NCBI GenBank assembly: GCA_028282385.1
Contig: JANQIB010000009.1
Location: 1 to 61,550 of the forward strand
DNA length: 61,550 bases
Direction: 5' to 3'
Origin: Alphaproteobacteria bacterium
GTDB taxonomy: Bacteria; Pseudomonadota; Alphaproteobacteria; Micavibrionales; Micavibrionaceae
The translations under genes were made by a program, and so were the position numbers. Positions 1 to 61,550 of the stretch are shown one piece after another. How positions within the stretch are numbered: position 1 is the first letter of the stretch; each line of letters starts with the position of its first letter. Under the pieces are notes generated by a model. The model worked only from the letters and a program-made list of their open reading frames with translations, was not told the DNA's origin and made no database searches.

Positions 1-1143
1 ATGTTTATTGTAAGGTGTAACAGTTAGTTTTTCCGTCTCCAATCCGGCGTGATTGCTCATATGGCGGGCTGCGCGGCCAATCTGCAGTGTGGCCGGCTGC
101 TCAGGGTCGTGTTCTAAAACTGTAGAGGCTTCGCTGCCCTGAATATGCGGGGAATGTAAAATCATACCGTCTTGCTGCGCATGGAGTATCATTTCGCCCG
201 GATAGGCTGGATCAACACGATGAGGACGCATATAAGGCGGGTCCTCTTTTTCTGCAGAGGAAAAGGGCCAAAGATCGAGAAGATTTTGAAAAGACAGGCG
301 CGCAAAAACTTTATCCGTGCCGACAATCCCGGCAGAAAAATTTGCCCAGTCTTTATGTTTGTAGTTAATCCCTACAGACCATGGCGCCGGGGCCTGCATG
401 CCATAGGCCTGCCGTTCTCCCGGGTAACGGTCGGCGCCCCAGTCCGCTTTAAAGGACAGACCGTCTATCCCGGCCCAGGACGGGAAATATTCAATCCCGC
501 CGAAAAAGCCAATCTCCTGGCCGGTAAATAAATCTTCGGTTGTGCTGGTCAGGGGAGAGATGTAGTCGCGCTCTTTACCAAAATGATTAGAAAGCTTGCG
601 CAGCGGGTTTTTCCAGTGCCCCGCGCTGCCCATACGCCCCCAGCCGATTCCGGCGGTGAAATCAAAATCACCGTAACGCTTGGAAGCGGCAATATATTCG
701 CCGGAAAAACGTTTATCACCGAGAAAGGAATTCAATCCGACCGTGAGTGCCGGTTGATACCTGCTTTCTTCTAAAAGGCGAAGCTTCACATCCATGCCGG
801 GGTAATATCTTTTTTGTGATGTTTCCTGGCTAACCTCACCGGTTTGGCGAAACTGGATATAAAGCGGCTCTGCTACCTGTAATCCGATAAAGCTGTGATA
901 ATAGGGATCGAGCGTTGAAATACCGGCGCGGATTGTTCCTTCCTGATCCATGCGGGCGTTCGGCACCGTGTTTAAACCAAGCATCCCAAAAAGCGAAGAA
1001 GAGCTTTGTGTCTCAGCTTTGGGTTGTGAATTTTCATCCCCTTGAGCATAGGCAAACGAACCTATGCCGCCAAGTCCACTTAGCAGGATGATAAGGCAAA
1101 TAGTCCGGCATGCTGCCGTATGAAAATTTCTATGGTGTTGCAA
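1..1143 (-). CDS. YjbH-like outer-membrane/exopolysaccharide protein (3' end beyond window)
   Basis: The reading frame is open from a TTG at 1143 to the window edge, so the C-terminus is missing. An AAGGA ribosome site lies just upstream of the TTG. The N-terminus has a hydrophobic signal sequence (ICLIILLSG) ending in an AYA-Q cleavage site, so the protein should be exported. The body has the hallmarks of the YjbH family linked to exopolysaccharide production: GMLGLNTVPNARM near the mature N-terminus, then beta-rich stretches with alternating aromatic residues such as FFGGIEYFPSWAGIDGL and FSAGIVGTDKVFARLSFQN. These suggest an outer-membrane beta-barrel. The family name is from recall of these motifs; the role in polysaccharide export is inference. 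It is divergent from the kinase gene at 1329. Confidence 0.7.
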   Translation of the reverse strand, partial: MQHHRNFHTAACRTICLIILLSGLGGIGSFAYAQGDENSQPKAETQSSSSLFGMLGLNTVPNARMDQEGTIRAGISTLDPYYHSFIGLQVAEPLYIQFRQTGEVSQETSQKRYYPGMDVKLRLLEESRYQPALTVGLNSFLGDKRFSGEYIAASKRYGDFDFTAGIGWGRMGSAGHWKNPLRKLSNHFGKERDYISPLTSTTEDLFTGQEIGFFGGIEYFPSWAGIDGLSFKADWGADRYPGERQAYGMQAPAPWSVGINYKHKDWANFSAGIVGTDKVFARLSFQNLLDLWPFSSAEKEDPPYMRPHRVDPAYPGEMILHAQQDGMILHSPHIQGSEASTVLEHDPEQPATLQIGRAARHMSNHAGLETEKLTVTPYNKH

Positions 1144-1328
1144 GGGAGATCCTTGCCAAGAAAGTTTTTATTTCAACAGCTTATAGTCTGACTGACAGAC
1201 TCCTGTATGTCAAAACTTACGTGAGAGACCGTCTGCAGGAGGGCTTGATATGGTTTTATTTACGGCCATTGGCATATATATTTATGGTTGATTTTAAATT
1301 CTTTTAATCAATCAAAAAGAGATTTCTC

Positions 1329-2912
1329 ATGCACCGTTATGTCTTGTCGAATTCCGCAATCCTGCCCAGTGTCTTATCGGCACTTAAAACGGGAATTGTT
1401 GTCTTTGATATGGGAAAAGAAGGGACTCCGGTCATTTATTCCAATTACGCCGTTTGTGAAATGTTAATGACCAAACCGCAGGAGCTTTTGGATAAGCCTT
1501 TTGAAGAGACGCTTGTCTATCTTTGTCCTGACACTGACTTACATGAGCAGATTATAGAGATGACGAAAACACCGGGCGGCGGGTTTTTGGAAATTGAAAA
1601 CCGGAATGTTGCAGTACCGATTTGGTACAGCCTTGATATTGAGCCTGTTCATATTGAAAAAAACAGTACCGATTTGCTTGTCTGCATCGTTGAAAACCGC
1701 ACAGAAATCAAGGTACGGGATAGCCAGATTATGCAGGCCCAGCGTCTGGAAGGATTGGGGCAACTGGCCGGTGGTGTCGCGCATGATTTTAATAACCTGA
1801 TGTCGATTATAGATGGTTATGCCCGTTTTGCGAAACGCGCAAGCGAGGGGAATGAAATTGTCTGTTCTTACCTTGACAAGATTTCCAGTGCCATAGAGCG
1901 CGGGGCTGCTTTAACAAATCAGCTTCTTGCCTTTGGCCGTGAAAATATTGTCGTGGAAACGGTCACGGATCTTGGCCTGTTTTTACAGGACCAGAGAACG
2001 CTGCTCGAACCGCTGATGGATGATTCAATTATCATGAAATTTTTAGTTGAAGATCACCTGTCTGTTGAATGCGCGCCTGACCTTTTAACGCAGATCATGA
2101 TTAACCTGGTTGTGAATGCCCGTGATGCGATGCCTGACGGCGGTCAGATTGATATTGAAGTTCTTTGTAAAAATCCCCCGGCTAATCTTCTGGTTGGTAA
2201 GAAGGAGGCGTCTTTGGGGTATGGGTGCCTGCGCGTTACAGATAATGGATGCGGGATGCCGGAGAAGGTGCGCCAGCGCATCTTTGATCCTTTTTTTACG
2301 ACCAAGGGCCAGGGCAAGGGAACCGGTTTGGGGCTCTCAATGGTCTATGGCCTGATGCAACAAATGAACGGATTTATAACGGTAGATAGTGTGGTTGGGC
2401 AGGGAACGACCTTTCATCTCTACTTCCCGTTAAGTTCAAAACGCCCGGTCCAGAAAGTTGTGACGGCAGGAGACAATCTGGAAGATATTCGTCTGGATGG
2501 CTTTACGGCTCTTGTCGCCGAAGATGAACCTGACCTGCTGGAAATTGTCGGCGGTATGCTGGAACAGATGGGGATGACTGTCATTACGGCTTGTAATGGC
2601 AATGATGCACTGGTGAAGCAGGAAGATTATGAAGGGGATATTGATTTTCTTCTCACCGATGTTGTGATGCCGGAACTGAACGGTGTGCATTTATCCGAAC
2701 TGTTTGAAACGATCCGTCCGAAAACCAAGACAATCTATATGAGCGGTTATCCGGCAGGGGGCGGCGCGGCGCGTATTCAGATGCCGGAAGGGTCTTACCT
2801 GGTTCCCAAGCCGATCGCTTATGACAAGCTGGCTTATATTTTGAGGCGGATGAGCGCGCCGAATTTTGAAAATAGTCTTGAACATATGGCTGGAAACACA
2901 AACGAGGAATAA
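1329..2912 (+). CDS. Hybrid sensor histidine kinase (PAS-HisKA-HATPase-REC), CckA-like architecture
   Basis: This 527-residue protein has no membrane segment, so it is probably cytoplasmic. A PAS-like region (about 15-125) precedes the phospho-acceptor helix with the motif [10 protein letters not shown] (His152). Then come the ATP-binding N box ([10 protein letters not shown], about 258-267), a DNGCGMP G1 box and a GTGLGL G2 box. A receiver domain follows (about 400-510) with phospho-acceptor Asp444 in LLTDVVMPE and a conserved K in LVPKPI. The HDFNN H-box with a C-terminal receiver is the arrangement of CckA and related alphaproteobacterial kinases. True CckA has N-terminal membrane helices, which this lacks, so I call it CckA-like only. 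A single-domain receiver gene follows after one base, so the two probably form a phosphorelay. Confidence 0.85.
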
Positions 2913-2913
2913 C

Positions 2914-3315
2914 ATGTCATCAGAAATACTTGCAAAAACCCGTGTGTTGATTGTTGAAGACCAACTGGAAGCCCGGACAATTTTACGAATCATGCTTGGC
3001 GAGCTTGGGATTACCCAGATTTACGAAGCGACGGATGGCCAGCAGGCCAGTGACTTTATGGATGCGGCCGGGGATATGGTCGATATGATTGTCTGTGACT
3101 GGAATATGCCGAATATGAGCGGGATGGACTTGCTAAAGGAGATGCGTGATAAAGGGTTCAAGGTTCCCTTTTTAATGGTCACCGGCCGGGGCGATATGAG
3201 CTCTGTGGTTAATGCCCGCAATGAGGGTGTTAACGGCTATATCAAGAAGCCCTTCTCTCCGGCCCAGCTTGAGGTTAAAATCCGGGTCTGTATGGAGCGC
3301 CAAAAGGCAGCCTGA
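2914..3315 (+). CDS. CheY-like single-domain response regulator
   Basis: The 133-residue protein consists of one receiver domain and no output domain. The acidic pair E15/D16 (LIVEDQ), phospho-acceptor D62 (IVCDWNMP), the conserved Thr in MVTGRG and the Lys in GYIKKPF are all present. I chose the ATG at 2914 because GAGGAATAAC precedes it and it lies one base after the kinase stop; a longer in-frame start at 2866 would overlap the kinase gene. Its job is probably to carry phosphate from the upstream hybrid kinase to a protein partner or a phosphotransferase. The target cannot be seen here. Confidence 0.88.
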   Translation: MSSEILAKTRVLIVEDQLEARTILRIMLGELGITQIYEATDGQQASDFMDAAGDMVDMIVCDWNMPNMSGMDLLKEMRDKGFKVPFLMVTGRGDMSSVVNARNEGVNGYIKKPFSPAQLEVKIRVCMERQKAA

Positions 3316-3365
3316 TCTGCTCTTAAGCTCTTTGCCGATGTAAGAGGCTCGTGTACCCTTACAGG

Positions 3366-4913
3366 ATGAGTGACGCAGCTTCCTATGATTATGATCTATG
3401 TGTGATCGGCGGCGGGATTAACGGCGCGGGGATTGCCCGTGATGCGCAGCTGCGGGGCCTCAAGGTTTTGCTTGTAGAGGCGCAGGATCTTGCTGGCGCG
3501 ACTTCTTCGGCCAGTACAAAACTGATTCATGGCGGGCTGCGTTACCTCGAAACCTATGAATTCGGACTTGTCCGCAAATCGTTGCTAGAGCGCGAAGTTC
3601 TATTAAAAGCAGCGCCGCATATTATCTGGCCAATGACCTTTGTTTTGCCGCATGAAAAAGGTTTGCGGCCGGCCTGGATAATCCGCCTGGGACTTTTCCT
3701 GTATGACTTGTTGGGAAACCGCCTGTTTAAAAAGCGGATTTTGAAAAAATCCGGTTCTATTGACTTTAAAATAAAAGGTGAAGGTAATCCGCTGAAGGAA
3801 AATTATAAGAAAGGATTTTGTTATACAGATTGCTGGGCAGATGATGCGCGTCTTGTGGTTTTAAACGCGGTTGATGTTCGTGAGCGCGGCGGAGATGTTT
3901 TAACCCGCACGGCGGTCACGCATCTGGAGCCGCGGAAAAACCGGGATGGCTGGCGTGTTCATCTCAAAAACCTTTATGGCGGAGATGAGGGGCACATTGC
4001 CGTGCGCGCTGTTGTGAATGCCGGCGGGCCATGGGTTCATTCCATTCTTGTGAATGCAGGGCTTGCCGAAGGCGCGCCCGGGCTCCGGCTTGTGCAGGGG
4101 TCTCATATCATTGTTCCGAAAATCCATGATAAAAATCAGGCTTACATTCTTCAGCAGCCGGATGGGCGCATTGTTTTTGCGATTCCGTATGAGCATAAAT
4201 ATACGCTGATCGGAACGACGGATGTTGTGTATGAAGGAAAAGTAACCGACGTTCAGATTACCGAAGAAGAAAAAACCTATTTGATTGGCGCTGCAAACCG
4301 CGCCTTTAAGAAACAGATTTTATTAAAGCATATTATCTGGACCTATAGTGGTGTACGCGCTTTGGTAGATGACGGGGAAGGAAATATTTCCAGGGTCACG
4401 CGTGATTATAAGCTTTATCTTGATCCAAATCATAAATCGCCGTTGCTGTCGGTTTATGGCGGAAAGCTGACAACCTACCGGGAGCTTGCGGAAGAGGCTG
4501 TTGACCTGATTTGTAAGAAATTAGGCATCAAAAAGAAATGCGCAACACGTTTAACGCCGCTGCCCGGTGGGGAAATGCTGGGGGGCGATTTTGACGCCTT
4601 TTTAAAAAACCGGATTGCCTATTATGATTTCCTACCCAAGGATTTAGTCATGCGTTATGCCCGTTCTTATGGCCTGTGTATGGATGTTTTCCTGGATGGG
4701 GCAAAATCGCCGGAGGATCTGGGTGTGCATTACGGGGATCATGTTTACGAGGCCGAAATAATTTATTTAATTGCACATGAATTTGCACAGGATATTGATG
4801 ATATTATCTGGCGGCGGACCAAGCTTGGCTTGCATATTTCGCAGGAGACCTATGATGCCCTAAGCGCTGCCTTACCCGGACTGTTAGAAGGAGTTAAGAA
4901 TGTCACAAGCTGA
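3366..4913 (+). CDS. glpD: Aerobic glycerol-3-phosphate dehydrogenase (FAD)
   Basis: GlpD oxidises sn-glycerol 3-phosphate to dihydroxyacetone phosphate at the inner membrane and passes electrons to quinone. The N-terminal FAD-binding Rossmann motif (CVIGGGINGAGIARDAQLRG), the family segment SSASTKLIHGGLRYLE and the C-terminal YGGKLTTYRELAEE are visible. The 515-residue length is normal. The ATG at 3366 gives the usual N-terminus; an in-frame GTG at 3351 has AAGAGG three bases upstream and would add five residues. The 3' end overlaps glpK by 14 bases, so the two genes are translationally coupled in a glycerol utilisation operon. No glycerol facilitator or repressor gene is adjacent. Confidence 0.95.
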   Translation: MSDAASYDYDLCVIGGGINGAGIARDAQLRGLKVLLVEAQDLAGATSSASTKLIHGGLRYLETYEFGLVRKSLLEREVLLKAAPHIIWPMTFVLPHEKGLRPAWIIRLGLFLYDLLGNRLFKKRILKKSGSIDFKIKGEGNPLKENYKKGFCYTDCWADDARLVVLNAVDVRERGGDVLTRTAVTHLEPRKNRDGWRVHLKNLYGGDEGHIAVRAVVNAGGPWVHSILVNAGLAEGAPGLRLVQGSHIIVPKIHDKNQAYILQQPDGRIVFAIPYEHKYTLIGTTDVVYEGKVTDVQITEEEKTYLIGAANRAFKKQILLKHIIWTYSGVRALVDDGEGNISRVTRDYKLYLDPNHKSPLLSVYGGKLTTYRELAEEAVDLICKKLGIKKKCATRLTPLPGGEMLGGDFDAFLKNRIAYYDFLPKDLVMRYARSYGLCMDVFLDGAKSPEDLGVHYGDHVYEAEIIYLIAHEFAQDIDDIIWRRTKLGLHISQETYDALSAALPGLLEGVKNVTS

Positions 4914-6387
4914 TCCTGTTTTACTGGCAATTGACCAGGGGACGACCTCTTCCCGTGCGATTTTATTTTCCAAGGCAGGGGATATTTTAAATGTAAAACA
5001 AAAAGAACTAAAACTGACCATGCCTGAAAAAGGCTGGGTTGAGCAGGATGCAACAGACATCTGGAAGGATACACTGTGGTGCACGCGTGAGATACTTCAG
5101 GATGCTGAAGAGGAAATGATTGCCGCAATCGGGATTACCAATCAGCGTGAAACCACTATTCTCTGGGACCGGGAAACGGGCGCGCCGGTTTATAATGCGA
5201 TTGTCTGGCAGGACCGGCGGACAGCGGATTATTGTACGCAGTTAAAAGAGCAGGGGCATGAAGAAATGATCCGGGAGAAAACCGGACTGTTATGTGATCC
5301 GTATTTTTCGGCAACCAAAATCAAATGGATTCTCGATAATGTTGCAGGTTTGCGCATGCGTGCAGAAAATGGAGAAATTTGTTTTGGCACCGTGGATAGT
5401 TTTCTGCTCTGGCATTTAACCAATGGCGATTCCCATGCGACCGATATTACCAATGCCTCGCGGACGATGCTCTATAACCTAAAGACGCAGGAATGGGATA
5501 AGGAGCTCCTTGAGCTGTTTGATATTCCATCTCAAATATTGCCGGAGGTTAAAGAAAATTGTGCCGATTTCGGGATGGCACATAACACGGTTCTCGGTCA
5601 CGCTTTACCAATTTGCGGAATGGCCGGGGATCAGCACGCGGCGCTGATCGGCCAGGCCTGTTTTGAAACAGGAATGGTGAAATCCACTTACGGAACGGGT
5701 TGTTTTGCGCTGATGAATATTGGCCCGGATTTTAAACTGTCTGAAAACCGTTTGCTGACAACCGTGGGGTACAAGATTAACGGGCAGATTTCCTATGCCC
5801 TCGAAGGGTCGATTTTTGTAGCCGGGGCTCTCATTCAGTGGCTGCGTGATCAGCTTGGTCTTATAGAGACCGCAGCAGAAAGTGAAGAAAAAGCACTGAG
5901 CGTTCCTGATAGTAACGGTGTTTATGTGGTGCCCGCTTTTACAGGGCTTGGCGCGCCTTATTGGGAGCCCGGGGCGCAGGGCGTGATTACCGGGTTAACG
6001 CGGGAGAGCAGTGCAGCGCACATCATTCGCGCGGCTCTTGAAGCACAAGCCTACCAGACCAAAGACCTGATCAGCGCGTTCGAAAACGATAGCGGCCTTA
6101 GTGTTGATGTGATCCGCGCAGATGGCGGGTTGGTCGCCAATAATTTTGTCTGCCAGTTTCTTTCAGATATGTTGAATGTCCAGCTTGATGTGCCAAAAGT
6201 TACCGAAACAACAGCGCTGGGCGCGGCCTATCTTGCCGGCCTTCAAAGCGGTGTCTATGACTCTTTGGATAACCTATCTTCCGGCTGGGCGGTGGAACAA
6301 TCTTATCGCCCGTCAATGGAAGATCAAATACGCGTGCAACTTTATCAAGGCTGGCAAAAAGCAGTCCGGCAGGTTCTGACGGCTTGA
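4900..6387 (+). CDS. glpK: Glycerol kinase
   Basis: GlpK phosphorylates glycerol with ATP to give sn-glycerol 3-phosphate, the substrate of the preceding GlpD. The FGGY-kinase N-terminal phosphate motif AIDQGTTSSRAILF, the segment IGITNQRETTILWDR, and the C-terminal ATP-site segments YGTGCFALMN and DGGLVANNFVCQF are all recognisable. At 495 residues the protein is full length. A strong GAAGGAG sits seven bases before the ATG, inside the end of glpD. Together the two genes convert cytoplasmic glycerol to a glycolytic intermediate. Confidence 0.96.
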   Translation: MSQADPVLLAIDQGTTSSRAILFSKAGDILNVKQKELKLTMPEKGWVEQDATDIWKDTLWCTREILQDAEEEMIAAIGITNQRETTILWDRETGAPVYNAIVWQDRRTADYCTQLKEQGHEEMIREKTGLLCDPYFSATKIKWILDNVAGLRMRAENGEICFGTVDSFLLWHLTNGDSHATDITNASRTMLYNLKTQEWDKELLELFDIPSQILPEVKENCADFGMAHNTVLGHALPICGMAGDQHAALIGQACFETGMVKSTYGTGCFALMNIGPDFKLSENRLLTTVGYKINGQISYALEGSIFVAGALIQWLRDQLGLIETAAESEEKALSVPDSNGVYVVPAFTGLGAPYWEPGAQGVITGLTRESSAAHIIRAALEAQAYQTKDLISAFENDSGLSVDVIRADGGLVANNFVCQFLSDMLNVQLDVPKVTETTALGAAYLAGLQSGVYDSLDNLSSGWAVEQSYRPSMEDQIRVQLYQGWQKAVRQVLTA

Positions 6388-6390
6388 TCT

Positions 6391-6657
6391 TTAAGAGTGT
6401 GTGTTGTGATCAAATTCGTCAGACACCGCGTTACAGCTTAAAAGCGCTGCATCGATTAAGAGATTTTTCGCACGCTTGATTGCCATTTTTGCCACACGGT
6501 TTTCCAGCAGGCTATCCACTTTGTCCAGACGTGCGATTTCGCTTTGTAAGAAAGACACGGATTCCAGCATCAGCTGGTTCACCTCTAGCTTTCTTTGTTC
6601 ATAGGCCTTCCGGTCTTCCTTGTGATCCAGACGGATAACGTTGTTATTTTTACTCAT
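6391..6657 (-). CDS. Small helical hypothetical protein (88 aa)
   Basis: The gene is convergent with glpK, three bases from its stop. The protein is charged and helical, with heptad-like leucines in the middle (LMLESVSFLQSEIARLDKVDSLL), suggesting a short coiled coil. There is no signal peptide or membrane segment. I do not recognise the family. A TTAA-N7-TTAA box lies about 60 bases upstream of the start (6716-6730), so the gene could be under CtrA-type cell-cycle control; this is inference. Confidence 0.6.
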   Translation of the reverse strand: MSKNNNVIRLDHKEDRKAYEQRKLEVNQLMLESVSFLQSEIARLDKVDSLLENRVAKMAIKRAKNLLIDAALLSCNAVSDEFDHNTHS

Positions 6658-6715
6658 GACTTCATTCCCACACAGTTTATGTTTTTCGACTGTGCGAATT
6701 TTTACATAACAATTA

Positions 6716-6730
6716 TTAAGAAAAAGTTAA
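6716..6730. promoter_or_regulatory. CtrA-like box (TTAA-N7-TTAA)
   Basis: TTAA-GAAAAAG-TTAA matches the full CtrA recognition pattern known from alphaproteobacteria. It lies about 60 bases upstream of the 88-residue gene on the minus strand. The surrounding DNA is AT-rich, so a chance match is possible. Confidence 0.35.
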
Positions 6731-6744
6731 GAATAACTAATTTT

Positions 6745-7089
6745 TTAGCCTGGCATTGAAACCGGGCGCATTTGAGCCCAGGCGGCTTTGGCCTCGCGGA
6801 GCATGACATTTAAAACACCGTCAGCATTCATAAAGGTTTTATAGCCCGGCAAGCCCCAGATATGCTTTTCCGTCCAGATGCGAAGTTCATCTTCATCATC
6901 AATACCAAGTGCAGCTTTCATGAAGATCCAGCGATGCTCATCCTCATCATGCCCGGTAAAAACAGCAACAAGATATTCCAGAAATCCTTGCAGCTGAATG
7001 ACCTGATTAATAAACCAGGAACTTGACCGGATATCATCATGGTCAAAAATCTGGTAGGTTATTTCTTCGAACCGTTCAGCTGCAAACAT
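6745..7089 (-). CDS. Hypothetical protein (about 114 aa)
   Basis: This small acidic cytoplasmic protein has no signal or membrane segment and is not recognised. Aromatic-rich stretches (FINQVIQLQGFLEYLVAVF, HRWIFMKAALG) suggest a compact helical fold. An upstream in-frame GTG at 7119 would overlap the divergent maf gene, so the internal ATG at 7089, preceded directly by AAAGAG, is preferred. Its start lies head to head with maf, and the two promoters must be very close or overlap. Confidence 0.55.
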   Translation of the reverse strand: MFAAERFEEITYQIFDHDDIRSSSWFINQVIQLQGFLEYLVAVFTGHDEDEHRWIFMKAALGIDDEDELRIWTEKHIWGLPGYKTFMNADGVLNVMLREAKAAWAQMRPVSMPG

Positions 7090-7100
7090 CTCTTTAAACA

Positions 7101-7688
7101 ATGCCGACAGAAAAAACACAGCGTCTTATTCTTGCATCAGCATCGCCTCGTCGTCTGGAACTTCTCCAGACTGTTGCAATTATACCACAAAAAACCGTAC
7201 CGTCAAATGTTCAGGAGGGAGCAATCCCAAAAGAATCCCCAAAAAACATGGTCTTACGCCTAGCCTGTGAGAAGGCAAGAGCTGTCGCAAAGACCGAGAA
7301 AAAGGCCTTTATTTTAGCGGCTGATACAACTGTGACGCTTGGACGGCGGCTTTTGGAAAAGCCGGAAGATGCAGAAGAAGCCCGCCGGTTTTTAGAACTC
7401 TTGTCGGGGCGGCGTCATAAAGTTTATGGCGGCATTTGTGTTATTGCGCCGGATGGCCGCGAATCCAGCCGGGTCTGTTTAACCAGTGTTCAGTTTAAAT
7501 GCCTGTCTGACCAGGAGATAAATGCGTATGTGGATTCCGGCGAATGGGAAGGAAAAGCCGGTGGATATGGTATTCAGGGCCGCGCGGCGTCATTTGTGAA
7601 ATCAATCAACGGATCTTATTCCAATGTGGTTGGTTTATCGCTTTATGATACAGTCAACATGCTCAGAGGATTGGGCTATGATGCTTAA
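7101..7688 (+). CDS. maf: Maf-family nucleotide pyrophosphatase
   Basis: Maf proteins hydrolyse non-canonical or modified nucleoside triphosphates to monophosphates and are linked to septum control. The N-terminal signature LILASASPRRLELL, the central FILAADTTVTL (metal-binding Asp) and the C-terminal EGKAGGYGIQGRA and YSNVVGLSL are all present. At 195 residues the length is typical. It is followed after 12 bases by rng, the usual alphaproteobacterial pairing. infA, the common upstream partner, lies about 4 kb away on the other strand, so this locus has been rearranged. Confidence 0.92.
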   Translation: MPTEKTQRLILASASPRRLELLQTVAIIPQKTVPSNVQEGAIPKESPKNMVLRLACEKARAVAKTEKKAFILAADTTVTLGRRLLEKPEDAEEARRFLELLSGRRHKVYGGICVIAPDGRESSRVCLTSVQFKCLSDQEINAYVDSGEWEGKAGGYGIQGRAASFVKSINGSYSNVVGLSLYDTVNMLRGLGYDA

Positions 7689-7700
7689 GGATTAAAATAT

Positions 7701-8948
7701 ATGGCACTTGATATTCTCATCGAAGAACTGGACGGCAGCTTATGGGTCGCAAGCGTCGAGGATAATATTATCCGCGGCCTTGAGGTTGATCCACAAAGTG
7801 AGCTTGTGCGCTGGGGGTCTATTTACTGGGCGCGGGTGGAGCGTATTGATGCTGCTCTGGATGCGGCGTGGGTGAATCTGGACGGCGAAAATATGGCGCT
7901 TCTTCATAATGCCGATACACGTTTTTTACAAAAAGGCGGACTTTTAAGAAAAGGCGGCGCGGAGCCGATTGGTAAGTCCCTGAAAGAAGGGCAGATGATT
8001 GCCGTGCAGGCGAAAAGCGGGGTGCTGCCGGCAGAGGAAGAGGATGAAGAAGACCTGCCGGTTGAAACCAAAACAGCCAAGGTCAGCATGGATATCACGA
8101 TTCAGGGCCGCTACATGATTTACTCTCCGATGAGTGCCCAAAACCGTTTATCGACCCGGATCAAAGATAAGAAGTTACGCCGGCAGCTGCTCAAAATGCT
8201 GAATTCAATTGATGAGATTAACGGATGTATTCTTCGTGCTTCCGCGGCCTATACCCAAACAGATATTCTCGTGCGGGAAGGAAAAATCCTCTCCGCGATG
8301 TGGAACGGGATGCAGGAACATTTCGCCGGCAACGCGCCGGCCCTGATCATGGACGGACCGGATGCGATCCAACGGTCAATTAGCGATCATGCCGGTCGTC
8401 TGGTTGGCGGTATTCAGCTGACGACAATGGATATCTATGAACATACAGAAGAATGGTGTGAGTTGTTTGCCCCTGACCTTGTGACAAAAATCGAACCGGT
8501 TGAAACCGGAGACGACATCTCTGTAGAAGACGACCTGGAGCTTTTTGATCAGCGCGGGATTATCGATCAGATTGAAAATTTATTCCTGCCTTATGCGATT
8601 TTGCCGGGGGGCGGAAATATTATTCTCCAGGAAACGGCGGCTTTGACCGCGATTGACATCAACCGCGGGGCAGATACGCAGTCTAACCTGGCCTTAAATA
8701 TTGAAGCGATTGATGTTATTGCGCGGCAGATTCGGCTGCGTAATCTGGGTGGGATTATTATTATCGATGCGCTGAAAATGAAAAATAAGCGGGAACAGAA
8801 AAAACTGCTCGAAGCGCTGCAGGAGGCGGTTGACCGTGATCCTTGTACGGTTCAGGTCCATGGTGTCACCAATCTTGGTTTGATCGAAATTACCCGCAAA
8901 CGCCGGACCCCAGGGCTACATTCCCGTTTTATGAGTGCACTGGATTAA
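7701..8948 (+). CDS. rng: Ribonuclease G/E family endoribonuclease (short form)
   Basis: The family cleaves single-stranded AU-rich RNA and matures rRNA. The N-terminal S1-like region contains WARVERIDAALDAAWVN, and the catalytic DNase I-like region contains TAIDINRGAD and GGIIIIDALKMKNK, with the two metal-binding aspartates. The protein is 415 residues and ends shortly after LGLIEITRKR. It therefore lacks the zinc-link cysteines and small domain of longer RNase E/G proteins, as in other alphaproteobacterial forms next to maf. It probably shares a transcript with maf, and tRNA-Phe follows. Confidence 0.9.
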   Translation: MALDILIEELDGSLWVASVEDNIIRGLEVDPQSELVRWGSIYWARVERIDAALDAAWVNLDGENMALLHNADTRFLQKGGLLRKGGAEPIGKSLKEGQMIAVQAKSGVLPAEEEDEEDLPVETKTAKVSMDITIQGRYMIYSPMSAQNRLSTRIKDKKLRRQLLKMLNSIDEINGCILRASAAYTQTDILVREGKILSAMWNGMQEHFAGNAPALIMDGPDAIQRSISDHAGRLVGGIQLTTMDIYEHTEEWCELFAPDLVTKIEPVETGDDISVEDDLELFDQRGIIDQIENLFLPYAILPGGGNIILQETAALTAIDINRGADTQSNLALNIEAIDVIARQIRLRNLGGIIIIDALKMKNKREQKKLLEALQEAVDRDPCTVQVHGVTNLGLIEITRKRRTPGLHSRFMSALD

Positions 8949-8950
8949 AA

Positions 8951-8965
8951 AGCCCGAAAAGGGCT
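8951..8965 (+). terminator. Short hairpin after rng
   Basis: AGCCC-GAAAA-GGGCT forms a five-pair hairpin two bases after the rng stop. It has no U-tract, so it could be a weak terminator or an mRNA 3'-end stabiliser. Confidence 0.3.
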
Positions 8966-9020
8966 GGACAGGGGCCGGTCATTCTTTTATACAGCCTGTT
9001 GTTGTTCCTTTGACAACTAT

Positions 9021-9096
9021 GCCCAGATAGCTCAGTCGGTAGAGCAAGGGACTGAAAATCCCTGTGTCGCCAGTTCGATTCTGGCTCTGGGCACCA
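9021..9096 (+). tRNA. tRNA-Phe (GAA)
   Basis: The 76-base cloverleaf starts GCCCAGA and ends with an encoded CCA. The anticodon stem AGGGA/TCCCT encloses the loop CTGAAAA with anticodon GAA, and the T arm reads CCAG-TTCGATT-CTGG. The last 14 bases serve as the left attachment repeat of the mini-island. The tRNA itself remains complete. Confidence 0.96.
9083..9096. repeat. Left attachment repeat (within tRNA-Phe)
   Basis: GGCTCTGGGCACCA is the 3' acceptor/CCA end of tRNA-Phe and is identical to 10801-10814. Confidence 0.7.
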
Positions 9097-9157
9097 TAAA
9101 TCCATCTAAGTCATTGAAAATAAATAATAATTTCAGTTCGATTCCTAAATCCTAAAT

Positions 9158-9186
9158 TTTGGCATACAATTTGGCATACATTTTTT
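9158..9186. repeat. Left arm-type direct repeat of the tRNA-Phe mini-island
   Basis: Two tandem units TTTGGCATACA and ATTTGGCATACA followed by six T. All 29 bases recur in the same orientation at 10695-10723, on the other side of the cargo genes. These are probable integrase arm-binding sites. Confidence 0.7.
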
Positions 9187-9227
9187 ATTGAATTTGCTCC
9201 GAAAACATAAGTTTGAATGCAAATATA

Positions 9228-9674
9228 TTATTTACTGGGAGGGTTAATTTTAACGGGAATTGATCTTAATATCTCCCAATCTTCTTCTTCATTGTTACGA
9301 AAGCACACCTCAATATTACCTTCATGTTTTAATGCAATAGGCAATCCTACGAACTTAAATGCTGAAAGTTCATTTGGAGAAAGAATTTTAGGCACATTTA
9401 CATTCGCATTGATTAGAATTTCTTCTTTTTCAGGGTTAACGATTTTAAAATCTATTTTTGCATTACCAGTTTCTTTGGCTTCAAAAGGTACCCATAGGCT
9501 AAGATTTAAAACAGGAACTGTGCCAGATTTTAGTTCTTCTTCTGACGGGGAATTAATAGTTATGTTACCCTTATATATCCCAATAACAATTTCTTTCCCG
9601 TTCTTCTCTTCGCGAATATCATCGCAAAGAATTGCAAGAATTGGTCTTATTCGTAATTGTTTTTGCTCAGACAT
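9228..9674 (-). CDS. DUF6941-like beta-sandwich protein
   Basis: The 148-residue protein opens with RPILAILCDDIREE and VIGIYKGNITI, which I associate with the DUF6941 family of unknown function (typically LLCDDIRxE...GVYxGDI). The rest is beta-rich and ends in basic residues, without a signal or membrane segment. It is the last gene of a three-gene minus-strand operon: its ATG follows the antitoxin-like gene's stop codon with no gap. It may be a third component of the toxin-antitoxin cassette or simply cargo. Confidence 0.65.
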   Translation of the reverse strand: MSEQKQLRIRPILAILCDDIREEKNGKEIVIGIYKGNITINSPSEEELKSGTVPVLNLSLWVPFEAKETGNAKIDFKIVNPEKEEILINANVNVPKILSPNELSAFKFVGLPIALKHEGNIEVCFRNNEEEDWEILRSIPVKINPPSK

Positions 9675-10121
9675 TTAGTTTCTTATTTCGCTGCTTGTTG
9701 TAGGTCTTGTATTGTTCTCAATAGAGGTAACAATTTCTATATTATTAATTTCAGTAGATGGCTTCTCTTCCAATGAAAAGTTGTCACTAGCAGTATAGTT
9801 TCTTTTTGGGATATGGTTGAAATCGATGATTTGAAAATCGATCTCTCCTCCATAAATTGCTAAAACTAGGTCGCTAATGGTGTCCAAAGTCCAGTTTCCC
9901 GGAGCTGCAAGAATTCTAGTGATTTGCTCGGGCCTTTTATTCATTCGGCGGGCAAGTTGTGCTCTTGAAAAGCCTTCTTTTTCTTTTTCCCAAAAACCTC
10001 TAATGATTTTGTCATACAATCTACCCTTCTGTCTTTCTTGAAAATAGTCATACGTATCTTCTGGAATAGTGGCTAGATTATCCAATACTTCATTCAGAAT
10101 GGGCGTCCGTGAGATATTCAT
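9675..10121 (-). CDS. HTH antitoxin-like protein (HigA/Xre type)
   Basis: Residues about 50-95 form a helix-turn-helix: FSRAQLARRMNKRPEQITRI followed by WTLDTISDLVLAIYGGEI, the pattern of Xre-type antitoxins. The C-terminal 50 residues are polar and probably disordered, as in toxin-neutralising tails. The gene overlaps the upstream toxin-like gene by 32 bases, giving the toxin-first order typical of higBA. Three related palindromes upstream of the operon (10587-10665) are likely binding sites for autorepression. Confidence 0.72.
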   Translation of the reverse strand: MNISRTPILNEVLDNLATIPEDTYDYFQERQKGRLYDKIIRGFWEKEKEGFSRAQLARRMNKRPEQITRILAAPGNWTLDTISDLVLAIYGGEIDFQIIDFNHIPKRNYTASDNFSLEEKPSTEINNIEIVTSIENNTRPTTSSEIRN

Positions 10122-10593
10122 GAATACTCTCTCCTTTCATTGAGTTATAGGTAGGGAAAAGTTTTCTCCACTCGGCTTTACATCTTCTAATTTCTGTTTT
10201 CCATGGTCTTGAAATCGCTCTACCGAGCAGTCCCCTATATTCCCAGCTTAAAGCTATAAACACGTCCTGTTCGGCAAATTGCCCAAAAATTCTAATTGCA
10301 GGTAAGGGAGTTGCAACTCTCATATCCCAGATTCCATCGCGTTGCGGTTTCAAAAGAGACATGTGACATTTACGATTATGACCTACGCTCACAACTCTAC
10401 CAGAAACAAATTGGTCCATAATGCTTTGTATACTTCCCTTTTTTGCTTCAGCTTTCGTATGGCCTTCTAACAAAGAACATACGGAAGGTGTCAAATACAG
10501 CGCCCTAATCATAGGATCACCCGGAAATAAGGGCTCATAAACTTTAAGCCTTCCTTCCGCAGTATGTGATTTAAGCATATCATTTATTGACAT
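10090..10593 (-). CDS. RelE/HigB-like toxin candidate
   Basis: The 167-residue protein has a beta-strand core resembling RelE-fold toxins: WDMRVATPLPAIRIFG, then FAEQDVFIALSWEYRGLLG, then a helix WKTEIRRCKAEWRKLFPTY. The assignment rests on this pattern plus its position just upstream of, and overlapping, an Xre-type gene, so it is partly inference. The start codon overlaps the first of three operator palindromes and has no close ribosome site, which suggests a very short leader. The natural target would be ribosome-associated mRNA if the fold is right. Confidence 0.6.
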   Translation of the reverse strand: MSINDMLKSHTAEGRLKVYEPLFPGDPMIRALYLTPSVCSLLEGHTKAEAKKGSIQSIMDQFVSGRVVSVGHNRKCHMSLLKPQRDGIWDMRVATPLPAIRIFGQFAEQDVFIALSWEYRGLLGRAISRPWKTEIRRCKAEWRKLFPTYNSMKGESIHEYLTDAHSE

Positions 10594-10665
10594 TTAAGTC
10601 AATACCTTTGTTGATTTATAAGTCAAGTATACCCACTTTCTATCACAACTTGATTTATAAATCAA
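10587..10665. promoter_or_regulatory. Operator cluster of the toxin-antitoxin operon (three palindromes)
   Basis: Three 16-base dyads of the form TTGA-N8-TCAA occur at 10587-10602 (TTGACATTTAAGTCAA), 10611-10626 (TTGATTTATAAGTCAA) and 10650-10665 (TTGATTTATAAATCAA, a perfect palindrome). The first covers the toxin start codon. This is the layout expected for cooperative autorepression by an Xre antitoxin. Confidence 0.65.
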
Positions 10666-10694
10666 TGTTTATGATTTACCTCTAAAAATATGTA

Positions 10695-10723
10695 TTTGGC
10701 ATACAATTTGGCATACATTTTTT
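10695..10723. repeat. Right arm-type direct repeat of the tRNA-Phe mini-island
   Basis: Identical over 29 bases to 9158-9186 and in the same orientation; tandem TTTGGCATACA units followed by six T. Confidence 0.7.
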
Positions 10724-10786
10724 GATTTTTATGCATTGCAGTAAAATTTTTTTCGTGTATTTATAGCGCCTTACAGGTGTCCGACC

Positions 10787-10821
10787 AGTGGTGCCGCACG
10801 GGCTCTGGGCACCACTTTTTC
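10787..10821 (+). terminator. Hairpin with T-tract at the right end of the mini-island
   Basis: AGTGGTGCC (10787-10795) pairs with GGCACCACT (10808-10816) around a 12-base loop and is followed by a T-run. The 3' arm lies within the right attachment repeat, so the hairpin exists only because the island end abuts it. It may act as a rho-independent terminator, or the dyad may reflect paired core-type integrase sites. Confidence 0.5.
10801..10814. repeat. Right attachment repeat of the mini-island
   Basis: GGCTCTGGGCACCA, identical to the last 14 bases of tRNA-Phe at 9083-9096. Confidence 0.7.
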
Positions 10822-10876
10822 TAAAAATTTAAAAGAGTACGCTTTAGACCTCTTAGCAACGATAAGGAGTTTGCTT

Positions 10877-11050
10877 ATGCTACGCGATATTGTCTGGGCG
10901 GCTTTCCGCCGTGATGTGGAAAGCCGGGAAGAAGATAACAAAGGCGATGAAACCGGTGAGAGCGCTGATGGCGCGGCAGAGACAGGCGGTTTTGATGCCA
11001 AAACAATGGATAACGGGAATTATCCCGCCTATTTGTACCATTTCAATTAA
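10877..11050 (+). CDS. Small acidic hypothetical protein (57 aa)
   Basis: An AAGGAG site lies seven bases before the ATG, and the frame is open for 57 codons, ending five bases from the convergent infA stop. The protein begins MLRDIVWAAFRRDVES and is rich in Asp, Glu and Gly in the middle. It has no recognisable family, membrane segment or signal. The good ribosome site and snug fit support it being real. Confidence 0.5.
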   Translation: MLRDIVWAAFRRDVESREEDNKGDETGESADGAAETGGFDAKTMDNGNYPAYLYHFN

Positions 11051-11055
11051 ATCGG

Positions 11056-11274
11056 TTATTTTTCGCGGAAAATGATCCGGCCCTTGGTCAGATCATAAGG
11101 CGTCATTTCGACAATAACCGTGTCGCCCTGCAGCACGCGGATGCGGTGCTTGCGCATCTTGCCGGCGGCATGGGCCAGGATTTCATGGTCATTTTCGAGC
11201 TTCACCCGGAACATTGCGTTCGGGAGGATCTCGGTCACAACACCTTTAAATTCAAGCAGGTCTTCTTTAGCCAT
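11056..11274 (-). CDS. infA: Translation initiation factor IF-1
   Basis: IF-1 is the 72-residue OB-fold factor that occupies the ribosomal A site during initiation. The sequence is canonical: [20 protein letters not shown], then [20 protein letters not shown], then [13 protein letters not shown]. Length matches the family exactly. In many alphaproteobacteria infA lies directly upstream of maf; here it is on the opposite strand, separated from maf-rng by the tRNA-Phe mini-island. Confidence 0.97.
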
Positions 11275-11369
11275 AGTTTTCCTTTACTTAAGGTTTTCCT
11301 ATATACGCCGGGCGCTTGCGGAATGCAAACAGCTTTTTGTTTGACAGTTAAATAAGAAGAGTCTAATAA

Positions 11370-11564
11370 ATGATTATGACTAAAAAACATACATTTGGAA
11401 ATCCGCTCAAACCCAAATCCGGGTCCGGGATAAAGACTGTTTTTCATGACCCAAATCGTGTGAGGGCTTCAGATATTCCAGATCCATTGCATGAACGTCA
11501 GAGGCAGGAAGCGCTTCGTGATTACCATATAAGAAAGTACGCACACAAATCATCAACGCCATAA
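11370..11564 (+). CDS. Small basic hypothetical protein (64 aa)
   Basis: The 64-residue product is basic and hydrophilic (TFGNPLKPKSGSGIKTVF near the start, LHERQRQEALRDYHIRKYAH near the end). An AAGAAGAG stretch lies upstream. A second ATG at 11376 is an equally good start. Its 3' end overlaps the convergent UPF0262 gene by 12 bases. No family is recognised. Confidence 0.45.
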   Translation: MIMTKKHTFGNPLKPKSGSGIKTVFHDPNRVRASDIPDPLHERQRQEALRDYHIRKYAHKSSTP

Positions 11565-12032
11565 GCGCGGCTGGTCCAGGTGCAGAACGCAAATAAGGGT
11601 AAAGAGACGGCGCGCCGTATCGTGATCCATCTCGATTTTATCTTTCAGCCGCTCAATTAACAGATCTGCTGCCTCGTTATGAAGACCCCGCCGGGCCATG
11701 TCGATTGGCTCCAGCTTGGAGTGAATTCCTTCTGCCCGTACTTTCTCATAAGCTTCGATCATCAGGAAGTAATCCTTTACGATACGCCTGTACGGGCTCA
11801 GAGATAGCATGAAGGCCGGCAAGTCCTCCTCATTTGCGTTTTTTATTTGTAAAACAAAATAGTTATTGCAGATTGATAATTCTAAACGGTACGGACCGTT
11901 ATTGTCATTTAAGGGTTGGAAAGCGCTTTCACGGATCAGGTCGGCAATCGCCGTATCACGTTCATTACTCATCCGCACGGGAGCCTTTTCTTCATGCGGA
12001 TAAATCAGCTTAATCTCGCTCAGAGCATTCAT
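11553..12032 (-). CDS. UPF0262 family protein
   Basis: The 159-residue protein shows the family pattern: [68 protein letters not shown] and a C-terminal [17 protein letters not shown]0262 is an alphaproteobacterial family of unknown biochemical function, usually found among histidine-biosynthesis genes. Here its ATG overlaps the hisG stop by four bases, so the two are co-transcribed and coupled. Confidence 0.9.
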
Positions 12033-12688
12033 GAGTCACCGGCGGCGGCACGGAATTTTTCAATCCAGATGCTAATTTCATCAGGCATGGTTTTGAGTGC
12101 CTTGCGTGAAACAATCAGCCGGGAGCTGACATCGAGGATTTTTTCAACTTCGACAAGACCATTGGCTTTCAGGGTTGAACCTGTTGAGACCAGGTCAACA
12201 ATCCGCTTGGCAAGCCCCATACTAGGGGCGAGCTCCATCGCGCCGGACAGCTTGATACATTCAGCCTGCACGCCGCGCGCGGCAAAATGCCTGCGGGTCA
12301 GGTTTGGATATTTGGTAGCCACGCGGATATGGCTCCAGCGGCGCGGGTCTTCCCCGGCAGCTTCTTCTTCTTGCATGGCCACAGACAGCCGGCAGGCACC
12401 GATTTTGAGGTCAACCGGGGCATAGAGGCTCTCATACTCAAATTCTTCAATGACGTCATTGCCTGCCACGCCGAGATGCGCTGCGCCAAAAGCGGTAAAA
12501 GTCGCCGCGTCAAAAGCCCGTACGCGGATGATGTCGAGATTTGGATGATTGGTTGTGAAACGCAGTTTCCGGCTGTCTTTTTCAAAAAAGTCCTGTTCCG
12601 GCGCAATATCACAGACTGCCAGCAGCGGCAGAAGTTCATCTAAAATACGGCCTTTGGGCACGGCCAGAATGAGTTTGTCTGATGTCAT
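12029..12688 (-). CDS. hisG: ATP phosphoribosyltransferase, short form
   Basis: HisG condenses ATP with PRPP, the first step of histidine synthesis. [18 protein letters not shown] at the start, [16 protein letters not shown] and the PRPP-loop region [19 protein letters not shown] are recognisable. At 219 residues it is the short form without the C-terminal regulatory domain; such enzymes require the HisRS-like partner HisZ, which is not in this window. UPF0262 follows with a four-base overlap. Confidence 0.93.
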
Positions 12689-12799
12689 CAGGGGCTATAA
12701 ACCATATTCTGAAGCGCGTTTGAATAGTTTTGTGTGGCACCTGGGGCTTTTCAACAAGGCTAACATCCATTAGTTCGTTTTTCCTGTTTTTTTAAAGGT

Positions 12800-13513
12800 C
12801 TAATTTTGAGGGGAAGGGGAGCAGTCAGATACAATGAGCTGCAGCGGGGGGTGCGTGGCCTTTTTCTGTCCGGTGCGAGCGCGTATGCTGTCGACTTGTT
12901 GCTCTGCCTGACCTAACAAATATTGAAGCTGTTTTCCAATAGCCGGGGCATGAGGGATAAGACTGCGGATAGCCGGAAGGTCAATTTCCAATAACCGGGA
13001 TATCTCATGAAAGCAAAGATTTTCCGGGTGCTCTACTATTTCGTTTAAGTCTATAAAAGCGTCCAGACAGGCAATGAATAGGCTAGCCGGTTCGCAACCA
13101 GCTTTGTAGCCCCATGTCTGCAAGCTTAGAGATTCTTCAACATAAAGGCTGGCTCGATCTAAAACATCATCATCAAATCCGGGGGTTTTATTTTCGGGAA
13201 ACTCGCCTATACGAAAAAGAGACGGATGACAAAGTGCCGCAATGGCTACAGATTCATAGTAATAGGGTTTTTCTTCAAAAAACAGATCAGCATAAACAGA
13301 AAAAATATCGTAACGGGGTTTGATATATTCATGTGTTTCCCGGAGGGCATGCTGACGGTTTGGGATAGAGCGTTTTGGTCCAAGATCATCCAGATTTTCA
13401 TGAAACAAAAAGCGTATGGCAGCGCATAAATTTCGTTCTTCTCGTGGGATGCCCAGATCCTGAAGAAGAATATCCGCATTGAAATTGCTAATCAAAGGAA
13501 CAGTATCACTCAT
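12800..13513 (-). CDS. Hypothetical protein (237 aa)
   Basis: A soluble, mainly helical acidic protein without a signal peptide, membrane helix or motif I recognise. Its C-terminal third contains LGQAEQQVDSIRARTGQKK, a possible amphipathic helix, followed by a polar tail. It sits between hisG and murA on the same strand; murA, lying upstream of it, ends 16 bases before its start, so it may be transcribed from the murA-dcd promoter. Confidence 0.6.
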   Translation of the reverse strand: MSDTVPLISNFNADILLQDLGIPREERNLCAAIRFLFHENLDDLGPKRSIPNRQHALRETHEYIKPRYDIFSVYADLFFEEKPYYYESVAIAALCHPSLFRIGEFPENKTPGFDDDVLDRASLYVEESLSLQTWGYKAGCEPASLFIACLDAFIDLNEIVEHPENLCFHEISRLLEIDLPAIRSLIPHAPAIGKQLQYLLGQAEQQVDSIRARTGQKKATHPPLQLIVSDCSPSPQN

Positions 13514-13529
13514 TTTATACTTTCAGACT

Positions 13530-14786
13530 TTATCCTTTAAGTCGCTCAATCTCCGCGCCGACATTGCCGAGCTTGGCAACGATATCTTCGTAGCCGCGGT
13601 CAAGATGGTAGATCCGGTTGACGGTGGTTTCTCCGTCTGCGACAAGACCTGCGAGAATAAGAGAAACGGAAGCACGCAGATCGGTCGCCATAACCTCCGC
13701 GCCTTTCAGTTTATCGACGCCGCGCACCAGCGCCGTATTTCCCTGCACGGTAATATTTGCGCCCATGCGGATCAGCTCCGGGACATGCATGAAGCGGTTT
13801 TCAAAAATGGTTTCCGTGACCATCCCCGCGCCCTCGCACAAGGTCAGCATGGTCATAAACTGGGCTTGTAGATCGGTGGGAAAGCCAGGGTAAGGCTCGG
13901 TCATAATGTCCACGCCTTTGAGCTTGGACCCGTTGCGGTGAACAAGCACATCTGCGCCGTCCTGTTTGATCTCGACCCCGGCCAGTTCAAGGCGGGCGAT
14001 CAGGGCGGAGAGAAAGTCAGTCCGGGTATTTTGCAGCCGGACTTGCCCGCCGCAAAGGCCAACCGCGCACATATAAGTGCCGGTTTCAATCCGGTCGGCA
14101 ACAACGTCATGGACCGCACCTTTCAGCTTGTCGACGCCCTGGATCCGGATTTCCGGGGTGCCGAGCCCCTCAATTTGTGCGCCCATTTTAATCAGCGCTT
14201 CGCCCTGGTCGACAATTTCGGGCTCGCGCGCCGCGTTCTTAAGGATTGTTTCCCCTTTGGCCAGCGTGGCCGCCATCATCAGGTTTTCTGTTGCGCCGAC
14301 GGAAGAGACCGGGAAATTAATGACCGCGCCGGTGAGTCCTTTTGGCGCTTTTGCTTTGATGTAGCCGCCATCAAGATCGATTTCTGCGCCCATGGCTTTC
14401 AGGCCCTGAATATGCAGATCGACCGGGCGTCCGCCAAGTGCGCAGCCGCCGGGCAGGGAGACCTCCGCCTGCCCGTGACGGGCGAGCAGGGGGCCAAGAA
14501 CAATGACACTGGCGCGCATTTTACGGACAAGGTCATAAGGCGCGATATGCGAGGTAATATCTTTTGTGCGCAAAATCGCCACGCCATCCGAGCGCAGAGC
14601 CACTGTCATCCCCAGATGGTTGAGCACCTGCGCGAGTGTGCGCACATCAATAAGAGAGTTCGGCATATTGGTGAACTGCACCGGTTCATCGGTCAGCAGC
14701 GCAGCGCACATATGTTTCAGTGCCGCGTTCTTTGCGCCGCTAATCGGGATATCACCTTTCAGACGCGCTCCGCCCACCACGCGCAT
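13530..14786 (-). CDS. murA: UDP-N-acetylglucosamine 1-carboxyvinyltransferase
   Basis: MurA transfers enolpyruvate from PEP to UDP-GlcNAc, the first committed step of peptidoglycan synthesis. MRVVGGARLKGDIPISGAKN at the N-terminus, PGGCALGGRPVDLH with the catalytic Cys, and the C-terminal YHLDRGYEDIVAKL are diagnostic. The ATG at 14786 gives 418 residues, the family size. The frame stays open to 14984, so a longer start (for example 14921) overlapping dcd is possible; a GGAGG lies about 22 bases before the chosen ATG. Confidence 0.92.
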   Translation of the reverse strand: MRVVGGARLKGDIPISGAKNAALKHMCAALLTDEPVQFTNMPNSLIDVRTLAQVLNHLGMTVALRSDGVAILRTKDITSHIAPYDLVRKMRASVIVLGPLLARHGQAEVSLPGGCALGGRPVDLHIQGLKAMGAEIDLDGGYIKAKAPKGLTGAVINFPVSSVGATENLMMAATLAKGETILKNAAREPEIVDQGEALIKMGAQIEGLGTPEIRIQGVDKLKGAVHDVVADRIETGTYMCAVGLCGGQVRLQNTRTDFLSALIARLELAGVEIKQDGADVLVHRNGSKLKGVDIMTEPYPGFPTDLQAQFMTMLTLCEGAGMVTETIFENRFMHVPELIRMGANITVQGNTALVRGVDKLKGAEVMATDLRASVSLILAGLVADGETTVNRIYHLDRGYEDIVAKLGNVGAEIERLKG

Positions 14787-14856
14787 CTTGTCCAGCCCGG
14801 ATGATTTGACCTCCGCGCTGATCAGCTCGATGGTTTGCGGTTCGTCCGCCTTCCCT

Positions 14857-15438
14857 TTAGCTTTTGATGCGGGGGAGGGTGACACCACGCTGTCCCATGT
14901 ATTTTCCTTTGCGGTCGGCATAACTGGTCTCGCAGGGGGTTGATCCTTTAAAAAACAAAAACTGACACAGCCCTTCGCCGGCATAGACTTTCGCCGGTAG
15001 CGGGGTTGTGTTTGAAACTTCCAGCGTCACATGGCCTTCCCAGCCGGGCTCTAAGGGGGTGACATTCACAATCAGTCCGCAGCGCGCATAGGTCGATTTG
15101 CCAAGGCAGATCACCAGCACGTCTTTGGGAATTTTAAAATATTCTACGGAGCGTGTGAGGGCAAAACTATTGGGTGGTACAATGCAGACATCTGTTTTGC
15201 GGTCGACAAAACTTTTTTCAGAAAAATCTTTTGGGTCGACAATGGCGTTATCGACATTGGTGAAAATTTTAAATTCATCGGAGCAGCGGGAATCGTAACC
15301 GTACGAACTCAGGCCGTAGGAGATTTTGCCTTCGGCTGTCTGCTTTTCAACAAACGGATCGATCATGCCTTCATTCAGGGCCAGGTCCCGGATCTGATGA
15401 TCGGCGAGAATACCCGGCAGGCCACCCGCGGCGGCCAT
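14857..15438 (-). CDS. dcd: dCTP deaminase
   Basis: Dcd deaminates dCTP to dUTP in thymidylate supply. [55 protein letters not shown] and the catalytic-Glu segment [10 protein letters not shown] are visible. I chose the ATG at 15438 because a GAGG precedes it and it starts just after the upstream small gene ends; an in-frame ATG at 15480 would overlap that gene. It probably forms an operon with murA downstream. Confidence 0.93.
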
Positions 15439-15454
15439 GCCCTCAATCTCATTC

Positions 15455-15595
15455 TCATTTGCTTTTTTCAGCTTTTGCATCTTTGTCTTCTCTTTGCCGC
15501 GCCTGGCTTTTGCGCTTTGCTAGATTATCCCGCAAAGCCTTGGCGCGCTCGTCTTCCTTGGACGGCATACTCAGTTTTTTATACTTATCGTCCAT
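15455..15595 (-). CDS. Small basic helical protein (46 aa)
   Basis: The 46-codon frame encodes a Lys/Arg/Ala-rich helix: [20 protein letters not shown], with many Lys and Glu near the end. Short proteins of the form ALRxNLxRRKxQxR are common just upstream of murA/dcd in alphaproteobacteria, usually annotated as hypothetical. It ends 16 bases before the dcd start on the same strand. Function unknown. Confidence 0.6.
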
Positions 15596-15711
15596 TTATG
15601 GTCGAATTTTGTTCTGTTTACGAAATAATCTTGGATTTATAGACGAAAAGGGACTTCAAATACCAGTCTTTTTGGTGTAAAGCCTCAAGGTCCCTGTGGA
15701 CGGGACAGGAT

Positions 15712-15751
<40 letters not shown>

Positions 15752-16096
15752 CAAAGTCAATATTTTTATTTCCGTCTCTACCCTATAATTCACAAGGGTT
15801 TTAGAATTTTCTCAAAACCAGAAGATGTAAGACCCCACTCATTCCCCACTTTTAGAATCAAATAATCTCAAAGAGTTATCGTTTTTTCCGAAATATTTCT
15901 GACTGAAAAAACTTTATCTCGAAGGGGGAGGGGAAAAAATAAGGGGGCATCAAAGATAGTAAATAAGCCTGTTTAAAAAATTTGATGTATTTTTCTCTAG
16001 GTTGCAGTATCTTGTTCATTGCACCCTATTATTATTGTTTCTATCCTAGAAGCTATTGGCTTTCGGTTAAATCTCAACAGTTAAAGAGAGTAAATT
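15752..16096. other. Left end of the element, non-coding
   Basis: This 345-base AT-rich stretch separates attL from the OLD-family gene. It contains the left integrase arm repeat (15832-15852) and a purine-rich tract near 15922-15948. A promoter for the gene at 16097 should lie in its last 100 bases; I cannot assign -35/-10 boxes with confidence. I see no convincing small gene. Confidence 0.6.
15832..15852. repeat. Left arm-type repeat of the 9.4 kb element
   Basis: A tandem CCCCACT motif (CCCCACT-CAT-TCCCCACTTT). It matches 24987-25007 at 20 of 21 positions in the same orientation, so it is a probable arm-binding site of the element's integrase. Confidence 0.72.
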
Positions 16097-18052
16097 ATGT
16101 ACATGCGTTTGAAAAAATTTCAGGTTGATGATTATAAATCCATAAAATCCTTCGATCCGTGCTGGCTTGCTGCGGACATTACGATTTTTGCTGGCAAGAA
16201 TGAATCGGGTAAGACTGCTGCTCTGCAAGCCTTAAGTGATTTTGATCCCAAAACAAAGAGCCTCCGAGAAGATGCTGTACCACTAGAGGACGAATCTTTA
16301 GAGCCTGCATTACAATTATGGTTTGATATTCCTAAGACTTTAAGATCGCAAATATTCGAGGGCACAGGGATTGTACTCAACAAGGATTGCAATGATTATC
16401 TTGATAAGCATGGTTTTCCCATAGTTAAAGAATTTGAAGGCGAGTTCAGTATTGGACCTGAGTTTGAAGATATTCTTGATGACAGCACAGAAGTAGACAC
16501 CTTACAGGCTTTCAAGATGGCAAAGGACTGTGTAGCTGTATTGTCTAGCTTAGACGAAAGATTTGCGAACATTGAAAGCATTAAGGACGGAACTAACTTT
16601 GCCGATTTAAAGAATAAGATCAGCGCAATTGTGACGGCTCCCAAACCAAAAGCTCCAGATGGACAACCTCAGTCAGAACAAGAAGTGAAACCCTTTGACG
16701 AAGAAACGCAGGCTATTCTTCAGAATTTGAATACAGCTTTAGATTTTTTGATTGAAACCAGAGATTACGATACAGTTTTAGAGCGGGTGTACAAATACAT
16801 GCCAAGGTTCGTGTTTTTTGACAGCTTTGAACATGACTTACCTTATGAAGTGTCGCTAGGAGAAGTTGAAAACCATCCTGCGATATTAGATTTTTTAAAG
16901 GTTGCAGATATTGATATTGAGCAAGTCAGAGCTACAACGGATGAACAAAAAAGAAGGAACCTATTGAGTGGAAAGTCAGCAGTCATCAGCGGTGACTTCA
17001 AAGGGTTCTGGCAACAGGATAAAATAAAGCTTAAGGCAAGGGTTTCCGATGGCAAGTTCATTTTTGAAATTGAAGAAGATGACAAAACCTATGCCTTTAA
17101 GCCAGAGCAAAGAAGTAAAGGATTCCAATGGTTTCTTTCTTTTTATTTGAGATTAAAAGCAGAAAACATACTAGGAACTGAACAACATGCTGTTCTTTTG
17201 ATCGATGAGCCCGGTCTTTATCTTCATGCGACCGCTCAACAAGACGTATTGTCAGTTCTTGAAAGTCTTGCCAATGATGGCGCTCAAGTTATCTTTTCCA
17301 CTCATTCCCCATATTTGCTAGATACGGCAAGGTTTGACAGGATTAAGCTCGTAACAAAGGATTTAAGCCATGTGGGGACGGTTGTGCATAATAAAATGCA
17401 TAAAAACGCTGACAGGGACACACTTACGCCCATTGTTACAGCCTTAGGCCACGATATTGCTAGAGACTCTTCTTTAGTTCGAGACAGAAATGTTCTGCTT
17501 GAAGGTATGTCTGATTATTATTTTATTACGGCAATGGCAGAATACTTGGGTGTTTTACGCACCATTTCAGATGTGAGCCTCATGCCATGTAAGGGAGCAA
17601 GTCAAATTCATCTCGTTGCCTCTATTTTGTTCGGTTGGGGGCTTAACTTTATTGCTGTCTTAGACAACGATAAGGAGGGTAAGGCTGCTGCAAAGGGGCT
17701 CCGTGAAGGGTTGGATATGCCGGAAGAACAAATAATTGTTGTTTCCGAAGATACAAACGCCACGATCGAAGATTTATTTTCAAGAGAAGATTTTCTTGAA
17801 CATGTCTTGTCTGTTGACGTGAAAGAAGCGGCTGATGAAGAAAAGCCGAATTCAAAGTATGTCAAAGTCAATATGGATAAAGTTTTACTGGCTAAAAGCT
17901 TTTTAGATAAGGTCAGAAAAGATGGAAAGTCTATGAAGTTGTCAAAGACCACCCAAGATAATTTCATGGAGCTTCTAACGAATATTCCTCAAGCGTTTGA
18001 AGTAAAAAATAAAGATAATCAGGGAAGTCAAAAAGCGGCTAACGAGCGTTGA
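16097..18052 (+). CDS. OLD-family ATP-dependent endonuclease (AAA/ABC ATPase + TOPRIM)
   Basis: The N-terminal ABC-type ATPase has Walker A GKNESGKT (residues 33-40), Walker B VLLIDEPGLYLH (about 365-376) and the switch FSTHSPYLLD. The C-terminal TOPRIM nuclease begins at VLLEGMSDYYF (about 466, catalytic Glu) and has the metal-binding pair in AVLDNDKEGKAA (about 518-528). At 651 residues this is the OLD/GajA architecture found in antiphage systems. No GajB-type helicase gene follows, so it is not a standard Gabija pair; it may act alone or with the next gene. It is the first gene of the element. Confidence 0.85.
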   Translation: MYMRLKKFQVDDYKSIKSFDPCWLAADITIFAGKNESGKTAALQALSDFDPKTKSLREDAVPLEDESLEPALQLWFDIPKTLRSQIFEGTGIVLNKDCNDYLDKHGFPIVKEFEGEFSIGPEFEDILDDSTEVDTLQAFKMAKDCVAVLSSLDERFANIESIKDGTNFADLKNKISAIVTAPKPKAPDGQPQSEQEVKPFDEETQAILQNLNTALDFLIETRDYDTVLERVYKYMPRFVFFDSFEHDLPYEVSLGEVENHPAILDFLKVADIDIEQVRATTDEQKRRNLLSGKSAVISGDFKGFWQQDKIKLKARVSDGKFIFEIEEDDKTYAFKPEQRSKGFQWFLSFYLRLKAENILGTEQHAVLLIDEPGLYLHATAQQDVLSVLESLANDGAQVIFSTHSPYLLDTARFDRIKLVTKDLSHVGTVVHNKMHKNADRDTLTPIVTALGHDIARDSSLVRDRNVLLEGMSDYYFITAMAEYLGVLRTISDVSLMPCKGASQIHLVASILFGWGLNFIAVLDNDKEGKAAAKGLREGLDMPEEQIIVVSEDTNATIEDLFSREDFLEHVLSVDVKEAADEEKPNSKYVKVNMDKVLLAKSFLDKVRKDGKSMKLSKTTQDNFMELLTNIPQAFEVKNKDNQGSQKAANER

Positions 18053-18070
18053 TGTATTCGACTACATCAA
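18049..18070. promoter_or_regulatory. Inverted repeat between the OLD-like gene and the next gene
   Basis: TTGATGTA-TTCGAC-TACATCAA is a perfect eight-pair dyad overlapping the stop of the OLD-like gene, with another TACATCA four bases further on. It could be a repressor site or an mRNA hairpin; there is no T-tract. Confidence 0.4.
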
Positions 18071-18190
18071 AACTACATCACAGCCCATATCAGAACGGCC
18101 AACAAACCATGGAAAAGAGAGAAATTGGCTATTATAAGGTCTGTTTAGCTACGGTGTTGCGAAAAGCTTAATGTATTTTTGTCTATTAAA

Positions 18191-19111
18191 ATGACTGTAA
18201 ATCCAGAAGATTTAAGAAAAAAGATATTAGGATGCTTTGGGGATAAGAAACCTGATCCTGAAAAGCTTGATTTTTTTATAGCTGAAATCCTTGCCGACTT
18301 GGGAACCTTGATACAAGATGAGGGTGATTTTTTGTCAGAGATAGAAACGTCTATAAAGATAAGCAGTGCTCAGAAAAAATACAGAGAAGATATAGCCGAT
18401 AAAAAAATCTATCTGGATGAGCTACAAACCAAGCTTCAAAAATTCCAAAAAGAATATTTTAAAATCAAGAAGAGATTAACCACTGACTACAGCTCTTTTT
18501 TACAGGATGGTTCTATCCAGTATCATCTGGAACGGGGCGAGTTGATAGAAAATGAAGAAGGGGAACCTCTCTATAAATGGACACGGGATTTATATGATTT
18601 TGATCCAGAGGAGGGCATTATTCCTTTTGAGGAACATGTAAGACGCCTAGAAGAGAGTTTGAGTGTTCTTGCTGCTGCTACAGAGTGCGAGATATCTTCT
18701 TTCAAGAAAGGCGCTGGCCGGCCTAAGAGCTATAATCCATACACTATTTTCATAGCCAAGGTGTGCGCTTTGTCTCATTGTTTGCTGGGTCTTAGGATCA
18801 AGAAAACCAATAATGAAGTTGATACTTTTTTTAAACTGATTTTGGTGATGCTTCGCTTGGTTCAACCAGATGAAAAAGGTGAGAAAGCAGGAAAAGGGGC
18901 AAGAATATCTCGTATCGTTAGCCCTTGTTTCGATGATCCTCAAGCCATCATTTCAATGGCAAAGCATTACAAAAAATATGATTGTCTTGATCTTTATATC
19001 GAGCATGTAAAGCAAACACCTCATGCTGAAACCATCATAGATTATTTTGAGCATGAATGGGCTGATTGGGAAAAGCCTAAAAACTATAAAGAGTTACGTT
19101 CAGGGACATAA
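18191..19111 (+). CDS. Element-encoded hypothetical protein (306 aa)
   Basis: The N-terminal half is charged and helical with a probable coiled coil (YLDELQTKLQKFQKEYFKIK, about residues 75-95). The C-terminal half is helical and contains KGAGRPKSYNPYTIFIAKVC and a segment resembling a replication- or phage-associated helical domain. I do not recognise the family. ATG 18191 is preferred over an in-frame TTG at 18179. It lies 138 bases after the OLD-like gene on the same strand and could be its partner, but that is only position. Confidence 0.65.
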   Translation: MTVNPEDLRKKILGCFGDKKPDPEKLDFFIAEILADLGTLIQDEGDFLSEIETSIKISSAQKKYREDIADKKIYLDELQTKLQKFQKEYFKIKKRLTTDYSSFLQDGSIQYHLERGELIENEEGEPLYKWTRDLYDFDPEEGIIPFEEHVRRLEESLSVLAAATECEISSFKKGAGRPKSYNPYTIFIAKVCALSHCLLGLRIKKTNNEVDTFFKLILVMLRLVQPDEKGEKAGKGARISRIVSPCFDDPQAIISMAKHYKKYDCLDLYIEHVKQTPHAETIIDYFEHEWADWEKPKNYKELRSGT

Positions 19112-19228
19112 ATACCCCTCTTTTTTCTTCAATTCCTGTCACAGAGGAAAATTCATTTCGTCTCTAAAATTTGGTTTTAGAGATTGGCGCAGTGCTGATC
19201 TCTTAATTTCAAACTAGGAGAATGTCTA

Positions 19229-19438
19229 ATGGATATTTTACTGCTTCGTGACAAGGATGTTGCATCCATGATTGGAATGTCAGCGTCTTGGGTCAGAGTT
19301 CAACGTTTAAAGAGAAGAAGAGGGGAGGGTCATAGTTTTCAGATTGATCCTGTTCTAATCGGTTCAACCCCCAGATATAGAAAAGAAGAGGTTCTTTGTT
19401 GGCTTCGCTCTCTTACTGATGGAGGGGTAGATGCCTAA
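19229..19438 (+). CDS. AlpA/excisionase-like helix-turn-helix protein
   Basis: The 69-residue protein starts LLLRDKDVASMIGMSASWVR, a MerR/AlpA-type winged helix-turn-helix, and ends RYRKEEVLCWLRSL, the usual final helix of that fold. Proteins of this size and fold regulate excision or early transcription in satellites and prophages. Its end overlaps the next gene by eight bases, so it is coupled to the polymerase-like protein. AGGAG precedes the ATG. Confidence 0.75.
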   Translation: MDILLLRDKDVASMIGMSASWVRVQRLKRRRGEGHSFQIDPVLIGSTPRYRKEEVLCWLRSLTDGGVDA

Positions 19439-20804
19439 AGATAAAAGATTTAATCCTTTGGATCGTTCAGAGCTTTTGCGGCTAAATCTGGAATGTGTTG
19501 AGCATCAGGATGCATTTGAAAACTGTTTGGACCGTATCCTTGCTGTATTCGAAGAAGCCGATATTAAAAGTAGAAAGACTGATATAAAAGAAGCTCTAAA
19601 AGCTTTGCTGCTTAATCTTATTTTGGTCTATAAGGCGCATCCAGAAAAATATATTGCGTGTTCTTTTGACAAGAAAAAAGGCTTTGCAGGGTTTGATAAT
19701 CCTTTTGGGGTAAAGGTAGCTACATATAGAAAAACTGTCCTGTTCTTGGCTGATTGCGGTTACTTGGAGCTACATAAAGGTTTCTTTGACCATATGAGTG
19801 GGATTGGACGAAACACAAGATTTAAAGCAAGTGAAAGTCTTTTAAACATATTAGCTGAATATGGTCTTATTGATTTAGAGCGCCATCAAAACTCAGCACG
19901 TTTGAAAATCGTTCATTCTTATGACGGTATTATTTTAAAAGATGGAAATAAGAAGGTGGTTGATTATAGAGAAGAGTATGATTTTGATGATCCTTTACAA
20001 GCTTTATTTTTACCAGATAGGGTATTTTTGCGTGATTATAATACTCTTCTTGAGGCTACAGACATTTCTCTTCCTCAGGAAATCCTCTCTAAGGTTATAG
20101 AAGAAGGCGCTGGTATTAATCTTGATTTAAAATATGTCCATCGTGTTTTTAACAATAATGATTTTAATCAAAATGGTCGTTTTAACGGGGCTTGGTGGTA
20201 TTACGCTAAGAGCTTCGTAAGAAAGCATATCAAAATTAATGGTCAGCCAACAGTTGAGCTTGACTATTCTTCCATACATCCTTGGCTATGCTATATGAAA
20301 TGTGGTGATTTGAGGCATATTTTGAATATGGGTGATGCTTATGAAGTGGATAGAAGATACCCTCGCTCTCTCGTCAAGCTTGCTATGTTGATGATGTTTA
20401 ATGCAGAAAATACTAAGAAGGCATGGGGAGCACTGTTAATGAAGCTTAATAATGAAAAGATGGGTGACTTTAAAGAACATGTTAAAACCTTAGACGGGTT
20501 TAGAGCCTTAGAAAAAGCTATCTTGGATGCTCATTTCCCTATTCATGAATGTTTTTATACCAACATGAGCTATGAGTTGATGAATAAGGATGCTGAAATT
20601 GCAGAGCATATTTTAAAAGAAATGACGTACTCTGATCCGGCAGTTCCTTGTTTGTCAGTTCATGATTCTTTTATTGTTCCAGAAGATAAAGAACAGCAGT
20701 TGTTGCGCGCTATGAAAGAAGCCTTTCCTGATACTCATACTTGTTACACTTCACCACCAATTAAAAAAGAAAATGGCGAAACTCTATATTTTCCTAATGA
20801 ATAA
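19431..20804 (+). CDS. Minimal family-A-polymerase-like protein (replication protein candidate)
   Basis: The C-terminal half carries three elements in the order of the DNA polymerase A palm. Motif A-like is TVELDYSSIHPWL (about residues 274-286; PolA has DYSQIELR). Motif B-like is RSLVKLAMLMMFNA (R-x3-K-x7, then NA where PolA has YG; about 309-323). Motif C-like is LSVHDSFIVP (about 408-417; PolA has VHDE, here HDS). No exonuclease region is seen. I infer a divergent single-subunit polymerase or primase-polymerase used for replication of the element. The N-terminal 250 residues look helical and may bind DNA. The change of the motif C acidic residue to Ser could also mean it is catalytically altered. 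Confidence 0.6.
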   Translation: MPKDKRFNPLDRSELLRLNLECVEHQDAFENCLDRILAVFEEADIKSRKTDIKEALKALLLNLILVYKAHPEKYIACSFDKKKGFAGFDNPFGVKVATYRKTVLFLADCGYLELHKGFFDHMSGIGRNTRFKASESLLNILAEYGLIDLERHQNSARLKIVHSYDGIILKDGNKKVVDYREEYDFDDPLQALFLPDRVFLRDYNTLLEATDISLPQEILSKVIEEGAGINLDLKYVHRVFNNNDFNQNGRFNGAWWYYAKSFVRKHIKINGQPTVELDYSSIHPWLCYMKCGDLRHILNMGDAYEVDRRYPRSLVKLAMLMMFNAENTKKAWGALLMKLNNEKMGDFKEHVKTLDGFRALEKAILDAHFPIHECFYTNMSYELMNKDAEIAEHILKEMTYSDPAVPCLSVHDSFIVPEDKEQQLLRAMKEAFPDTHTCYTSPPIKKENGETLYFPNE

Positions 20805-21119
20805 AAAACTTTAAAGAATAATCTCTATCTCTAAAGCTAATCTACTATATGATGTTGTTATCTTAATAATAATTATAGAGATAAATAGAGATAATGATAT
20901 AGGGGCTACATTACTAAGTAACTTTGTGTTGTACCGATTACTAAGGTATTTTAAGAGGTGTTATAAAAGGCAATCCAAGGAGCTATACCCCTCTTTTAAA
21001 ATGGCTCTATTTGCCAAAATAAGGACTCTCTGGAGGGGTTGTTAAGATTGCAGCTTACACCCTACCTGTGTTTGCAAAATGGACTCAGTGACTCTTAAAA
21101 TGGAAAGTAGGGGGTATTC
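20805..21119. other. AT-rich non-coding region, candidate replication origin or regulatory region
   Basis: No credible gene is present. The stretch contains inverted copies of an AGAGATA element (CTCTATCTCT near 20823, and AGAGATAAATAGAGATAATG near 20877) and several AAAATGG-containing repeats (near 21000, 21077 and 21098) with nearby GACTC or GGCTC. It lies between the polymerase-like gene and the divergent Xre regulator, a common place for an origin or operator cluster. This is only positional inference. Confidence 0.35.
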
Positions 21120-21323
21120 TTATTTCAACAAAGTCGATGGTTTAATTTCTAAAGCCTCTGCAATTTTGAGAAGCACAGGAACAGAGAAAGCCACATGTCC
21201 ATTTTCAATTCTGGAGATATAATTACGAGCTACATCTGACTCTCCAGCCAAATCCTCTTGGCTCATGCCTTTAGATTGCCTTTCTCTCATTATTGCCAGT
21301 CCTATGGATTCTAAATCTGCCAT
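21120..21323 (-). CDS. Xre-family transcriptional regulator (67 aa)
   Basis: The protein is one Cro/C1 helix-turn-helix domain: LAIMRERQSKGMSQEDLAGE then VARNYISRIENGHVAFSV and LLKIAEALEI. It is the smallest regulator type found in elements and probably sets expression of the divergent operon starting at 21392, whose start is only 68 bases away. The gap contains TTAACTATGATATACAA and GATCGTTAAC, which may be half sites of one operator. Confidence 0.85.
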   Translation of the reverse strand: MADLESIGLAIMRERQSKGMSQEDLAGESDVARNYISRIENGHVAFSVPVLLKIAEALEIKPSTLLK

Positions 21324-21391
21324 AGAAACGGATTGTTAACTATGATATACAAAACCACTGTAAATGATCGTTAACAAAAGGTTTTAATACC

Positions 21392-22405
21392 ATGATTGGT
21401 TTGTTGTTATCTATTGTAAGTGCATTTGGTGTTTATCGGTTTGGGAAATTAGGAAAGCTTTCTGTGAAAATGAGAAGCGGTACTCCCCTATCGCCACAAG
21501 AAATGGCTTATGTTCAGTCCCAGCCTAACTGGATTCTTGATAACCCTAATTTATGTAGATTGCTTGGGAATATTGCTCCGTTTGGCTTGATTCTGGGATT
21601 AATTCTAATTTTTTTAGGTATATATTTACCAGAAAGTCAGAGCGATAATTCCGTTCATGTCTCCTCCCAGACTTTAAAGCAGAACAAAATTGAATCTCAG
21701 CATGCCTTTAATCCACAGACTCGTGAAATCGCCAAATTGAATCCTGAAACACAAGAATGGGAAATTTCAGGAACCATTGACGATCTTGAACCGGAAGAAA
21801 AATTTTCACACTATGCTGTTAATTCAGAGACAGAAGAGCGCATCGGCTATAATAAGTTCACCAAAAAGTGGGAACCTGTTCCAAAAACAATATCAGTTCT
21901 TGATAAAATGAAAGTGGCTGCATCTAAAAGTAAATTAATTTCAGATGAAAACTTTTTCTCATTGTTTAATGATACCTGTGTTTCAAAATCATTCGATTAT
22001 GGAGCGGTAGAAAGTACTGCAAATATTCTAAAATGGCCTAAACTCAGTGATGCAGAATTAAAAGCATTTTTGCCCCCTGATTCAAACAAAGCTATGGGTT
22101 GGAAGGCTGAAAGAAATGAGGAGATATATTTACTTGTCCTGAGTTGGGGACAAATTTATGGAGATGGTCAAGAATATAGAGTATGTACACTCATGAGTGT
22201 CTATAAAGATTATGGCAGTTTGGACCATTTAATCCAGAAATATATAAGAACAAGTGATCGAAAGGTTTATGACGAGCCAGATCAAAAAATTATCTCTTAT
22301 TACGCAATTTCACAGCATAATGAACCATTGGTAATCTACTTAAAGAAAAGCAATTTTGAGTCTAATAATGTGGTTTTATTAGAAGCTATCTCTGAAGCAA
22401 AATAA
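21392..22405 (+). CDS. Membrane-anchored hypothetical protein (337 aa)
   Basis: The first residues form a hydrophobic helix (MIGLLLSIVSAFGVYRFG) and a second follows at about 58-80 (IAPFGLILGLILIFLGIYLP). A large soluble C-terminal part follows, with YNKFTKKWEPV in the middle. The intervening loop carries basic residues. The soluble part contains one Cys (NDTCVSKSF) and aromatic-rich stretches. No family is recognised. It heads a tight three-gene operon with a 103-residue protein (one-base overlap) and a macro-domain protein. A membrane plus NAD-metabolite-binding pairing suggests a defence or signalling role, which is inference. Confidence 0.65.
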   Translation: MIGLLLSIVSAFGVYRFGKLGKLSVKMRSGTPLSPQEMAYVQSQPNWILDNPNLCRLLGNIAPFGLILGLILIFLGIYLPESQSDNSVHVSSQTLKQNKIESQHAFNPQTREIAKLNPETQEWEISGTIDDLEPEEKFSHYAVNSETEERIGYNKFTKKWEPVPKTISVLDKMKVAASKSKLISDENFFSLFNDTCVSKSFDYGAVESTANILKWPKLSDAELKAFLPPDSNKAMGWKAERNEEIYLLVLSWGQIYGDGQEYRVCTLMSVYKDYGSLDHLIQKYIRTSDRKVYDEPDQKIISYYAISQHNEPLVIYLKKSNFESNNVVLLEAISEAK

Positions 22406-22716
22406 TGGAAAAAAGAAATTTCTGGATAAATCCACACGGAGAAAGCGGTATAGAGTGGGGAACAATATATATACCTAATAGCGGGATTTATTTTACTTTA
22501 TTTGCCAATCAGGATGGGGAAACGTTTGCTAGAAAAGTTTTTGGAAACTATGAAGCTGCAAGTTTTTACTTACAAGAGTCAGGGTTTACACCGTATATGC
22601 GAAGACAAGAATTGCATCATATAATTCAGCCACCTGAAAAATTATATGGTGAGCATATTAGTTTAAGAAAGCCTGATAGGCTTAAAAATAAAATATTCAA
22701 ATTTTTTACAAAATAG
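22405..22716 (+). CDS. Hypothetical protein (103 aa)
   Basis: The ATG overlaps the previous stop by one base (TAATG), and the stop TAG is followed directly by the macro-domain ATG. The protein is soluble and aromatic-rich (FWINPHGESGIEWGTIYIPN, GNYEAASFYLQESGFTPYM) and ends with a basic tail. It is not recognised. The tight packing indicates it works with the other two proteins of the operon. Confidence 0.6.
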   Translation: MEKRNFWINPHGESGIEWGTIYIPNSGIYFTLFANQDGETFARKVFGNYEAASFYLQESGFTPYMRRQELHHIIQPPEKLYGEHISLRKPDRLKNKIFKFFTK

Positions 22717-23220
22717 ATGAAAGCTTTAAAGGTATTCAAAGGCGATATTACAACCTATAAAGCAGAGGCTATTGTTAATGCTGCAAATTCTAATTTGTTA
22801 GCTGGTGGGGGTGTTTGTGGTGCCATTCATAAAAAAGCAGGAAAAGAATTAGAGGAATATTGCAAACCCCTTGCTCCATGCTCTACAGGAGAGGCTGTTT
22901 TGACCCCTGCCTTTGGATTAGATTCCAAGTACGTTATTCATGCGGTCGGCCCACGCTGGTATGATGGAACGAGAAACGAAGCTGATCTTCTGGCAAAGGC
23001 TTATGATAGTATCTTTTTCATTGTTAAAGAGAACAACATTCGATCTGTTGCTATTCCTGCCATAAGTACAGGGATTTATAATTTTCCCCTAGAGCAAGCC
23101 ACACATATAGCAGTTGAGAGAGCAAAGACGTTTCTAAAATCTTCTCCAGATACAGAGATTATTTTTGTCTGCTTTGATGATGAAACATTCCAGAGTTACT
23201 ACAGTAATTTAAAAATATAA
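22717..23220 (+). CDS. Macro-domain protein (ADP-ribose / O-acetyl-ADP-ribose hydrolase-like)
   Basis: The 167 residues are one macro domain: VFKGDITTYKAEAIVNAANS (ligand-contacting Asp and Asn), then LLAGGGVCGAIHKKAG, YVIHAVGPRWYDG and PAISTGIYNFPLEQA, all characteristic of MacroD/YmdB-type enzymes. Such proteins bind ADP-ribose and remove it from proteins or nucleic acids. Within this element it could counter or sense ADP-ribosylation during phage conflict; that is inference. No ADP-ribosyltransferase (DarT-like) gene is adjacent. Confidence 0.88.
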   Translation: MKALKVFKGDITTYKAEAIVNAANSNLLAGGGVCGAIHKKAGKELEEYCKPLAPCSTGEAVLTPAFGLDSKYVIHAVGPRWYDGTRNEADLLAKAYDSIFFIVKENNIRSVAIPAISTGIYNFPLEQATHIAVERAKTFLKSSPDTEIIFVCFDDETFQSYYSNLKI

Positions 23221-23341
23221 ATAAGCTTATGAGTGGTTATAGCTGGTTTACCTGGCATCTCTTCTTAATCCTTTCAAAAACAAAGGAAAAACAAGGGTGA
23301 CAAAGCAAATAAATTCCATTAAAAGGATAAAGTTTTGGTGT

Positions 23342-23634
23342 GCTGCCGTAGCTCAGTGGTAGAGCACTCCCTTGGTAGATAAACTTGCCTTGCAGTAGGG
23401 AAACTTACTGATAGAAACTGCTCAAATTCGGGGAAACCTTTCAAATGGCAATCCCGAACCAAGCCCTAAACACAGGGAAGGTGTAGAGACTAAACGGGCA
23501 GCATCTAAGCCTCTTTTTTCAAGAGGTATGATGAAGAGATAGTCCAGACCACAAACACTCTTATTGAGTGGCAGTGAAAACTGTAGCTGGTATGAAGGGA
23601 GAGGTCGGAAGTTCAATCCTTCTCGGCAGCACCA
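23342..23634 (+). tRNA. tRNA-Thr (GGU) with group I intron, carried by the element
   Basis: The exons 23342-23376 and 23595-23634 join to a 75-base cloverleaf. It has acceptor GCTGCCG/CGGCAGC, D arm GCTC/GAGC, anticodon stem CTCCC/GGGAG, loop TTGGT|AA with anticodon GGT, T arm GGAAG/CTTCT and an encoded CCA. It differs from the split host copy at only two positions, 6 and 67, which pair (C-G here, T-A there). The intron sits between positions 36 and 37. The gene lies next to the integrase and probably supplies the tRNA-Thr function lost when the element inserted. A GTGACA / TAAAAG pair about 17 bases apart upstream may be its promoter. Confidence 0.93.
23377..23594 (+). ncRNA. Group I self-splicing intron (IC3-like) in tRNA-Thr
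   Basis: The 5' exon ends in U and the intron ends in G (23594), as group I introns require. The internal guide GCC (23387-23389) pairs with the GGU anticodon (P1, ending in the G-U pair). I can pair P2 (CAGTA/TACTG, 23393-23410), P3 (CTGCTC 23418/GGGCAG 23496), P4 (TTCGGG 23427/CCCGAA 23453), P6 (CCCT/AGGG, 23464-23477), P7 (GACT 23488/AGTC 23541), P8 (CCTCTT/AAGAGG, 23510-23526) and P9 (CACTC/GAGTG, 23556-23570). The order and the TGTAGAGACT element closely resemble the tRNA-Ile intron of Azoarcus. At 218 bases it has no room for a homing endonuclease. Confidence 0.92.
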
Positions 23635-23637
23635 TTT

Positions 23638-24882
23638 TTACCGCAAAAACGTAACGTTATTTATAATGTTCTCTGCTCTTAGAGCAGTTCTGTTGTTTCT
23701 GGCCTCATTGATTCTTTCTTCAATATAATTCCCTGTTTTAATGGACGCCTCTTTCAAGGCCGTATCAAGAACAACAGAGTAGTATTTTTGAATCATTTGA
23801 AGGTCTTTATGCCCTGTAATTCCTGTTAATGTTTTGGGGTCAACACCGGATATAAGAGAGTAAGTGATATTTGTTCTCCTGAAATCATGGATGCAAAAAT
23901 CTATTTTTGTTTTCTCTCTTAGTATTTTTATCTTTCTCGTAATGAGAGATTGAGAAATTGGAAAGATTCTTTTTTCTTCTGCTGGAACATTCTCTCTTTG
24001 TGATGATAGTATTTTGAGCATTTGTTCATTGCAGGGAAGTTGTCTTGGTTTTCCGCTTTTGCTATCGGGAATATGAGCAATAATACGCCCATTCTCCAGT
24101 TTTTTAATATCCGTCCATTCTAAATATAGTGCTTCACTTCTTCTCATTGCCGAGTAGATAAGCCAAGCAACGTAATTCCCAAAGGTTTGATTAAGCTTTT
24201 GGGTTTCCTCTAATATTATAAGAATTTCATTCTTTTTGAGGACATTCAGCTTTCCCCCAGTGATCTTAATTTTATCGCTGTTATCGCATGGATTAGTCTG
24301 GATAAGTTCTTCCCTTTTTGCGCTGTTAAGTATTGAACAAAGAACAGCTTTTTCTCTTTGAACAGTGGAAGGTTTAACTTTTTTCATTCTTCCTGCTTGC
24401 CAGAGATTAATATCTCTCACATTCACATCTTCAATTTCTTTTTTGCTAAAGAAAGGGAGCAGGTGATTATTAATCGTATATCTTGAAGTTAACGGGCTTT
24501 TCTGGCGTGTCTGAGCAATTTGCATCCAACCTTCTGCATAATCTTTAAATGTAATGCGCTTTCTGTCCTCTAAAGGCTGGTTTTTATCTGCTCTGGCTTG
24601 AAGGTTGTCTCTGTGTGCCTCTAATTCCTGCCAGTTCCATGATTTTAGAGACCCTAAAGAAATTTCCAAGGAATGTCCTTCTGGATAGCTTCTGCCCTTG
24701 TAGGTTCCACCGTGTCTAAGAAATATTTTGATATAGGCTTTATCTCCGGTTTTGCCTCTGAATATGCCTATATTATTCACATAAACAGGGCGTTTATTCA
24801 TGCTTTTAGCAGGGTATTGTTTTAATATATCTTCATAGATACTGTAGCGGCTTGGTCTGCCTCTGGGTGTCTTGTGTGTCAT
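23638..24882 (-). CDS. int: Tyrosine recombinase (integrase) of the element
   Basis: The 414-residue protein has an N-terminal arm-binding region (about 1-105), a SAM-like core-binding domain (about 110-190) and the catalytic domain. The tetrad is visible: R247 in SAMRRSEALYLEW, Lys in DSKSGKPRQLP (about 275), H332 and R335 in IHDFRRTNITY, H358 in ITGHKDLQ and the nucleophile Tyr in IQKYYS (367 or 368). The gene runs toward the intron-containing tRNA and its stop is three bases from the tRNA end. It should recognise TTGGTAAGGG and the CCCCACT arm repeats. Confidence 0.95.
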   Translation of the reverse strand: MTHKTPRGRPSRYSIYEDILKQYPAKSMNKRPVYVNNIGIFRGKTGDKAYIKIFLRHGGTYKGRSYPEGHSLEISLGSLKSWNWQELEAHRDNLQARADKNQPLEDRKRITFKDYAEGWMQIAQTRQKSPLTSRYTINNHLLPFFSKKEIEDVNVRDINLWQAGRMKKVKPSTVQREKAVLCSILNSAKREELIQTNPCDNSDKIKITGGKLNVLKKNEILIILEETQKLNQTFGNYVAWLIYSAMRRSEALYLEWTDIKKLENGRIIAHIPDSKSGKPRQLPCNEQMLKILSSQRENVPAEEKRIFPISQSLITRKIKILREKTKIDFCIHDFRRTNITYSLISGVDPKTLTGITGHKDLQMIQKYYSVVLDTALKEASIKTGNYIEERINEARNNRTALRAENIINNVTFLR

Positions 24883-24986
24883 GGTTGCCTCCTTTCCTTG
24901 AATGTAGAAAAAAGAGGCCTACTTCTCTGTGACAGGAATATAATTAAAATTTGGACCATTATTGTCACCAACCTGATAGAGTTTAC

Positions 24987-25007
24987 ACCCCACTCAATCC
25001 CCACTTT
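24987..25007. repeat. Right arm-type repeat of the 9.4 kb element
   Basis: A tandem CCCCACT motif (CCCCACT-CAA-TCCCCACTTT), 20 of 21 positions identical to 15832-15852 and in the same orientation. It lies upstream of the integrase start, so it could also affect int expression. Confidence 0.72.
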
Positions 25008-25125
25008 GAACGTATTAAAATGGGTATGAATGGTAAGAACACCAATAACGGTTAATTTTATGAAAGCCTTATCCACTGCGGAACACAGGTGATAATTGAT
25101 AACCGCTATAACATCAGGATAGTCG

Positions 25126-25170
25126 TTGGTAAGGGAGAGGTCGGAAGTTCAATCCTTCTCAGCAGCACCA
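25126..25170 (+). pseudogene. 3' half of the split host tRNA-Thr (GGU), with attR core
   Basis: It begins with the core TTGGTAAGGG (25126-25135) and continues through the variable loop, the T arm (GGAAG-TTCAATC-CTTCT) and the acceptor strand CAGCAGC to ACCA. The acceptor strand pairs perfectly with GCTGCTG of the 5' half at 15712, not with the GCTGCCG of the intron copy. The sequence upstream of the core is unrelated to a tRNA, so no functional tRNA is rebuilt. Confidence 0.92.
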
Positions 25171-25176
25171 TGTTCA

Positions 25177-26586
25177 TTAATAAGGAAAAAGTCCCCTTTG
25201 CCTTGCCTCGTGAACCATTTCATTAATTGATCTGCGTTCTAATTCAGCATCATCGAAAAAGCTGGAAACAAATGCATTTGTGAAAGAGGCAGCTGTTTCT
25301 GTTTGCCGACAATAATTATCAAGAAAATACGCATGCTTAAAATAGGTTTCTGATTTTGGACCAATCAATATTACGACGGTTCCATCTGATTTTTGCTCCA
25401 TGAGATAGCCATATGGTGCCAGAATTGGACAGATCGCGTCCAGCAGCCTGTCTGTCCTCTCATCAAGGACGCCAACTGGATCAAAGTAAATCCTGTACAG
25501 GCCTCCACCTTTTTCAAAAGATCTGGTTTTTTCAAATTTTAGCCGTCCGGATAAAATTTCATGTTCGATAAAATCCAGGTCATCCGATATTTGTGCTGGG
25601 TTTATTTTTGTTTCGTACAAATAATCTTCCATCATATCAGCGTTATTTTGAATATTATATGCATTCAGATCGGCTTTTTCTTTTACAATAGTGCGTATAG
25701 CTGTTTTGAAATGACGCTCTTTCAAGCCATGTTCTTGTGCCAAATCAAAATTATAAAACCCTTCATCCCAAGATAAAATACGCCGGGCAATTGTTTCTTT
25801 GGCTTCATCGCTCTTGGCAGCACGGTCTAGCAATGGGCGAAAAGTATCGGAAATATCAAACTTGCCAATACAAACACCGTTTTCACGAAGGCTGATGGTT
25901 TCAATAACATCTCCTATATTGTCAAAACTAAAATTGTAAGGAATGGTTTTATTTGTCCCGATAAGTCTTATAAAAGTTTTCTGCGAGAGCGTATCCAGGC
26001 TTTCAGCGGTTAAGTGAGTACGTATGGCATTAAGATGGCGTTGGTGTTCTTTTATTATCTGTTTGATACAATCTTTAAATTTTTCGGGCGTGTTAAAAGA
26101 TTTAGCTAAAAGGTGTGTTTTATAAGAATTGTCGAGTCCGCCAAACTCATCTTCATGCAGAGTTATTTTCTCAAGATTATCGCTTAAAAATTTATGAATT
26201 GGGCCAATATCATCTCCGTATTTGTAAAGGTAAAGAGCGTGCTCAGTAAAAGCCTGAAAATTATTGACAGTTGCTTCATATGCTCTCAGAAGGGCCGGTT
26301 GGGACATGTTGGGCAGGTCACTAAGTGTAAAGTGATCATCTATTGAAAAAATAAGAGAATCCCCAAGAGCAAAACCGGTTTCTGCATCATGACCGCCAAG
26401 CCAAAAATTGGTTCCTTCAAACAAAGAGAAATAGCTATTAAGAAGCTTCGGAGACAGCTTGTTAGAATTTCCAACAATATGTGCAGGGGACTTAAGAAGC
26501 TTCATCACACTTGCATAGCGCTGCGCAAGTAAAGAGGCGGCGCCGGAAAAACTAATTCTTAGAAAATTACGTCGTGTTACATCCAT
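25177..26586 (-). CDS. Hypothetical protein with a Tat-type signal (469 aa)
   Basis: The N-terminus TRRNFLRISFSGAASLL has the twin-arginine motif followed by a moderately hydrophobic stretch, so export of the folded protein through the Tat pathway (tatABC are in this window) is likely. The rest is mixed alpha/beta with no motif I know; GGHDAETGFALGDSLIF and GGGLYRIYFDPVG are distinctive stretches. It lies just outside the right end of the 9.4 kb element, starting its own transcription unit opposite to the tRNA half. Confidence 0.65.
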   Translation of the reverse strand: MDVTRRNFLRISFSGAASLLAQRYASVMKLLKSPAHIVGNSNKLSPKLLNSYFSLFEGTNFWLGGHDAETGFALGDSLIFSIDDHFTLSDLPNMSQPALLRAYEATVNNFQAFTEHALYLYKYGDDIGPIHKFLSDNLEKITLHEDEFGGLDNSYKTHLLAKSFNTPEKFKDCIKQIIKEHQRHLNAIRTHLTAESLDTLSQKTFIRLIGTNKTIPYNFSFDNIGDVIETISLRENGVCIGKFDISDTFRPLLDRAAKSDEAKETIARRILSWDEGFYNFDLAQEHGLKERHFKTAIRTIVKEKADLNAYNIQNNADMMEDYLYETKINPAQISDDLDFIEHEILSGRLKFEKTRSFEKGGGLYRIYFDPVGVLDERTDRLLDAICPILAPYGYLMEQKSDGTVVILIGPKSETYFKHAYFLDNYCRQTETAASFTNAFVSSFFDDAELERRSINEMVHEARQRGLFPY

Positions 26587-26656
26587 GATATTTTTTATGG
26601 AAAAATAATGAAAATGTCAAGCTCCCCGTGACCGCAACTTTCAGGAGGAGATTTGA

Positions 26657-27373
26657 TTATTTCTCATACATTTTTACCGGCGGGATGGGGGCGGTATTGA
26701 GTTTCACCGGTTCAGTCGGCAGGGCGGTTTTGCATTCCGGTTTGATCTTTAAGAGCTTCGGCCAGAGATTGACCCAGCCTTCTGTTTCATCCGCTTCGGG
26801 CATCAGTGCGTATTTTACACAGTCTGAAGCGCCCATTTCCTGGCGGAAGGCATGATAATGGGCCGGTGTTTCGGTGTCATCCATCGCGCCGGTGAAATGG
26901 ACCTGCGGAATATCAGCAAGATCCGGCGCGGCGTCATTTAAAACGGGCAGAGTTGCCGCGACGCTGCGGACCGACAGGATATCATCCCGCGCGGTCAACC
27001 AGTTTCGGGTAGAGGGATCAATGTTATTGATTAAAATCACATCAAACCCTTTGAGATCATAAAGTGATTTCATTTGGCTGAGACGTGTTTCATTTATAAC
27101 CGGGACCCAGGCAACGTTTGAGGATTTATCATGTGTGGCCAGTTTCAGGCCAAGTCCCTCTTCGCCGCCGACATAAAGGCGGGCAGGCGCATGGCGCTGA
27201 TGCATCCGTTCCCAGATTAGATATTCGTCTTCCCCAATGCCGATTTTGCGCTCAACCATGAAAGCCGGGCGGGCAATCTGGCTTTGATCGACATGGGTAA
27301 GATTATCCTGAACGGACTTGGTGGCTGCACAGGCCGATAAAAGAAGAGCAGGGATTAAAAATAAATATTTCAT
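26657..27373 (-). CDS. Lipoprotein, possibly alpha/beta-hydrolase-like (238 aa)
   Basis: The signal MKYLFLIPALLLSAC ends in a lipobox with the acylated Cys, so this is a lipoprotein. The segment GFDVILINNIDPSTRNWLT and the C-terminal VHFTGAMDDTETPAHYHAF resemble the late strands and Asp/His region of alpha/beta hydrolases, but no nucleophile elbow is clear. The gene overlaps the upstream lipoprotein gene by four bases, so the two probably function together in the envelope. Confidence 0.6.
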   Translation of the reverse strand: MKYLFLIPALLLSACAATKSVQDNLTHVDQSQIARPAFMVERKIGIGEDEYLIWERMHQRHAPARLYVGGEEGLGLKLATHDKSSNVAWVPVINETRLSQMKSLYDLKGFDVILINNIDPSTRNWLTARDDILSVRSVAATLPVLNDAAPDLADIPQVHFTGAMDDTETPAHYHAFRQEMGASDCVKYALMPEADETEGWVNLWPKLLKIKPECKTALPTEPVKLNTAPIPPVKMYEK

Positions 27374-27999
27374 TCTTCACCTTCTTGCCTTTCAGGTCGC
27401 CAGCCACTCCGCCAGTCCGACAGTTTTACGATATGGGCGGGCTTGCCATTATGTTCAAACCAGCTATCCACCGCATAGTCTACCCCGGATTCGCGCTCGT
27501 GTATAACGGCGCTCTGATGTACCCAGCGCCCGCCGCCCCCGGTGAACGGGGTGCGGATTTGAGGTTGCTGGATTTCATGAAATTTCAGGTGGCCGCGCTG
27601 GCGCAGCAGGTCGAGGTAAATGGTTGTGTTGGTGCTTTCGTCAACGCAGTCAAGCTGGCCGCGCCCCATTTTCAAAAACGTGCCGCGGTAATCCACTTCG
27701 GTGCCGGTCATTTTTCCGACAATGGTTTCAAAGGCACCGATGGCTTTGGCGATGCGCGCACGTTCCTGCTGCGGGTTTTTAGAGGCCGGTCTGAAAAGAC
27801 GGTCGATCTGTTTCCATTCTTTGGCGTGAAGTTCCACCAGATAATGGCTGGGGCAGCCATAACCGTGACAATGCGGGAATTGATCGAGCGTCGGGGCCGG
27901 AATATTTTTCGAGGCGATATAACGCTCATAGGTTTTGAAATCCTGCGACACGCAGGCGCTTAAAATAAAAGTCAGACTTGCCAGAAGAAAAAACCGCAT
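27370..27999 (-). CDS. Hypothetical lipoprotein (209 aa)
   Basis: MRFFLLASLTFILSAC is a lipoprotein signal with lipobox LSAC. The mature part contains His/Cys-rich HCHGYGCPSH (about residues 43-52), LDCVDESTNTTIYLDLL and IHERESGVDYAVDSWFEHNG. The conserved Cys, Asp and His layout hints at a cysteine-peptidase-like or transglutaminase-like fold, but I would not name it. It overlaps xth by one base upstream and the next lipoprotein by four downstream. Confidence 0.62.
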   Translation of the reverse strand: MRFFLLASLTFILSACVSQDFKTYERYIASKNIPAPTLDQFPHCHGYGCPSHYLVELHAKEWKQIDRLFRPASKNPQQERARIAKAIGAFETIVGKMTGTEVDYRGTFLKMGRGQLDCVDESTNTTIYLDLLRQRGHLKFHEIQQPQIRTPFTGGGGRWVHQSAVIHERESGVDYAVDSWFEHNGKPAHIVKLSDWRSGWRPERQEGEE

Positions 28000-28766
28000 C
28001 AGCTCACCTCCAAAATGATTGGCGTATGATCCGATGCTTTTTCTTCGCCGCGCGGGGCGGCGTCAATGCGGCAGTTTTTCAGGCGGTCTGTGATGGCGGG
28101 TGATGTTAAAAAGTGATCGATCCTGATCCCATGATTTTTCGGCCACGCCCCGGCCTGATAATCCCAGAACGTGTAATGCCCGGCCTCATTGTGAAAAACG
28201 CGGAACGCATCGGTCAGGCCCAGATGTTCAAGCGCGCGGAAGGCTTGACGCGTTTCTATTTTAAACAGCGCATCTTCTTGCCATGCCTTCGGATTGTGGC
28301 AGTCCCGGTCTTCGGGGATGACATTAAAATCACCGCCGATCAAAAACGGGATTTCGTCCCGGCGCAGTTCTGCAAGGCGGTTATAAAGGCGCTCCATCCA
28401 GCCGAGTTTATAATCATATTTTGGTCCGGGGGCGGGATTGCCGTTTGGCAGGTAAATATTAATCAGGCGGAGATCTTTGTAATTCACTTCAAGGTAACGG
28501 GCCTGTTCATCCGTGTCATCGCCGGGAAGTTTACCCAGAACAAGTTCTGCTTTTTCTTTTGAGAGAATAGCCACGCCGTTATAGGCCTTTTGCGCAGCGT
28601 AAAGGCTTTCATAGCCGGCCTGCCTAAAATCTTCTTCAGGAAAAGCTTCGCCTTTGAGCTCCTGGATCATCAAAGCATCAACCGGGTTCGCTTTCAGCCA
28701 GCGCAAAACATGGTCTTTGCGGGCCTTGATCGAGTTGACATTCCAGCTGGCGATTGGTATTGACAT
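27999..28766 (-). CDS. xth: Exodeoxyribonuclease III
   Basis: This AP endonuclease / 3'-exonuclease acts in base-excision repair. The exonuclease-endonuclease-phosphatase fold is clear: IASWNVNSIKARKDHVLRWL, MIQELKGEAFPEEDF (metal-binding Glu), FLIGGDFNVIPEDRD (Asp/Asn pair) and the final SDHTPIILEV (catalytic His). At 255 residues it is full length. The two lipoprotein genes follow with overlaps, so they share its transcript. Confidence 0.93.
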   Translation of the reverse strand: MSIPIASWNVNSIKARKDHVLRWLKANPVDALMIQELKGEAFPEEDFRQAGYESLYAAQKAYNGVAILSKEKAELVLGKLPGDDTDEQARYLEVNYKDLRLINIYLPNGNPAPGPKYDYKLGWMERLYNRLAELRRDEIPFLIGGDFNVIPEDRDCHNPKAWQEDALFKIETRQAFRALEHLGLTDAFRVFHNEAGHYTFWDYQAGAWPKNHGIRIDHFLTSPAITDRLKNCRIDAAPRGEEKASDHTPIILEVS

Positions 28767-28792
28767 AAGATTTAATGTTGTGAGTTTAAACT

Positions 28793-29554
28793 ATGGTAAC
28801 AATTCCTAGCCCAATCGATCTGGTAAGCCAAGCTAATCGTTATTTTAAAGATTTCAGATATTATGATCAGCGCATTGCAAGAGCAAAGAACCTGATCGAT
28901 CTAACCGGGATTGTTCTGGTAGACGATTGTTTGGCAAAATGCATTTATCCCTTGTATGATGAAACAACATATTTTGCAGAGCTTTTAAAAACCCGCATAC
29001 CGTTAATACAAAAAAATCTTTTGTACTGGATGGTGGGAGGTGAAATTCCAGTTTTTCATTTACCTCAGGAAGCTATTAAAGAGGACTCGTCATATGACGA
29101 TCTATGGAGAAAGGACGACCTGATTGCCTTTCTTGTAAATGAGATAGATGTGTTGGAGGATTGTTGGGAACCAGAACATAGCCAAAGGTTTAAAGAGAAA
29201 GAAATTGAGGATATGTTTTTCCAATATGATATGGTTTTCAAATATGTAGAAAGATATGTAGAAAGAAATGAAGATACTCTTCCATGTATTTATATTGAGC
29301 ATTTCATTGGTGCCATTCAAGAAACCACTTCTAATAGTCTTATCTTTGAAGGATCTAAGGCCTTGGATATTGCCGAAATAAAGGCTTTTCTTCGGGGGCA
29401 TGGGGATGGGCCTGTCAAATTTTGGGAGAGCGTAGCTCATTTACCAGACTATAGCGGTTTTTTCCCAGACAAAAGAAAACCGAGAGGTAACAATTCAGAC
29501 CGGGATAGGCGGACAGAAAAGAAATCTGTCTGGAAGCCTGCGCTAGGCTATTAA
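28793..29554 (+). CDS. Hypothetical protein (253 aa)
   Basis: A soluble, acidic, mainly helical protein with a short basic, probably disordered tail (DKRKPRGNNSDRDRRTEKK). No signal or membrane segment and no recognised motif. It is divergent from xth (27 bases between starts) and ends four bases from the convergent truncated-haemoglobin gene. It is more AT-rich than its neighbours, which suggests recent acquisition. Confidence 0.6.
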   Translation: MVTIPSPIDLVSQANRYFKDFRYYDQRIARAKNLIDLTGIVLVDDCLAKCIYPLYDETTYFAELLKTRIPLIQKNLLYWMVGGEIPVFHLPQEAIKEDSSYDDLWRKDDLIAFLVNEIDVLEDCWEPEHSQRFKEKEIEDMFFQYDMVFKYVERYVERNEDTLPCIYIEHFIGAIQETTSNSLIFEGSKALDIAEIKAFLRGHGDGPVKFWESVAHLPDYSGFFPDKRKPRGNNSDRDRRTEKKSVWKPALGY

Positions 29555-29558
29555 AAGT

Positions 29559-29918
29559 CTATAGGTTTAGCACATCATCATGGGTCGAGGCGGCGATGGT
29601 CATAACCTGGCCAATCAGCTCTTCCGGCACATTCAGATCCTGCAAGGTTGCCTGAAGATTTTCGGCCACAGCCGTGAAATGCCCTTCATTCAGGTCAAGA
29701 TGGCTATGTGCATCACGCAGGGACTTTCCTTCGTAAGACGGCGCGCCGCCAAAAGCGAACGTCAAAAAAGCTTTTTGGTGTGCGCGTTGGCGCGGCATAT
29801 CAACATTGTCAAAGAAATGTTTAATCCGGTCATCAGCCAGAATTTTATCATAGAATAAATCAACAGCGGCGTTAACGGCGTCTTTGCCGCCGATCTGGTC
29901 ATAGAGCGTTTCAGTCAT
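29559..29918 (-). CDS. glbN: Truncated haemoglobin, group I (trHbN-like)
   Basis: The 119-residue 2-over-2 globin starts LYDQIGGKDAVNAAVDLFYD and has the group I pattern FDNVDMPRQRAHQKAFLTFAFGG split by the E helix, then the proximal-His region SLRDAHSHLDLNEGHF. Such proteins bind O2 and detoxify nitric oxide. It lies just downstream of erpA on the same strand, so iron-sulfur assembly and NO/O2 defence genes are together. Confidence 0.88.
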   Translation of the reverse strand: MTETLYDQIGGKDAVNAAVDLFYDKILADDRIKHFFDNVDMPRQRAHQKAFLTFAFGGAPSYEGKSLRDAHSHLDLNEGHFTAVAENLQATLQDLNVPEELIGQVMTIAASTHDDVLNL

Positions 29919-29940
29919 GGGGGTCTCCTTGGTTAGGAGA

Positions 29941-30273
29941 TCAGTCTTTCACAGAAAAAGACGTGCCACAACCACAGGATGATTCTGCATTCGGGTTTAT
30001 GACTTTGAACTGTGCGCCAATCAGGTCGTCAATATAATCAATCTCTGCGCCGCCCAGGAATTGCAGGGAAATGGAATCAATAATCACCGCCGCGCCGTCT
30101 TTTTCAAAGGTGCTATCGTCCGGACCTTCCTTGGTTTCAAATTCAAACCGGTATTCAAATCCCTGGCAGCCGCCGCCATCCACGGCCAGGCGCAGGTTGA
30201 GATCAGGCTGTCCCTGCTTGTCCCGCAGGGCTTTAATTTGTTTTACGCACGAATCGGTCAGTGTTATGGTCAT
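29941..30273 (-). CDS. erpA: Iron-sulfur cluster insertion protein ErpA (A-type carrier)
   Basis: The 110-residue A-type carrier has the three ligand cysteines: GGCQGFEYRF and the C-terminal SSCGCGTSF. The N-terminus LTDSCVKQIKAL and the central DSISLQFLGGAEIDY also fit ErpA/IscA. It delivers Fe-S clusters to target enzymes. Divergence from dgt across a 34-base gap is the standard alphaproteobacterial arrangement. Confidence 0.92.
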   Translation of the reverse strand: MTITLTDSCVKQIKALRDKQGQPDLNLRLAVDGGGCQGFEYRFEFETKEGPDDSTFEKDGAAVIIDSISLQFLGGAEIDYIDDLIGAQFKVINPNAESSCGCGTSFSVKD

Positions 30274-30307
30274 ACTCTATTATATGGAATAGAAAGGGTC
30301 TCAATCA

Positions 30308-31534
30308 ATGGCAGAAGCGCTTGAGCAGGATAATAATGAAGGATCGGCCTATAATTATTGCGCCCTGCCTTTGGCTTCTTACGCGTGCCGGCCGGATGAA
30401 AGCAAGGGCCGGATTTATGAAGAAGAAGAAAGTGCGACCCGTACGCCGTTTCAGCGCGACCGTGACCGGATTATTCATTCCAGTGCCTTTCGCCGCCTCA
30501 AAGGCAAGACGCAGGTTTTTGTCTCCCATGAAGGGGATCATTACCGTACGCGTTTAACGCATTCTTTGGAAGTTTCACAAATTGCCCGCTCGCTGGCGCG
30601 CGCGTTGATGGTGAATGAAGACCTCGCCGAGGCGATTGCACTGTCTCATGATTTAGGCCACACACCTTTTGCGCATATCGGGGAAGAGTATCTTGCCGAA
30701 TGCATGAAACCTTATGGCGGGTTTGAGCATAACGATCAGTCCCTGCGCATTGTTACGCAGCTGGAGCGGAAATATCCCGGCTGGCCGGGACTGAACCTGA
30801 CCTGGGAAACGCTGGAGGGCGTGGTCAAACATAACGGCCCGGTGACCAAAGAGGTGTTGCCGACAACGCTGCGGGAAATTTTGCACCAGACCGATTTGCG
30901 GATTGAGACCCATGCAAGCCTGGAAGCGCAGATCGCCGCGCTGGCTGATGATATTGCCTATAATAATCACGATGTCGAGGACGGTTTACGCGCCGGGATG
31001 TTCACGCTGGATGATTTAAAAGAGCTGGCTTTGCTGGGGCCGATTATCGCGAAAGCCAAAACAGACTGGCCGGAGGTTGAAGAGCATTACATCCTGCAGG
31101 AAACAGTGCGCGAGATGATCGGGGCGATGGTCACGGATGTGTTTGAAGAAACGCAAAAGCGACTGGCAGAATACAAACCGAAATCTGCTGAAGAGATCCG
31201 CGTGGCCGGTTTTCAGACTGTGGCTTTCTCAGAGCAGATGTATAAGCAGGTCGAAGAGCTCCGCGCATTTTTATATAAGAAAATGTACCGCCATTTTACG
31301 GTCAACCGGATCTGGATCAAGGTGGAGACAATTATTCCCGAACTGTTCGGTGCCTTTATGAAGAGTTACCAGACCATGCCTGATCACTGGCAACGCCGCG
31401 TCGAAGAGGCGGGCGGGCTGATCGATGATATCAAACAGGCGCGGATTGTCTGTGATTATATTGCCGGTATGACCGACCGTTATGCGATCCTCGAACATGA
31501 AAAAATGTTCAACCCGCATTCGGATTTGAGGTAG
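30308..31534 (+). CDS. dgt: Deoxyguanosinetriphosphate triphosphohydrolase-like protein
   Basis: This HD-domain enzyme hydrolyses dNTPs to deoxynucleosides and triphosphate. The metal-binding His/Asp residues are in YRTRLTHSLEVSQIARSLAR and ALSHDLGHTPFAHIGEE, with IAALADDIAYNNHDVEDGL further on. At 408 residues it is the shorter type 2 form common in alphaproteobacteria. It could also lower dNTP pools during phage infection, but its core context argues for housekeeping. Confidence 0.92.
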   Translation: MAEALEQDNNEGSAYNYCALPLASYACRPDESKGRIYEEEESATRTPFQRDRDRIIHSSAFRRLKGKTQVFVSHEGDHYRTRLTHSLEVSQIARSLARALMVNEDLAEAIALSHDLGHTPFAHIGEEYLAECMKPYGGFEHNDQSLRIVTQLERKYPGWPGLNLTWETLEGVVKHNGPVTKEVLPTTLREILHQTDLRIETHASLEAQIAALADDIAYNNHDVEDGLRAGMFTLDDLKELALLGPIIAKAKTDWPEVEEHYILQETVREMIGAMVTDVFEETQKRLAEYKPKSAEEIRVAGFQTVAFSEQMYKQVEELRAFLYKKMYRHFTVNRIWIKVETIIPELFGAFMKSYQTMPDHWQRRVEEAGGLIDDIKQARIVCDYIAGMTDRYAILEHEKMFNPHSDLR

Positions 31535-31608
31535 TGGATTAACACCTTGCATAAAGTTGTATTTTCTTGTATCAATTCAATTATAAATTGAATGAAGGGA
31601 GATGCGCT

Positions 31609-32112
31609 ATGCAGCAAATATTTCGTTTTTTTAACTCACCTTTGGTTGTTGTTTTGATTGGCGTGGCTGTCTGGCCCTATTTTGTGCTTCTTCCGGCGAA
31701 GCTGGGATTAACCTATGACAATATAGCCAAACAAAATTCACAAAGTGATGCGTTCACTTTGAAAAACGGATTAAGCGTTGAAGAGATGGAAACACTTACA
31801 AAAAAAATTAAAATAGAGAATGTCGGTTTAGTAACGTCATCTAGCCGGATTCAGAAGGTTGTCGGAACGGTTCATAATACAAGCTATAAGACCCTTAAAG
31901 AAATTGCTCTTACGATTTCTTTTTACGATGAAACCAATGAACTCATAGATGTCGCTGTTGAAAATCTCAGGAATATAGAATTTTTAGGGCCTGGAGATAG
32001 CATTGATTTTAGTGAAAACCATTTTACCAGCAAGGAACAGGATAATATTGCTACATCTGTTTCTGTCCGGTTAACAAGCTTTGCACTCGTGAAAGCGCCA
32101 AAAGATGAATAG
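31609..32112 (+). CDS. Membrane-anchored FxLYD-like protein (167 aa)
   Basis: GAAGGGAG seven bases before the ATG at 31609 decides the start; an upstream in-frame start at 31567 lacks this. One N-terminal membrane helix (LVVVLIGVAVWPYFVLLP) is followed by a soluble beta domain with VVGTVHNTSYKTLKEIALTI and FYDETNELID, the strand pattern of FxLYD-type domains. It probably faces the periplasm. It is AT-rich compared with dgt, and its role is unknown. Confidence 0.65.
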   Translation: MQQIFRFFNSPLVVVLIGVAVWPYFVLLPAKLGLTYDNIAKQNSQSDAFTLKNGLSVEEMETLTKKIKIENVGLVTSSSRIQKVVGTVHNTSYKTLKEIALTISFYDETNELIDVAVENLRNIEFLGPGDSIDFSENHFTSKEQDNIATSVSVRLTSFALVKAPKDE

Positions 32113-32121
32113 AGCAAGTAC

Positions 32122-32361
32122 CTATTTTTGTTTTATCACCCGGTGTAGATATCGGATATAAAAAAGAACGATCAAAAGTGTAATGATCTCAAACGCAAGC
32201 CAGGATGGATTGATCCCATTTTCAAAATATAGGCCAAGCAGAAGAGTGTCATAAATAAAATATGACACTGCTATTGCTATGTAGATAACCAGTAGCCAGA
32301 ACAACTTAACTAAAAAGCTCTTGCTGGCATGCTCTGTTTTTTGTCTTATTGTACCGAACAT
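32122..32361 (-). CDS. Small membrane protein (79 aa)
   Basis: Two hydrophobic helices are evident: LFWLLVIYIAIAVSYFIYDT (about residues 20-40) and WLAFEIITLLIVLFYIRYLH (about 54-73), with basic ends. Convergent with the FxLYD-like gene and four bases downstream of the peptidoglycan-binding-like gene, with which it may be co-transcribed. No family is recognised. Confidence 0.55.
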   Translation of the reverse strand: MFGTIRQKTEHASKSFLVKLFWLLVIYIAIAVSYFIYDTLLLGLYFENGINPSWLAFEIITLLIVLFYIRYLHRVIKQK

Positions 32362-32364
32362 TAT

Positions 32365-33657
32365 TTATTCTTCATTTTGTTGCTCACAATCTTCTAATGC
32401 AGCTTGAGCTTGGTCAACAAGATTTTGAGCTTCATCTACTTTTGGCTGTAGCTCAGATTCGATTATTTGTGTGACCTCACTTAATTTTTCGTTGAGTTCT
32501 CCAATTTTCTTTATGAGTGCTTGTTTTCTAAATGCCAGAGTTGTATTTGTTTCGCTGTCAGAATCTATAGCATCTCCAATTTCTTCAATGAAATCTCCTG
32601 CTTTAGGTCCAACACCTAAACCTAGTCCACCTCCCACTACAGCACCGGGGGCACCACCCTTAAAGGCGCCAAGAAACGCTCCAACCCCCATACCTGTCAA
32701 AGCTCCTATCGATTTAGCTTTATTTTTATCTTTCTTTTCTTTGTCTAGGGTTGCGTCAATATCTGCTATTTCTTGCTCATAAGCCCCAATTTGTCCTGAT
32801 AACTGATCAGCTTTGGTCTGTTGTCTATCCAGTGCTGCTTGAGCATTTTCAAGAATAGACTGCGCATTATTGAGTGCCATTTCCAGTTCGCTGCAATCGT
32901 TTTTCGGTTTATCCTCCGGTGGTTTGGGTTTTGGTGGTGGCTTGGGCGGAGCGGGTGGCTCAGGTTTTGGTTCTGGGACCGGGGGCGTTGGCGGCTCCGG
33001 TTTTGGCTCGGGGATGGGCGGATTGTCGCTGCCTTCGCCATCATCTCCCGGACTTTCTCCACCATCTTCCCCATCGTCACTTTCACTGACTTGCGCGCGC
33101 AGGAGGGCGGCGATGCGGTTATTGATCGTGTCTTCGGTTTCTCCGCCGGGACGAAGAAAGCCGTCTTCGCGCAGATCATTATCGCGTTGGAATTTGCGGA
33201 TACCTTCTTCGGTACGCCGGTCGATAGTCCCGCCGGCCTCATAAGCCTGTGCGGGCGGCAGCGCCCCGAGCGCGCCAAGGGCGCGCTGCACCTGGCGGAC
33301 ATCACGGGCGCGGCTGGACCGTCCGCTGCCGACATCATCGCTTAAATTTACTTTCATACTGCCAAGCAGGACAGGGGGCACGGGGGCCTCCGTTCCTGCA
33401 GTGAGGGAGCGATTGATTTCACGTTCGGTTTCGCCATCCGGGAGCAGCAGGCCGTCTTCGCGCAGGCCGCGCTCACGCTGAAAGCTGCGGATCGAACTGT
33501 CCAGATTGGCATCGGTATATTCCAGATCGGTTTCACCATTATAATAACCAAGACGTTTGAGCGCTTTACGCGTATTCATCACATCTTCGCTGCGCGCAGG
33601 ACGACCACCGCCAACCGGCCCGGTTAGCCGGCTGACAAAATTTGTAAAGAGGGGCAT
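32365..33657 (-). CDS. Peptidoglycan-binding-repeat protein with Pro-rich linker, coiled coil and glycine zipper (430 aa)
   Basis: Two PG_binding_1-like repeats are visible: VMNTRKALKRLGYYNGETDL with FQRERGLREDGLLLPDGETE, and VRQVQRALGALGALPPAQAY with FQRDNDLREDGFLRPGGETE. An acidic/Gly region and a repetitive PEPKPEPP linker follow. The C-terminal half is coiled coil (LENAQAALDRQQTKADQLSG; IGELNEKLSEVTQIIESEL) interrupted by a Gly-zipper hairpin (GMGVGAFLGAFKGGAPGAVV). There is no signal peptide. ATG 33657 is chosen because an upstream ATG at 33681 lies next to the hemN terminator. It may be a toxin-like or envelope-spanning protein. Confidence 0.7.
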   Translation of the reverse strand: MPLFTNFVSRLTGPVGGGRPARSEDVMNTRKALKRLGYYNGETDLEYTDANLDSSIRSFQRERGLREDGLLLPDGETEREINRSLTAGTEAPVPPVLLGSMKVNLSDDVGSGRSSRARDVRQVQRALGALGALPPAQAYEAGGTIDRRTEEGIRKFQRDNDLREDGFLRPGGETEDTINNRIAALLRAQVSESDDGEDGGESPGDDGEGSDNPPIPEPKPEPPTPPVPEPKPEPPAPPKPPPKPKPPEDKPKNDCSELEMALNNAQSILENAQAALDRQQTKADQLSGQIGAYEQEIADIDATLDKEKKDKNKAKSIGALTGMGVGAFLGAFKGGAPGAVVGGGLGLGVGPKAGDFIEEIGDAIDSDSETNTTLAFRKQALIKKIGELNEKLSEVTQIIESELQPKVDEAQNLVDQAQAALEDCEQQNEE

Positions 33658-33681
33658 GAGATTTCTCCAAAAATGAGGCAT

Positions 33682-33710
33682 AAAAAAAGCCGCGAAGACG
33701 GACTCGCGGC
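33682..33710 (-). terminator. Rho-independent terminator downstream of hemN
   Basis: On the minus strand GCCGCGA-loop-TCGCGGC is followed by seven T. It lies 48 bases beyond the hemN stop and upstream of the next minus-strand gene. Confidence 0.85.
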
Positions 33711-33757
33711 GTTGATAAAGAATATATTCCTATATTTTTAAAGCTTTGTCAAGGGTT

Positions 33758-35104
33758 TTAAACCGCGCGGGCGTGACGGTTTTCGGCCGGGGCGAACCAG
33801 GCATCGAAGGCGGTACAGATCAGGCGGGTGAAGATTTTAGCCTCATCTTTAATTTTTACTTTTGTCCCTGTGCGTTCGATCATCCCATCTGCTTCGAATG
33901 CGGCGAGTTTGTCTGCCACGTCTGTTTGTTCGCTTTCGGTAAGCGCAGCGTAATCTGTTTCAAAATAACACATCATCTTTTCGATGATCGCGCGGCGCAG
34001 CGCATCTTTATTATCAATCTGAAGACCGCGCGCGGTTGGAAGTTTTCCGTTTTCAATCGCTTCACGGTATTTTTTGAGCAGCGGTGTATTTTGCGCAAAG
34101 CCACCGGGCGTTTGTGAAATCGCTGTCGCGCCAAAAGAGATCATGGTCTGCGCCGTATCAGTTGTATAGCCCTGAAAATTCCGGTGCAGCGCGCCGTTTT
34201 TGAGCGCGGTAAAAAGCGCATCATCTTCTTTGGCGAAATGATCAATCCCGACCGGCAAATAACCATGCCGTGCAAGCGCATCGGACAGGATCATAAACTG
34301 GTCGTAGCGCTCATGCGCATCCGGCATTTTAAAGGCTTCCAGCTTTGTCTGGTGCTTTGCAAACCACGGCACATGGGCATAGCCAAAGACGGCAAGGCGT
34401 TTGGGGTCCAAAGAGGCGGCTTGTTCCATCGTGCGTTCAATCGTCTCCCGGCTTTGTAAAGGCAGGCCGTACATCAGATCGAAATTGATATCGTTAATGC
34501 CGGCGTCGCGCGCCCACTGCGTTACCTGTTTGACCTGCTCATAAGGTTGGTCCCGGTTGATTGCCTGTTGCACCTTCTCATCAAAATCCTGCACACCGAA
34601 ACTGATCCGGTTCACGCCAAGGGCGGACAGCCTCTTGATCTTATCCTGTGTGATCGTGCGCGGATCAATCTCCATACCGAGTTCTGCATCTTGCTGAAGA
34701 TCAAAATGTGTGCGCAGCTTTTCAAAAACGCGTTCAATATCATCAGCGCTTAAATAGGTTGGCGTTCCGCCGCCCCATTGGATCTGGATGGATTTTTGTT
34801 TGCGGGCGAGTCTAGCTGCAACAAGATCAATCTCCGTTAAAAGATGATCAACATAATCAGCCGCCGGTTTATAAGAGGGCAGGATTTTTGTATGACAGCC
34901 GCAATAGCTGCACATCTTGGCGCAAAAGGGGATATGGAGATAAAGCGAGAGGGGTTCATCCTCTTGTATATTGGCCAGCCAGCCTTCATAGGCCGCGCCA
35001 TCGACCTGTTCATGGAAATGATTGGCGGTCGGATAGCTGGTATAGCGCGGCGCCGGCGCATCATATTTGTCTATGAGCTTGTAGATATCCATTTGAAGCG
35101 TCAT
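33758..35104 (-). CDS. hemN: Oxygen-independent coproporphyrinogen III oxidase
   Basis: HemN is a radical-SAM enzyme that decarboxylates coproporphyrinogen III in anaerobic haem synthesis. The Fe-S motif C-x3-C-x2-C is in FCAKMCSYCGCHTKI, followed by IQIQWGGGTPTYLS and EIDPRTITQDKIKRL. The N-terminal YDAPAPRYTSYPTANHF is diagnostic of true HemN rather than HemW. At 448 residues it is full length. A clear terminator follows. Confidence 0.95.
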   Translation of the reverse strand: MTLQMDIYKLIDKYDAPAPRYTSYPTANHFHEQVDGAAYEGWLANIQEDEPLSLYLHIPFCAKMCSYCGCHTKILPSYKPAADYVDHLLTEIDLVAARLARKQKSIQIQWGGGTPTYLSADDIERVFEKLRTHFDLQQDAELGMEIDPRTITQDKIKRLSALGVNRISFGVQDFDEKVQQAINRDQPYEQVKQVTQWARDAGINDINFDLMYGLPLQSRETIERTMEQAASLDPKRLAVFGYAHVPWFAKHQTKLEAFKMPDAHERYDQFMILSDALARHGYLPVGIDHFAKEDDALFTALKNGALHRNFQGYTTDTAQTMISFGATAISQTPGGFAQNTPLLKKYREAIENGKLPTARGLQIDNKDALRRAIIEKMMCYFETDYAALTESEQTDVADKLAAFEADGMIERTGTKVKIKDEAKIFTRLICTAFDAWFAPAENRHARAV

Positions 35105-35208
35105 TTTCTGGTCAAAATCCAGTGTACAAATACCCCTAACAGTCTTGAAAGAAAAGGCTGTTTTTCATAGTATTGTGCAGAATCATCCATATCGCAGGAG
35201 TAAGAGCC

Positions 35209-36204
35209 ATGAATTATACCCCCCGTTTTGATTTCGAAGAAGACCGTTCCGGCGGTGTGATGGATAAGATCGGCAGCTTCTTTATCTCTCTTGGCCCGCG
35301 CTATGTGTTCGGGGCTTTGGTTCTGGTTTTGATTATTCTGGGCGCGATTGTCTTTGGCCTTTATCCGAAAGCGGCAGATCAGTCGGGCAATATTCCGATT
35401 ATCCGAGCAGATGCGGAGCCATTCAAGACCATGCCGGATGACCCGGGCGGGATGGAGATTGCCAATGAAGGCAGCACAATTTTTGATGCGATGAGCGGGG
35501 AAGATGCGGATGCTGGTGTAGAAAATCTCCTGGCTGAAAATGACAGCGAAGATCCAATGCCGCGCAGCCAGCTTTTTGCCGGTTTGAATACAGGTGTTGA
35601 TGAAAATGATGAGGCGCGGGAACAGGCAACCCAAACAGCCGCATCAGAAACACCGCCGCAGCCGGATGCCATTGAAAACAAGATCGAGGAAATTGCCCGC
35701 GGTATTGAAGCGCAGGATGAACCCCAAGTGAGTGAAACCATTGTCGCTGCGAAAGAGGTAAAGGAAGATGCAAAAGAAGCTGTAGCCGCGGCGACCGAAG
35801 AAGCCGAAGCGCAGGCTGTGCAGGCTGTTGAACCTGCTGCCGGGGCAGAAACATCTGCTGAACCTGCCGCGGATATGAATGAGGCGGCTGACCTTGTGAA
35901 CCAGCTGGAGCCTTCTGCCGGGGCGGCGACGCCGCTGCGTTCTGCCATCCCCTCTGGGCGTTACTATGTGCAGGTGGCTTCAGTAACAAATCGTTCCGGG
36001 ACGGAAGGCGAATGGGCCAAGCTGACCAAGAAATATGACGCCGCGCTGAAGGGATTTAAATACCGTGTGAGAGAAGCCAACCTCGGCGAGAAGGGAACTT
36101 ATTACCGCATCCAGGCCGGGCCAACCTCCAAAGAGTTTGCGTCTGAGACCTGTAACAAAATCAAAGCCATTTCTCCCGGCGGCTGTTTGATCGTTAAAGA
36201 GTAA
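35209..36204 (+). CDS. SPOR-domain membrane protein
   Basis: A cytoplasmic segment, one membrane helix (YVFGALVLVLIILGAIVFGL, about 33-53), a long acidic Ala/Glu-rich periplasmic linker and a C-terminal SPOR domain (RYYVQVASVTNRSGTEGEW to KAISPGGCLIVKE, about 255-331) form the standard divisome-type architecture. SPOR domains bind denuded glycan at the septum. The ATG at 35209 is preceded by GGAGTAAGAG. It heads the SPOR-nagZ-scpAB-tatABC series typical of alphaproteobacteria. Confidence 0.88.
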   Translation: MNYTPRFDFEEDRSGGVMDKIGSFFISLGPRYVFGALVLVLIILGAIVFGLYPKAADQSGNIPIIRADAEPFKTMPDDPGGMEIANEGSTIFDAMSGEDADAGVENLLAENDSEDPMPRSQLFAGLNTGVDENDEAREQATQTAASETPPQPDAIENKIEEIARGIEAQDEPQVSETIVAAKEVKEDAKEAVAAATEEAEAQAVQAVEPAAGAETSAEPAADMNEAADLVNQLEPSAGAATPLRSAIPSGRYYVQVASVTNRSGTEGEWAKLTKKYDAALKGFKYRVREANLGEKGTYYRIQAGPTSKEFASETCNKIKAISPGGCLIVKE

Positions 36205-36231
36205 GAAGCGCCGCAGGTAATATCCGGATAT

Positions 36232-36318
36232 AACCACCAAGGCACAAAGACACCAAGACTCTTGAGACTTTCAAAACCACACAGAATAACTTGGTGCCTT
36301 GGCGTCTTGGTGGTTTTT
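36232..36318. repeat. Long inverted repeat with T-tract (terminator or small palindromic element)
   Basis: The left arm 36232-36257 (AACCACCAAG...CACCAAG) and right arm 36290-36315 are complementary at 22 of 26 positions around a 32-base loop, and seven T follow. It acts plausibly as a terminator after the SPOR gene. The same ACCACCAAGGCAC-type arms also resemble inverted repeats that flank GxxExxY genes elsewhere, so it may be an empty version of such an element. Confidence 0.6.
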
Positions 36319-36351
36319 TTATAAGCCGCTTCACGGTAAGGTAAAAAACAT

Positions 36352-37317
36352 ATGGCTCTTGCTTGTACATTTGCCCTGTCAGGTTTGGTTATAACGGATG
36401 ATGAAGCTTCTTTTTTTAAAGAGGCGGAGCCCTTTGGCTATATTCTTTTTAAACGCAATATTGAAAACCCGCAGCAGCTTCGCGCGCTGACAGATTCTTT
36501 GCGCAATCTGCATGGCAGCGAAGATCTGCCGATCCTGATCGATCAGGAAGGCGGGCGGGTCCGGCGTATGGGACCGCCTCACTGGCCGGGCTGGCCGGCG
36601 GCGCAAGCCTGCAGCAATGCGGAAGAAGCCGGCACTGTTGCATCCGATATGGCACGGTCTTTGGTGCAGGCCGGGATTAATGTGAACTGTGCACCGGTCT
36701 TGGATGTCTGGTGTGAAGCCACGCATGAGGCGATTGGCGACCGGGCTTTTTCGGATAATCCGGATGATGTTTTTGTTAAAGCCTATGAGCAGTGCGTCAG
36801 TTTTCTGGATCGCGGCATAACACCAGTGATCAAGCATTTGCCGGGGCAGGGGCGCGCGGCATCGGATTCTCATCATGATTTGCCGGTTGTTTCAGCCTCC
36901 CTCAAAGAGTTACAAGATATTGATTTTAAACCGTTTCGGCGGATTTGCGCGGATGAGATTGCACCGCAGATCTGGGGCATGGTCAGCCATATTGTCTATG
37001 AGGCGGTCGACCCGGACCATCCGGCCTCGGTTTCCCCGGATGTTATTAACCTTATTCGGCAAGAAATTGGTTTTGGCGGGCTTTTATTGTCTGATGACGT
37101 GTCGATGGGCGCGCTGAAAAAATATGGCCCGCCTGAGGATAGGTGCCTAAAGATGCTGGAATCTGGCTGTGACATTGCGCTATATTGCGCGGGCAATCTT
37201 GAGGAGATGGAAAAAATCGCGGCGCGTGTCCCAACATTGAGCGCGCCGGTCAAAGAACGTTATGAGCGAAGCAGACACAAAACAGACAGAAGAGTTTCAG
37301 GAAGACCCGCCGCGTGA
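36352..37317 (+). CDS. nagZ: Beta-N-acetylhexosaminidase (GH3)
   Basis: NagZ removes GlcNAc from anhydro-muropeptides in cell-wall recycling. ILIDQEGGRVRRMGPPHWP, the catalytic His/Asp segment ASDSHHDLP, MVSHIVYEAVDPDHPASVS and LLSDDVSMGAL (nucleophile Asp) are visible. The substrate loop, usually KHxPGHG, reads KHLPGQG here, with His replaced by Gln. At 321 residues length is normal. The last 56 bases overlap scpA in another frame. Confidence 0.92.
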   Translation: MALACTFALSGLVITDDEASFFKEAEPFGYILFKRNIENPQQLRALTDSLRNLHGSEDLPILIDQEGGRVRRMGPPHWPGWPAAQACSNAEEAGTVASDMARSLVQAGINVNCAPVLDVWCEATHEAIGDRAFSDNPDDVFVKAYEQCVSFLDRGITPVIKHLPGQGRAASDSHHDLPVVSASLKELQDIDFKPFRRICADEIAPQIWGMVSHIVYEAVDPDHPASVSPDVINLIRQEIGFGGLLLSDDVSMGALKKYGPPEDRCLKMLESGCDIALYCAGNLEEMEKIAARVPTLSAPVKERYERSRHKTDRRVSGRPAA

Positions 37318-38116
37318 AGCGCGTCCCGACGGCACACATGATGCTGATTCATTCCTGATTGATATTGACGGCTATGAAGGGCCGATCGATGTGCTGCTTG
37401 ATATGGCGCGTACGCAAAAAGTTGATCTGCGGGAAATCTCTATTCTTCAGCTTGTCCGCCAATATCTTGGGTTTATTGACCGGGCGAAAGAATTAAGCCT
37501 TGATCTTGCCGCCGAATATCTCGTGATGGCGGCCTGGCTGGCTTATCTGAAATCACGCCTGCTCCTGCCGCGAGACAGTGAAGAGGGTGAAGAGCCAAGC
37601 GGGGAAGCCATGGCCGAGGCGCTGGCCTTCCAGCTCCGCCGTCTTGAAGCGATGCGGGACGCGGCTGCGAATTTGATGAAACGCCCGCGTCTTGGACAGC
37701 AGGTTTTTGTCCGAGGTATGCCCGAAGGGGTGAAGGTTTCTTTTGAAACGACATGGCAGGTTAGCCTGTATGATCTTTTAAAGGCCTATGGTGATATTCA
37801 CCGCCGCAAGGAATATAGTACTTACGAACTGCCAACTTTCTCGGTCATGTCGATGGAGGAAGCGATCGAGCGGATGAGCAAGATGCTTGGCAATATCCCG
37901 CGCAGCGGTCCCTATAGCGCCTGGACAACATTAATCAGCTTTATCCCGGAAAATATTACGGATCTGCTTTATTACCGCTCTTCGCTCGCTTCGACCTTTA
38001 CAGCCGGGCTGGAACTAGCCAAGCAGGGAAAAATTGAACTGCGGCAGGATGGGCGTTTCCGTCCGATTTACCTGCGCACGACGAACCGTGAAGCCGAACC
38101 CCGGCAGGAGAAATAA
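37262..38116 (+). CDS. scpA: Segregation and condensation protein A
   Basis: ScpA is the kleisin that joins SMC heads and ScpB. The N-terminal kleisin motif IDGYEGPIDVLLDMARTQKV, the segment EYLVMAAWLAYLKSRLLLP and the C-terminal winged-helix region are clear. At 284 residues it is normal. It starts within the end of nagZ. Its natural partner scpB is separated from it by an Abi-family gene and a GC-rich hairpin. Confidence 0.94.
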   Translation: MSEADTKQTEEFQEDPPREARPDGTHDADSFLIDIDGYEGPIDVLLDMARTQKVDLREISILQLVRQYLGFIDRAKELSLDLAAEYLVMAAWLAYLKSRLLLPRDSEEGEEPSGEAMAEALAFQLRRLEAMRDAAANLMKRPRLGQQVFVRGMPEGVKVSFETTWQVSLYDLLKAYGDIHRRKEYSTYELPTFSVMSMEEAIERMSKMLGNIPRSGPYSAWTTLISFIPENITDLLYYRSSLASTFTAGLELAKQGKIELRQDGRFRPIYLRTTNREAEPRQEK

Positions 38117-38119
38117 ATA

Positions 38120-38154
38120 ACCCCGGCTGCTTGCGTCAGAGGCAGTACCGGGGT
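38120..38154 (+). terminator. GC-rich hairpin after scpA
   Basis: ACCCCGG-CTGC pairs with GCAG-TA-CCGGGGT around an 11-base loop. There is no T-tract, so it may be only a partial terminator or an mRNA 3'-end. It marks the point where the core operon is interrupted by the Abi gene. Confidence 0.45.
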
Positions 38155-38211
38155 GCACAAGAACATTATAAGTGAGATTTGATTAAAAAAGCAATAATAT
38201 AGTGTTGAGGA

Positions 38212-38889
38212 ATGGGACAAGCAGTTAACCATTTGAATAAATTCATAGAAACCGTTTCTATCGAGCGTTTTAAGAGATACCAAACGCTTGTTGCAAATGA
38301 TGATTTAGCAGCATCTGAGCTTTATACAGCCAATGCAAAAATAGCTGAATCTTTTTATATTCCAATGCAGGCATTGGAAGTAACTTTAAGAAATAGAATT
38401 AATGATGTTTTAAAAGAGGAAATAGGTCCTTACTGGTTTGATAGTCCGAATTTTTTAACAACGAACGATCAGCTGGAAGCTATTGTTGAGGCGAAAATTA
38501 GAATTAAAGCTGGCAAGAAAAAGGAAGAGAGTCCCATTAATGAAAGCCGGATTATTGCTGCCTTACCGTTGGGTTTTTGGACGGCTATGTTTAATCATGA
38601 TTATGAGGAATTGTGGCGGCAAAGACTTAACAGGATTGTTGTTTCTGGGGTGGCTGGGGCAACAAGAAAAACATTTTCTGGTCAGCTTAGTCTTATTCGG
38701 AAGATTAGAAATAGAATAGCTCATCACGAGTGTATTGTTGATGGACGGATTGAAAATATTCATAAAGCCATATTAGATTTAATGGGGTATTTATCTCCCG
38801 AAGCTCGTTTTTGGATAAATGAAAATTCTTCTTTCGAAAGAGTTTTTAAAGAACATGAGGTTTTAATAAAAAGGATAAGGCATGATTAA
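38212..38889 (+). CDS. Abi-family protein (Abi_2/AbiD-F-like, HEPN motif)
   Basis: The 225-residue helical protein has the pattern of Abi_2 proteins: SIERFKRYQTLV at the start, FYIPMQALEVTLRNRINDVL, FWTAMFNHDYEELW, and the HEPN-type RxxxxH motif in KIRNRIAHHECI. HEPN domains are usually RNases, and this family is linked to phage abortive infection. The gene is AT-rich and sits between scpA and scpB. Its stop overlaps the scpB ATG by eight bases, so scpB translation may now depend on it. Confidence 0.8.
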   Translation: MGQAVNHLNKFIETVSIERFKRYQTLVANDDLAASELYTANAKIAESFYIPMQALEVTLRNRINDVLKEEIGPYWFDSPNFLTTNDQLEAIVEAKIRIKAGKKKEESPINESRIIAALPLGFWTAMFNHDYEELWRQRLNRIVVSGVAGATRKTFSGQLSLIRKIRNRIAHHECIVDGRIENIHKAILDLMGYLSPEARFWINENSSFERVFKEHEVLIKRIRHD

Positions 38890-39685
38890 AGATAAACTGG
38901 ATGCGATTGCCGAGAGCATCATGGAGACAGATGAAGACGAGGCAACAAAAGAAGAGCAGCAAGAGCAGGCTCAGGAGGAAGCTTCTGAACAATCACAGCC
39001 GGCCAATGATATGGACCCGCTCCGCGTGGTTGAAGCAATGCTGTTTGCCTCTGCCGAACCTCTCTCTCCGCATGCGATGCATGAACGTCTGCCGGAAGGA
39101 ACCGATCTCGGCGCGGTGATGGAAGAGCTTCAGAAAAAATATACAGGCGGCGGTGTTGAGTTAAAACAGGTCGGTAAGAACTGGGCGTTCCGGACTGCCG
39201 CCGATGTTGAAAGCTCGCTGACAGTTGAAAAGGAAGTGGAGCGCAAACTCTCCAAGGCTGCCCTCGAAACACTTTCAATTATTGCCTATCACCAACCGAT
39301 CACCCGCGCGGAAATTGAAAATATCCGCGGTGTGGCCACGCATAAAGGTACACTTGATGCGCTGATGGAAATGGATTGGATCAAGCCGGGCCGCCGGCGG
39401 GAAACGCCGGGCCGTCCGCTGACCTGGGTTTCAACAGACCATTTCCTTGATCATTTCCAGCTTGAGAGCCTTCGTGATCTTCCGGGTATGGATGATTTGA
39501 AGGCTGCCGGTCTTCTGGATACGCGGCCCGCCATTGAAACCGTGCCGGATACGCGTGATTTATTTGATGATGCGGACCAGGATGCCGAAGAAGTGCTGGA
39601 TGCTGCGGATTTTGCGGGGGATGACGTGGGCGGTGAAGAGGCGTATGATATGCCTCAGGCAGAACGAGAGGAAGATGAAGAATGA
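38882..39685 (+). CDS. scpB: Segregation and condensation protein B
   Basis: ScpB is the winged-helix partner of ScpA in the SMC complex. [40 protein letters not shown] and [20 protein letters not shown] are diagnostic. The protein has an acidic N-terminal extension (about 45 residues) and an acidic C-terminal tail. Its start overlaps the Abi gene and its stop overlaps tatA (ATGA). Confidence 0.94.
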
Positions 39686-39864
39686 GCCCAAGCATCTGGC
39701 AGATTTTAATTGTTGTTGTTTTAATCCTGCTCTTTTTCGGGGCAGGGCGTTTGCCACGTATCATGGAAGATTTGGCCAAGGGTATTAAGTCTTTCAAAAA
39801 AGGCATGAGCGAGGATGATGCAAAATCCTCAAACTCCTCCGAGATCGAAGATAAGAAAGAGTAG
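39682..39864 (+). CDS. tatA: Sec-independent translocase protein TatA
   Basis: The 60-residue protein has one membrane helix ([20 protein letters not shown]) and the amphipathic helix [16 protein letters not shown], the TatA signature. It oligomerises to form the passage for folded Tat substrates. It overlaps scpB by four bases and is followed by tatB after six. Confidence 0.92.
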
Positions 39865-39870
39865 TTTCCC

Positions 39871-40131
39871 ATGCTGGATTTCAGCTGGGCAGAGCTTCTC
39901 ATTATTTTGGCGGTGGCGGTCTTTGTCATCGGCCCGAAAGATATTCCGGGCCTGATGTACGGGCTGGGCCGGATCGTCAAACGCTTTCAGTATATCCGTT
40001 TTGCCGTCTCCCAGCAGTTTGATGATGTGATGAAATCGCACGATATTGAAGAGCTGCGCCGCGGCGTCAATATGGAAGCGCCAAAGACGGATGAAAAAGA
40101 GGCAGATGAGGAGAATAAGGATGTCGGCTGA
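39871..40131 (+). CDS. tatB: Sec-independent translocase protein TatB
   Basis: [20 protein letters not shown] followed by [16 protein letters not shown] is the TatB pattern (Glu in the helix and the GP hinge). At 86 residues it is rather short for TatB. It forms the signal-recognition complex with TatC. Its stop overlaps the tatC start by 11 bases. Confidence 0.9.
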
Positions 40132-40867
40132 AGCCTCTCAAAATTTTACCTCTCACCTGGCTGAACTGCGCAGGCGGTTGCTCTTTGTCTTTTTGGGAAT
40201 GGCCTTCGGCACAGCTGTGTGCTGGTTCTTTGTCGAACCAATTTACGGGTTTTTGGTGCAGCCCCTTGCCGAAGCGATGGAAGCGGCTGGCGGAACGAAC
40301 CGCTTGATTTATACCGGCCTGACCGAAGCGTTCTTTACTTATTTAAAAGTCGCCTTTTTTGCAGGCGTGTTTTTAACCTTCCCGCTCTTGCTCGCGCAGA
40401 TCTGGATGTTTATCGCGCCGGGCCTTTATGCGAATGAAAAGAAAGCTTTTTTACCCTATCTGATCGCGACCCCGGTCCTGTTTTTCCTGGGCGGGGCGGT
40501 TGTCTATTACGGCGTGATTCCGCTGGCCTGGCAGTTCTTTCTCTCTTTCCAAAGTTCGGGCGCGGAGACGGTTTTGCCGATTGAGCTCGAAGCGCGGATC
40601 GGGGAATATCTCAGCCTGATTATGACGTTGATCTTTGCCTTTGGTTTATGTTTTCAGTTGCCGGTGATTTTGACCCTGATGGGCCGCGCCGGTATGGTGA
40701 CGGCAGACAGCCTTAAGAGAAAGCGCAAATATGCGGTTATTGCTGTTTTTGCCGTGGCGGCCTTTTTAACGCCGCCGGATGTGATTTCACAAATCGGGCT
40801 CGCTCTTCCAATCCTGCTTCTCTATGAGCTGTCTATTTATCTTGTTGCGAAAGTGCAAAAAAGCTGA
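40121..40867 (+). CDS. tatC: Sec-independent translocase protein TatC
   Basis: The six-helix membrane protein binds twin-arginine signals. [51 protein letters not shown] and [20 protein letters not shown] are diagnostic. The ATG at 40121 after AATAAGG gives 248 residues; an upstream in-frame start within tatB is rejected. The Tat-signal protein at 25177 is a possible substrate. Confidence 0.95.
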
Positions 40868-41928
40868 TGAGCGGACCTCTTCTGGAATATGAAGCGATGC
40901 TGATGCGCGGGGAAATTTCCTATGATGCGTATCAAAGCGAAGCCGTTGAGATTTTGCAAAAAATTTACCAGGGCGTGATTTTGCAAAAAGCCTCGTTTTT
41001 TAAAAAACCAAAACCGGTCAAAGGCGCCTATTTTTACGGCGGGGTTGGCCGCGGCAAATCCATGATCATGGATTTATTTTTTGATCAGGTAAAAAGCCGG
41101 GTGAAAGCGCGGCGGCTGCATTTTCATGAATTTATGCTCGAAACTCATGACTGGCTGCATTCCGTGCGCGGGGATAAGATGGATGATCTTTTGCCGCGCT
41201 ATGCAAAGCATGTGGCAAAAACAACGCGGGTTTTGTGTTTTGATGAATTTCATGTGGTTGATGTGGCCGATGCGATGATCCTCTCCCGCCTGTTCGGCGC
41301 CCTGTTTGAAAAACGGATTACCGTGATAGCGACCAGTAACTGGCCCCCGGAACGGCTTTATGAAGGGGGCCTTCAGCGCGACCGGTTTGAACCGTTTATT
41401 GATTTAATCAGTCAGCATATGAATGTCTTGCACCTGGATAGTGAGAAAGATTACCGCACGGCAGCTGTGGCGGATCTTGAAACATATATTTATCCGCTTG
41501 GGCATGCCACGGATCAAAAGGCTGATGAGCTGTTTGAAAAGATGACAGATGGGGCAGAGATAGAGCCAAAAATTCTTTCCGTTAAAGGCCGCAAAATTAT
41601 TGCCAAGGCGGCGGGCGGCGTTGCCCGTTTTCCCTTTGCTGAACTTTGTGAACGCCCGCACGGCGCGGAAGATTACCTGAAGATTGCGGAATGCTTCGAG
41701 ACGATCTTTTTAGAGCATGTGCCGAAAATGGGATATGATCGCCGCAATGAGCTCAAGCGGCTGATGACCCTGATTGATGTTTTATATGATAAAAGCAGAA
41801 AGGTCGTGATCACGGCAGATGCGCCGCCGGAGCGGCTCTATTACGGCAAGGACCACGCCTTTGAGTTTGAGCGCACGATCAGCCGTCTGAATGAGATGCA
41901 GTCTTCTTCCTATGCTGGAAATACATAA
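40867..41928 (+). CDS. zapE: Cell-division ATPase ZapE (AFG1-like)
   Basis: The 353-residue P-loop ATPase has Walker A GGVGRGKSMIMDLFF, Walker B LCFDEFHVVDVADA and the family tail VVITADAPPERLYY. ZapE interacts with FtsZ rings, and the mitochondrial homologue AFG1 handles membrane proteins. The start overlaps the tatC stop by one base (TGATG). It precedes mdh, the usual alphaproteobacterial order. Confidence 0.93.
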   Translation: MSGPLLEYEAMLMRGEISYDAYQSEAVEILQKIYQGVILQKASFFKKPKPVKGAYFYGGVGRGKSMIMDLFFDQVKSRVKARRLHFHEFMLETHDWLHSVRGDKMDDLLPRYAKHVAKTTRVLCFDEFHVVDVADAMILSRLFGALFEKRITVIATSNWPPERLYEGGLQRDRFEPFIDLISQHMNVLHLDSEKDYRTAAVADLETYIYPLGHATDQKADELFEKMTDGAEIEPKILSVKGRKIIAKAAGGVARFPFAELCERPHGAEDYLKIAECFETIFLEHVPKMGYDRRNELKRLMTLIDVLYDKSRKVVITADAPPERLYYGKDHAFEFERTISRLNEMQSSSYAGNT

Positions 41929-41971
41929 GAAAGCAGCCTCTTGGCGCAGGGGCGGCTTAGTGATTTAATAG

Positions 41972-42964
<993 letters not shown>

Positions 42965-42966
42965 CT

Positions 42967-43794
42967 CTAAGGCCGGGGAACCGGCTGGGCGGCAACAACT
43001 TTTTGAACATGCTGAGGCGTGACGTTTAAGTCACCATCCATGTCGTTCAATTCATGAGAAATATGAACCCGCTGTCCGCGGCTGCCGTCGGCATTGGGCT
43101 TGTGCAGGTAACAAACATTTACTGCGCAGGCGGTTTGTGAGGCATTCGGATTTTGTAATTTCTCCCGTGCAACTAATCCCTCAACCCGGTCTGCGATATG
43201 AAAGTGCTGGCCAGTGTCAGGATCGGTATAAACTAGAAACCTGTTTTTAAGATCGAAAAGATCTTTTTCTTCCAGGAACGGTCCGTAATAACCGCCCTCA
43301 TAGCGTCTGGCAAGCGTGGCCTCAGCTTCCTTAACCTGTGTGATTTCATCATCAAGCTGCTCTTTGACGGCTTTTGGAACCTGTACTGTTCCAAACTCAA
43401 CAACAAGGGGATGCCCGTTTTTGCAGAGCATTTTATCTTGTTTGGCTGTAGAAACTTCTGTTTTTAAAAACTCTGAGAAATCAATCAGATTTCTTAAGAG
43501 CATTTTATTATGCGCTTCGGTAATTAATGGGAGAGCGAGTGTAAAAGTGTTGAATTTTCCGGCGAACAGGAAATTATCTTTGTCCTGCCTTACACCGCGG
43601 ATCTGGTTTCCGGCAGCGGTTTTGACACCGGCAAATAAAGCACGGAAGGATTCCTGAAGATTGCGTCTGATGTCGCGTGTTGTTTTTGTATTTTGGGCAT
43701 TTGCCCGCGCGTTACGGTCTTCCGCTAGAAGTTTGTTTAGCTCTTCTGTCGTATGAACTGTAATCCCGTCACGGGTCAGCGTTCGATCGCTCAT
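42967..43794 (-). CDS. Hypothetical protein (275 aa)
   Basis: A soluble mixed-charge protein without signal peptide or membrane helix. Notable stretches are YTDPDTGQHFHIADRVEGLV and VCYLHKPNADGSRGQRVHIS. I do not recognise it. Convergent with mdh (two bases between stops), it is one of two minus-strand genes separating mdh from sucC. Confidence 0.6.
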   Translation of the reverse strand: MSDRTLTRDGITVHTTEELNKLLAEDRNARANAQNTKTTRDIRRNLQESFRALFAGVKTAAGNQIRGVRQDKDNFLFAGKFNTFTLALPLITEAHNKMLLRNLIDFSEFLKTEVSTAKQDKMLCKNGHPLVVEFGTVQVPKAVKEQLDDEITQVKEAEATLARRYEGGYYGPFLEEKDLFDLKNRFLVYTDPDTGQHFHIADRVEGLVAREKLQNPNASQTACAVNVCYLHKPNADGSRGQRVHISHELNDMDGDLNVTPQHVQKVVAAQPVPRP

Positions 43795-43876
43795 CTCATC
43801 CCTGTTTATTATTTTATATAGGGCCGAGTATATACGAAAATCGCCGAATTTTCAAGAAAAGCGGGAAATTAGCTGC

Positions 43877-45076
43877 TTAGGCCGGGCCTGAGGGTGCAGG
43901 TGTAGGCATTGGATTTTGAGTAGCTTCTTTATCCCAGATTGACATTTGTGGTTCTAAATCGGGACGTGTAGACATTTGTGGCTGACCGATAACACTCATA
44001 TTTTGAGGTTTTGCCGCCCAGAGGTAATCCGTTTTTAATGAGATAGATGTATTTATTCCCTGGCCGTCGTCAAATTCGTTTGGTTCTGTGGATTGTTTTT
44101 TGTAGACATCAATAACGGTATCCAAGCCGTTTGCTCTCATGCCTTCAAGAGTTATTAACTCTTCTTGCGATGCTCCAGACAGATAATCGATAAGACGGTT
44201 AAACTCGTCGTAAGCGTGGTCAGTCCACCCCTTTTTTTCCGCAAGTTTTATGCCTGGTATGGCTTTAGCTAGAGTCTCGATATTTTCTTGTGACAGACCA
44301 ATTTCTTCTAATCGTTCTCGTGTGATTTCTTCGGGTGGCGTTTCGTTGATATATTCTTTTAGGCCTTCAAACTCTTGAAATAATTTTTGCTGTTTTTCTG
44401 TGTCTGCTATTTCATCATTATATTTTTGGATCAACTCTTGAATTTGATTTTTACTTATTCCAAGTTCTTCAAGCTTTTCGCGGAGTTGATCAATACCGCC
44501 TTCTAGTGTTGTTCCAGGTTCAAGGATTATGCCGTTTTCTTTGAGGTGCTCAACAACTCGTCTTTGCTCTTCCATTTGCCGAGCCTTGAGTTCGTCTCCT
44601 GCCATAAGTCTAACTTCAGGATTTTCGCTTAAGAAAGTATCAATTCTATCAATCTCTGCCTTTGCTTCTTCTACAGTTTCGAGATCTTCTCTAACCTCTA
44701 TTTCTCTTTTTTCAATGTCTGCGAATTTTTCTTCTGCAACTTTTAGGTCCTGGCGCAGTTCTTCTATTCTTTGTGTAAAATAATTATCTAAGGTGTCATA
44801 CAGGTTCTCAGAGGTTTCGGTAATTGTAACCATACTTCTCATGCTGCGCAGTTTCTCATCACGTTCCTGTTTTTCTTCTTTTGATAACGTTCCATGCGGG
44901 TCAATGTTGGGGGCAACACGGTTTGTATGACCGCTTGCAACATATTTGAAATAGGCTGCTGAGTTTATATCCGGAATTTCGAGATCTACTTTATTGCTGG
45001 CAAATAAATCGATGGGTGAGGAAGCCGTCATTTCCTCTCCAAATCGTCTCATATCTGCCAAAGTGTTTGTTAACAT
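43877..45076 (-). CDS. Coiled-coil hypothetical protein (399 aa)
   Basis: A long coiled coil occupies about residues 95-250 (YFTQRIEELRQDLKVAEEKF, REDLETVEEAKAEIDRID, LREKLEELGISKNQIQELIQ). The ends are polar with a C-terminal tail rich in Pro, Met and Gln (SVIGQPQMSTRPDLEPQMSI), where a QMS-containing unit is repeated. No signal peptide. It is AT-rich and divergent from sucC with about 150 bases between. It may be a structural or cytoskeletal protein; no function can be assigned. Confidence 0.62.
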   Translation of the reverse strand: MLTNTLADMRRFGEEMTASSPIDLFASNKVDLEIPDINSAAYFKYVASGHTNRVAPNIDPHGTLSKEEKQERDEKLRSMRSMVTITETSENLYDTLDNYFTQRIEELRQDLKVAEEKFADIEKREIEVREDLETVEEAKAEIDRIDTFLSENPEVRLMAGDELKARQMEEQRRVVEHLKENGIILEPGTTLEGGIDQLREKLEELGISKNQIQELIQKYNDEIADTEKQQKLFQEFEGLKEYINETPPEEITRERLEEIGLSQENIETLAKAIPGIKLAEKKGWTDHAYDEFNRLIDYLSGASQEELITLEGMRANGLDTVIDVYKKQSTEPNEFDDGQGINTSISLKTDYLWAAKPQNMSVIGQPQMSTRPDLEPQMSIWDKEATQNPMPTPAPSGPA

Positions 45077-45156
45077 TACAAAACTCGTATTTTTTCGATA
45101 TTAAATTTTACCATTTTGGCCGTGCTGAATACAAAAAGCGGGCGATTGAAAAGAGG

Positions 45157-45171
45157 TTAACGAAATGTTAA
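45157..45171. promoter_or_regulatory. CtrA-like box upstream of sucC
   Basis: TTAA-CGAAATG-TTAA matches the CtrA pattern. It lies 56 bases before the sucC ATG and within a near-palindrome (AGGTTAAC-GAAAT-GTTAAACCT), so another dimeric regulator is also possible. It also lies upstream of the divergent coiled-coil gene. Confidence 0.4.
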
Positions 45172-45227
45172 ACCTATAGAGGCGGTTTCGAATCGCGAAA
45201 ATTCAGTTAAATCAGGGGTTTAATATT

Positions 45228-46433
45228 ATGAATATCCATGAATACCAGGCCAAGGAACTTCTTGAAAAATACGGTGTTGCGGTGCCCAAAGGCATTGCGG
45301 CGATGAGCGTGGACGAAGCTGTTGCGGCGGTGAAAGAGCTCTCCGGGCCGCTTTATGTGATCAAGGCGCAAATCCATGCGGGCGGGCGCGGCGCCGGAAA
45401 ATTCAAAAATAACCCCGAAGGTAAAGGCGGCGTGCGTTTGTGCAAATCTGAGGATGAGGTCAAAGAGGCCGCCGAGGCGATGATGAACCAAGTGCTGGTG
45501 ACCAAACAGACCGGCCCTGAGGGGAAAGAGGTGCAGCGTCTTTACGTGACGGACGGGGTGGATATTGCCAAGGAATATTATTGCTCCGTGCTGCTGGACC
45601 GTGCGACCAGTCGTCCGACATTCATGGTCTCGACCGAAGGCGGGATGGATATCGAGGAAGTCGCCGAAAAAACACCTGAGAAAATTGTCAAATGCGCGAT
45701 TGACCCGGCAACGGGCATGATGCCGTTCCATGCGCGGAAATTAGCGTTCGGACTGGGCCTGAAAGGTGATGCGATGAAGTCTGCTGTGAAGTTTTTCATG
45801 GCACTCTACAAAGCCTTTATCGAACTGGATGCGGCAATTGTTGAAATCAATCCGATGATTGTCACTGACAAGGATGAAATTATGGCGCTCGATGCGAAGA
45901 TGAATTTTGATGAAAACGCGCTCTTCCGGCAAAAGATGGTCGCGGAGATGCGTGATGAATCCGAAGAAGATGAGAATGAACGCGAAGCCAAGAACTGGGA
46001 TCTGTCCTATGTCTCAATGGATGGCGATATTGGCTGTATGGTCAATGGCGCCGGGCTTGCCATGTCAACGATGGATATTATCAAACTTTATGGCGGGGAG
46101 CCGGCAAACTTTCTTGATGTTGGCGGCGGCGCGACGGCCGAGCGCGTGACCGCAGCGTTTAAAATCATTCTCTCCGATCCAAACGTGAAAGGCATCTTGG
46201 TCAATATCTTCGGCGGCATTATGAAGTGTGATGTGATTGCTGAAGGCGTGATTGCCGCGGCCAAAGAAGTTGACCTGTCAGTTCCACTTGTCGTTCGTCT
46301 CGAAGGGACGAATGTTGAGAAGGGGAAAGAACTGATGGCCGGGTCGGGCCTGCCGATTATCGCTGCGGATGATCTTGATGATGCCGCGCAGAAAGTTGTT
46401 GAGGCAACGAAAAAGGCGGCGCAGGCGGCTTAA
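45228..46433 (+). CDS. sucC: Succinate-CoA ligase, beta subunit
   Basis: SucC carries the nucleotide-grasp and succinate site of succinyl-CoA synthetase. [60 protein letters not shown] and [19 protein letters not shown] are diagnostic. At 401 residues it is full length. Its partner sucD is 2.6 kb downstream, the junction being filled by two minus-strand genes. Confidence 0.96.
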
Positions 46434-46436
46434 GCT

Positions 46437-47855
46437 TTAGAGAAAATCGGGAGATCGTTCGTCGTTCTTTCTTGCTGGACGCCCCTTTGGAACCGGTGCG
46501 TTATAGGCAACAAGATTGCGGCGCTCTCCGTAAAGCTTTTCATTCATTGATGTTGCCCAACTCAGGTAATCTGCTTTCCATCCATAACCCGTAATATCCG
46601 CAACATATTTGCGTGTTTCGACGTGGTAGGCGCTGGGGCTTGTGTTTCCGAGCTTTTCGAACCGTTCTTCCAGAAATTTCATGGCCTCAAGACCTGTGAT
46701 ATTTTTTCCTAACTTTCCATGAAGGAAATTGATAGCGCCCTGTCCACCATTATATTCAATCATAGCCAGGATCTGATCGCCGCCATTTTTATCAGTCAGG
46801 TTTTTCATGTACCGTGCGGCGGCTGGAATGGCTTTTGCTGGATCTGTTAAATCTTCAACCTCTAAATTGAAATGTTCGCGCGCTGTCGCCGGCATAAATT
46901 GGGCAATACCGACTGCCCCGGCATGGGATTTTTCTGTACCGTTGATCACATCACTATCAAAATGAACGGATTCCCTGAAAATCTGGTTGGCGAATAAAAC
47001 TTCGTCGATCCCCTGTTTGCGGGCTTCTTCAGTTACCATGTTGAAATATTCACGTTTTTGAGGATCGTCCTGTATGGCTTTAACCAGGTAGGGGCTTAGC
47101 AGGTGCTGGCTGTCGGTGACAGGAGTTTGCGTATCGAACTGTTCGAAGAGTTTTGTCAATTTCCCTGCATCGCCGGGTCTTTGATATGCTAGTGGCGAGA
47201 CCGTAGTTTCAAGTGGGCGGTGTGTTCCGGACAGGATTTGTGTATAAGCACCGTTATCTGCGGTCAGGCTTTCATCCGCTTGAGGAAGTGAAGCTTCGGA
47301 GGGGATGGAACCCGCAGCCATGAAAGCTGTCCCCACGATTGTAGGTGCCAAGCCAAGCGAGTATGCGATAGACAATCCCGAGATATTGGCAATTGCCAGT
47401 TTTCTTTCCCGTATTGTCAGACCCATTGCAGAAAGAGGTGTGACAATAGCGTCGGTCAGCGCTTTTGTTGCAGGCCAGAATGCCAAAGGGTTTAGCCTCA
47501 CCGCACGCTCAACGGCTCTTTTCGAATTTTTTAGAAAAGAGGAAACATTTTCAATTGTTTCAAGGCGCGCCGCATCAAACCGGACAGGCAAAGGAATTTT
47601 GCCACCGTAATAAGGAAGTTGGCCGTGCTTACTTTGCAGATAACGGTTAAAATAGTTTCGTGCGACATCGATTTGGTCATCATCGCCTGATCTCAGAATC
47701 TTCAAAAGTTGCGGGAGGTGCAGGCCTTCGTATTTTTTGACGAGGTCTTTTTGTACTGCGCTGTTTGACTCGATGAAATTTGCCAGCCTCGATGGTGAAG
47801 CGCGGTCAAGGTGCCGCTCCAGTGCTCTTTGCTCTGAATTGTAATGAACTGCCAT
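46437..47855 (-). CDS. Lytic transglycosylase (SLT domain) protein
   Basis: The C-terminal third is a soluble-lytic-transglycosylase domain: FANQIFRESVHFDSDVINGT (catalytic Glu), then AGAVGIAQFMPATAREHFNL, AAARYMKNLTD and AMIEYNGGQGAINF. These enzymes cleave peptidoglycan to anhydromuropeptides. The N-terminal region has a moderately hydrophobic stretch (about residues 155-190) rather than a classical signal, so it may be membrane-inserted. Convergent with sucC, three bases apart. Confidence 0.82.
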   Translation of the reverse strand: MAVHYNSEQRALERHLDRASPSRLANFIESNSAVQKDLVKKYEGLHLPQLLKILRSGDDDQIDVARNYFNRYLQSKHGQLPYYGGKIPLPVRFDAARLETIENVSSFLKNSKRAVERAVRLNPLAFWPATKALTDAIVTPLSAMGLTIRERKLAIANISGLSIAYSLGLAPTIVGTAFMAAGSIPSEASLPQADESLTADNGAYTQILSGTHRPLETTVSPLAYQRPGDAGKLTKLFEQFDTQTPVTDSQHLLSPYLVKAIQDDPQKREYFNMVTEEARKQGIDEVLFANQIFRESVHFDSDVINGTEKSHAGAVGIAQFMPATAREHFNLEVEDLTDPAKAIPAAARYMKNLTDKNGGDQILAMIEYNGGQGAINFLHGKLGKNITGLEAMKFLEERFEKLGNTSPSAYHVETRKYVADITGYGWKADYLSWATSMNEKLYGERRNLVAYNAPVPKGRPARKNDERSPDFL

Positions 47856-47928
47856 TTTCCCCGGTACCGCGAAGGCACCCCTCTATTACCTGCGATTATA
47901 TTATGTAAATTTTTTGAAAAAGACAAGC

Positions 47929-47960
47929 TTTTATCGCTAATGCTTTGATTTTTATTATAT
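47929..47960. repeat. Imperfect direct repeat, left copy, beside the ClpP-like gene
   Basis: TTTTATCGCTAA followed five bases later by TGATTTTT matches 48924-48955 at about 25 of 32 positions in the same orientation. The pair brackets the ClpP-like gene, possibly marking a duplication or insertion. Confidence 0.35.
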
Positions 47961-48004
47961 TTCCGGATATTCCGGGCTTAAGAGAGGGAATGCTGTGAAC
48001 GTCT

Positions 48005-48844
48005 TTACCGCCTGGAAGGAACAATATTCAATTTGCCGGGAGTGCAGTTATCTTTATCATCCCTGTATGCATAGTTGATTTCATAGTGCCCCTGCGCGTT
48101 TATTTTAATCACATCATCGACTATGTTTGCCGCCAATGCTTCTTTCAGGGAAATATCTTTATCGGCTGTTTTGAAATAACCTAAAGCCCCATTAAAAGTA
48201 ATTTTACAAGACCGACCATTCAGGGATTTTGCAAATTCATCTCGATCTTCTCTAAGCTCCTCGGCTTGTGCTTCCGAAATGTCAGGACTGTCTAAAGTTA
48301 TTTTGCCTACATTGAAGGGAATTCTGAGAACTGATGTGCCTGTAAAAGAGGAAGGTATTCTCCAATCTTCAATTTTAGAAAAATAGGAGGGAGGAACCTC
48401 CCAATATTCAATTTTGGAAAAATAACTGGCATGGGTCATGAGTTGACAATTTTCGAGCGCAAAACGGTTGCCTTCAAATCCTGCAAAAATAACACCGGCC
48501 ATTGAAAAGGCTTTTTGGCAGACAAGGCGTATATTATAACCCGCATGATAAGAACTGTTCAGGGCATCATAAATTTTCCAGCCCTCTTTTACACTCCCGC
48601 CATTAGAGTTGATATGGACGTAAATACGGGCCCCTTTTCCAATACGCTTTTTGGTGTTTTTCAGATCGGTTAGAAAACGTTTGGTTTCTTTTTTGTTTAT
48701 ATTTCCCAGGGTAAGATGAGGCGCTTTCAGTGTTGAAAGATCATCCTGTTCTGCCGCGTGGACGCCAACTGCGGCACTAAAAACTGTGGCGAAGCTGAGG
48801 CCTATTGGGGAAATGGCCTGCCGTAATTTACGACGCGTACTCAT
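48005..48844 (-). CDS. Secreted ClpP/crotonase-fold protein (279 aa)
   Basis: The ClpP-fold landmarks are VHINSNGGSVKEGWKIYDAL (strand and oxyanion Gly pair), a Ser in CQKAFSMAGVIFAG at the nucleophile position and His in LENCQLMTHAS at the catalytic His position. The N-terminus (STRRKLRQAISPIGLSF then AAVGVHAA-EQ) is a signal sequence, so the protein is exported, unlike ClpP itself. After the His a tandem repeat occurs: SYFSKIEYWEVPP / SYFSKIEDWRIPS. ATG 48844 is preferred over 48868. A periplasmic SDH/NfeD-like peptidase role is possible, but substrates are unknown. Confidence 0.68.
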   Translation of the reverse strand: MSTRRKLRQAISPIGLSFATVFSAAVGVHAAEQDDLSTLKAPHLTLGNINKKETKRFLTDLKNTKKRIGKGARIYVHINSNGGSVKEGWKIYDALNSSYHAGYNIRLVCQKAFSMAGVIFAGFEGNRFALENCQLMTHASYFSKIEYWEVPPSYFSKIEDWRIPSSFTGTSVLRIPFNVGKITLDSPDISEAQAEELREDRDEFAKSLNGRSCKITFNGALGYFKTADKDISLKEALAANIVDDVIKINAQGHYEINYAYRDDKDNCTPGKLNIVPSRR

Positions 48845-48923
48845 AACGGTCAACATTATGGCAAACAAAAGGAAAAGTCAAGAGAGGTTTTTATTTTTTA
48901 CACAGTGCTTTTAAGGCAGCTTC

Positions 48924-48955
48924 ATTTTATCGCTAACGTCCTGATTTTTCTTGTA
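48924..48955. repeat. Imperfect direct repeat, right copy, upstream of sucD
   Basis: See 47929-47960: shared TTTTATCGCTAA and TGATTTTT with matching spacing. Confidence 0.35.
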
Positions 48956-49039
48956 TGAAGGACGGTTCAATGCTTGGCGGGCGGGCTGCAAACGCGTATA
49001 AAAGAAGGGTCATTGATTCCTCAAACACGGAGATTTTTC

Positions 49040-49915
49040 ATGTCTGTCCTCGTCAATAAAGAGACCAAAGTGATTTGCCAGGGCTTTACCGGCTCGCAAG
49101 GGACCTTCCACAGTGAACAGGCGATTGCTTACGGCACCAACATGGTTGGCGGGGTAACGCCGGGCAAGGGCGGCGGTGAGCACTTGGGCCTGCCGGTTTT
49201 TGATACGGTGGATGAGGCTAAGCATGCGACAGGCTGTAACGCGTCGGTCATTTATGTGCCGCCACCATTTGCGGCTGATTCAATTGTTGAAGCCATCGAA
49301 GCCAAAATGGAGCTGGTGGTTTGTATCACCGAAGGTATTCCGGTTCTGGATATGGTGAAAGTGAAACGTGCATTGGATGGTTCCAAGACACGCCTGGTTG
49401 GCCCGAACTGTCCGGGCGTGATTACGCCTGATGAATGCAAGATCGGAATTATGCCGGGCCACATCCATACGCGCGGGAAAATCGGGATTGTGTCTCGTTC
49501 CGGGACACTGACTTATGAAGCGGTCGCGCAAACTGGCGCTGTCGGACTTGGCCAGTCGACTTGTATCGGGATTGGCGGCGATCCTGTGAATGGGACGAAC
49601 TTTATCGACTGTATTGAAATGTTCATGGATGATCCGGAAACCGAAGGCATCCTGATGATCGGTGAAATTGGTGGCACGGCAGAAATTGAAGCCGCCGAAT
49701 TTTACAAATCCCTCAAAACCAAAAAACCGATTGCGGGCTTTATCGCTGGAGCCACGGCCCCTCCGGGTAAGCGGATGGGCCATGCCGGGGCGATTATCTC
49801 CGGCGGGGACGATACGGCCCCGGCCAAAATGGAGGCCATGCGCGCCGCCGGTTTTGCCGTTTCCGAAAGCCCGGCGGGCCTCGGCCAGGCGATGAAAGAA
49901 GCCATGGCAGCATAG
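49040..49915 (+). CDS. sucD: Succinate-CoA ligase, alpha subunit
   Basis: SucD binds CoA and carries the phosphorylated His. [55 protein letters not shown] and the active-site segment [20 protein letters not shown] are diagnostic. GGAGATTTTTC precedes the ATG at 49040, giving 291 residues; an upstream in-frame start is rejected. A terminator-like hairpin follows at 50014. Confidence 0.96.
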
Positions 49916-50013
49916 GGCTTCCATCTTTTTATTTAATACGGAAAATAATGCCGTGCGGCAGAAAGGTCACGCGGTTTTCTTGTATCCTGAATTCCCCTTT
50001 TAGATCAAAAGGA

Positions 50014-50047
50014 AGCCGGAAAATTTTGCATTTTCTCCGGCCTTTTT
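50014..50047 (+). terminator. Terminator downstream of sucD
   Basis: GCCGGAAAAT pairs with ATTTTCTCCGGC (two unpaired bases) and is followed by CTTTTTG, about 100 bases after the sucD stop. It would end the sucD transcript before the 900-base non-coding region. Confidence 0.6.
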
Positions 50048-50258
50048 GATATCGTTAAGACGTTAAGTGTTTGATATTACGTAATAATTTACATAAACAA
50101 ACCGCTATTTTATACGGTTCGTTACGTTTTGTTTTTCTGTGTTTTTCTCCCTTGTCCTAGTGGCGGTCAATAGAGGTGTGTCCTTATAAGATCTGGCATG
50201 GAATCTGCATTTTCTATAACCAGACGATAAAACGGCAATTAAGAATAGGGAGTTTAAA

Positions 50259-50378
50259 ATGGCACAATATTTTTACGGCGCTGGAACGATGGCCTGCATA
50301 AGCGGCATTTTGTCTCTGGCTAATACGCATTTGCCAAATGATGTTTATTACTGGGTGGATTTGATGATCCCCTTTTAA
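50259..50378 (+). CDS. Very small hydrophobic protein (39 aa)
   Basis: AGGGAG lies seven bases before the ATG. The product is aromatic and hydrophobic (MAQYFYGAGTMACISGILSL then VYYWVDLMIPF), long enough for one membrane helix. A promoter may lie near 50150-50215. It is unrelated to any family I know. The isolated position and good ribosome site make it plausible but unproven. Confidence 0.4.
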   Translation: MAQYFYGAGTMACISGILSLANTHLPNDVYYWVDLMIPF

Positions 50379-50386
50379 GCGTCCAT

Positions 50387-50466
50387 CGTTTTATCCGGGC
50401 TGCGTTGCGGCGTCGCTCATGTAGGTTTTCTACATTTCGCTTCTTGCGCCTGACCCGGATAAAACG
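50387..50466. repeat. Stem-loop repeat, copy A
   Basis: The outer arms CGTTTTATCCGGG and CCCGGATAAAACG are perfect complements. The centre is ATGTAG-GTTTT-CTACAT, and the flanks between contain TCGCT/TTCGC-type sequence. The same plan occurs in copy B at 50671-50754, so this is a small repeat family, possibly dispersed in the genome. Confidence 0.6.
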
Positions 50467-50509
50467 CTGTTAGCTTGGAAATAAATTAGAAGGAAAGTTT
50501 ATATGTAAT

Positions 50510-50660
50510 TTCTCCGAATTCGGCGCGGCCCAGTCCCATCCTTACCCCCTAAGCCCGCCGGATACCCGAACCGGATCGTATTTTTAAATACGTGAATCCG
50601 GTTCACATACCCTAAGTCCCTTCGTGACTGGGCGGGCTCCCACAGCCCGCCCATTTTTTT
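50510..50660 (+). ncRNA. Structured non-coding region ending in a strong terminator (candidate small RNA)
   Basis: GAACCGGAT (50568-50576) pairs with ATCCGGTTC (50596-50604) and encloses CGTATTT/AAATACG. GGGCGGGCT-CCCAC-AGCCCGCCC plus seven T (50630-50660) is a strong terminator. Upstream GCCCAGTC (50528-50535) and GCCCGCC (50553-50559) are complementary to GACTGGGC and GGCGGGC in the terminator's 5' arm, so an alternative fold could disrupt termination. No open frame explains it. It could be a small RNA or an attenuator-like leader. Confidence 0.4.
50630..50660 (+). terminator. Strong rho-independent terminator
   Basis: Nine-pair GC-rich stem GGGCGGGCT/AGCCCGCCC with a five-base loop, followed after one base by seven T. 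Confidence 0.85.
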
Positions 50661-50670
50661 ACAGGCTGCT

Positions 50671-50754
50671 GAATTTATCCCGTGACCGCGTTACATCGCT
50701 CCTTACGTAGGTATTCTACGCTGCGTCGCTCGTGCCTTGTCACAAAATAAATTC
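50671..50754. repeat. Stem-loop repeat, copy B
   Basis: The outer arms GAATTTATCCCGTGAC and GTCACAAAATAAATTC pair at 13 of 16 positions. The centre CGTAG-GTATT-CTACG and the flanking TCGCTC/CGTCGCTCGTGCC match the plan of copy A, 200 bases upstream. Confidence 0.6.
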
Positions 50755-50810
50755 ATTTGCCTGTGCGCATGGATGACAGCAGAACGAATTCGTTGTAAAA
50801 TCAGTCCGTT

Positions 50811-51356
50811 ATGTTTTTCGATGATTTCCTTGAAGAAGAATTGCTTTTGATCATTTCCCTGCCTGCGCGCGCCGGGATCTGGATGAGCCGGGTTGATGAT
50901 GTTGCGGCGACCGACCGGGACGATAAAAAGGAAATGATTGTGCTTGAAAATGTTTTGAAGGGGTTGAGTAAACACCCAAAAGCCACGCCTTTTGTCAGCG
51001 CTGTGATGGAACAGACTCTCACCTATAAGCATATGTGGGAAGACTGGGCACAGGGCGGTGATACGCCCTTTTTCCGGGACCTGGGACACGCCGTGCGTTT
51101 GATGGAAGAGCGGCTGCCTGATGAAAACACCCGGAATTTTAAACTGGCGGTGATGAAAATCGCCGATGCGGTTGCCCATGCCTATGATGAACATATTGGC
51201 GAGGGCGATGATTTGCGTGAGGAAATGTTTTTGGGTGGGTTGACAACGCGTATTATGGATCGTCTGAATGCACATATTGATCTGGAAAATCCGGAACATG
51301 TCTCTGCAGCGGAAGCTGAGGCTTTGCAAAAGCTGAAAACCGCGCTAAAACAGTGA
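50811..51356 (+). CDS. Hypothetical helical protein (181 aa)
   Basis: The protein is soluble, acidic and helical (LEEELLLIISLPARAGIWMS, LAVMKIADAVAHAYDEHIGE). The layout of acidic residues in the second segment is reminiscent of TerB-like helical domains, but that is a weak resemblance. Same strand as sucA, about 90 bases upstream of it, so it may share the sucA promoter. Several alphaproteobacterial TCA clusters carry small unknown genes here. Confidence 0.65.
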   Translation: MFFDDFLEEELLLIISLPARAGIWMSRVDDVAATDRDDKKEMIVLENVLKGLSKHPKATPFVSAVMEQTLTYKHMWEDWAQGGDTPFFRDLGHAVRLMEERLPDENTRNFKLAVMKIADAVAHAYDEHIGEGDDLREEMFLGGLTTRIMDRLNAHIDLENPEHVSAAEAEALQKLKTALKQ

Positions 51357-51445
51357 CCTTGTTCTTGTGGGGCGGTTCGCCCTCTTTTAGAGTAGAAACG
51401 ACCAAATAAAAATGAGGCACGGAGAGTAATCTTCGTGGAAAATAT

Positions 51446-54343
51446 ATGTCAGAAAATATGACTTTCCTGAGCGGTGCGAACGCAGAATATATCGCGCATC
51501 TTTATGGTGCTTATCTGAAGGATGCAGGAAAAATAGATCAAAGCTGGCGTACGTTTTTTGACAGCCTGTCTGATACCGAAGTTTCTCTTTTGCGTGAGCT
51601 GCACGGGGCAAGCTGGACGCCAAGTGAAAACCGGAAGGACGCAAACGGATTTAATGGCGGCGTTTCTGCGGCCAAAGTGGATATTCAGACCGCGCCGCCG
51701 GCGCCGCAGCGCCGGGTGACAGATACCAATCTTTCCGGCGCGGATATGCGCGCCGCAACGCAGGACTCTATCCGCGCTCTGATGCTCATCCGGGCGTATC
51801 GCGCGCGCGGCCATCTGGAGGCTGACCTTGATCCGCTGGGCCTGAAAGAAAAGCAATACCACCCGGAGCTTGATCCGGAACATTACGGGTTCAGTCCGTC
51901 TGATTACGACCGGCCGATTTATATTGGCGGGTCTCTTGGTCTGGAAACGGCGTCGTTGCGCGAGATTGTCGATGTTTTAAAAGAAACCTATTGCGGTACG
52001 ATTGGTGTTGAGTTTATGCACCTGACCGACCCGGAAGAAAAAAGCTGGATTCAGGAGCGGATTGAAGAGCCGCACAATAAGACAAATTTCACCGTGAATG
52101 GAAAGCGTGCGATCCTGCAGCGTTTGACAGCCTCGGAAATCTTTGAAAAGTTTCTTCATACCAAGCATGTGGGGACGAAGCGTTTCGGCCTGGATGGCGG
52201 TGAGGCGTTGATCCCCTGTATTGAGCAGATCATGAAGCGCGGCGGCCAGATGGGGTTGCAGGAAATTGTTCTTGGGATGGCGCACCGGGGCCGTTTGAAT
52301 GTGTTGACCAATGTAATGGGGAAACCTTTTACGGCCGTCTTTAGTGAATTTCAGGGACAATCTTCTGTGCCTGACGATGTGCTCGGATCGGGCGATGTGA
52401 AATACCATCTCGGCACGTCGAGTGACCGTGATTTTGACGGCAATACCATTCATCTCTCTCTGACGGCAAACCCGTCTCACCTTGAATTTGTTAATCCGGT
52501 TGTGATCGGGAAAGTTCGCGCCAAACAGGTGCAACGGAAAGATAAGGAAAGCGTGCAGGTTATGCCGATGCTGCTCCATGGGGATGCGGCTTTTGCCGGG
52601 CAGGGGATTGTTGCCGAGACATTGATGATTTCCGACCTGCCGGGTTACCGTGTTGGCGGGACGGTCCATATTGTGATCAATAACCAGATTGGCTTTACAA
52701 CCATGCCGAAATTTTCCCGCTCCGGCCCGTATTGCACGGACGTGGCCAAGATGCTGGCCGCGCCGATCTTCCATGTGAATGGAGATGATCCGGAAGCTGT
52801 CGTTCATGTGGCGCGGATTGCCACCGAATTCCGCCAGACTTTTAAAAAGGATGTCGTCATCGACATGTTCTGTTATCGCCGCTTTGGTCACAATGAAGGG
52901 GATGAGCCGGCCTTCACCCAGCCTTTGATGTACGCAAAAATCAAGGAGCACAAAACCACGCGTCAGGTTTATGCCGAGCAGCTGGCAGCAGAAAATGTTG
53001 TCACGGCAGAAGAAGCCGAGGAAATGGTCAAGGAATTTAATGAATTTCTTGATGATGCGTTCGAGGCGACCAAATCCTATAAGCCGAATAAAGCTGATTT
53101 CCTTGAAGGAAAATGGTCAGGTATGCAGGTTGCGTATGGGGAAGACCGCCGTGGTGAAACAGCCGTCAGTGAAGATGAGCTTCAGGCTGTTGGCAAAATT
53201 CTGACAACGGTTCCGGACGGGTTTAATGCCAATTCAAAAATCGTCCGGCTTTTGGGCAATAAGGCAAAAATGTTTGAAAACCGCAAAGGCGTTGACTGGG
53301 CAACCGCGGAAGCGCTGGCTTTTGGGACCCTTTTGCAGGATCGCTATGCGGTTCGTCTATCGGGTCAGGATGTTGGGCGCGGTACGTTCTCACAACGTCA
53401 TGCGATTTTATATGACCAGACGACAGAAGGAAAATATGTTGCGCTTCAAAATATAGCCCCGGATCAACCGAAATTCGAAGTTCATGACAGTCCGCTTTCA
53501 GAGATGGCGGTGCTTGGGTTTGAGTATGGTTATTCTTTGGCTGAGCCGAAAACATTAACAATTTGGGAGGCGCAGTTCGGGGATTTTGTGAATGGTGCGC
53601 AGGTAATAATCGACCAGTTTATTTCCTCCGGGGAAAGCAAGTGGCTGCGTATGTCCGGTCTTGTGATGCTGCTGCCGCATGCATATGAGGGGCAGGGGCC
53701 GGAACATTCTTCTGCGCGTCCCGAAAGGTTTCTGGCGGCATGTGCGGATGATAACTGGCAGGTGGCAAATGTCTCTACCCCGGCTAATTACTTTCATATT
53801 TTACGCCGGCAGATGTGCCGTGATTTCCGTAAACCGCTTGTGATGTTTACGCCTAAATCTTTATTGCGGCACAAGCTTTGCGTCTCCGATATGGAAGCTT
53901 TCACCGATAAGACGACATTCCATCGTGTGCTTTGGGATGATGATAAGGATACGATTGAAACGCCGGACAAAATGAAGCGTATCGTCTTTTGCACCGGAAA
54001 GGTTTATTACGATCTTCTGGAAGAGCGCCGGAAGCGCGAAATTAAGGATGTGTATCTGATGCGCCTCGAACAGCTTTACCCATTCCCGGAAAGGGCGCTT
54101 CAAACAGACCTGGCGCCGTTCAATAAGCAAGCTGAAATCGTCTGGTGCCAGGAAGAATCTGAAAATATGGGATACTGGCAATTCATCGACCGGAAACTTG
54201 AAGACGTCCTCTCCGGAATGTCTTTTGAGAATCCGCGGCCTGAATATGTTGGCCGTGAAGCATCCGCCTCTCCGGCAACAGGCCTGAACTCGCGTCATCA
54301 GGCGGAACAGGCGAAACTGGTTGATCAGGCATTGACGGTGTAG
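51446..54343 (+). CDS. sucA: 2-oxoglutarate dehydrogenase E1 component
   Basis: SucA is the thiamine-diphosphate enzyme that decarboxylates 2-oxoglutarate in the OGDH complex. The N-terminal FLSGANAEYIAHLYGAYLKD (E2-binding), MAHRGRLNVLTNVMGKPF, the TPP/Mg region HVNGDDPEAVVHVARIATEF and YRRFGHNEGDEPAFTQPLMY, and LPHAYEGQGPEHSSARPERF are diagnostic. At 965 residues it is full length. A GxxExxY element has inserted between it and sucB. Confidence 0.97.
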   Translation: MSENMTFLSGANAEYIAHLYGAYLKDAGKIDQSWRTFFDSLSDTEVSLLRELHGASWTPSENRKDANGFNGGVSAAKVDIQTAPPAPQRRVTDTNLSGADMRAATQDSIRALMLIRAYRARGHLEADLDPLGLKEKQYHPELDPEHYGFSPSDYDRPIYIGGSLGLETASLREIVDVLKETYCGTIGVEFMHLTDPEEKSWIQERIEEPHNKTNFTVNGKRAILQRLTASEIFEKFLHTKHVGTKRFGLDGGEALIPCIEQIMKRGGQMGLQEIVLGMAHRGRLNVLTNVMGKPFTAVFSEFQGQSSVPDDVLGSGDVKYHLGTSSDRDFDGNTIHLSLTANPSHLEFVNPVVIGKVRAKQVQRKDKESVQVMPMLLHGDAAFAGQGIVAETLMISDLPGYRVGGTVHIVINNQIGFTTMPKFSRSGPYCTDVAKMLAAPIFHVNGDDPEAVVHVARIATEFRQTFKKDVVIDMFCYRRFGHNEGDEPAFTQPLMYAKIKEHKTTRQVYAEQLAAENVVTAEEAEEMVKEFNEFLDDAFEATKSYKPNKADFLEGKWSGMQVAYGEDRRGETAVSEDELQAVGKILTTVPDGFNANSKIVRLLGNKAKMFENRKGVDWATAEALAFGTLLQDRYAVRLSGQDVGRGTFSQRHAILYDQTTEGKYVALQNIAPDQPKFEVHDSPLSEMAVLGFEYGYSLAEPKTLTIWEAQFGDFVNGAQVIIDQFISSGESKWLRMSGLVMLLPHAYEGQGPEHSSARPERFLAACADDNWQVANVSTPANYFHILRRQMCRDFRKPLVMFTPKSLLRHKLCVSDMEAFTDKTTFHRVLWDDDKDTIETPDKMKRIVFCTGKVYYDLLEERRKREIKDVYLMRLEQLYPFPERALQTDLAPFNKQAEIVWCQEESENMGYWQFIDRKLEDVLSGMSFENPRPEYVGREASASPATGLNSRHQAEQAKLVDQALTV

Positions 54344-54345
54344 AT

Positions 54346-54738
54346 ATGGTTCAACCACAGATGGACACAGATGAACACGGATTAAACGAGATAACATTCT
54401 CGGTTAATGGCTGTGCGATGGACGTTATAAATCAAGTCGGGCACGGGTTTCACGAGAAAATATATGAAAACGCTCTTGCTTTGGCGCTAAAAAAACGCGG
54501 TCTGAATTTTTCACAACAAAAGCATTTTGATGTCTATTTCGATACTGAAAAAGTCGGATCTTTTGTGCCCGACTTTGTTGTTGAAAATAATGTCATAGTG
54601 GAGTTGAAAACTATAGATCGCATTACAAATAATGAAAAAGGGCAGGTTATGAATTATTTACGCGTTAGCGGATTAAAAATAGGAATTATATTGAATTTTA
54701 AATACGCAAAACTCGATTGGGCACGGGTTATTTTATAA
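54346..54738 (+). CDS. GxxExxY protein (PD-(D/E)xK nuclease-like)
   Basis: The signature GHGFHEKIYENALALAL (G-x2-E-x2-Y type) and the nuclease-like core FVPDFVVENNVIVELKTI (Asp and E-x-K) followed by QVMNYLRVSGLKIGIILNF define the GxxExxY family. Biochemical function is unknown. The first residues (MVQPQMDTDEHGLNE) are encoded by the left inverted repeat itself, and the stop lies at the right repeat, so gene and repeats form one unit. It begins two bases after sucA ends. Confidence 0.88.
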   Translation: MVQPQMDTDEHGLNEITFSVNGCAMDVINQVGHGFHEKIYENALALALKKRGLNFSQQKHFDVYFDTEKVGSFVPDFVVENNVIVELKTIDRITNNEKGQVMNYLRVSGLKIGIILNFKYAKLDWARVIL

Positions 54739-54767
54739 ATCCGTGTTCATCTGTGTTCATCTGTGGT
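54354..54767. mobile_element. GxxExxY element bounded by 30-bp inverted repeats, between sucA and sucB
   Basis: The left end 54354-54383 (ACCACAGATGGACACAGATG then AACACGGATT) and the right end 54738-54767 are inverted repeats matching at 29 of 30 positions. Internally each arm is built of tandem ACACAGATGA-type units. Only the GxxExxY gene lies between. There is no transposase and no visible target duplication. It is either a non-autonomous mobile unit or a conserved gene-plus-palindrome cassette. Confidence 0.72.
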
Positions 54768-54796
54768 AAAAAATAAATAATAAAAAGGAAGAAAAA

Positions 54797-56032
54797 ATGG
54801 CTCAAATTAAAGTTCCAACTCTTGGTGAATCGGTCAGTGAAGCAACTGTTGCGCAGTGGCTCAAAAAAGAAGGCGAAGCCGTGGCTGCGGATGAGCCGAT
54901 TGTTGAGCTTGAGACCGACAAAGTCACACTTGAGGTCAATGCACCTGAAGCGGGCGTGATTTCCAAAATTATTGCGGCCGAAGGAGAGAATGTTGAAGTT
55001 GATGCCATTTTAGGGGAAATCAGTGCAGGCGGCGCGGCTAATGACAGCGCCGCAGCAGAGCCTGCCGCAGAAGAACCAAAAGCTGAGGCAGCGCCTGCTC
55101 CTGAGCCTGCGGCGAGTGATATTAAAGACGGCCCGGCAGCAACAAAGGCTTTGGCAGATAATAACTTATCTCGTGATGACGTTGACGGGACTGGCCGTGA
55201 CGGGCGTGTGACAAAAGAAGATGTTGAGGCACATGTGGCGCAGGCCGGTGCAACGCCGCCGACTGAAGCTGTTTCTACGCACACGGTTGAAGGAGGCGAC
55301 AAACTTCCTTCTGCGCCGATTGATAGCGGGCCGCGGGAAGAGCGTGTCAAGATGACCCGTCTGCGCCAGTCAATTGCCAAGCGTCTCAAAGAGGCGCAGA
55401 ACACGGCGGCCATGCTGACGACCTTTAACGAGGTTGATATGGGCGCGGTGATGGATCTGCGTAAAGAATATAAGGACGGATTTGAAAAGAAACACGGCGT
55501 GAAGCTTGGCTTCATGTCGTTCTTTGTCCGTGCGGCGGTGCAGGCACTGAAAGAGTTCCCGGCGGTCAATGCGGAAATTCAGGACAATGAACTTGTCTAT
55601 AAAAATTACTATGATATTGGCGTTGCGGTGTCTACGCCGCAAGGGCTGGTCGTGCCGGTGATCCGGGATTGCGATCATCTGTCCATGGCCGATATTGAAA
55701 AGAAAATTATCGAAGCCGGGACAAAAGCCCGGGATGGAAAGCTCGGCATTGACGAAATGCAGGGCGGCACCTTTACCATTACCAATGGCGGGATTTTCGG
55801 TTCAATGCTCTCCACGCCGATTTTGAATACGCCGCAATCCGGTATTCTCGGCATGCACAATATTGTGCAGCGCCCGGTGGTGATGCCGGATGGCGAGATT
55901 AAGGCGCGGCCGATCATGTATATTGCTCTGTCTTACGATCACCGGATTATTGATGGCAAAGAGGCGGTGAGCTTCCTCGTCCGGATTAAACAGGCGATTG
56001 AAGATCCGCAAAGATTGCTTCTTGATCTTTAA
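54797..56032 (+). CDS. sucB: Dihydrolipoyl succinyltransferase, E2 of the OGDH complex
   Basis: The N-terminal lipoyl domain has the lipoylated Lys in [20 protein letters not shown]. An Ala/Pro/Glu-rich linker leads to an E1/E3-binding domain ([20 protein letters not shown]) and the C-terminal catalytic core with [20 protein letters not shown] and the catalytic [19 protein letters not shown]. At 411 residues it is normal. AAGGAAG precedes the ATG. Confidence 0.97.
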
Positions 56033-56973
56033 AAATATTGCAAAATTCCAGCCTCTGAAAGCTGTTCCATCGCATGGCGCCCGTGACGGTCGCGGCAGCG
56101 CTCAAAATCACCGATCGTGATGCGTTTTAACCCGGCGCCGACCAGGTTAACCTGTTCCCGGCTGGTTGGAATTTGCGAGCAGTAAAAATAATTCTGCATA
56201 ATTTTCAGGCCGCGGCGCGCGCAATTCATCAGCATCCGGTTGACCGGCTCCTGGATGAAGCTGTATTTGCCAATTGGGGTCAAAAGGTCAAGCGCTTCCT
56301 CCGGGTCAGTCATCGTGTAACCGGTTACGGGGTGAGCCCGCGCAGTCAGGCAAAAGACGTTACCGTCTTCATCGCGGGCAAAACAAAGCGAAAACTTTCG
56401 CCGTTTGTGAATCTCTACGGCCTGCTGGATCTGTTTCTTAAAAACATCTTCATTCGCTTCGTTTAAATTTTCCTGCTGAACGGGGCTATCGTCAGGCGGT
56501 AGAAATCCTTCCGGTGATTCATAAATCGTTTCAATCCTTTTCTCTTTGCGCCAGAGCTTATATACCCCAATACCTGCATGCGCGCAGATCCGAAGCGACA
56601 TGTTTTCAAAATCTTCACCGCGGCGGCGGAAAAAGTCTTTATCAAAACCTTTATGATCCAGATAGATGGTTTTGATCCCGGCCTCGGCAATATTCTTGGC
56701 GCAGTTCGGGCAAAACGGGTCGGTGATACAAAGAGACGCCCCCCCCGTTGCATGCGGTGCATGTAAAACGCAGGCCGTTTCGGCGTGGATCGTTCCGGAC
56801 GAATTACCGATTTTTTTGTCCCGCCCAATTTGCTTTTCAATTGCCGGCGGCCAGTCATTGGTCTTGCTGAGATGCCAGTCATCATGGAAGAGCGTGGCCG
56901 CGATTTTATTGGTCGGATGCGCACTGGTAGCAACAATCTCAATCGCATCCTGCATATAATCGAAAGCTATCAT
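56029..56973 (-). CDS. Cytidine-deaminase-like protein with C-terminal extension (314 aa)
   Basis: The zinc site is visible as [14 protein letters not shown] (H-A-E) and [20 protein letters not shown] (P-x-C-x2-C), the deaminase superfamily signature. About 170 residues follow with no motif I know ([35 protein letters not shown]). The substrate cannot be predicted. It overlaps the sucB stop by four bases on the opposite strand and is divergent from a second deaminase gene. Confidence 0.75.
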
Positions 56974-57029
56974 CCTTCTTTGGTAACATGACTTGCTTTT
57001 TCGCCAAGAACTTTTTATTGCTGTGCGTT

Positions 57030-57476
57030 ATGAAAGATCATGATTATTACATGCATCTGGCCTATGAGCAGGCTTTGAAGGGCTATCATGAAGGCGGCTG
57101 TCCGATTGGCGCTGTGATCATTGATGAGCAGGGCGAAATCTTGGGACAGGGCCATAATTGTCTCGTCCAGGAAGGGAGCCCAATCATTCACGGAGAGATG
57201 GCGGCGATGCGTGATGCCGGGCGGATGGCCTCCCGTCGCCACACGACCATGTATACGACCCTTAGTCCGTGTATGATGTGCGCAGGGACAATCATTCAAT
57301 TTAAAATTCCCCGCGTGGTTGTGGGAGACACGGTGAACTCCGAAGGGAATGTTGATTTTCTGCAGGATCGCGGGGTTGAGGTGATTGTGCTGAATTCACA
57401 AGAATGTATCGATCTGGTCAAAAAATTCCGTGAAGAAAAACCAGATCTGTGGATAGAAGATTGGGGTGGCGAGTAA
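57030..57476 (+). CDS. Nucleoside/cytosine deaminase-like protein (148 aa)
   Basis: The zinc motifs are IIHGEMAAMRDAGR (H-x-E) and TTLSPCMMCAGTIIQFKIPR (P-C-x2-C). EGGCPIGAVIIDEQGEILGQ at the start and FLQDRGVEVIVLNSQECIDL near the end closely resemble yeast-type cytosine deaminase. The ATG at 57030 is chosen because the usual N-terminus begins there; an in-frame ATG at 56988 would add 14 hydrophobic residues. Likely role is pyrimidine salvage. Confidence 0.82.
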   Translation: MKDHDYYMHLAYEQALKGYHEGGCPIGAVIIDEQGEILGQGHNCLVQEGSPIIHGEMAAMRDAGRMASRRHTTMYTTLSPCMMCAGTIIQFKIPRVVVGDTVNSEGNVDFLQDRGVEVIVLNSQECIDLVKKFREEKPDLWIEDWGGE

Positions 57477-57579
57477 AATTTCCCTTTTCGTCATTTTTTT
57501 CTTGATAATAGCATTAGATTAAACTTATAAACATTTCCATAAACTTAAATTGGTTTTTGTGTAGAGAGTGTTTAGGCCG

Positions 57580-59841
57580 ATGAGTGCCACAAGTTTTTTA
57601 AGTAGACCTGTTCAAGTTGTCGAAGATACTCCCGAAGCTTTGGTCAGGGTGTATGGCCATCTTCCTGATCCCAGATTTCCTAAGGCCAGATTTCCCGAAA
57701 ATGCGGCTGTTTTTTTGGCCAGCGGTGCCATCCATAAATTACAGGACTGGCGGCGGATCCAAAGAGGGCATGCGCCGCGCTTATTTTTAATCAATGCTTT
57801 AACTGCCCTTAAAGATTCTCATGAAGAAGAACAAAACCCGGCCGATATTGCGATCGGTAAGCTGGATATCACGCTTGGTGATTTTCGTGAGATGGGTCAG
57901 CGGGAAAAAGAAGAGGTCTTCCGTATTGCTGAAATTGAATCAGATCAGCAAGTGCTGGAGATGAGCGAAGACAGGTACATCATTCTTGATAAGCGCCTGC
58001 AGGATTATAAAGGGTTCGATCCGTTTAAAAAACTACCGCTGGTGAAAGAATGTTTTGAGGATAAGGCAGATTGGCCAGGGTATCGATACAAAGAACTCAC
58101 TGATGCAATGGGCGGCGTTACTGAGTTTTTACGTGTCTTGGAAAAGGCCTATGAAGAGCTGCCCAAGCAGGACCCGGTCAAATATGCAGACTTAAACCGT
58201 GAACATTCTTCAGGAATTTCAGTGGCCTTGCGTCCGCACAAGCCCGGCATGCTTCCCTTGCCTGAAGAGGGGATTGTTATAGAAGCGATTGAGCATGGTT
58301 TAACAATCAAATTTCCAACACAAAAGGATCTGTCGGAACTGAAGCGTAAAGGCAAGTTGAATGATGTTGATCTAAGCTATTTCGAATATCCTGCAGGACA
58401 AAGAGATCCGAGCGCAACGCTTAGACTTGACAATGAAAACCCTTATTTTGATGAAACATTTATTGCGGCCCGGGTTTGGCAGGTTTTGAACAATCTGTAT
58501 CATATTCCCGAACTAGCCGCACCACGGAAGTTCGATCCGATTCTACTGGAATCTTCAAAAATTATTTCCAACAAAAAAGTTAACCCGAGACGGCGACCAA
58601 AAGGTGTTTCTATAGAGGTAAGCAATGAATTTAAATCATTGGCTGAGATTGAAGAGTCTGCATCAGGTGCGCATGGTATGTTGTTGCAAGTCCCCAAAGG
58701 CATGTCGCGGGATAAGCTTAAAAAGCCGCATGTAAAATCCCAGGCTTTAAAGAAAAGAGTAAGGTTGAACGAGGTCAATAATCTGCTTAAAAAGGTCGGC
58801 TTGCTTTTGCGTTTTACCGAGGCGGTTACCCAAAAAACACTCCATAACCGTTTTTATGCCGGGGAGCCAATTCTGGTTGAACGTGCTTTGAAACCCTGGA
58901 TTAATCCGATGATGAAAGCATTGAATGATCGTAAAGCAATGTCTTTAAAGCCGAGTATGGTGTTTGATTGGGTCAAAGAGGTTGCTCCAAACGAACTCCG
59001 TCAGAAACTTCTCTGGGATCCAAGCGATTATAAACCGCCTGAACATATGATGAAGCCTGAAGCGCTTTCTCTTATGGATGAGAGTGGGCTACGGGCATTA
59101 ACAGGTATTGATGGGGGTCGTTTCCGGCTCGCTATTATCGGCTCTGCCAGCGTCTGTATCCCTGTGGCATTAGATGATACACGGAATGTTACGCATGCAG
59201 CGGCCAAAAGTGGAATGATTATTCTGGATGGCGGTGGAACACGGACCAACACCGTTATGGGGGCGATGCGGGAAGGATCAATTGCCGCTTATGAAATGGG
59301 CTATCAGGACTTTCACCATATTGGGCATGTGGTTCCGTTAACAGCGCGCCGGGAAGCCAACTTTGGCCAGTTCCGGGAGCAATATGGATTAAATCCCACA
59401 GCAGGCCATGAAGATGAAAATTACTTTGTCTATAATAATATTTTTCATTTTGTCCGCCATGAGACACTGGCGCAGCGCCAACATACAATTGAAGGGCCTG
59501 CACATGCGCTTGTTGAAATGGCGGGTGGAGCCGGTACGAATTTTGAGTCTCTGACCATGGCCTATAACAATCTATGCGTTTTGAAAAACATGATTAAAAC
59601 AGAAAAACCTATCGGGTTTTTCCCGGGCTTCCATGCCGGGTTACGTCCAATCTTTGTTGTGAATTCGCTGATTAACGGGGTTGAAGAAAATGGCCGTTAT
59701 AGTGATTATAAGCGGGAAATATTTGATGAACGTGAATTGCAGCTGATGTTGAAGAGCTTACATAATTCTGGATGTGAGGCTGTTGAACATATTCACCGTT
59801 TTAGGCATGACAGGCGCAGTGGCCTAAGGCTTGCTGCCTGA
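57580..59841 (+). CDS. Large protein with C-terminal LOG-like Rossmann domain (753 aa)
   Basis: The last 230 residues resemble LOG/lysine-decarboxylase-like nucleotide hydrolases: FRLAIIGSASVCIPVALDDT, GMIILDGGGTRTNTVMGAMR (family GGG..GxMG) and VEMAGGAGTNFESLTMAYNN (family PGGxGTxxE). The N-terminal 500 residues are unrecognised, mostly helical, with basic patches (KKVNPRRRPKG; KPHVKSQALKKRVRL). Fusion to such a large extension is unusual. ATG 57580 is preferred over GTG 57568. It precedes lpd. Confidence 0.68.
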   Translation: MSATSFLSRPVQVVEDTPEALVRVYGHLPDPRFPKARFPENAAVFLASGAIHKLQDWRRIQRGHAPRLFLINALTALKDSHEEEQNPADIAIGKLDITLGDFREMGQREKEEVFRIAEIESDQQVLEMSEDRYIILDKRLQDYKGFDPFKKLPLVKECFEDKADWPGYRYKELTDAMGGVTEFLRVLEKAYEELPKQDPVKYADLNREHSSGISVALRPHKPGMLPLPEEGIVIEAIEHGLTIKFPTQKDLSELKRKGKLNDVDLSYFEYPAGQRDPSATLRLDNENPYFDETFIAARVWQVLNNLYHIPELAAPRKFDPILLESSKIISNKKVNPRRRPKGVSIEVSNEFKSLAEIEESASGAHGMLLQVPKGMSRDKLKKPHVKSQALKKRVRLNEVNNLLKKVGLLLRFTEAVTQKTLHNRFYAGEPILVERALKPWINPMMKALNDRKAMSLKPSMVFDWVKEVAPNELRQKLLWDPSDYKPPEHMMKPEALSLMDESGLRALTGIDGGRFRLAIIGSASVCIPVALDDTRNVTHAAAKSGMIILDGGGTRTNTVMGAMREGSIAAYEMGYQDFHHIGHVVPLTARREANFGQFREQYGLNPTAGHEDENYFVYNNIFHFVRHETLAQRQHTIEGPAHALVEMAGGAGTNFESLTMAYNNLCVLKNMIKTEKPIGFFPGFHAGLRPIFVVNSLINGVEENGRYSDYKREIFDERELQLMLKSLHNSGCEAVEHIHRFRHDRRSGLRLAA

Positions 59842-59920
59842 TCAGGATATTCTTTGATATAGCCTTGCATTTTTCTGCTTATGGATTAGCTTGCTCCTTG
59901 CATTAACTAAGGAGATTTTC

Positions 59921-61312
59921 ATGTCAGAATCATATGACGTCATCGTAATTGGAGCCGGTCCGGGCGGCTATGTCTGCGCGATCCGCGCCGCGCAGCTTGG
60001 CATGAAAGTGGCCTGTGTAGAAAAACGCGAAACACTTGGCGGGACGTGCTTGAATGTCGGCTGCATTCCATCCAAGGCGCTGTTATCTGCCACAGAAAAA
60101 CTCGAAACCGCGCAGCATCAGTTTGCAGAAATGGGGATCAAGGCAAGCGGTGTTGAGGTTGATCTGCCCGGCATGATGAAGTTCAAGGATGGCGTAGTGG
60201 ATGCCAATACAAAAGGCATCGAATTTCTCTTTAAGAAAAACAAGATCGACTGGCTTAAAGGCGCGGGCGTGGTTAAAGGCGCCGGGACGGTTGAGGTTGA
60301 CGGAACAGATTACAGTGCAAAACATATTATCATTGCAACGGGCTCTGATGTTGCCAGTCTGCCGGGGATTGAAATTGATGAAAAGCGTGTTGTCTCATCC
60401 ACGGGCGCACTGGTGTTGGAGAAGGTGCCGGAGACAATGGTCGTGATTGGCGGCGGCGTCATCGGGCTGGAGATGGGCTCCGTCTGGGCACGTCTTGGAA
60501 CGAAAGTCACGGTTGTTGAATTCCTCGACCAGATTCTTCCTGGGATGGATGAAGAGGTTCGCAAAGAAGCAAACAAGATTTTCAAAAAGCAGGGGCTGGA
60601 ATTTAAGCTATCTACCAAGGTGACGTCTGTTACGCCGGATGACAGCGGTGTCGATCTGACGCTGGAACCTGCGGCTGGCGGCGATGTAGAAAATATGCGT
60701 GCAGAAATTGTTCTCGTGGCTGTCGGGCGGCGTCCATATACAGATAATCTTGGTTTAGCAGAAGCTGGTGTTGAGATGGATGAACGTGGACGGATCAAAA
60801 CCGATGCACATTTTAAAACCAATGTGGATGGGATCTACGCGATTGGCGATGTCATTGCCGGGCCGATGCTGGCGCACAAAGCGGAAGAAGAGGGCGTGGT
60901 CCGGGCCGAAATGCGTGCCGGGCAGTCCGGACATATTGATTATAACCTGATCCCCGGCGTGGTTTATACCCATCCGGAAGTGGCCAATATCGGCAAGACC
61001 GAAGAACAGCTCAAAGAAGAAGGTGTTGATTATAAAGCCGGAAAATTTCCGTTCATGGCCAATGGCCGCGCGCGTGCGATGGGATGCACGGACGGGTTTG
61101 TCAAAATATTGGCAGATGCCAAGTCAGACCGTGTTTTAGGCTGTCACATTATCGGCCCGGAAGCCGGGACGTTAATCGCCGAGATTGCCGCTTTTATGGA
61201 GTTCGGCGCTACGGCTGAGGATGTTGCCCGGACGTGTCATGCGCACCCGACTCTTGAGGAGGTTGTGAAGGAGGCTGCCCTTGCTGTTCACGGGCGGCCA
61301 ATTCATATTTAA
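59921..61312 (+). CDS. lpd: Dihydrolipoyl dehydrogenase (E3)
   Basis: E3 reoxidises dihydrolipoamide of the OGDH complex with NAD. FAD motif VIVIGAGPGGYVCAIRAAQL, redox-active disulfide GGTCLNVGCIPSK, NAD motif MVVIGGGVIGLEMGSVWARL and the C-terminal active-site ARTCHAHPTLEEVVKEAA are present. GGAGATTTTC precedes the ATG at 59921, giving 463 residues. It completes the mdh-sucCDAB-lpd set. Confidence 0.97.
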   Translation: MSESYDVIVIGAGPGGYVCAIRAAQLGMKVACVEKRETLGGTCLNVGCIPSKALLSATEKLETAQHQFAEMGIKASGVEVDLPGMMKFKDGVVDANTKGIEFLFKKNKIDWLKGAGVVKGAGTVEVDGTDYSAKHIIIATGSDVASLPGIEIDEKRVVSSTGALVLEKVPETMVVIGGGVIGLEMGSVWARLGTKVTVVEFLDQILPGMDEEVRKEANKIFKKQGLEFKLSTKVTSVTPDDSGVDLTLEPAAGGDVENMRAEIVLVAVGRRPYTDNLGLAEAGVEMDERGRIKTDAHFKTNVDGIYAIGDVIAGPMLAHKAEEEGVVRAEMRAGQSGHIDYNLIPGVVYTHPEVANIGKTEEQLKEEGVDYKAGKFPFMANGRARAMGCTDGFVKILADAKSDRVLGCHIIGPEAGTLIAEIAAFMEFGATAEDVARTCHAHPTLEEVVKEAALAVHGRPIHI

Positions 61313-61550
61313 GAACGCTTTTCCGTCCTTTGATGAGGTGATCTTTACCGTTCAAAGACAAGCGGGTTTGTACGCGGGATGGCGGGTCTTTACGGAAAAA
61401 GGTAGGCCTGCGGACAGAGGCAGATACACGAAACAGGCTTGTCAGCTGTTTAAAAAAACCTTGATGAGGTTTTTCAGGTCTTCTCTCACGCAATAGAGGA
61501 CTGTTCAAAAACTTGGGTCTTTGGTATTTCATGCACAACTCCTGAAACAT
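61313..61550. other. Non-coding end of window with a weak symmetric hairpin
   Basis: AAAAAACCT-TGATG-AGGTTTTT near 61453-61473 is a dyad with A and T tracts that could terminate transcription in both directions after lpd. I see no convincing gene in this stretch; open frames here overlap lpd and have no recognisable features. Confidence 0.4.

Follow-up and report, generated by a model that had tools for sequence, protein, structure and literature searches.

Group I introns of bacterial tRNA genes are usually viewed as neutral passengers. They have been reported in the genes for tRNA-Leu, tRNA-fMet, tRNA-Ile and others (PMC8450103, PMC4033280, PMC3984707). Among elements that integrate into tRNA genes, tRNA-dependent lysogeny has been demonstrated in mycobacteriophages (Fionnbharth, Gabriela and others; PMC10865867), and a comparison of Boilgate with Fionnbharth sets a long core that rebuilds the tRNA gene against a short core that does not (PMC10865867). 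The tRNA of Fionnbharth was reported not to be closely related to the host tRNA, with no intron described (PMC10865867). For archaea, it has been proposed that introns protect tRNA genes against integrating elements (PMC3293823, citing Randau and Soll 2008).

We analysed a stretch of 61,550 nucleotides (the window) from a metagenome-assembled genome of 1.77 Mb (159 contigs, 90.6% complete). With a probability of roughly 78%, we read it as a case of tRNA-dependent integration, with a group I intron acting to shield the rescue gene from the integrase of the element that carries it. A search with the spliced tRNA-Thr revealed four pieces of tRNA-Thr in the window, namely the two exons of an intron-bearing gene, a 5' half and a 3' half. 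The original prediction had recognised the intron-bearing gene and had missed both halves of the split native gene, which lie as follows.

15712 to 15751, plus strand: orphan 5' half of the native tRNA-Thr(GGU), positions 1-40, GCTGCTG...CTCCCTTGGTAAGGG
15742 to 15751, plus strand: attachment core TTGGTAAGGG at the left junction, comprising the anticodon loop and three stem bases
25126 to 25135, plus strand: attachment core TTGGTAAGGG at the right junction
25126 to 25170, plus strand: orphan 3' half of the native tRNA-Thr, positions 31-75, ...CAGCAGC ACCA

The 10-bp core forms a direct repeat with only two copies (15742 and 25126) in the 61.5-kb window. Both native halves end in it, and the sequence past it is unrelated to tRNA. 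The acceptor arms of the two halves (GCTGCTG and CAGCAGC) pair at 7 of 7 positions, and the rejoined halves were called as tRNA-Thr(GGT); neither junction gave a tRNA call by itself, indicating that the host tRNA is not rebuilt. The native and intron-bearing genes differ at 2 of 75 nt, and the two differences make up one compensatory acceptor base pair, U6-A66 in the native gene and C6-G66 in the rescue gene, the arms of the intron-bearing copy being GCTGCCG and CGGCAGC. Because this base pair is the sole difference, an intronless rescue copy would match the target over positions 7-65 and would thus be a perfect attB. Apart from the rescue gene at 23342-23634, no second intact tRNA-Thr(GGU) was found in the host genome.

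The native locus could be identified in a genome of the same genus (G009), which has an intact, intronless tRNA-Thr there with a syntenic right flank, and tRNA-Thr is linked to dcd/murA genes in many further family members as well. Compared with G009, the block at 11056-15700 is inverted, and its boundary lies at the tRNA-Thr gene in each of the two genomes.

Between the two cores lies an integrative element with the following features.

15742 to 25135, no strand assigned: integrative element in the native tRNA-Thr(GGU), core to core, unit length 9384 bp, delimited by repeats, GC content and synteny with G009
16097 to 18052, plus strand: cargo OLD/AriA-like AAA ATPase with TOPRIM, defence-like
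18179 to 19111, plus strand: element protein, function not known, with a distant homologue (24%) in the G029 element
19431 to 20804, plus strand: phage-type protein PHROG 4756 (unknown function), with homologues in the G029 and G059 elements
22717 to 23220, plus strand: cargo macro-domain protein (Pfam Macro, 3e-43)
23638 to 24882, minus strand: tyrosine integrase of 414 aa, adjoining the rescue tRNA gene and the right end (Pfam Phage_integrase, 1.7e-14; PHROG integrase, 1.3e-48)

The GC content of the element is 0.374, against 0.474 and 0.476 in its flanks. The OLD/AriA-like ATPase and the macro-domain protein are possibly defence genes. The scans made of the 9.4-kb element recognised no phage structural genes; they recovered one phage-type protein and the integrase, for which no close relatives were found in IMG/VR, phages or plasmids. 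Several traits of tRNA-dependent integration are present, namely a tyrosine integrase, a 10-bp core, junctions without a tRNA and a tRNA-Thr of the element's own. The reconstructed attP (GATAGTCG-TTGGTAAGGG-CAAAGTC) does not supply the missing part of the tRNA, as canonical rebuilding would entail. In contrast to Fionnbharth, the rescue tRNA here differs very little from its native counterpart, and a group I intron interrupts its core; the element here is also small, and may or may not be a phage. It had been proposed that the intron was cargo of an integrative island and that this gave it a route for spread. An integrative element does carry the intron, but the proposed route leaves out the destroyed native gene, its apparent replacement and the position of the intron in the core.

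The rescue gene and its intron are made up of the following parts.

23342 to 23376, plus strand: 5' exon of the rescue tRNA-Thr(GGU)
23377 to 23594, plus strand: group I intron of 218 nt, identified by its RF00028 match, fold and covariation, and splitting the core as TTGGT|AAGGG
23385 to 23389, plus strand: guide UUGCC, made up of UU, a potential P10 partner for AA in the 3' exon, and GCC, which forms P1 with the anticodon GGU
23418 to 23423, plus strand: 5' strand of P3, with its partner at 23496-23501
23488 to 23492, plus strand: 5' strand of P7, the guanosine-binding helix, with its partner at 23540-23544
23595 to 23634, plus strand: 3' exon of the rescue tRNA-Thr, with CCA encoded

The Infernal search that the original prediction had suggested as a check agreed with it. 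Using Rfam cmscan, we obtained an Intron_gpI (RF00028) match at 23367-23566, where the model extends over the exon end, with 74.4 bits against a gathering score of 50 (E 4.7e-17). The proposed boundaries of the 218-nt intron were also right: ARAGORN called a tRNA-Thr(GGT) from the joined exons (23342-23376 and 23595-23634) and made no call on the unspliced gene. The splice sites show the expected hallmarks, with a 5' exon ending in U and an intron ending in G (TTGGT | ...TTGCC... GGTATG | AA). As predicted, bases 23387-23389 (GCC, the guide) form a short helix with the anticodon GGU at 23374-23376, in which the U at the splice site sits in a U.G wobble. The preceding UU could extend this helix into a continuous P1/P10 by pairing with AA, the two bases that open the 3' exon, so the guide UUGCC spans the ligated anticodon loop.

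The intron RNA folds better than its own shuffles (z -3.5). Across 18 related introns, 32 core pairs (P3-P8 and the P9-region hairpin) were kept in 99.1% of cells, double-change cells in the core helices numbered 29 against 7.8 in shuffles, and the fit to the core helices was lost when the pairing partners were slid. The guide differs by isotype, being TTGCC in all Thr introns and of the TTGAGT type (for ACTT|AA) in all Leu introns. A single origin of the Thr introns was not rejected (p-AU 0.445) on an intron tree without resolution, and the Thr intron may or may not have arisen from the family's Leu introns through a switch in the guide sequence. No homing endonuclease was found, the open reading frame list holding no frame of useful length in the 218 nt, as had been claimed. 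No sigma-70-like promoter was seen upstream of the rescue tRNA in a simple scan, which says little for this lineage.

The likeness of this intron to the small tRNA IC3 introns appears to be one of size and core text, and we take it as resemblance only. As in Azoarcus tRNA-Ile(CAU) and the bacterial IC3 introns, the intron is small and has a similar core, a short anticodon-loop guide, a U.G pair at the 5' site and no endonuclease gene; unlike in those cases, the host gene here is tRNA-Thr(GGU), and it is the rescue gene carried by the very element whose insertion destroyed the native copy. The original prediction had named tRNA-Leu, tRNA-Ile and tRNA-Arg as the known hosts, a list from which tRNA-fMet is missing (PMC8450103), and had suggested tRNA-Thr(GGU) as a new one. 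Searches that had subscription papers mostly outside their reach turned up no previous account of a group I intron in bacterial tRNA-Thr(GGU), nor of att-site shielding by such an intron. This genome is not unique, the same host site recurring in four more genera of the family and in three genomes from other alphaproteobacterial families.

We propose the following sequence of events. As the sequence shows, a tyrosine integrase used the 10-bp core to place the element in the anticodon loop of the native tRNA-Thr(GGU), leaving that gene in two pieces that neither junction repairs. The element carries a complete tRNA-Thr(GGU), one acceptor base pair off the native gene, in which the intron occupies the core and is predicted to self-splice, guided by UUGCC, to restore a normal tRNA-Thr. 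The rescue gene would be no target for the integrase, because its half-sites stand 218 bp apart. We infer from this arrangement that the intron serves as a shield, one that would act on the DNA and be removed at the RNA level by splicing. The element would thereby be spared recombination with its own tRNA gene, no attB would be left for a second element, and the element-borne tRNA would keep threonine decoding in the host alive. Excision would rejoin the two halves and give back the intact native gene. The intron may have been selected for this role or only tolerated.

An intron at an att site would likewise block integration in the scheme of Randau and Soll, and the Caldiarchaeum tRNA-Thr(GGU) is likewise split by a mobile element (PMC3293823). 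In the archaeal case, the introns are removed by proteins and were proposed to protect the host, whereas the bacterial intron described here is predicted to be self-splicing and is carried by the element.

The arrangement is repeated in a second genus (G029), with an orphan 5' half, an intron-bearing tRNA-Thr, an integrase 50% identical to that of the window and an orphan 3' half. The native acceptor arms there (GCTGCTA/TAGCAGC) have their own sequence, and the flanking signature is shared with the window element. The three tRNA-Thr(GGU) introns from other alphaproteobacterial families (L206 in G265, L207 in G316 and L208 in G411) have the TTGCC guide, and no orphan halves were seen near them.

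A second set of elements splits the native tRNA-Leu(UAA) gene at ACTTAAAATC and carries an intron-bearing tRNA-Leu. Most placeable group I introns of the host's order lie in such elements. An orphan Leu 5' half, followed within about 2 kb by an integrase-like gene and then by an intron-bearing tRNA-Leu, was found in G060, G076, G081, G101, G104, G132 and G133; the 3' half was seen too in G060, and the G101 contig stops inside the intron. Other combinations of orphan tRNA-Leu halves or attP-like cores occur in G050, G063 and G102. Two tandem elements, with one intron-bearing tRNA-Leu apiece, lie between the native halves in G132 (contig 4, L196/L197), and these halves pair with each other at 7 of 7 positions and poorly with the rescue copies. 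The integrases of the tRNA-Leu elements are 56-79% identical among themselves and 19% identical to the window integrase, which places them in a separate family. Near the ends of tRNA-Leu elements, downstream of the left core, a motif like TTACACATGTCTTAC is repeated (L202, L204, L198 and L194), and it may be an integrase arm site.

A third isotype is represented by a CAU-tRNA element with an integrase on PFND01000030 (L115), from the metagenome-assembled genome Alphaproteobacteria bacterium CG_4_10_14_0_8_um_filter_53_9.

1042 to 1087: orphan 3' half of the CAU tRNA
7667 to 7963: intron-bearing CAU tRNA, inverted, with the intron splitting CTCAT|AATGCC
13597 to 13641: orphan 5' half of the CAU tRNA

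This element surfaced by chance from a wide scan of named genomes; the pattern used had an extra N before CC and brought in almost nothing but tRNA-Leu, which makes the scan uninformative on the absence of Thr introns. Among phage-like contigs of IMG/VR, tRNAs of several isotypes are split by similar group I introns (L164, L165, L167, L169, L170, L171 and L172), and in L164 the split tRNA adjoins an integrase gene. A 2014 review stated that phage introns had so far been seen in protein genes only.

Anticodon loops are preferred sites of tyrosine integrases as well as of tRNA group I introns, so part of the coincidence of intron and core could be due to chance. Because of this shared preference, and because most of our cases had been located through their introns, we also performed the search in reverse, from orphan halves. 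Across the host's order, we looked for a contiguous tRNA-Leu 5' half with its core and inspected the sequence after it in about 125 genomes. Leaving aside five intact genes and two unrelated sites, 12 genomes had an orphan Leu 5' half, and an RF00028 match was present in 9 of these 12, compared with 4 among the remaining 113 or so (Fisher p about 1e-8, uncorrected for relatedness and to be read as a guide only). The three orphan halves without an RF00028 match (G013, G061 and G106) lie 0.2-0.9 kb from contig ends, which accounts for the rescue tRNA being unseen. As a control, the tRNA-Leu introns of Burkholderiales showed no orphan half within 8-kb windows, and the split-copy pattern is therefore not general for native tRNA introns. 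Intron-bearing tRNA-Thr or tRNA-Leu without an orphan half nearby occurred in G030, G033, G107, G073, G075, G411 and, as a second copy, in G063; such cases could be remnants, genes that have moved or introns of the ordinary kind.

Elements that rebuild their target offered a further comparison. In two sister elements at tRNA-Gly(GCC) (L152 in G103, 9689-15474, and L153 in G059, 2364-8351), the core is 49 bp long and restores the tRNA gene; an intron-bearing tRNA was seen near neither of them. They resemble the window element in their integrases (35% identical), in a core that begins at the anticodon stem-loop and, for G059, in a PHROG 4756 protein. Their 49-bp rebuilding core stands to the 10-bp non-rebuilding core of the window as Boilgate stands to Fionnbharth (PMC10865867).

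Three loci gave partial pictures. In G069 (L081, 117-492), a tRNA-Thr is broken by a run of Ns with a 20-base repeat at its edges, which is perhaps an unassembled insertion in the anticodon loop. G110 (L156, 7249-7987) has a decayed copy of a related element, of which the right end is present, including an orphan 3' half of tRNA-Thr and an integrase that is truncated; intact tRNA-Thr copies exist elsewhere in that genome, and contig ends limit the reading of the element. A related integrase lies beside an orphan tRNA-Val(GAC) 3' half in G446 (L176, 2250-2286), a genome of another family with an intact tRNA-Val elsewhere and no intron, where the contig is cut.

Several other explanations have to be weighed against the shield. 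Since the window is a contig of a metagenome-assembled genome in 159 contigs, misjoined contigs might have made the extra halves, but the architecture is shared by independent genomes whose native sequences differ and whose halves pair within each genome, and we regard an assembly artefact as so improbable as to be negligible. It is only marginally less improbable, and still very unlikely, that this is an ordinary native tRNA intron, comparable to those of Burkholderia or cyanobacteria, and that unrelated integrations left the tRNA pieces nearby as scars; for this window, the split native gene already contradicts such a reading unless the assembly is chimeric. The type and core of the intron are like those of other tRNA group I introns, and element-free cases exist (G030, G033 and G107); against this reading, the native gene is identifiable, split and at a locus conserved in relatives, and the intron-bearing tRNA lies between both cores, beside an integrase and in DNA of lower GC content. 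The element could instead have taken up a tRNA gene that already bore an intron, its core position being a by-product of a shared loop preference and never selected. Introns in tRNA-Leu are family-wide and element-free intron-bearing tRNAs exist, and both agents are known to use anticodon loops (for integrases, PMC10865867). Such hitchhiking nevertheless seems unlikely to us, given that the pattern has turned up with three isotypes and no fewer than two families of integrase, that orphan halves predict introns and that the window's rescue gene, stripped of its intron, would offer a perfect attB; the effect at the DNA level would be the same even if selection had played no part.

A somewhat better, still doubtful, candidate is that the shield works mainly against other invaders and not against the element's own integrase. 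After integration, an intact core remains only at the element's own ends, and the idea that a tRNA intron blocks integration has been published for archaea (PMC3293823, citing Randau and Soll 2008). The tandem array in G132 speaks against it, the second element having entered at the att core of the first, and the presence of tandem elements there means that any exclusion is incomplete. Shielding from the element's own integrase and exclusion of further elements may also act together. We favour shielding of the rescue gene from the element's own integrase. Beyond this locus, we lean towards the broader view that elements whose integration splits tRNA genes adopted introns as a shield at least three times (Thr-GGU, Leu-UAA and CAU), and that such introns are probably maintained and spread by hiding tRNA genes from the integrase while the tRNA itself stays whole.

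These observations carry a warning for annotation: because tRNA finders miss both the rescue gene and the two halves of the native gene, an essential tRNA seems to be missing from the affected genomes. The introns sit exactly at the integrase site of their carrier in at least three isotypes, and in the gene copy that both host and element need. If the proposed reading is true, the old proposal that tRNA introns block integration would be realised in bacteria and directly testable there, and tRNA-dependent integration would reach beyond the actinobacteriophages in which it has been demonstrated. A self-splicing intron would thus gain a concrete, selectable benefit.
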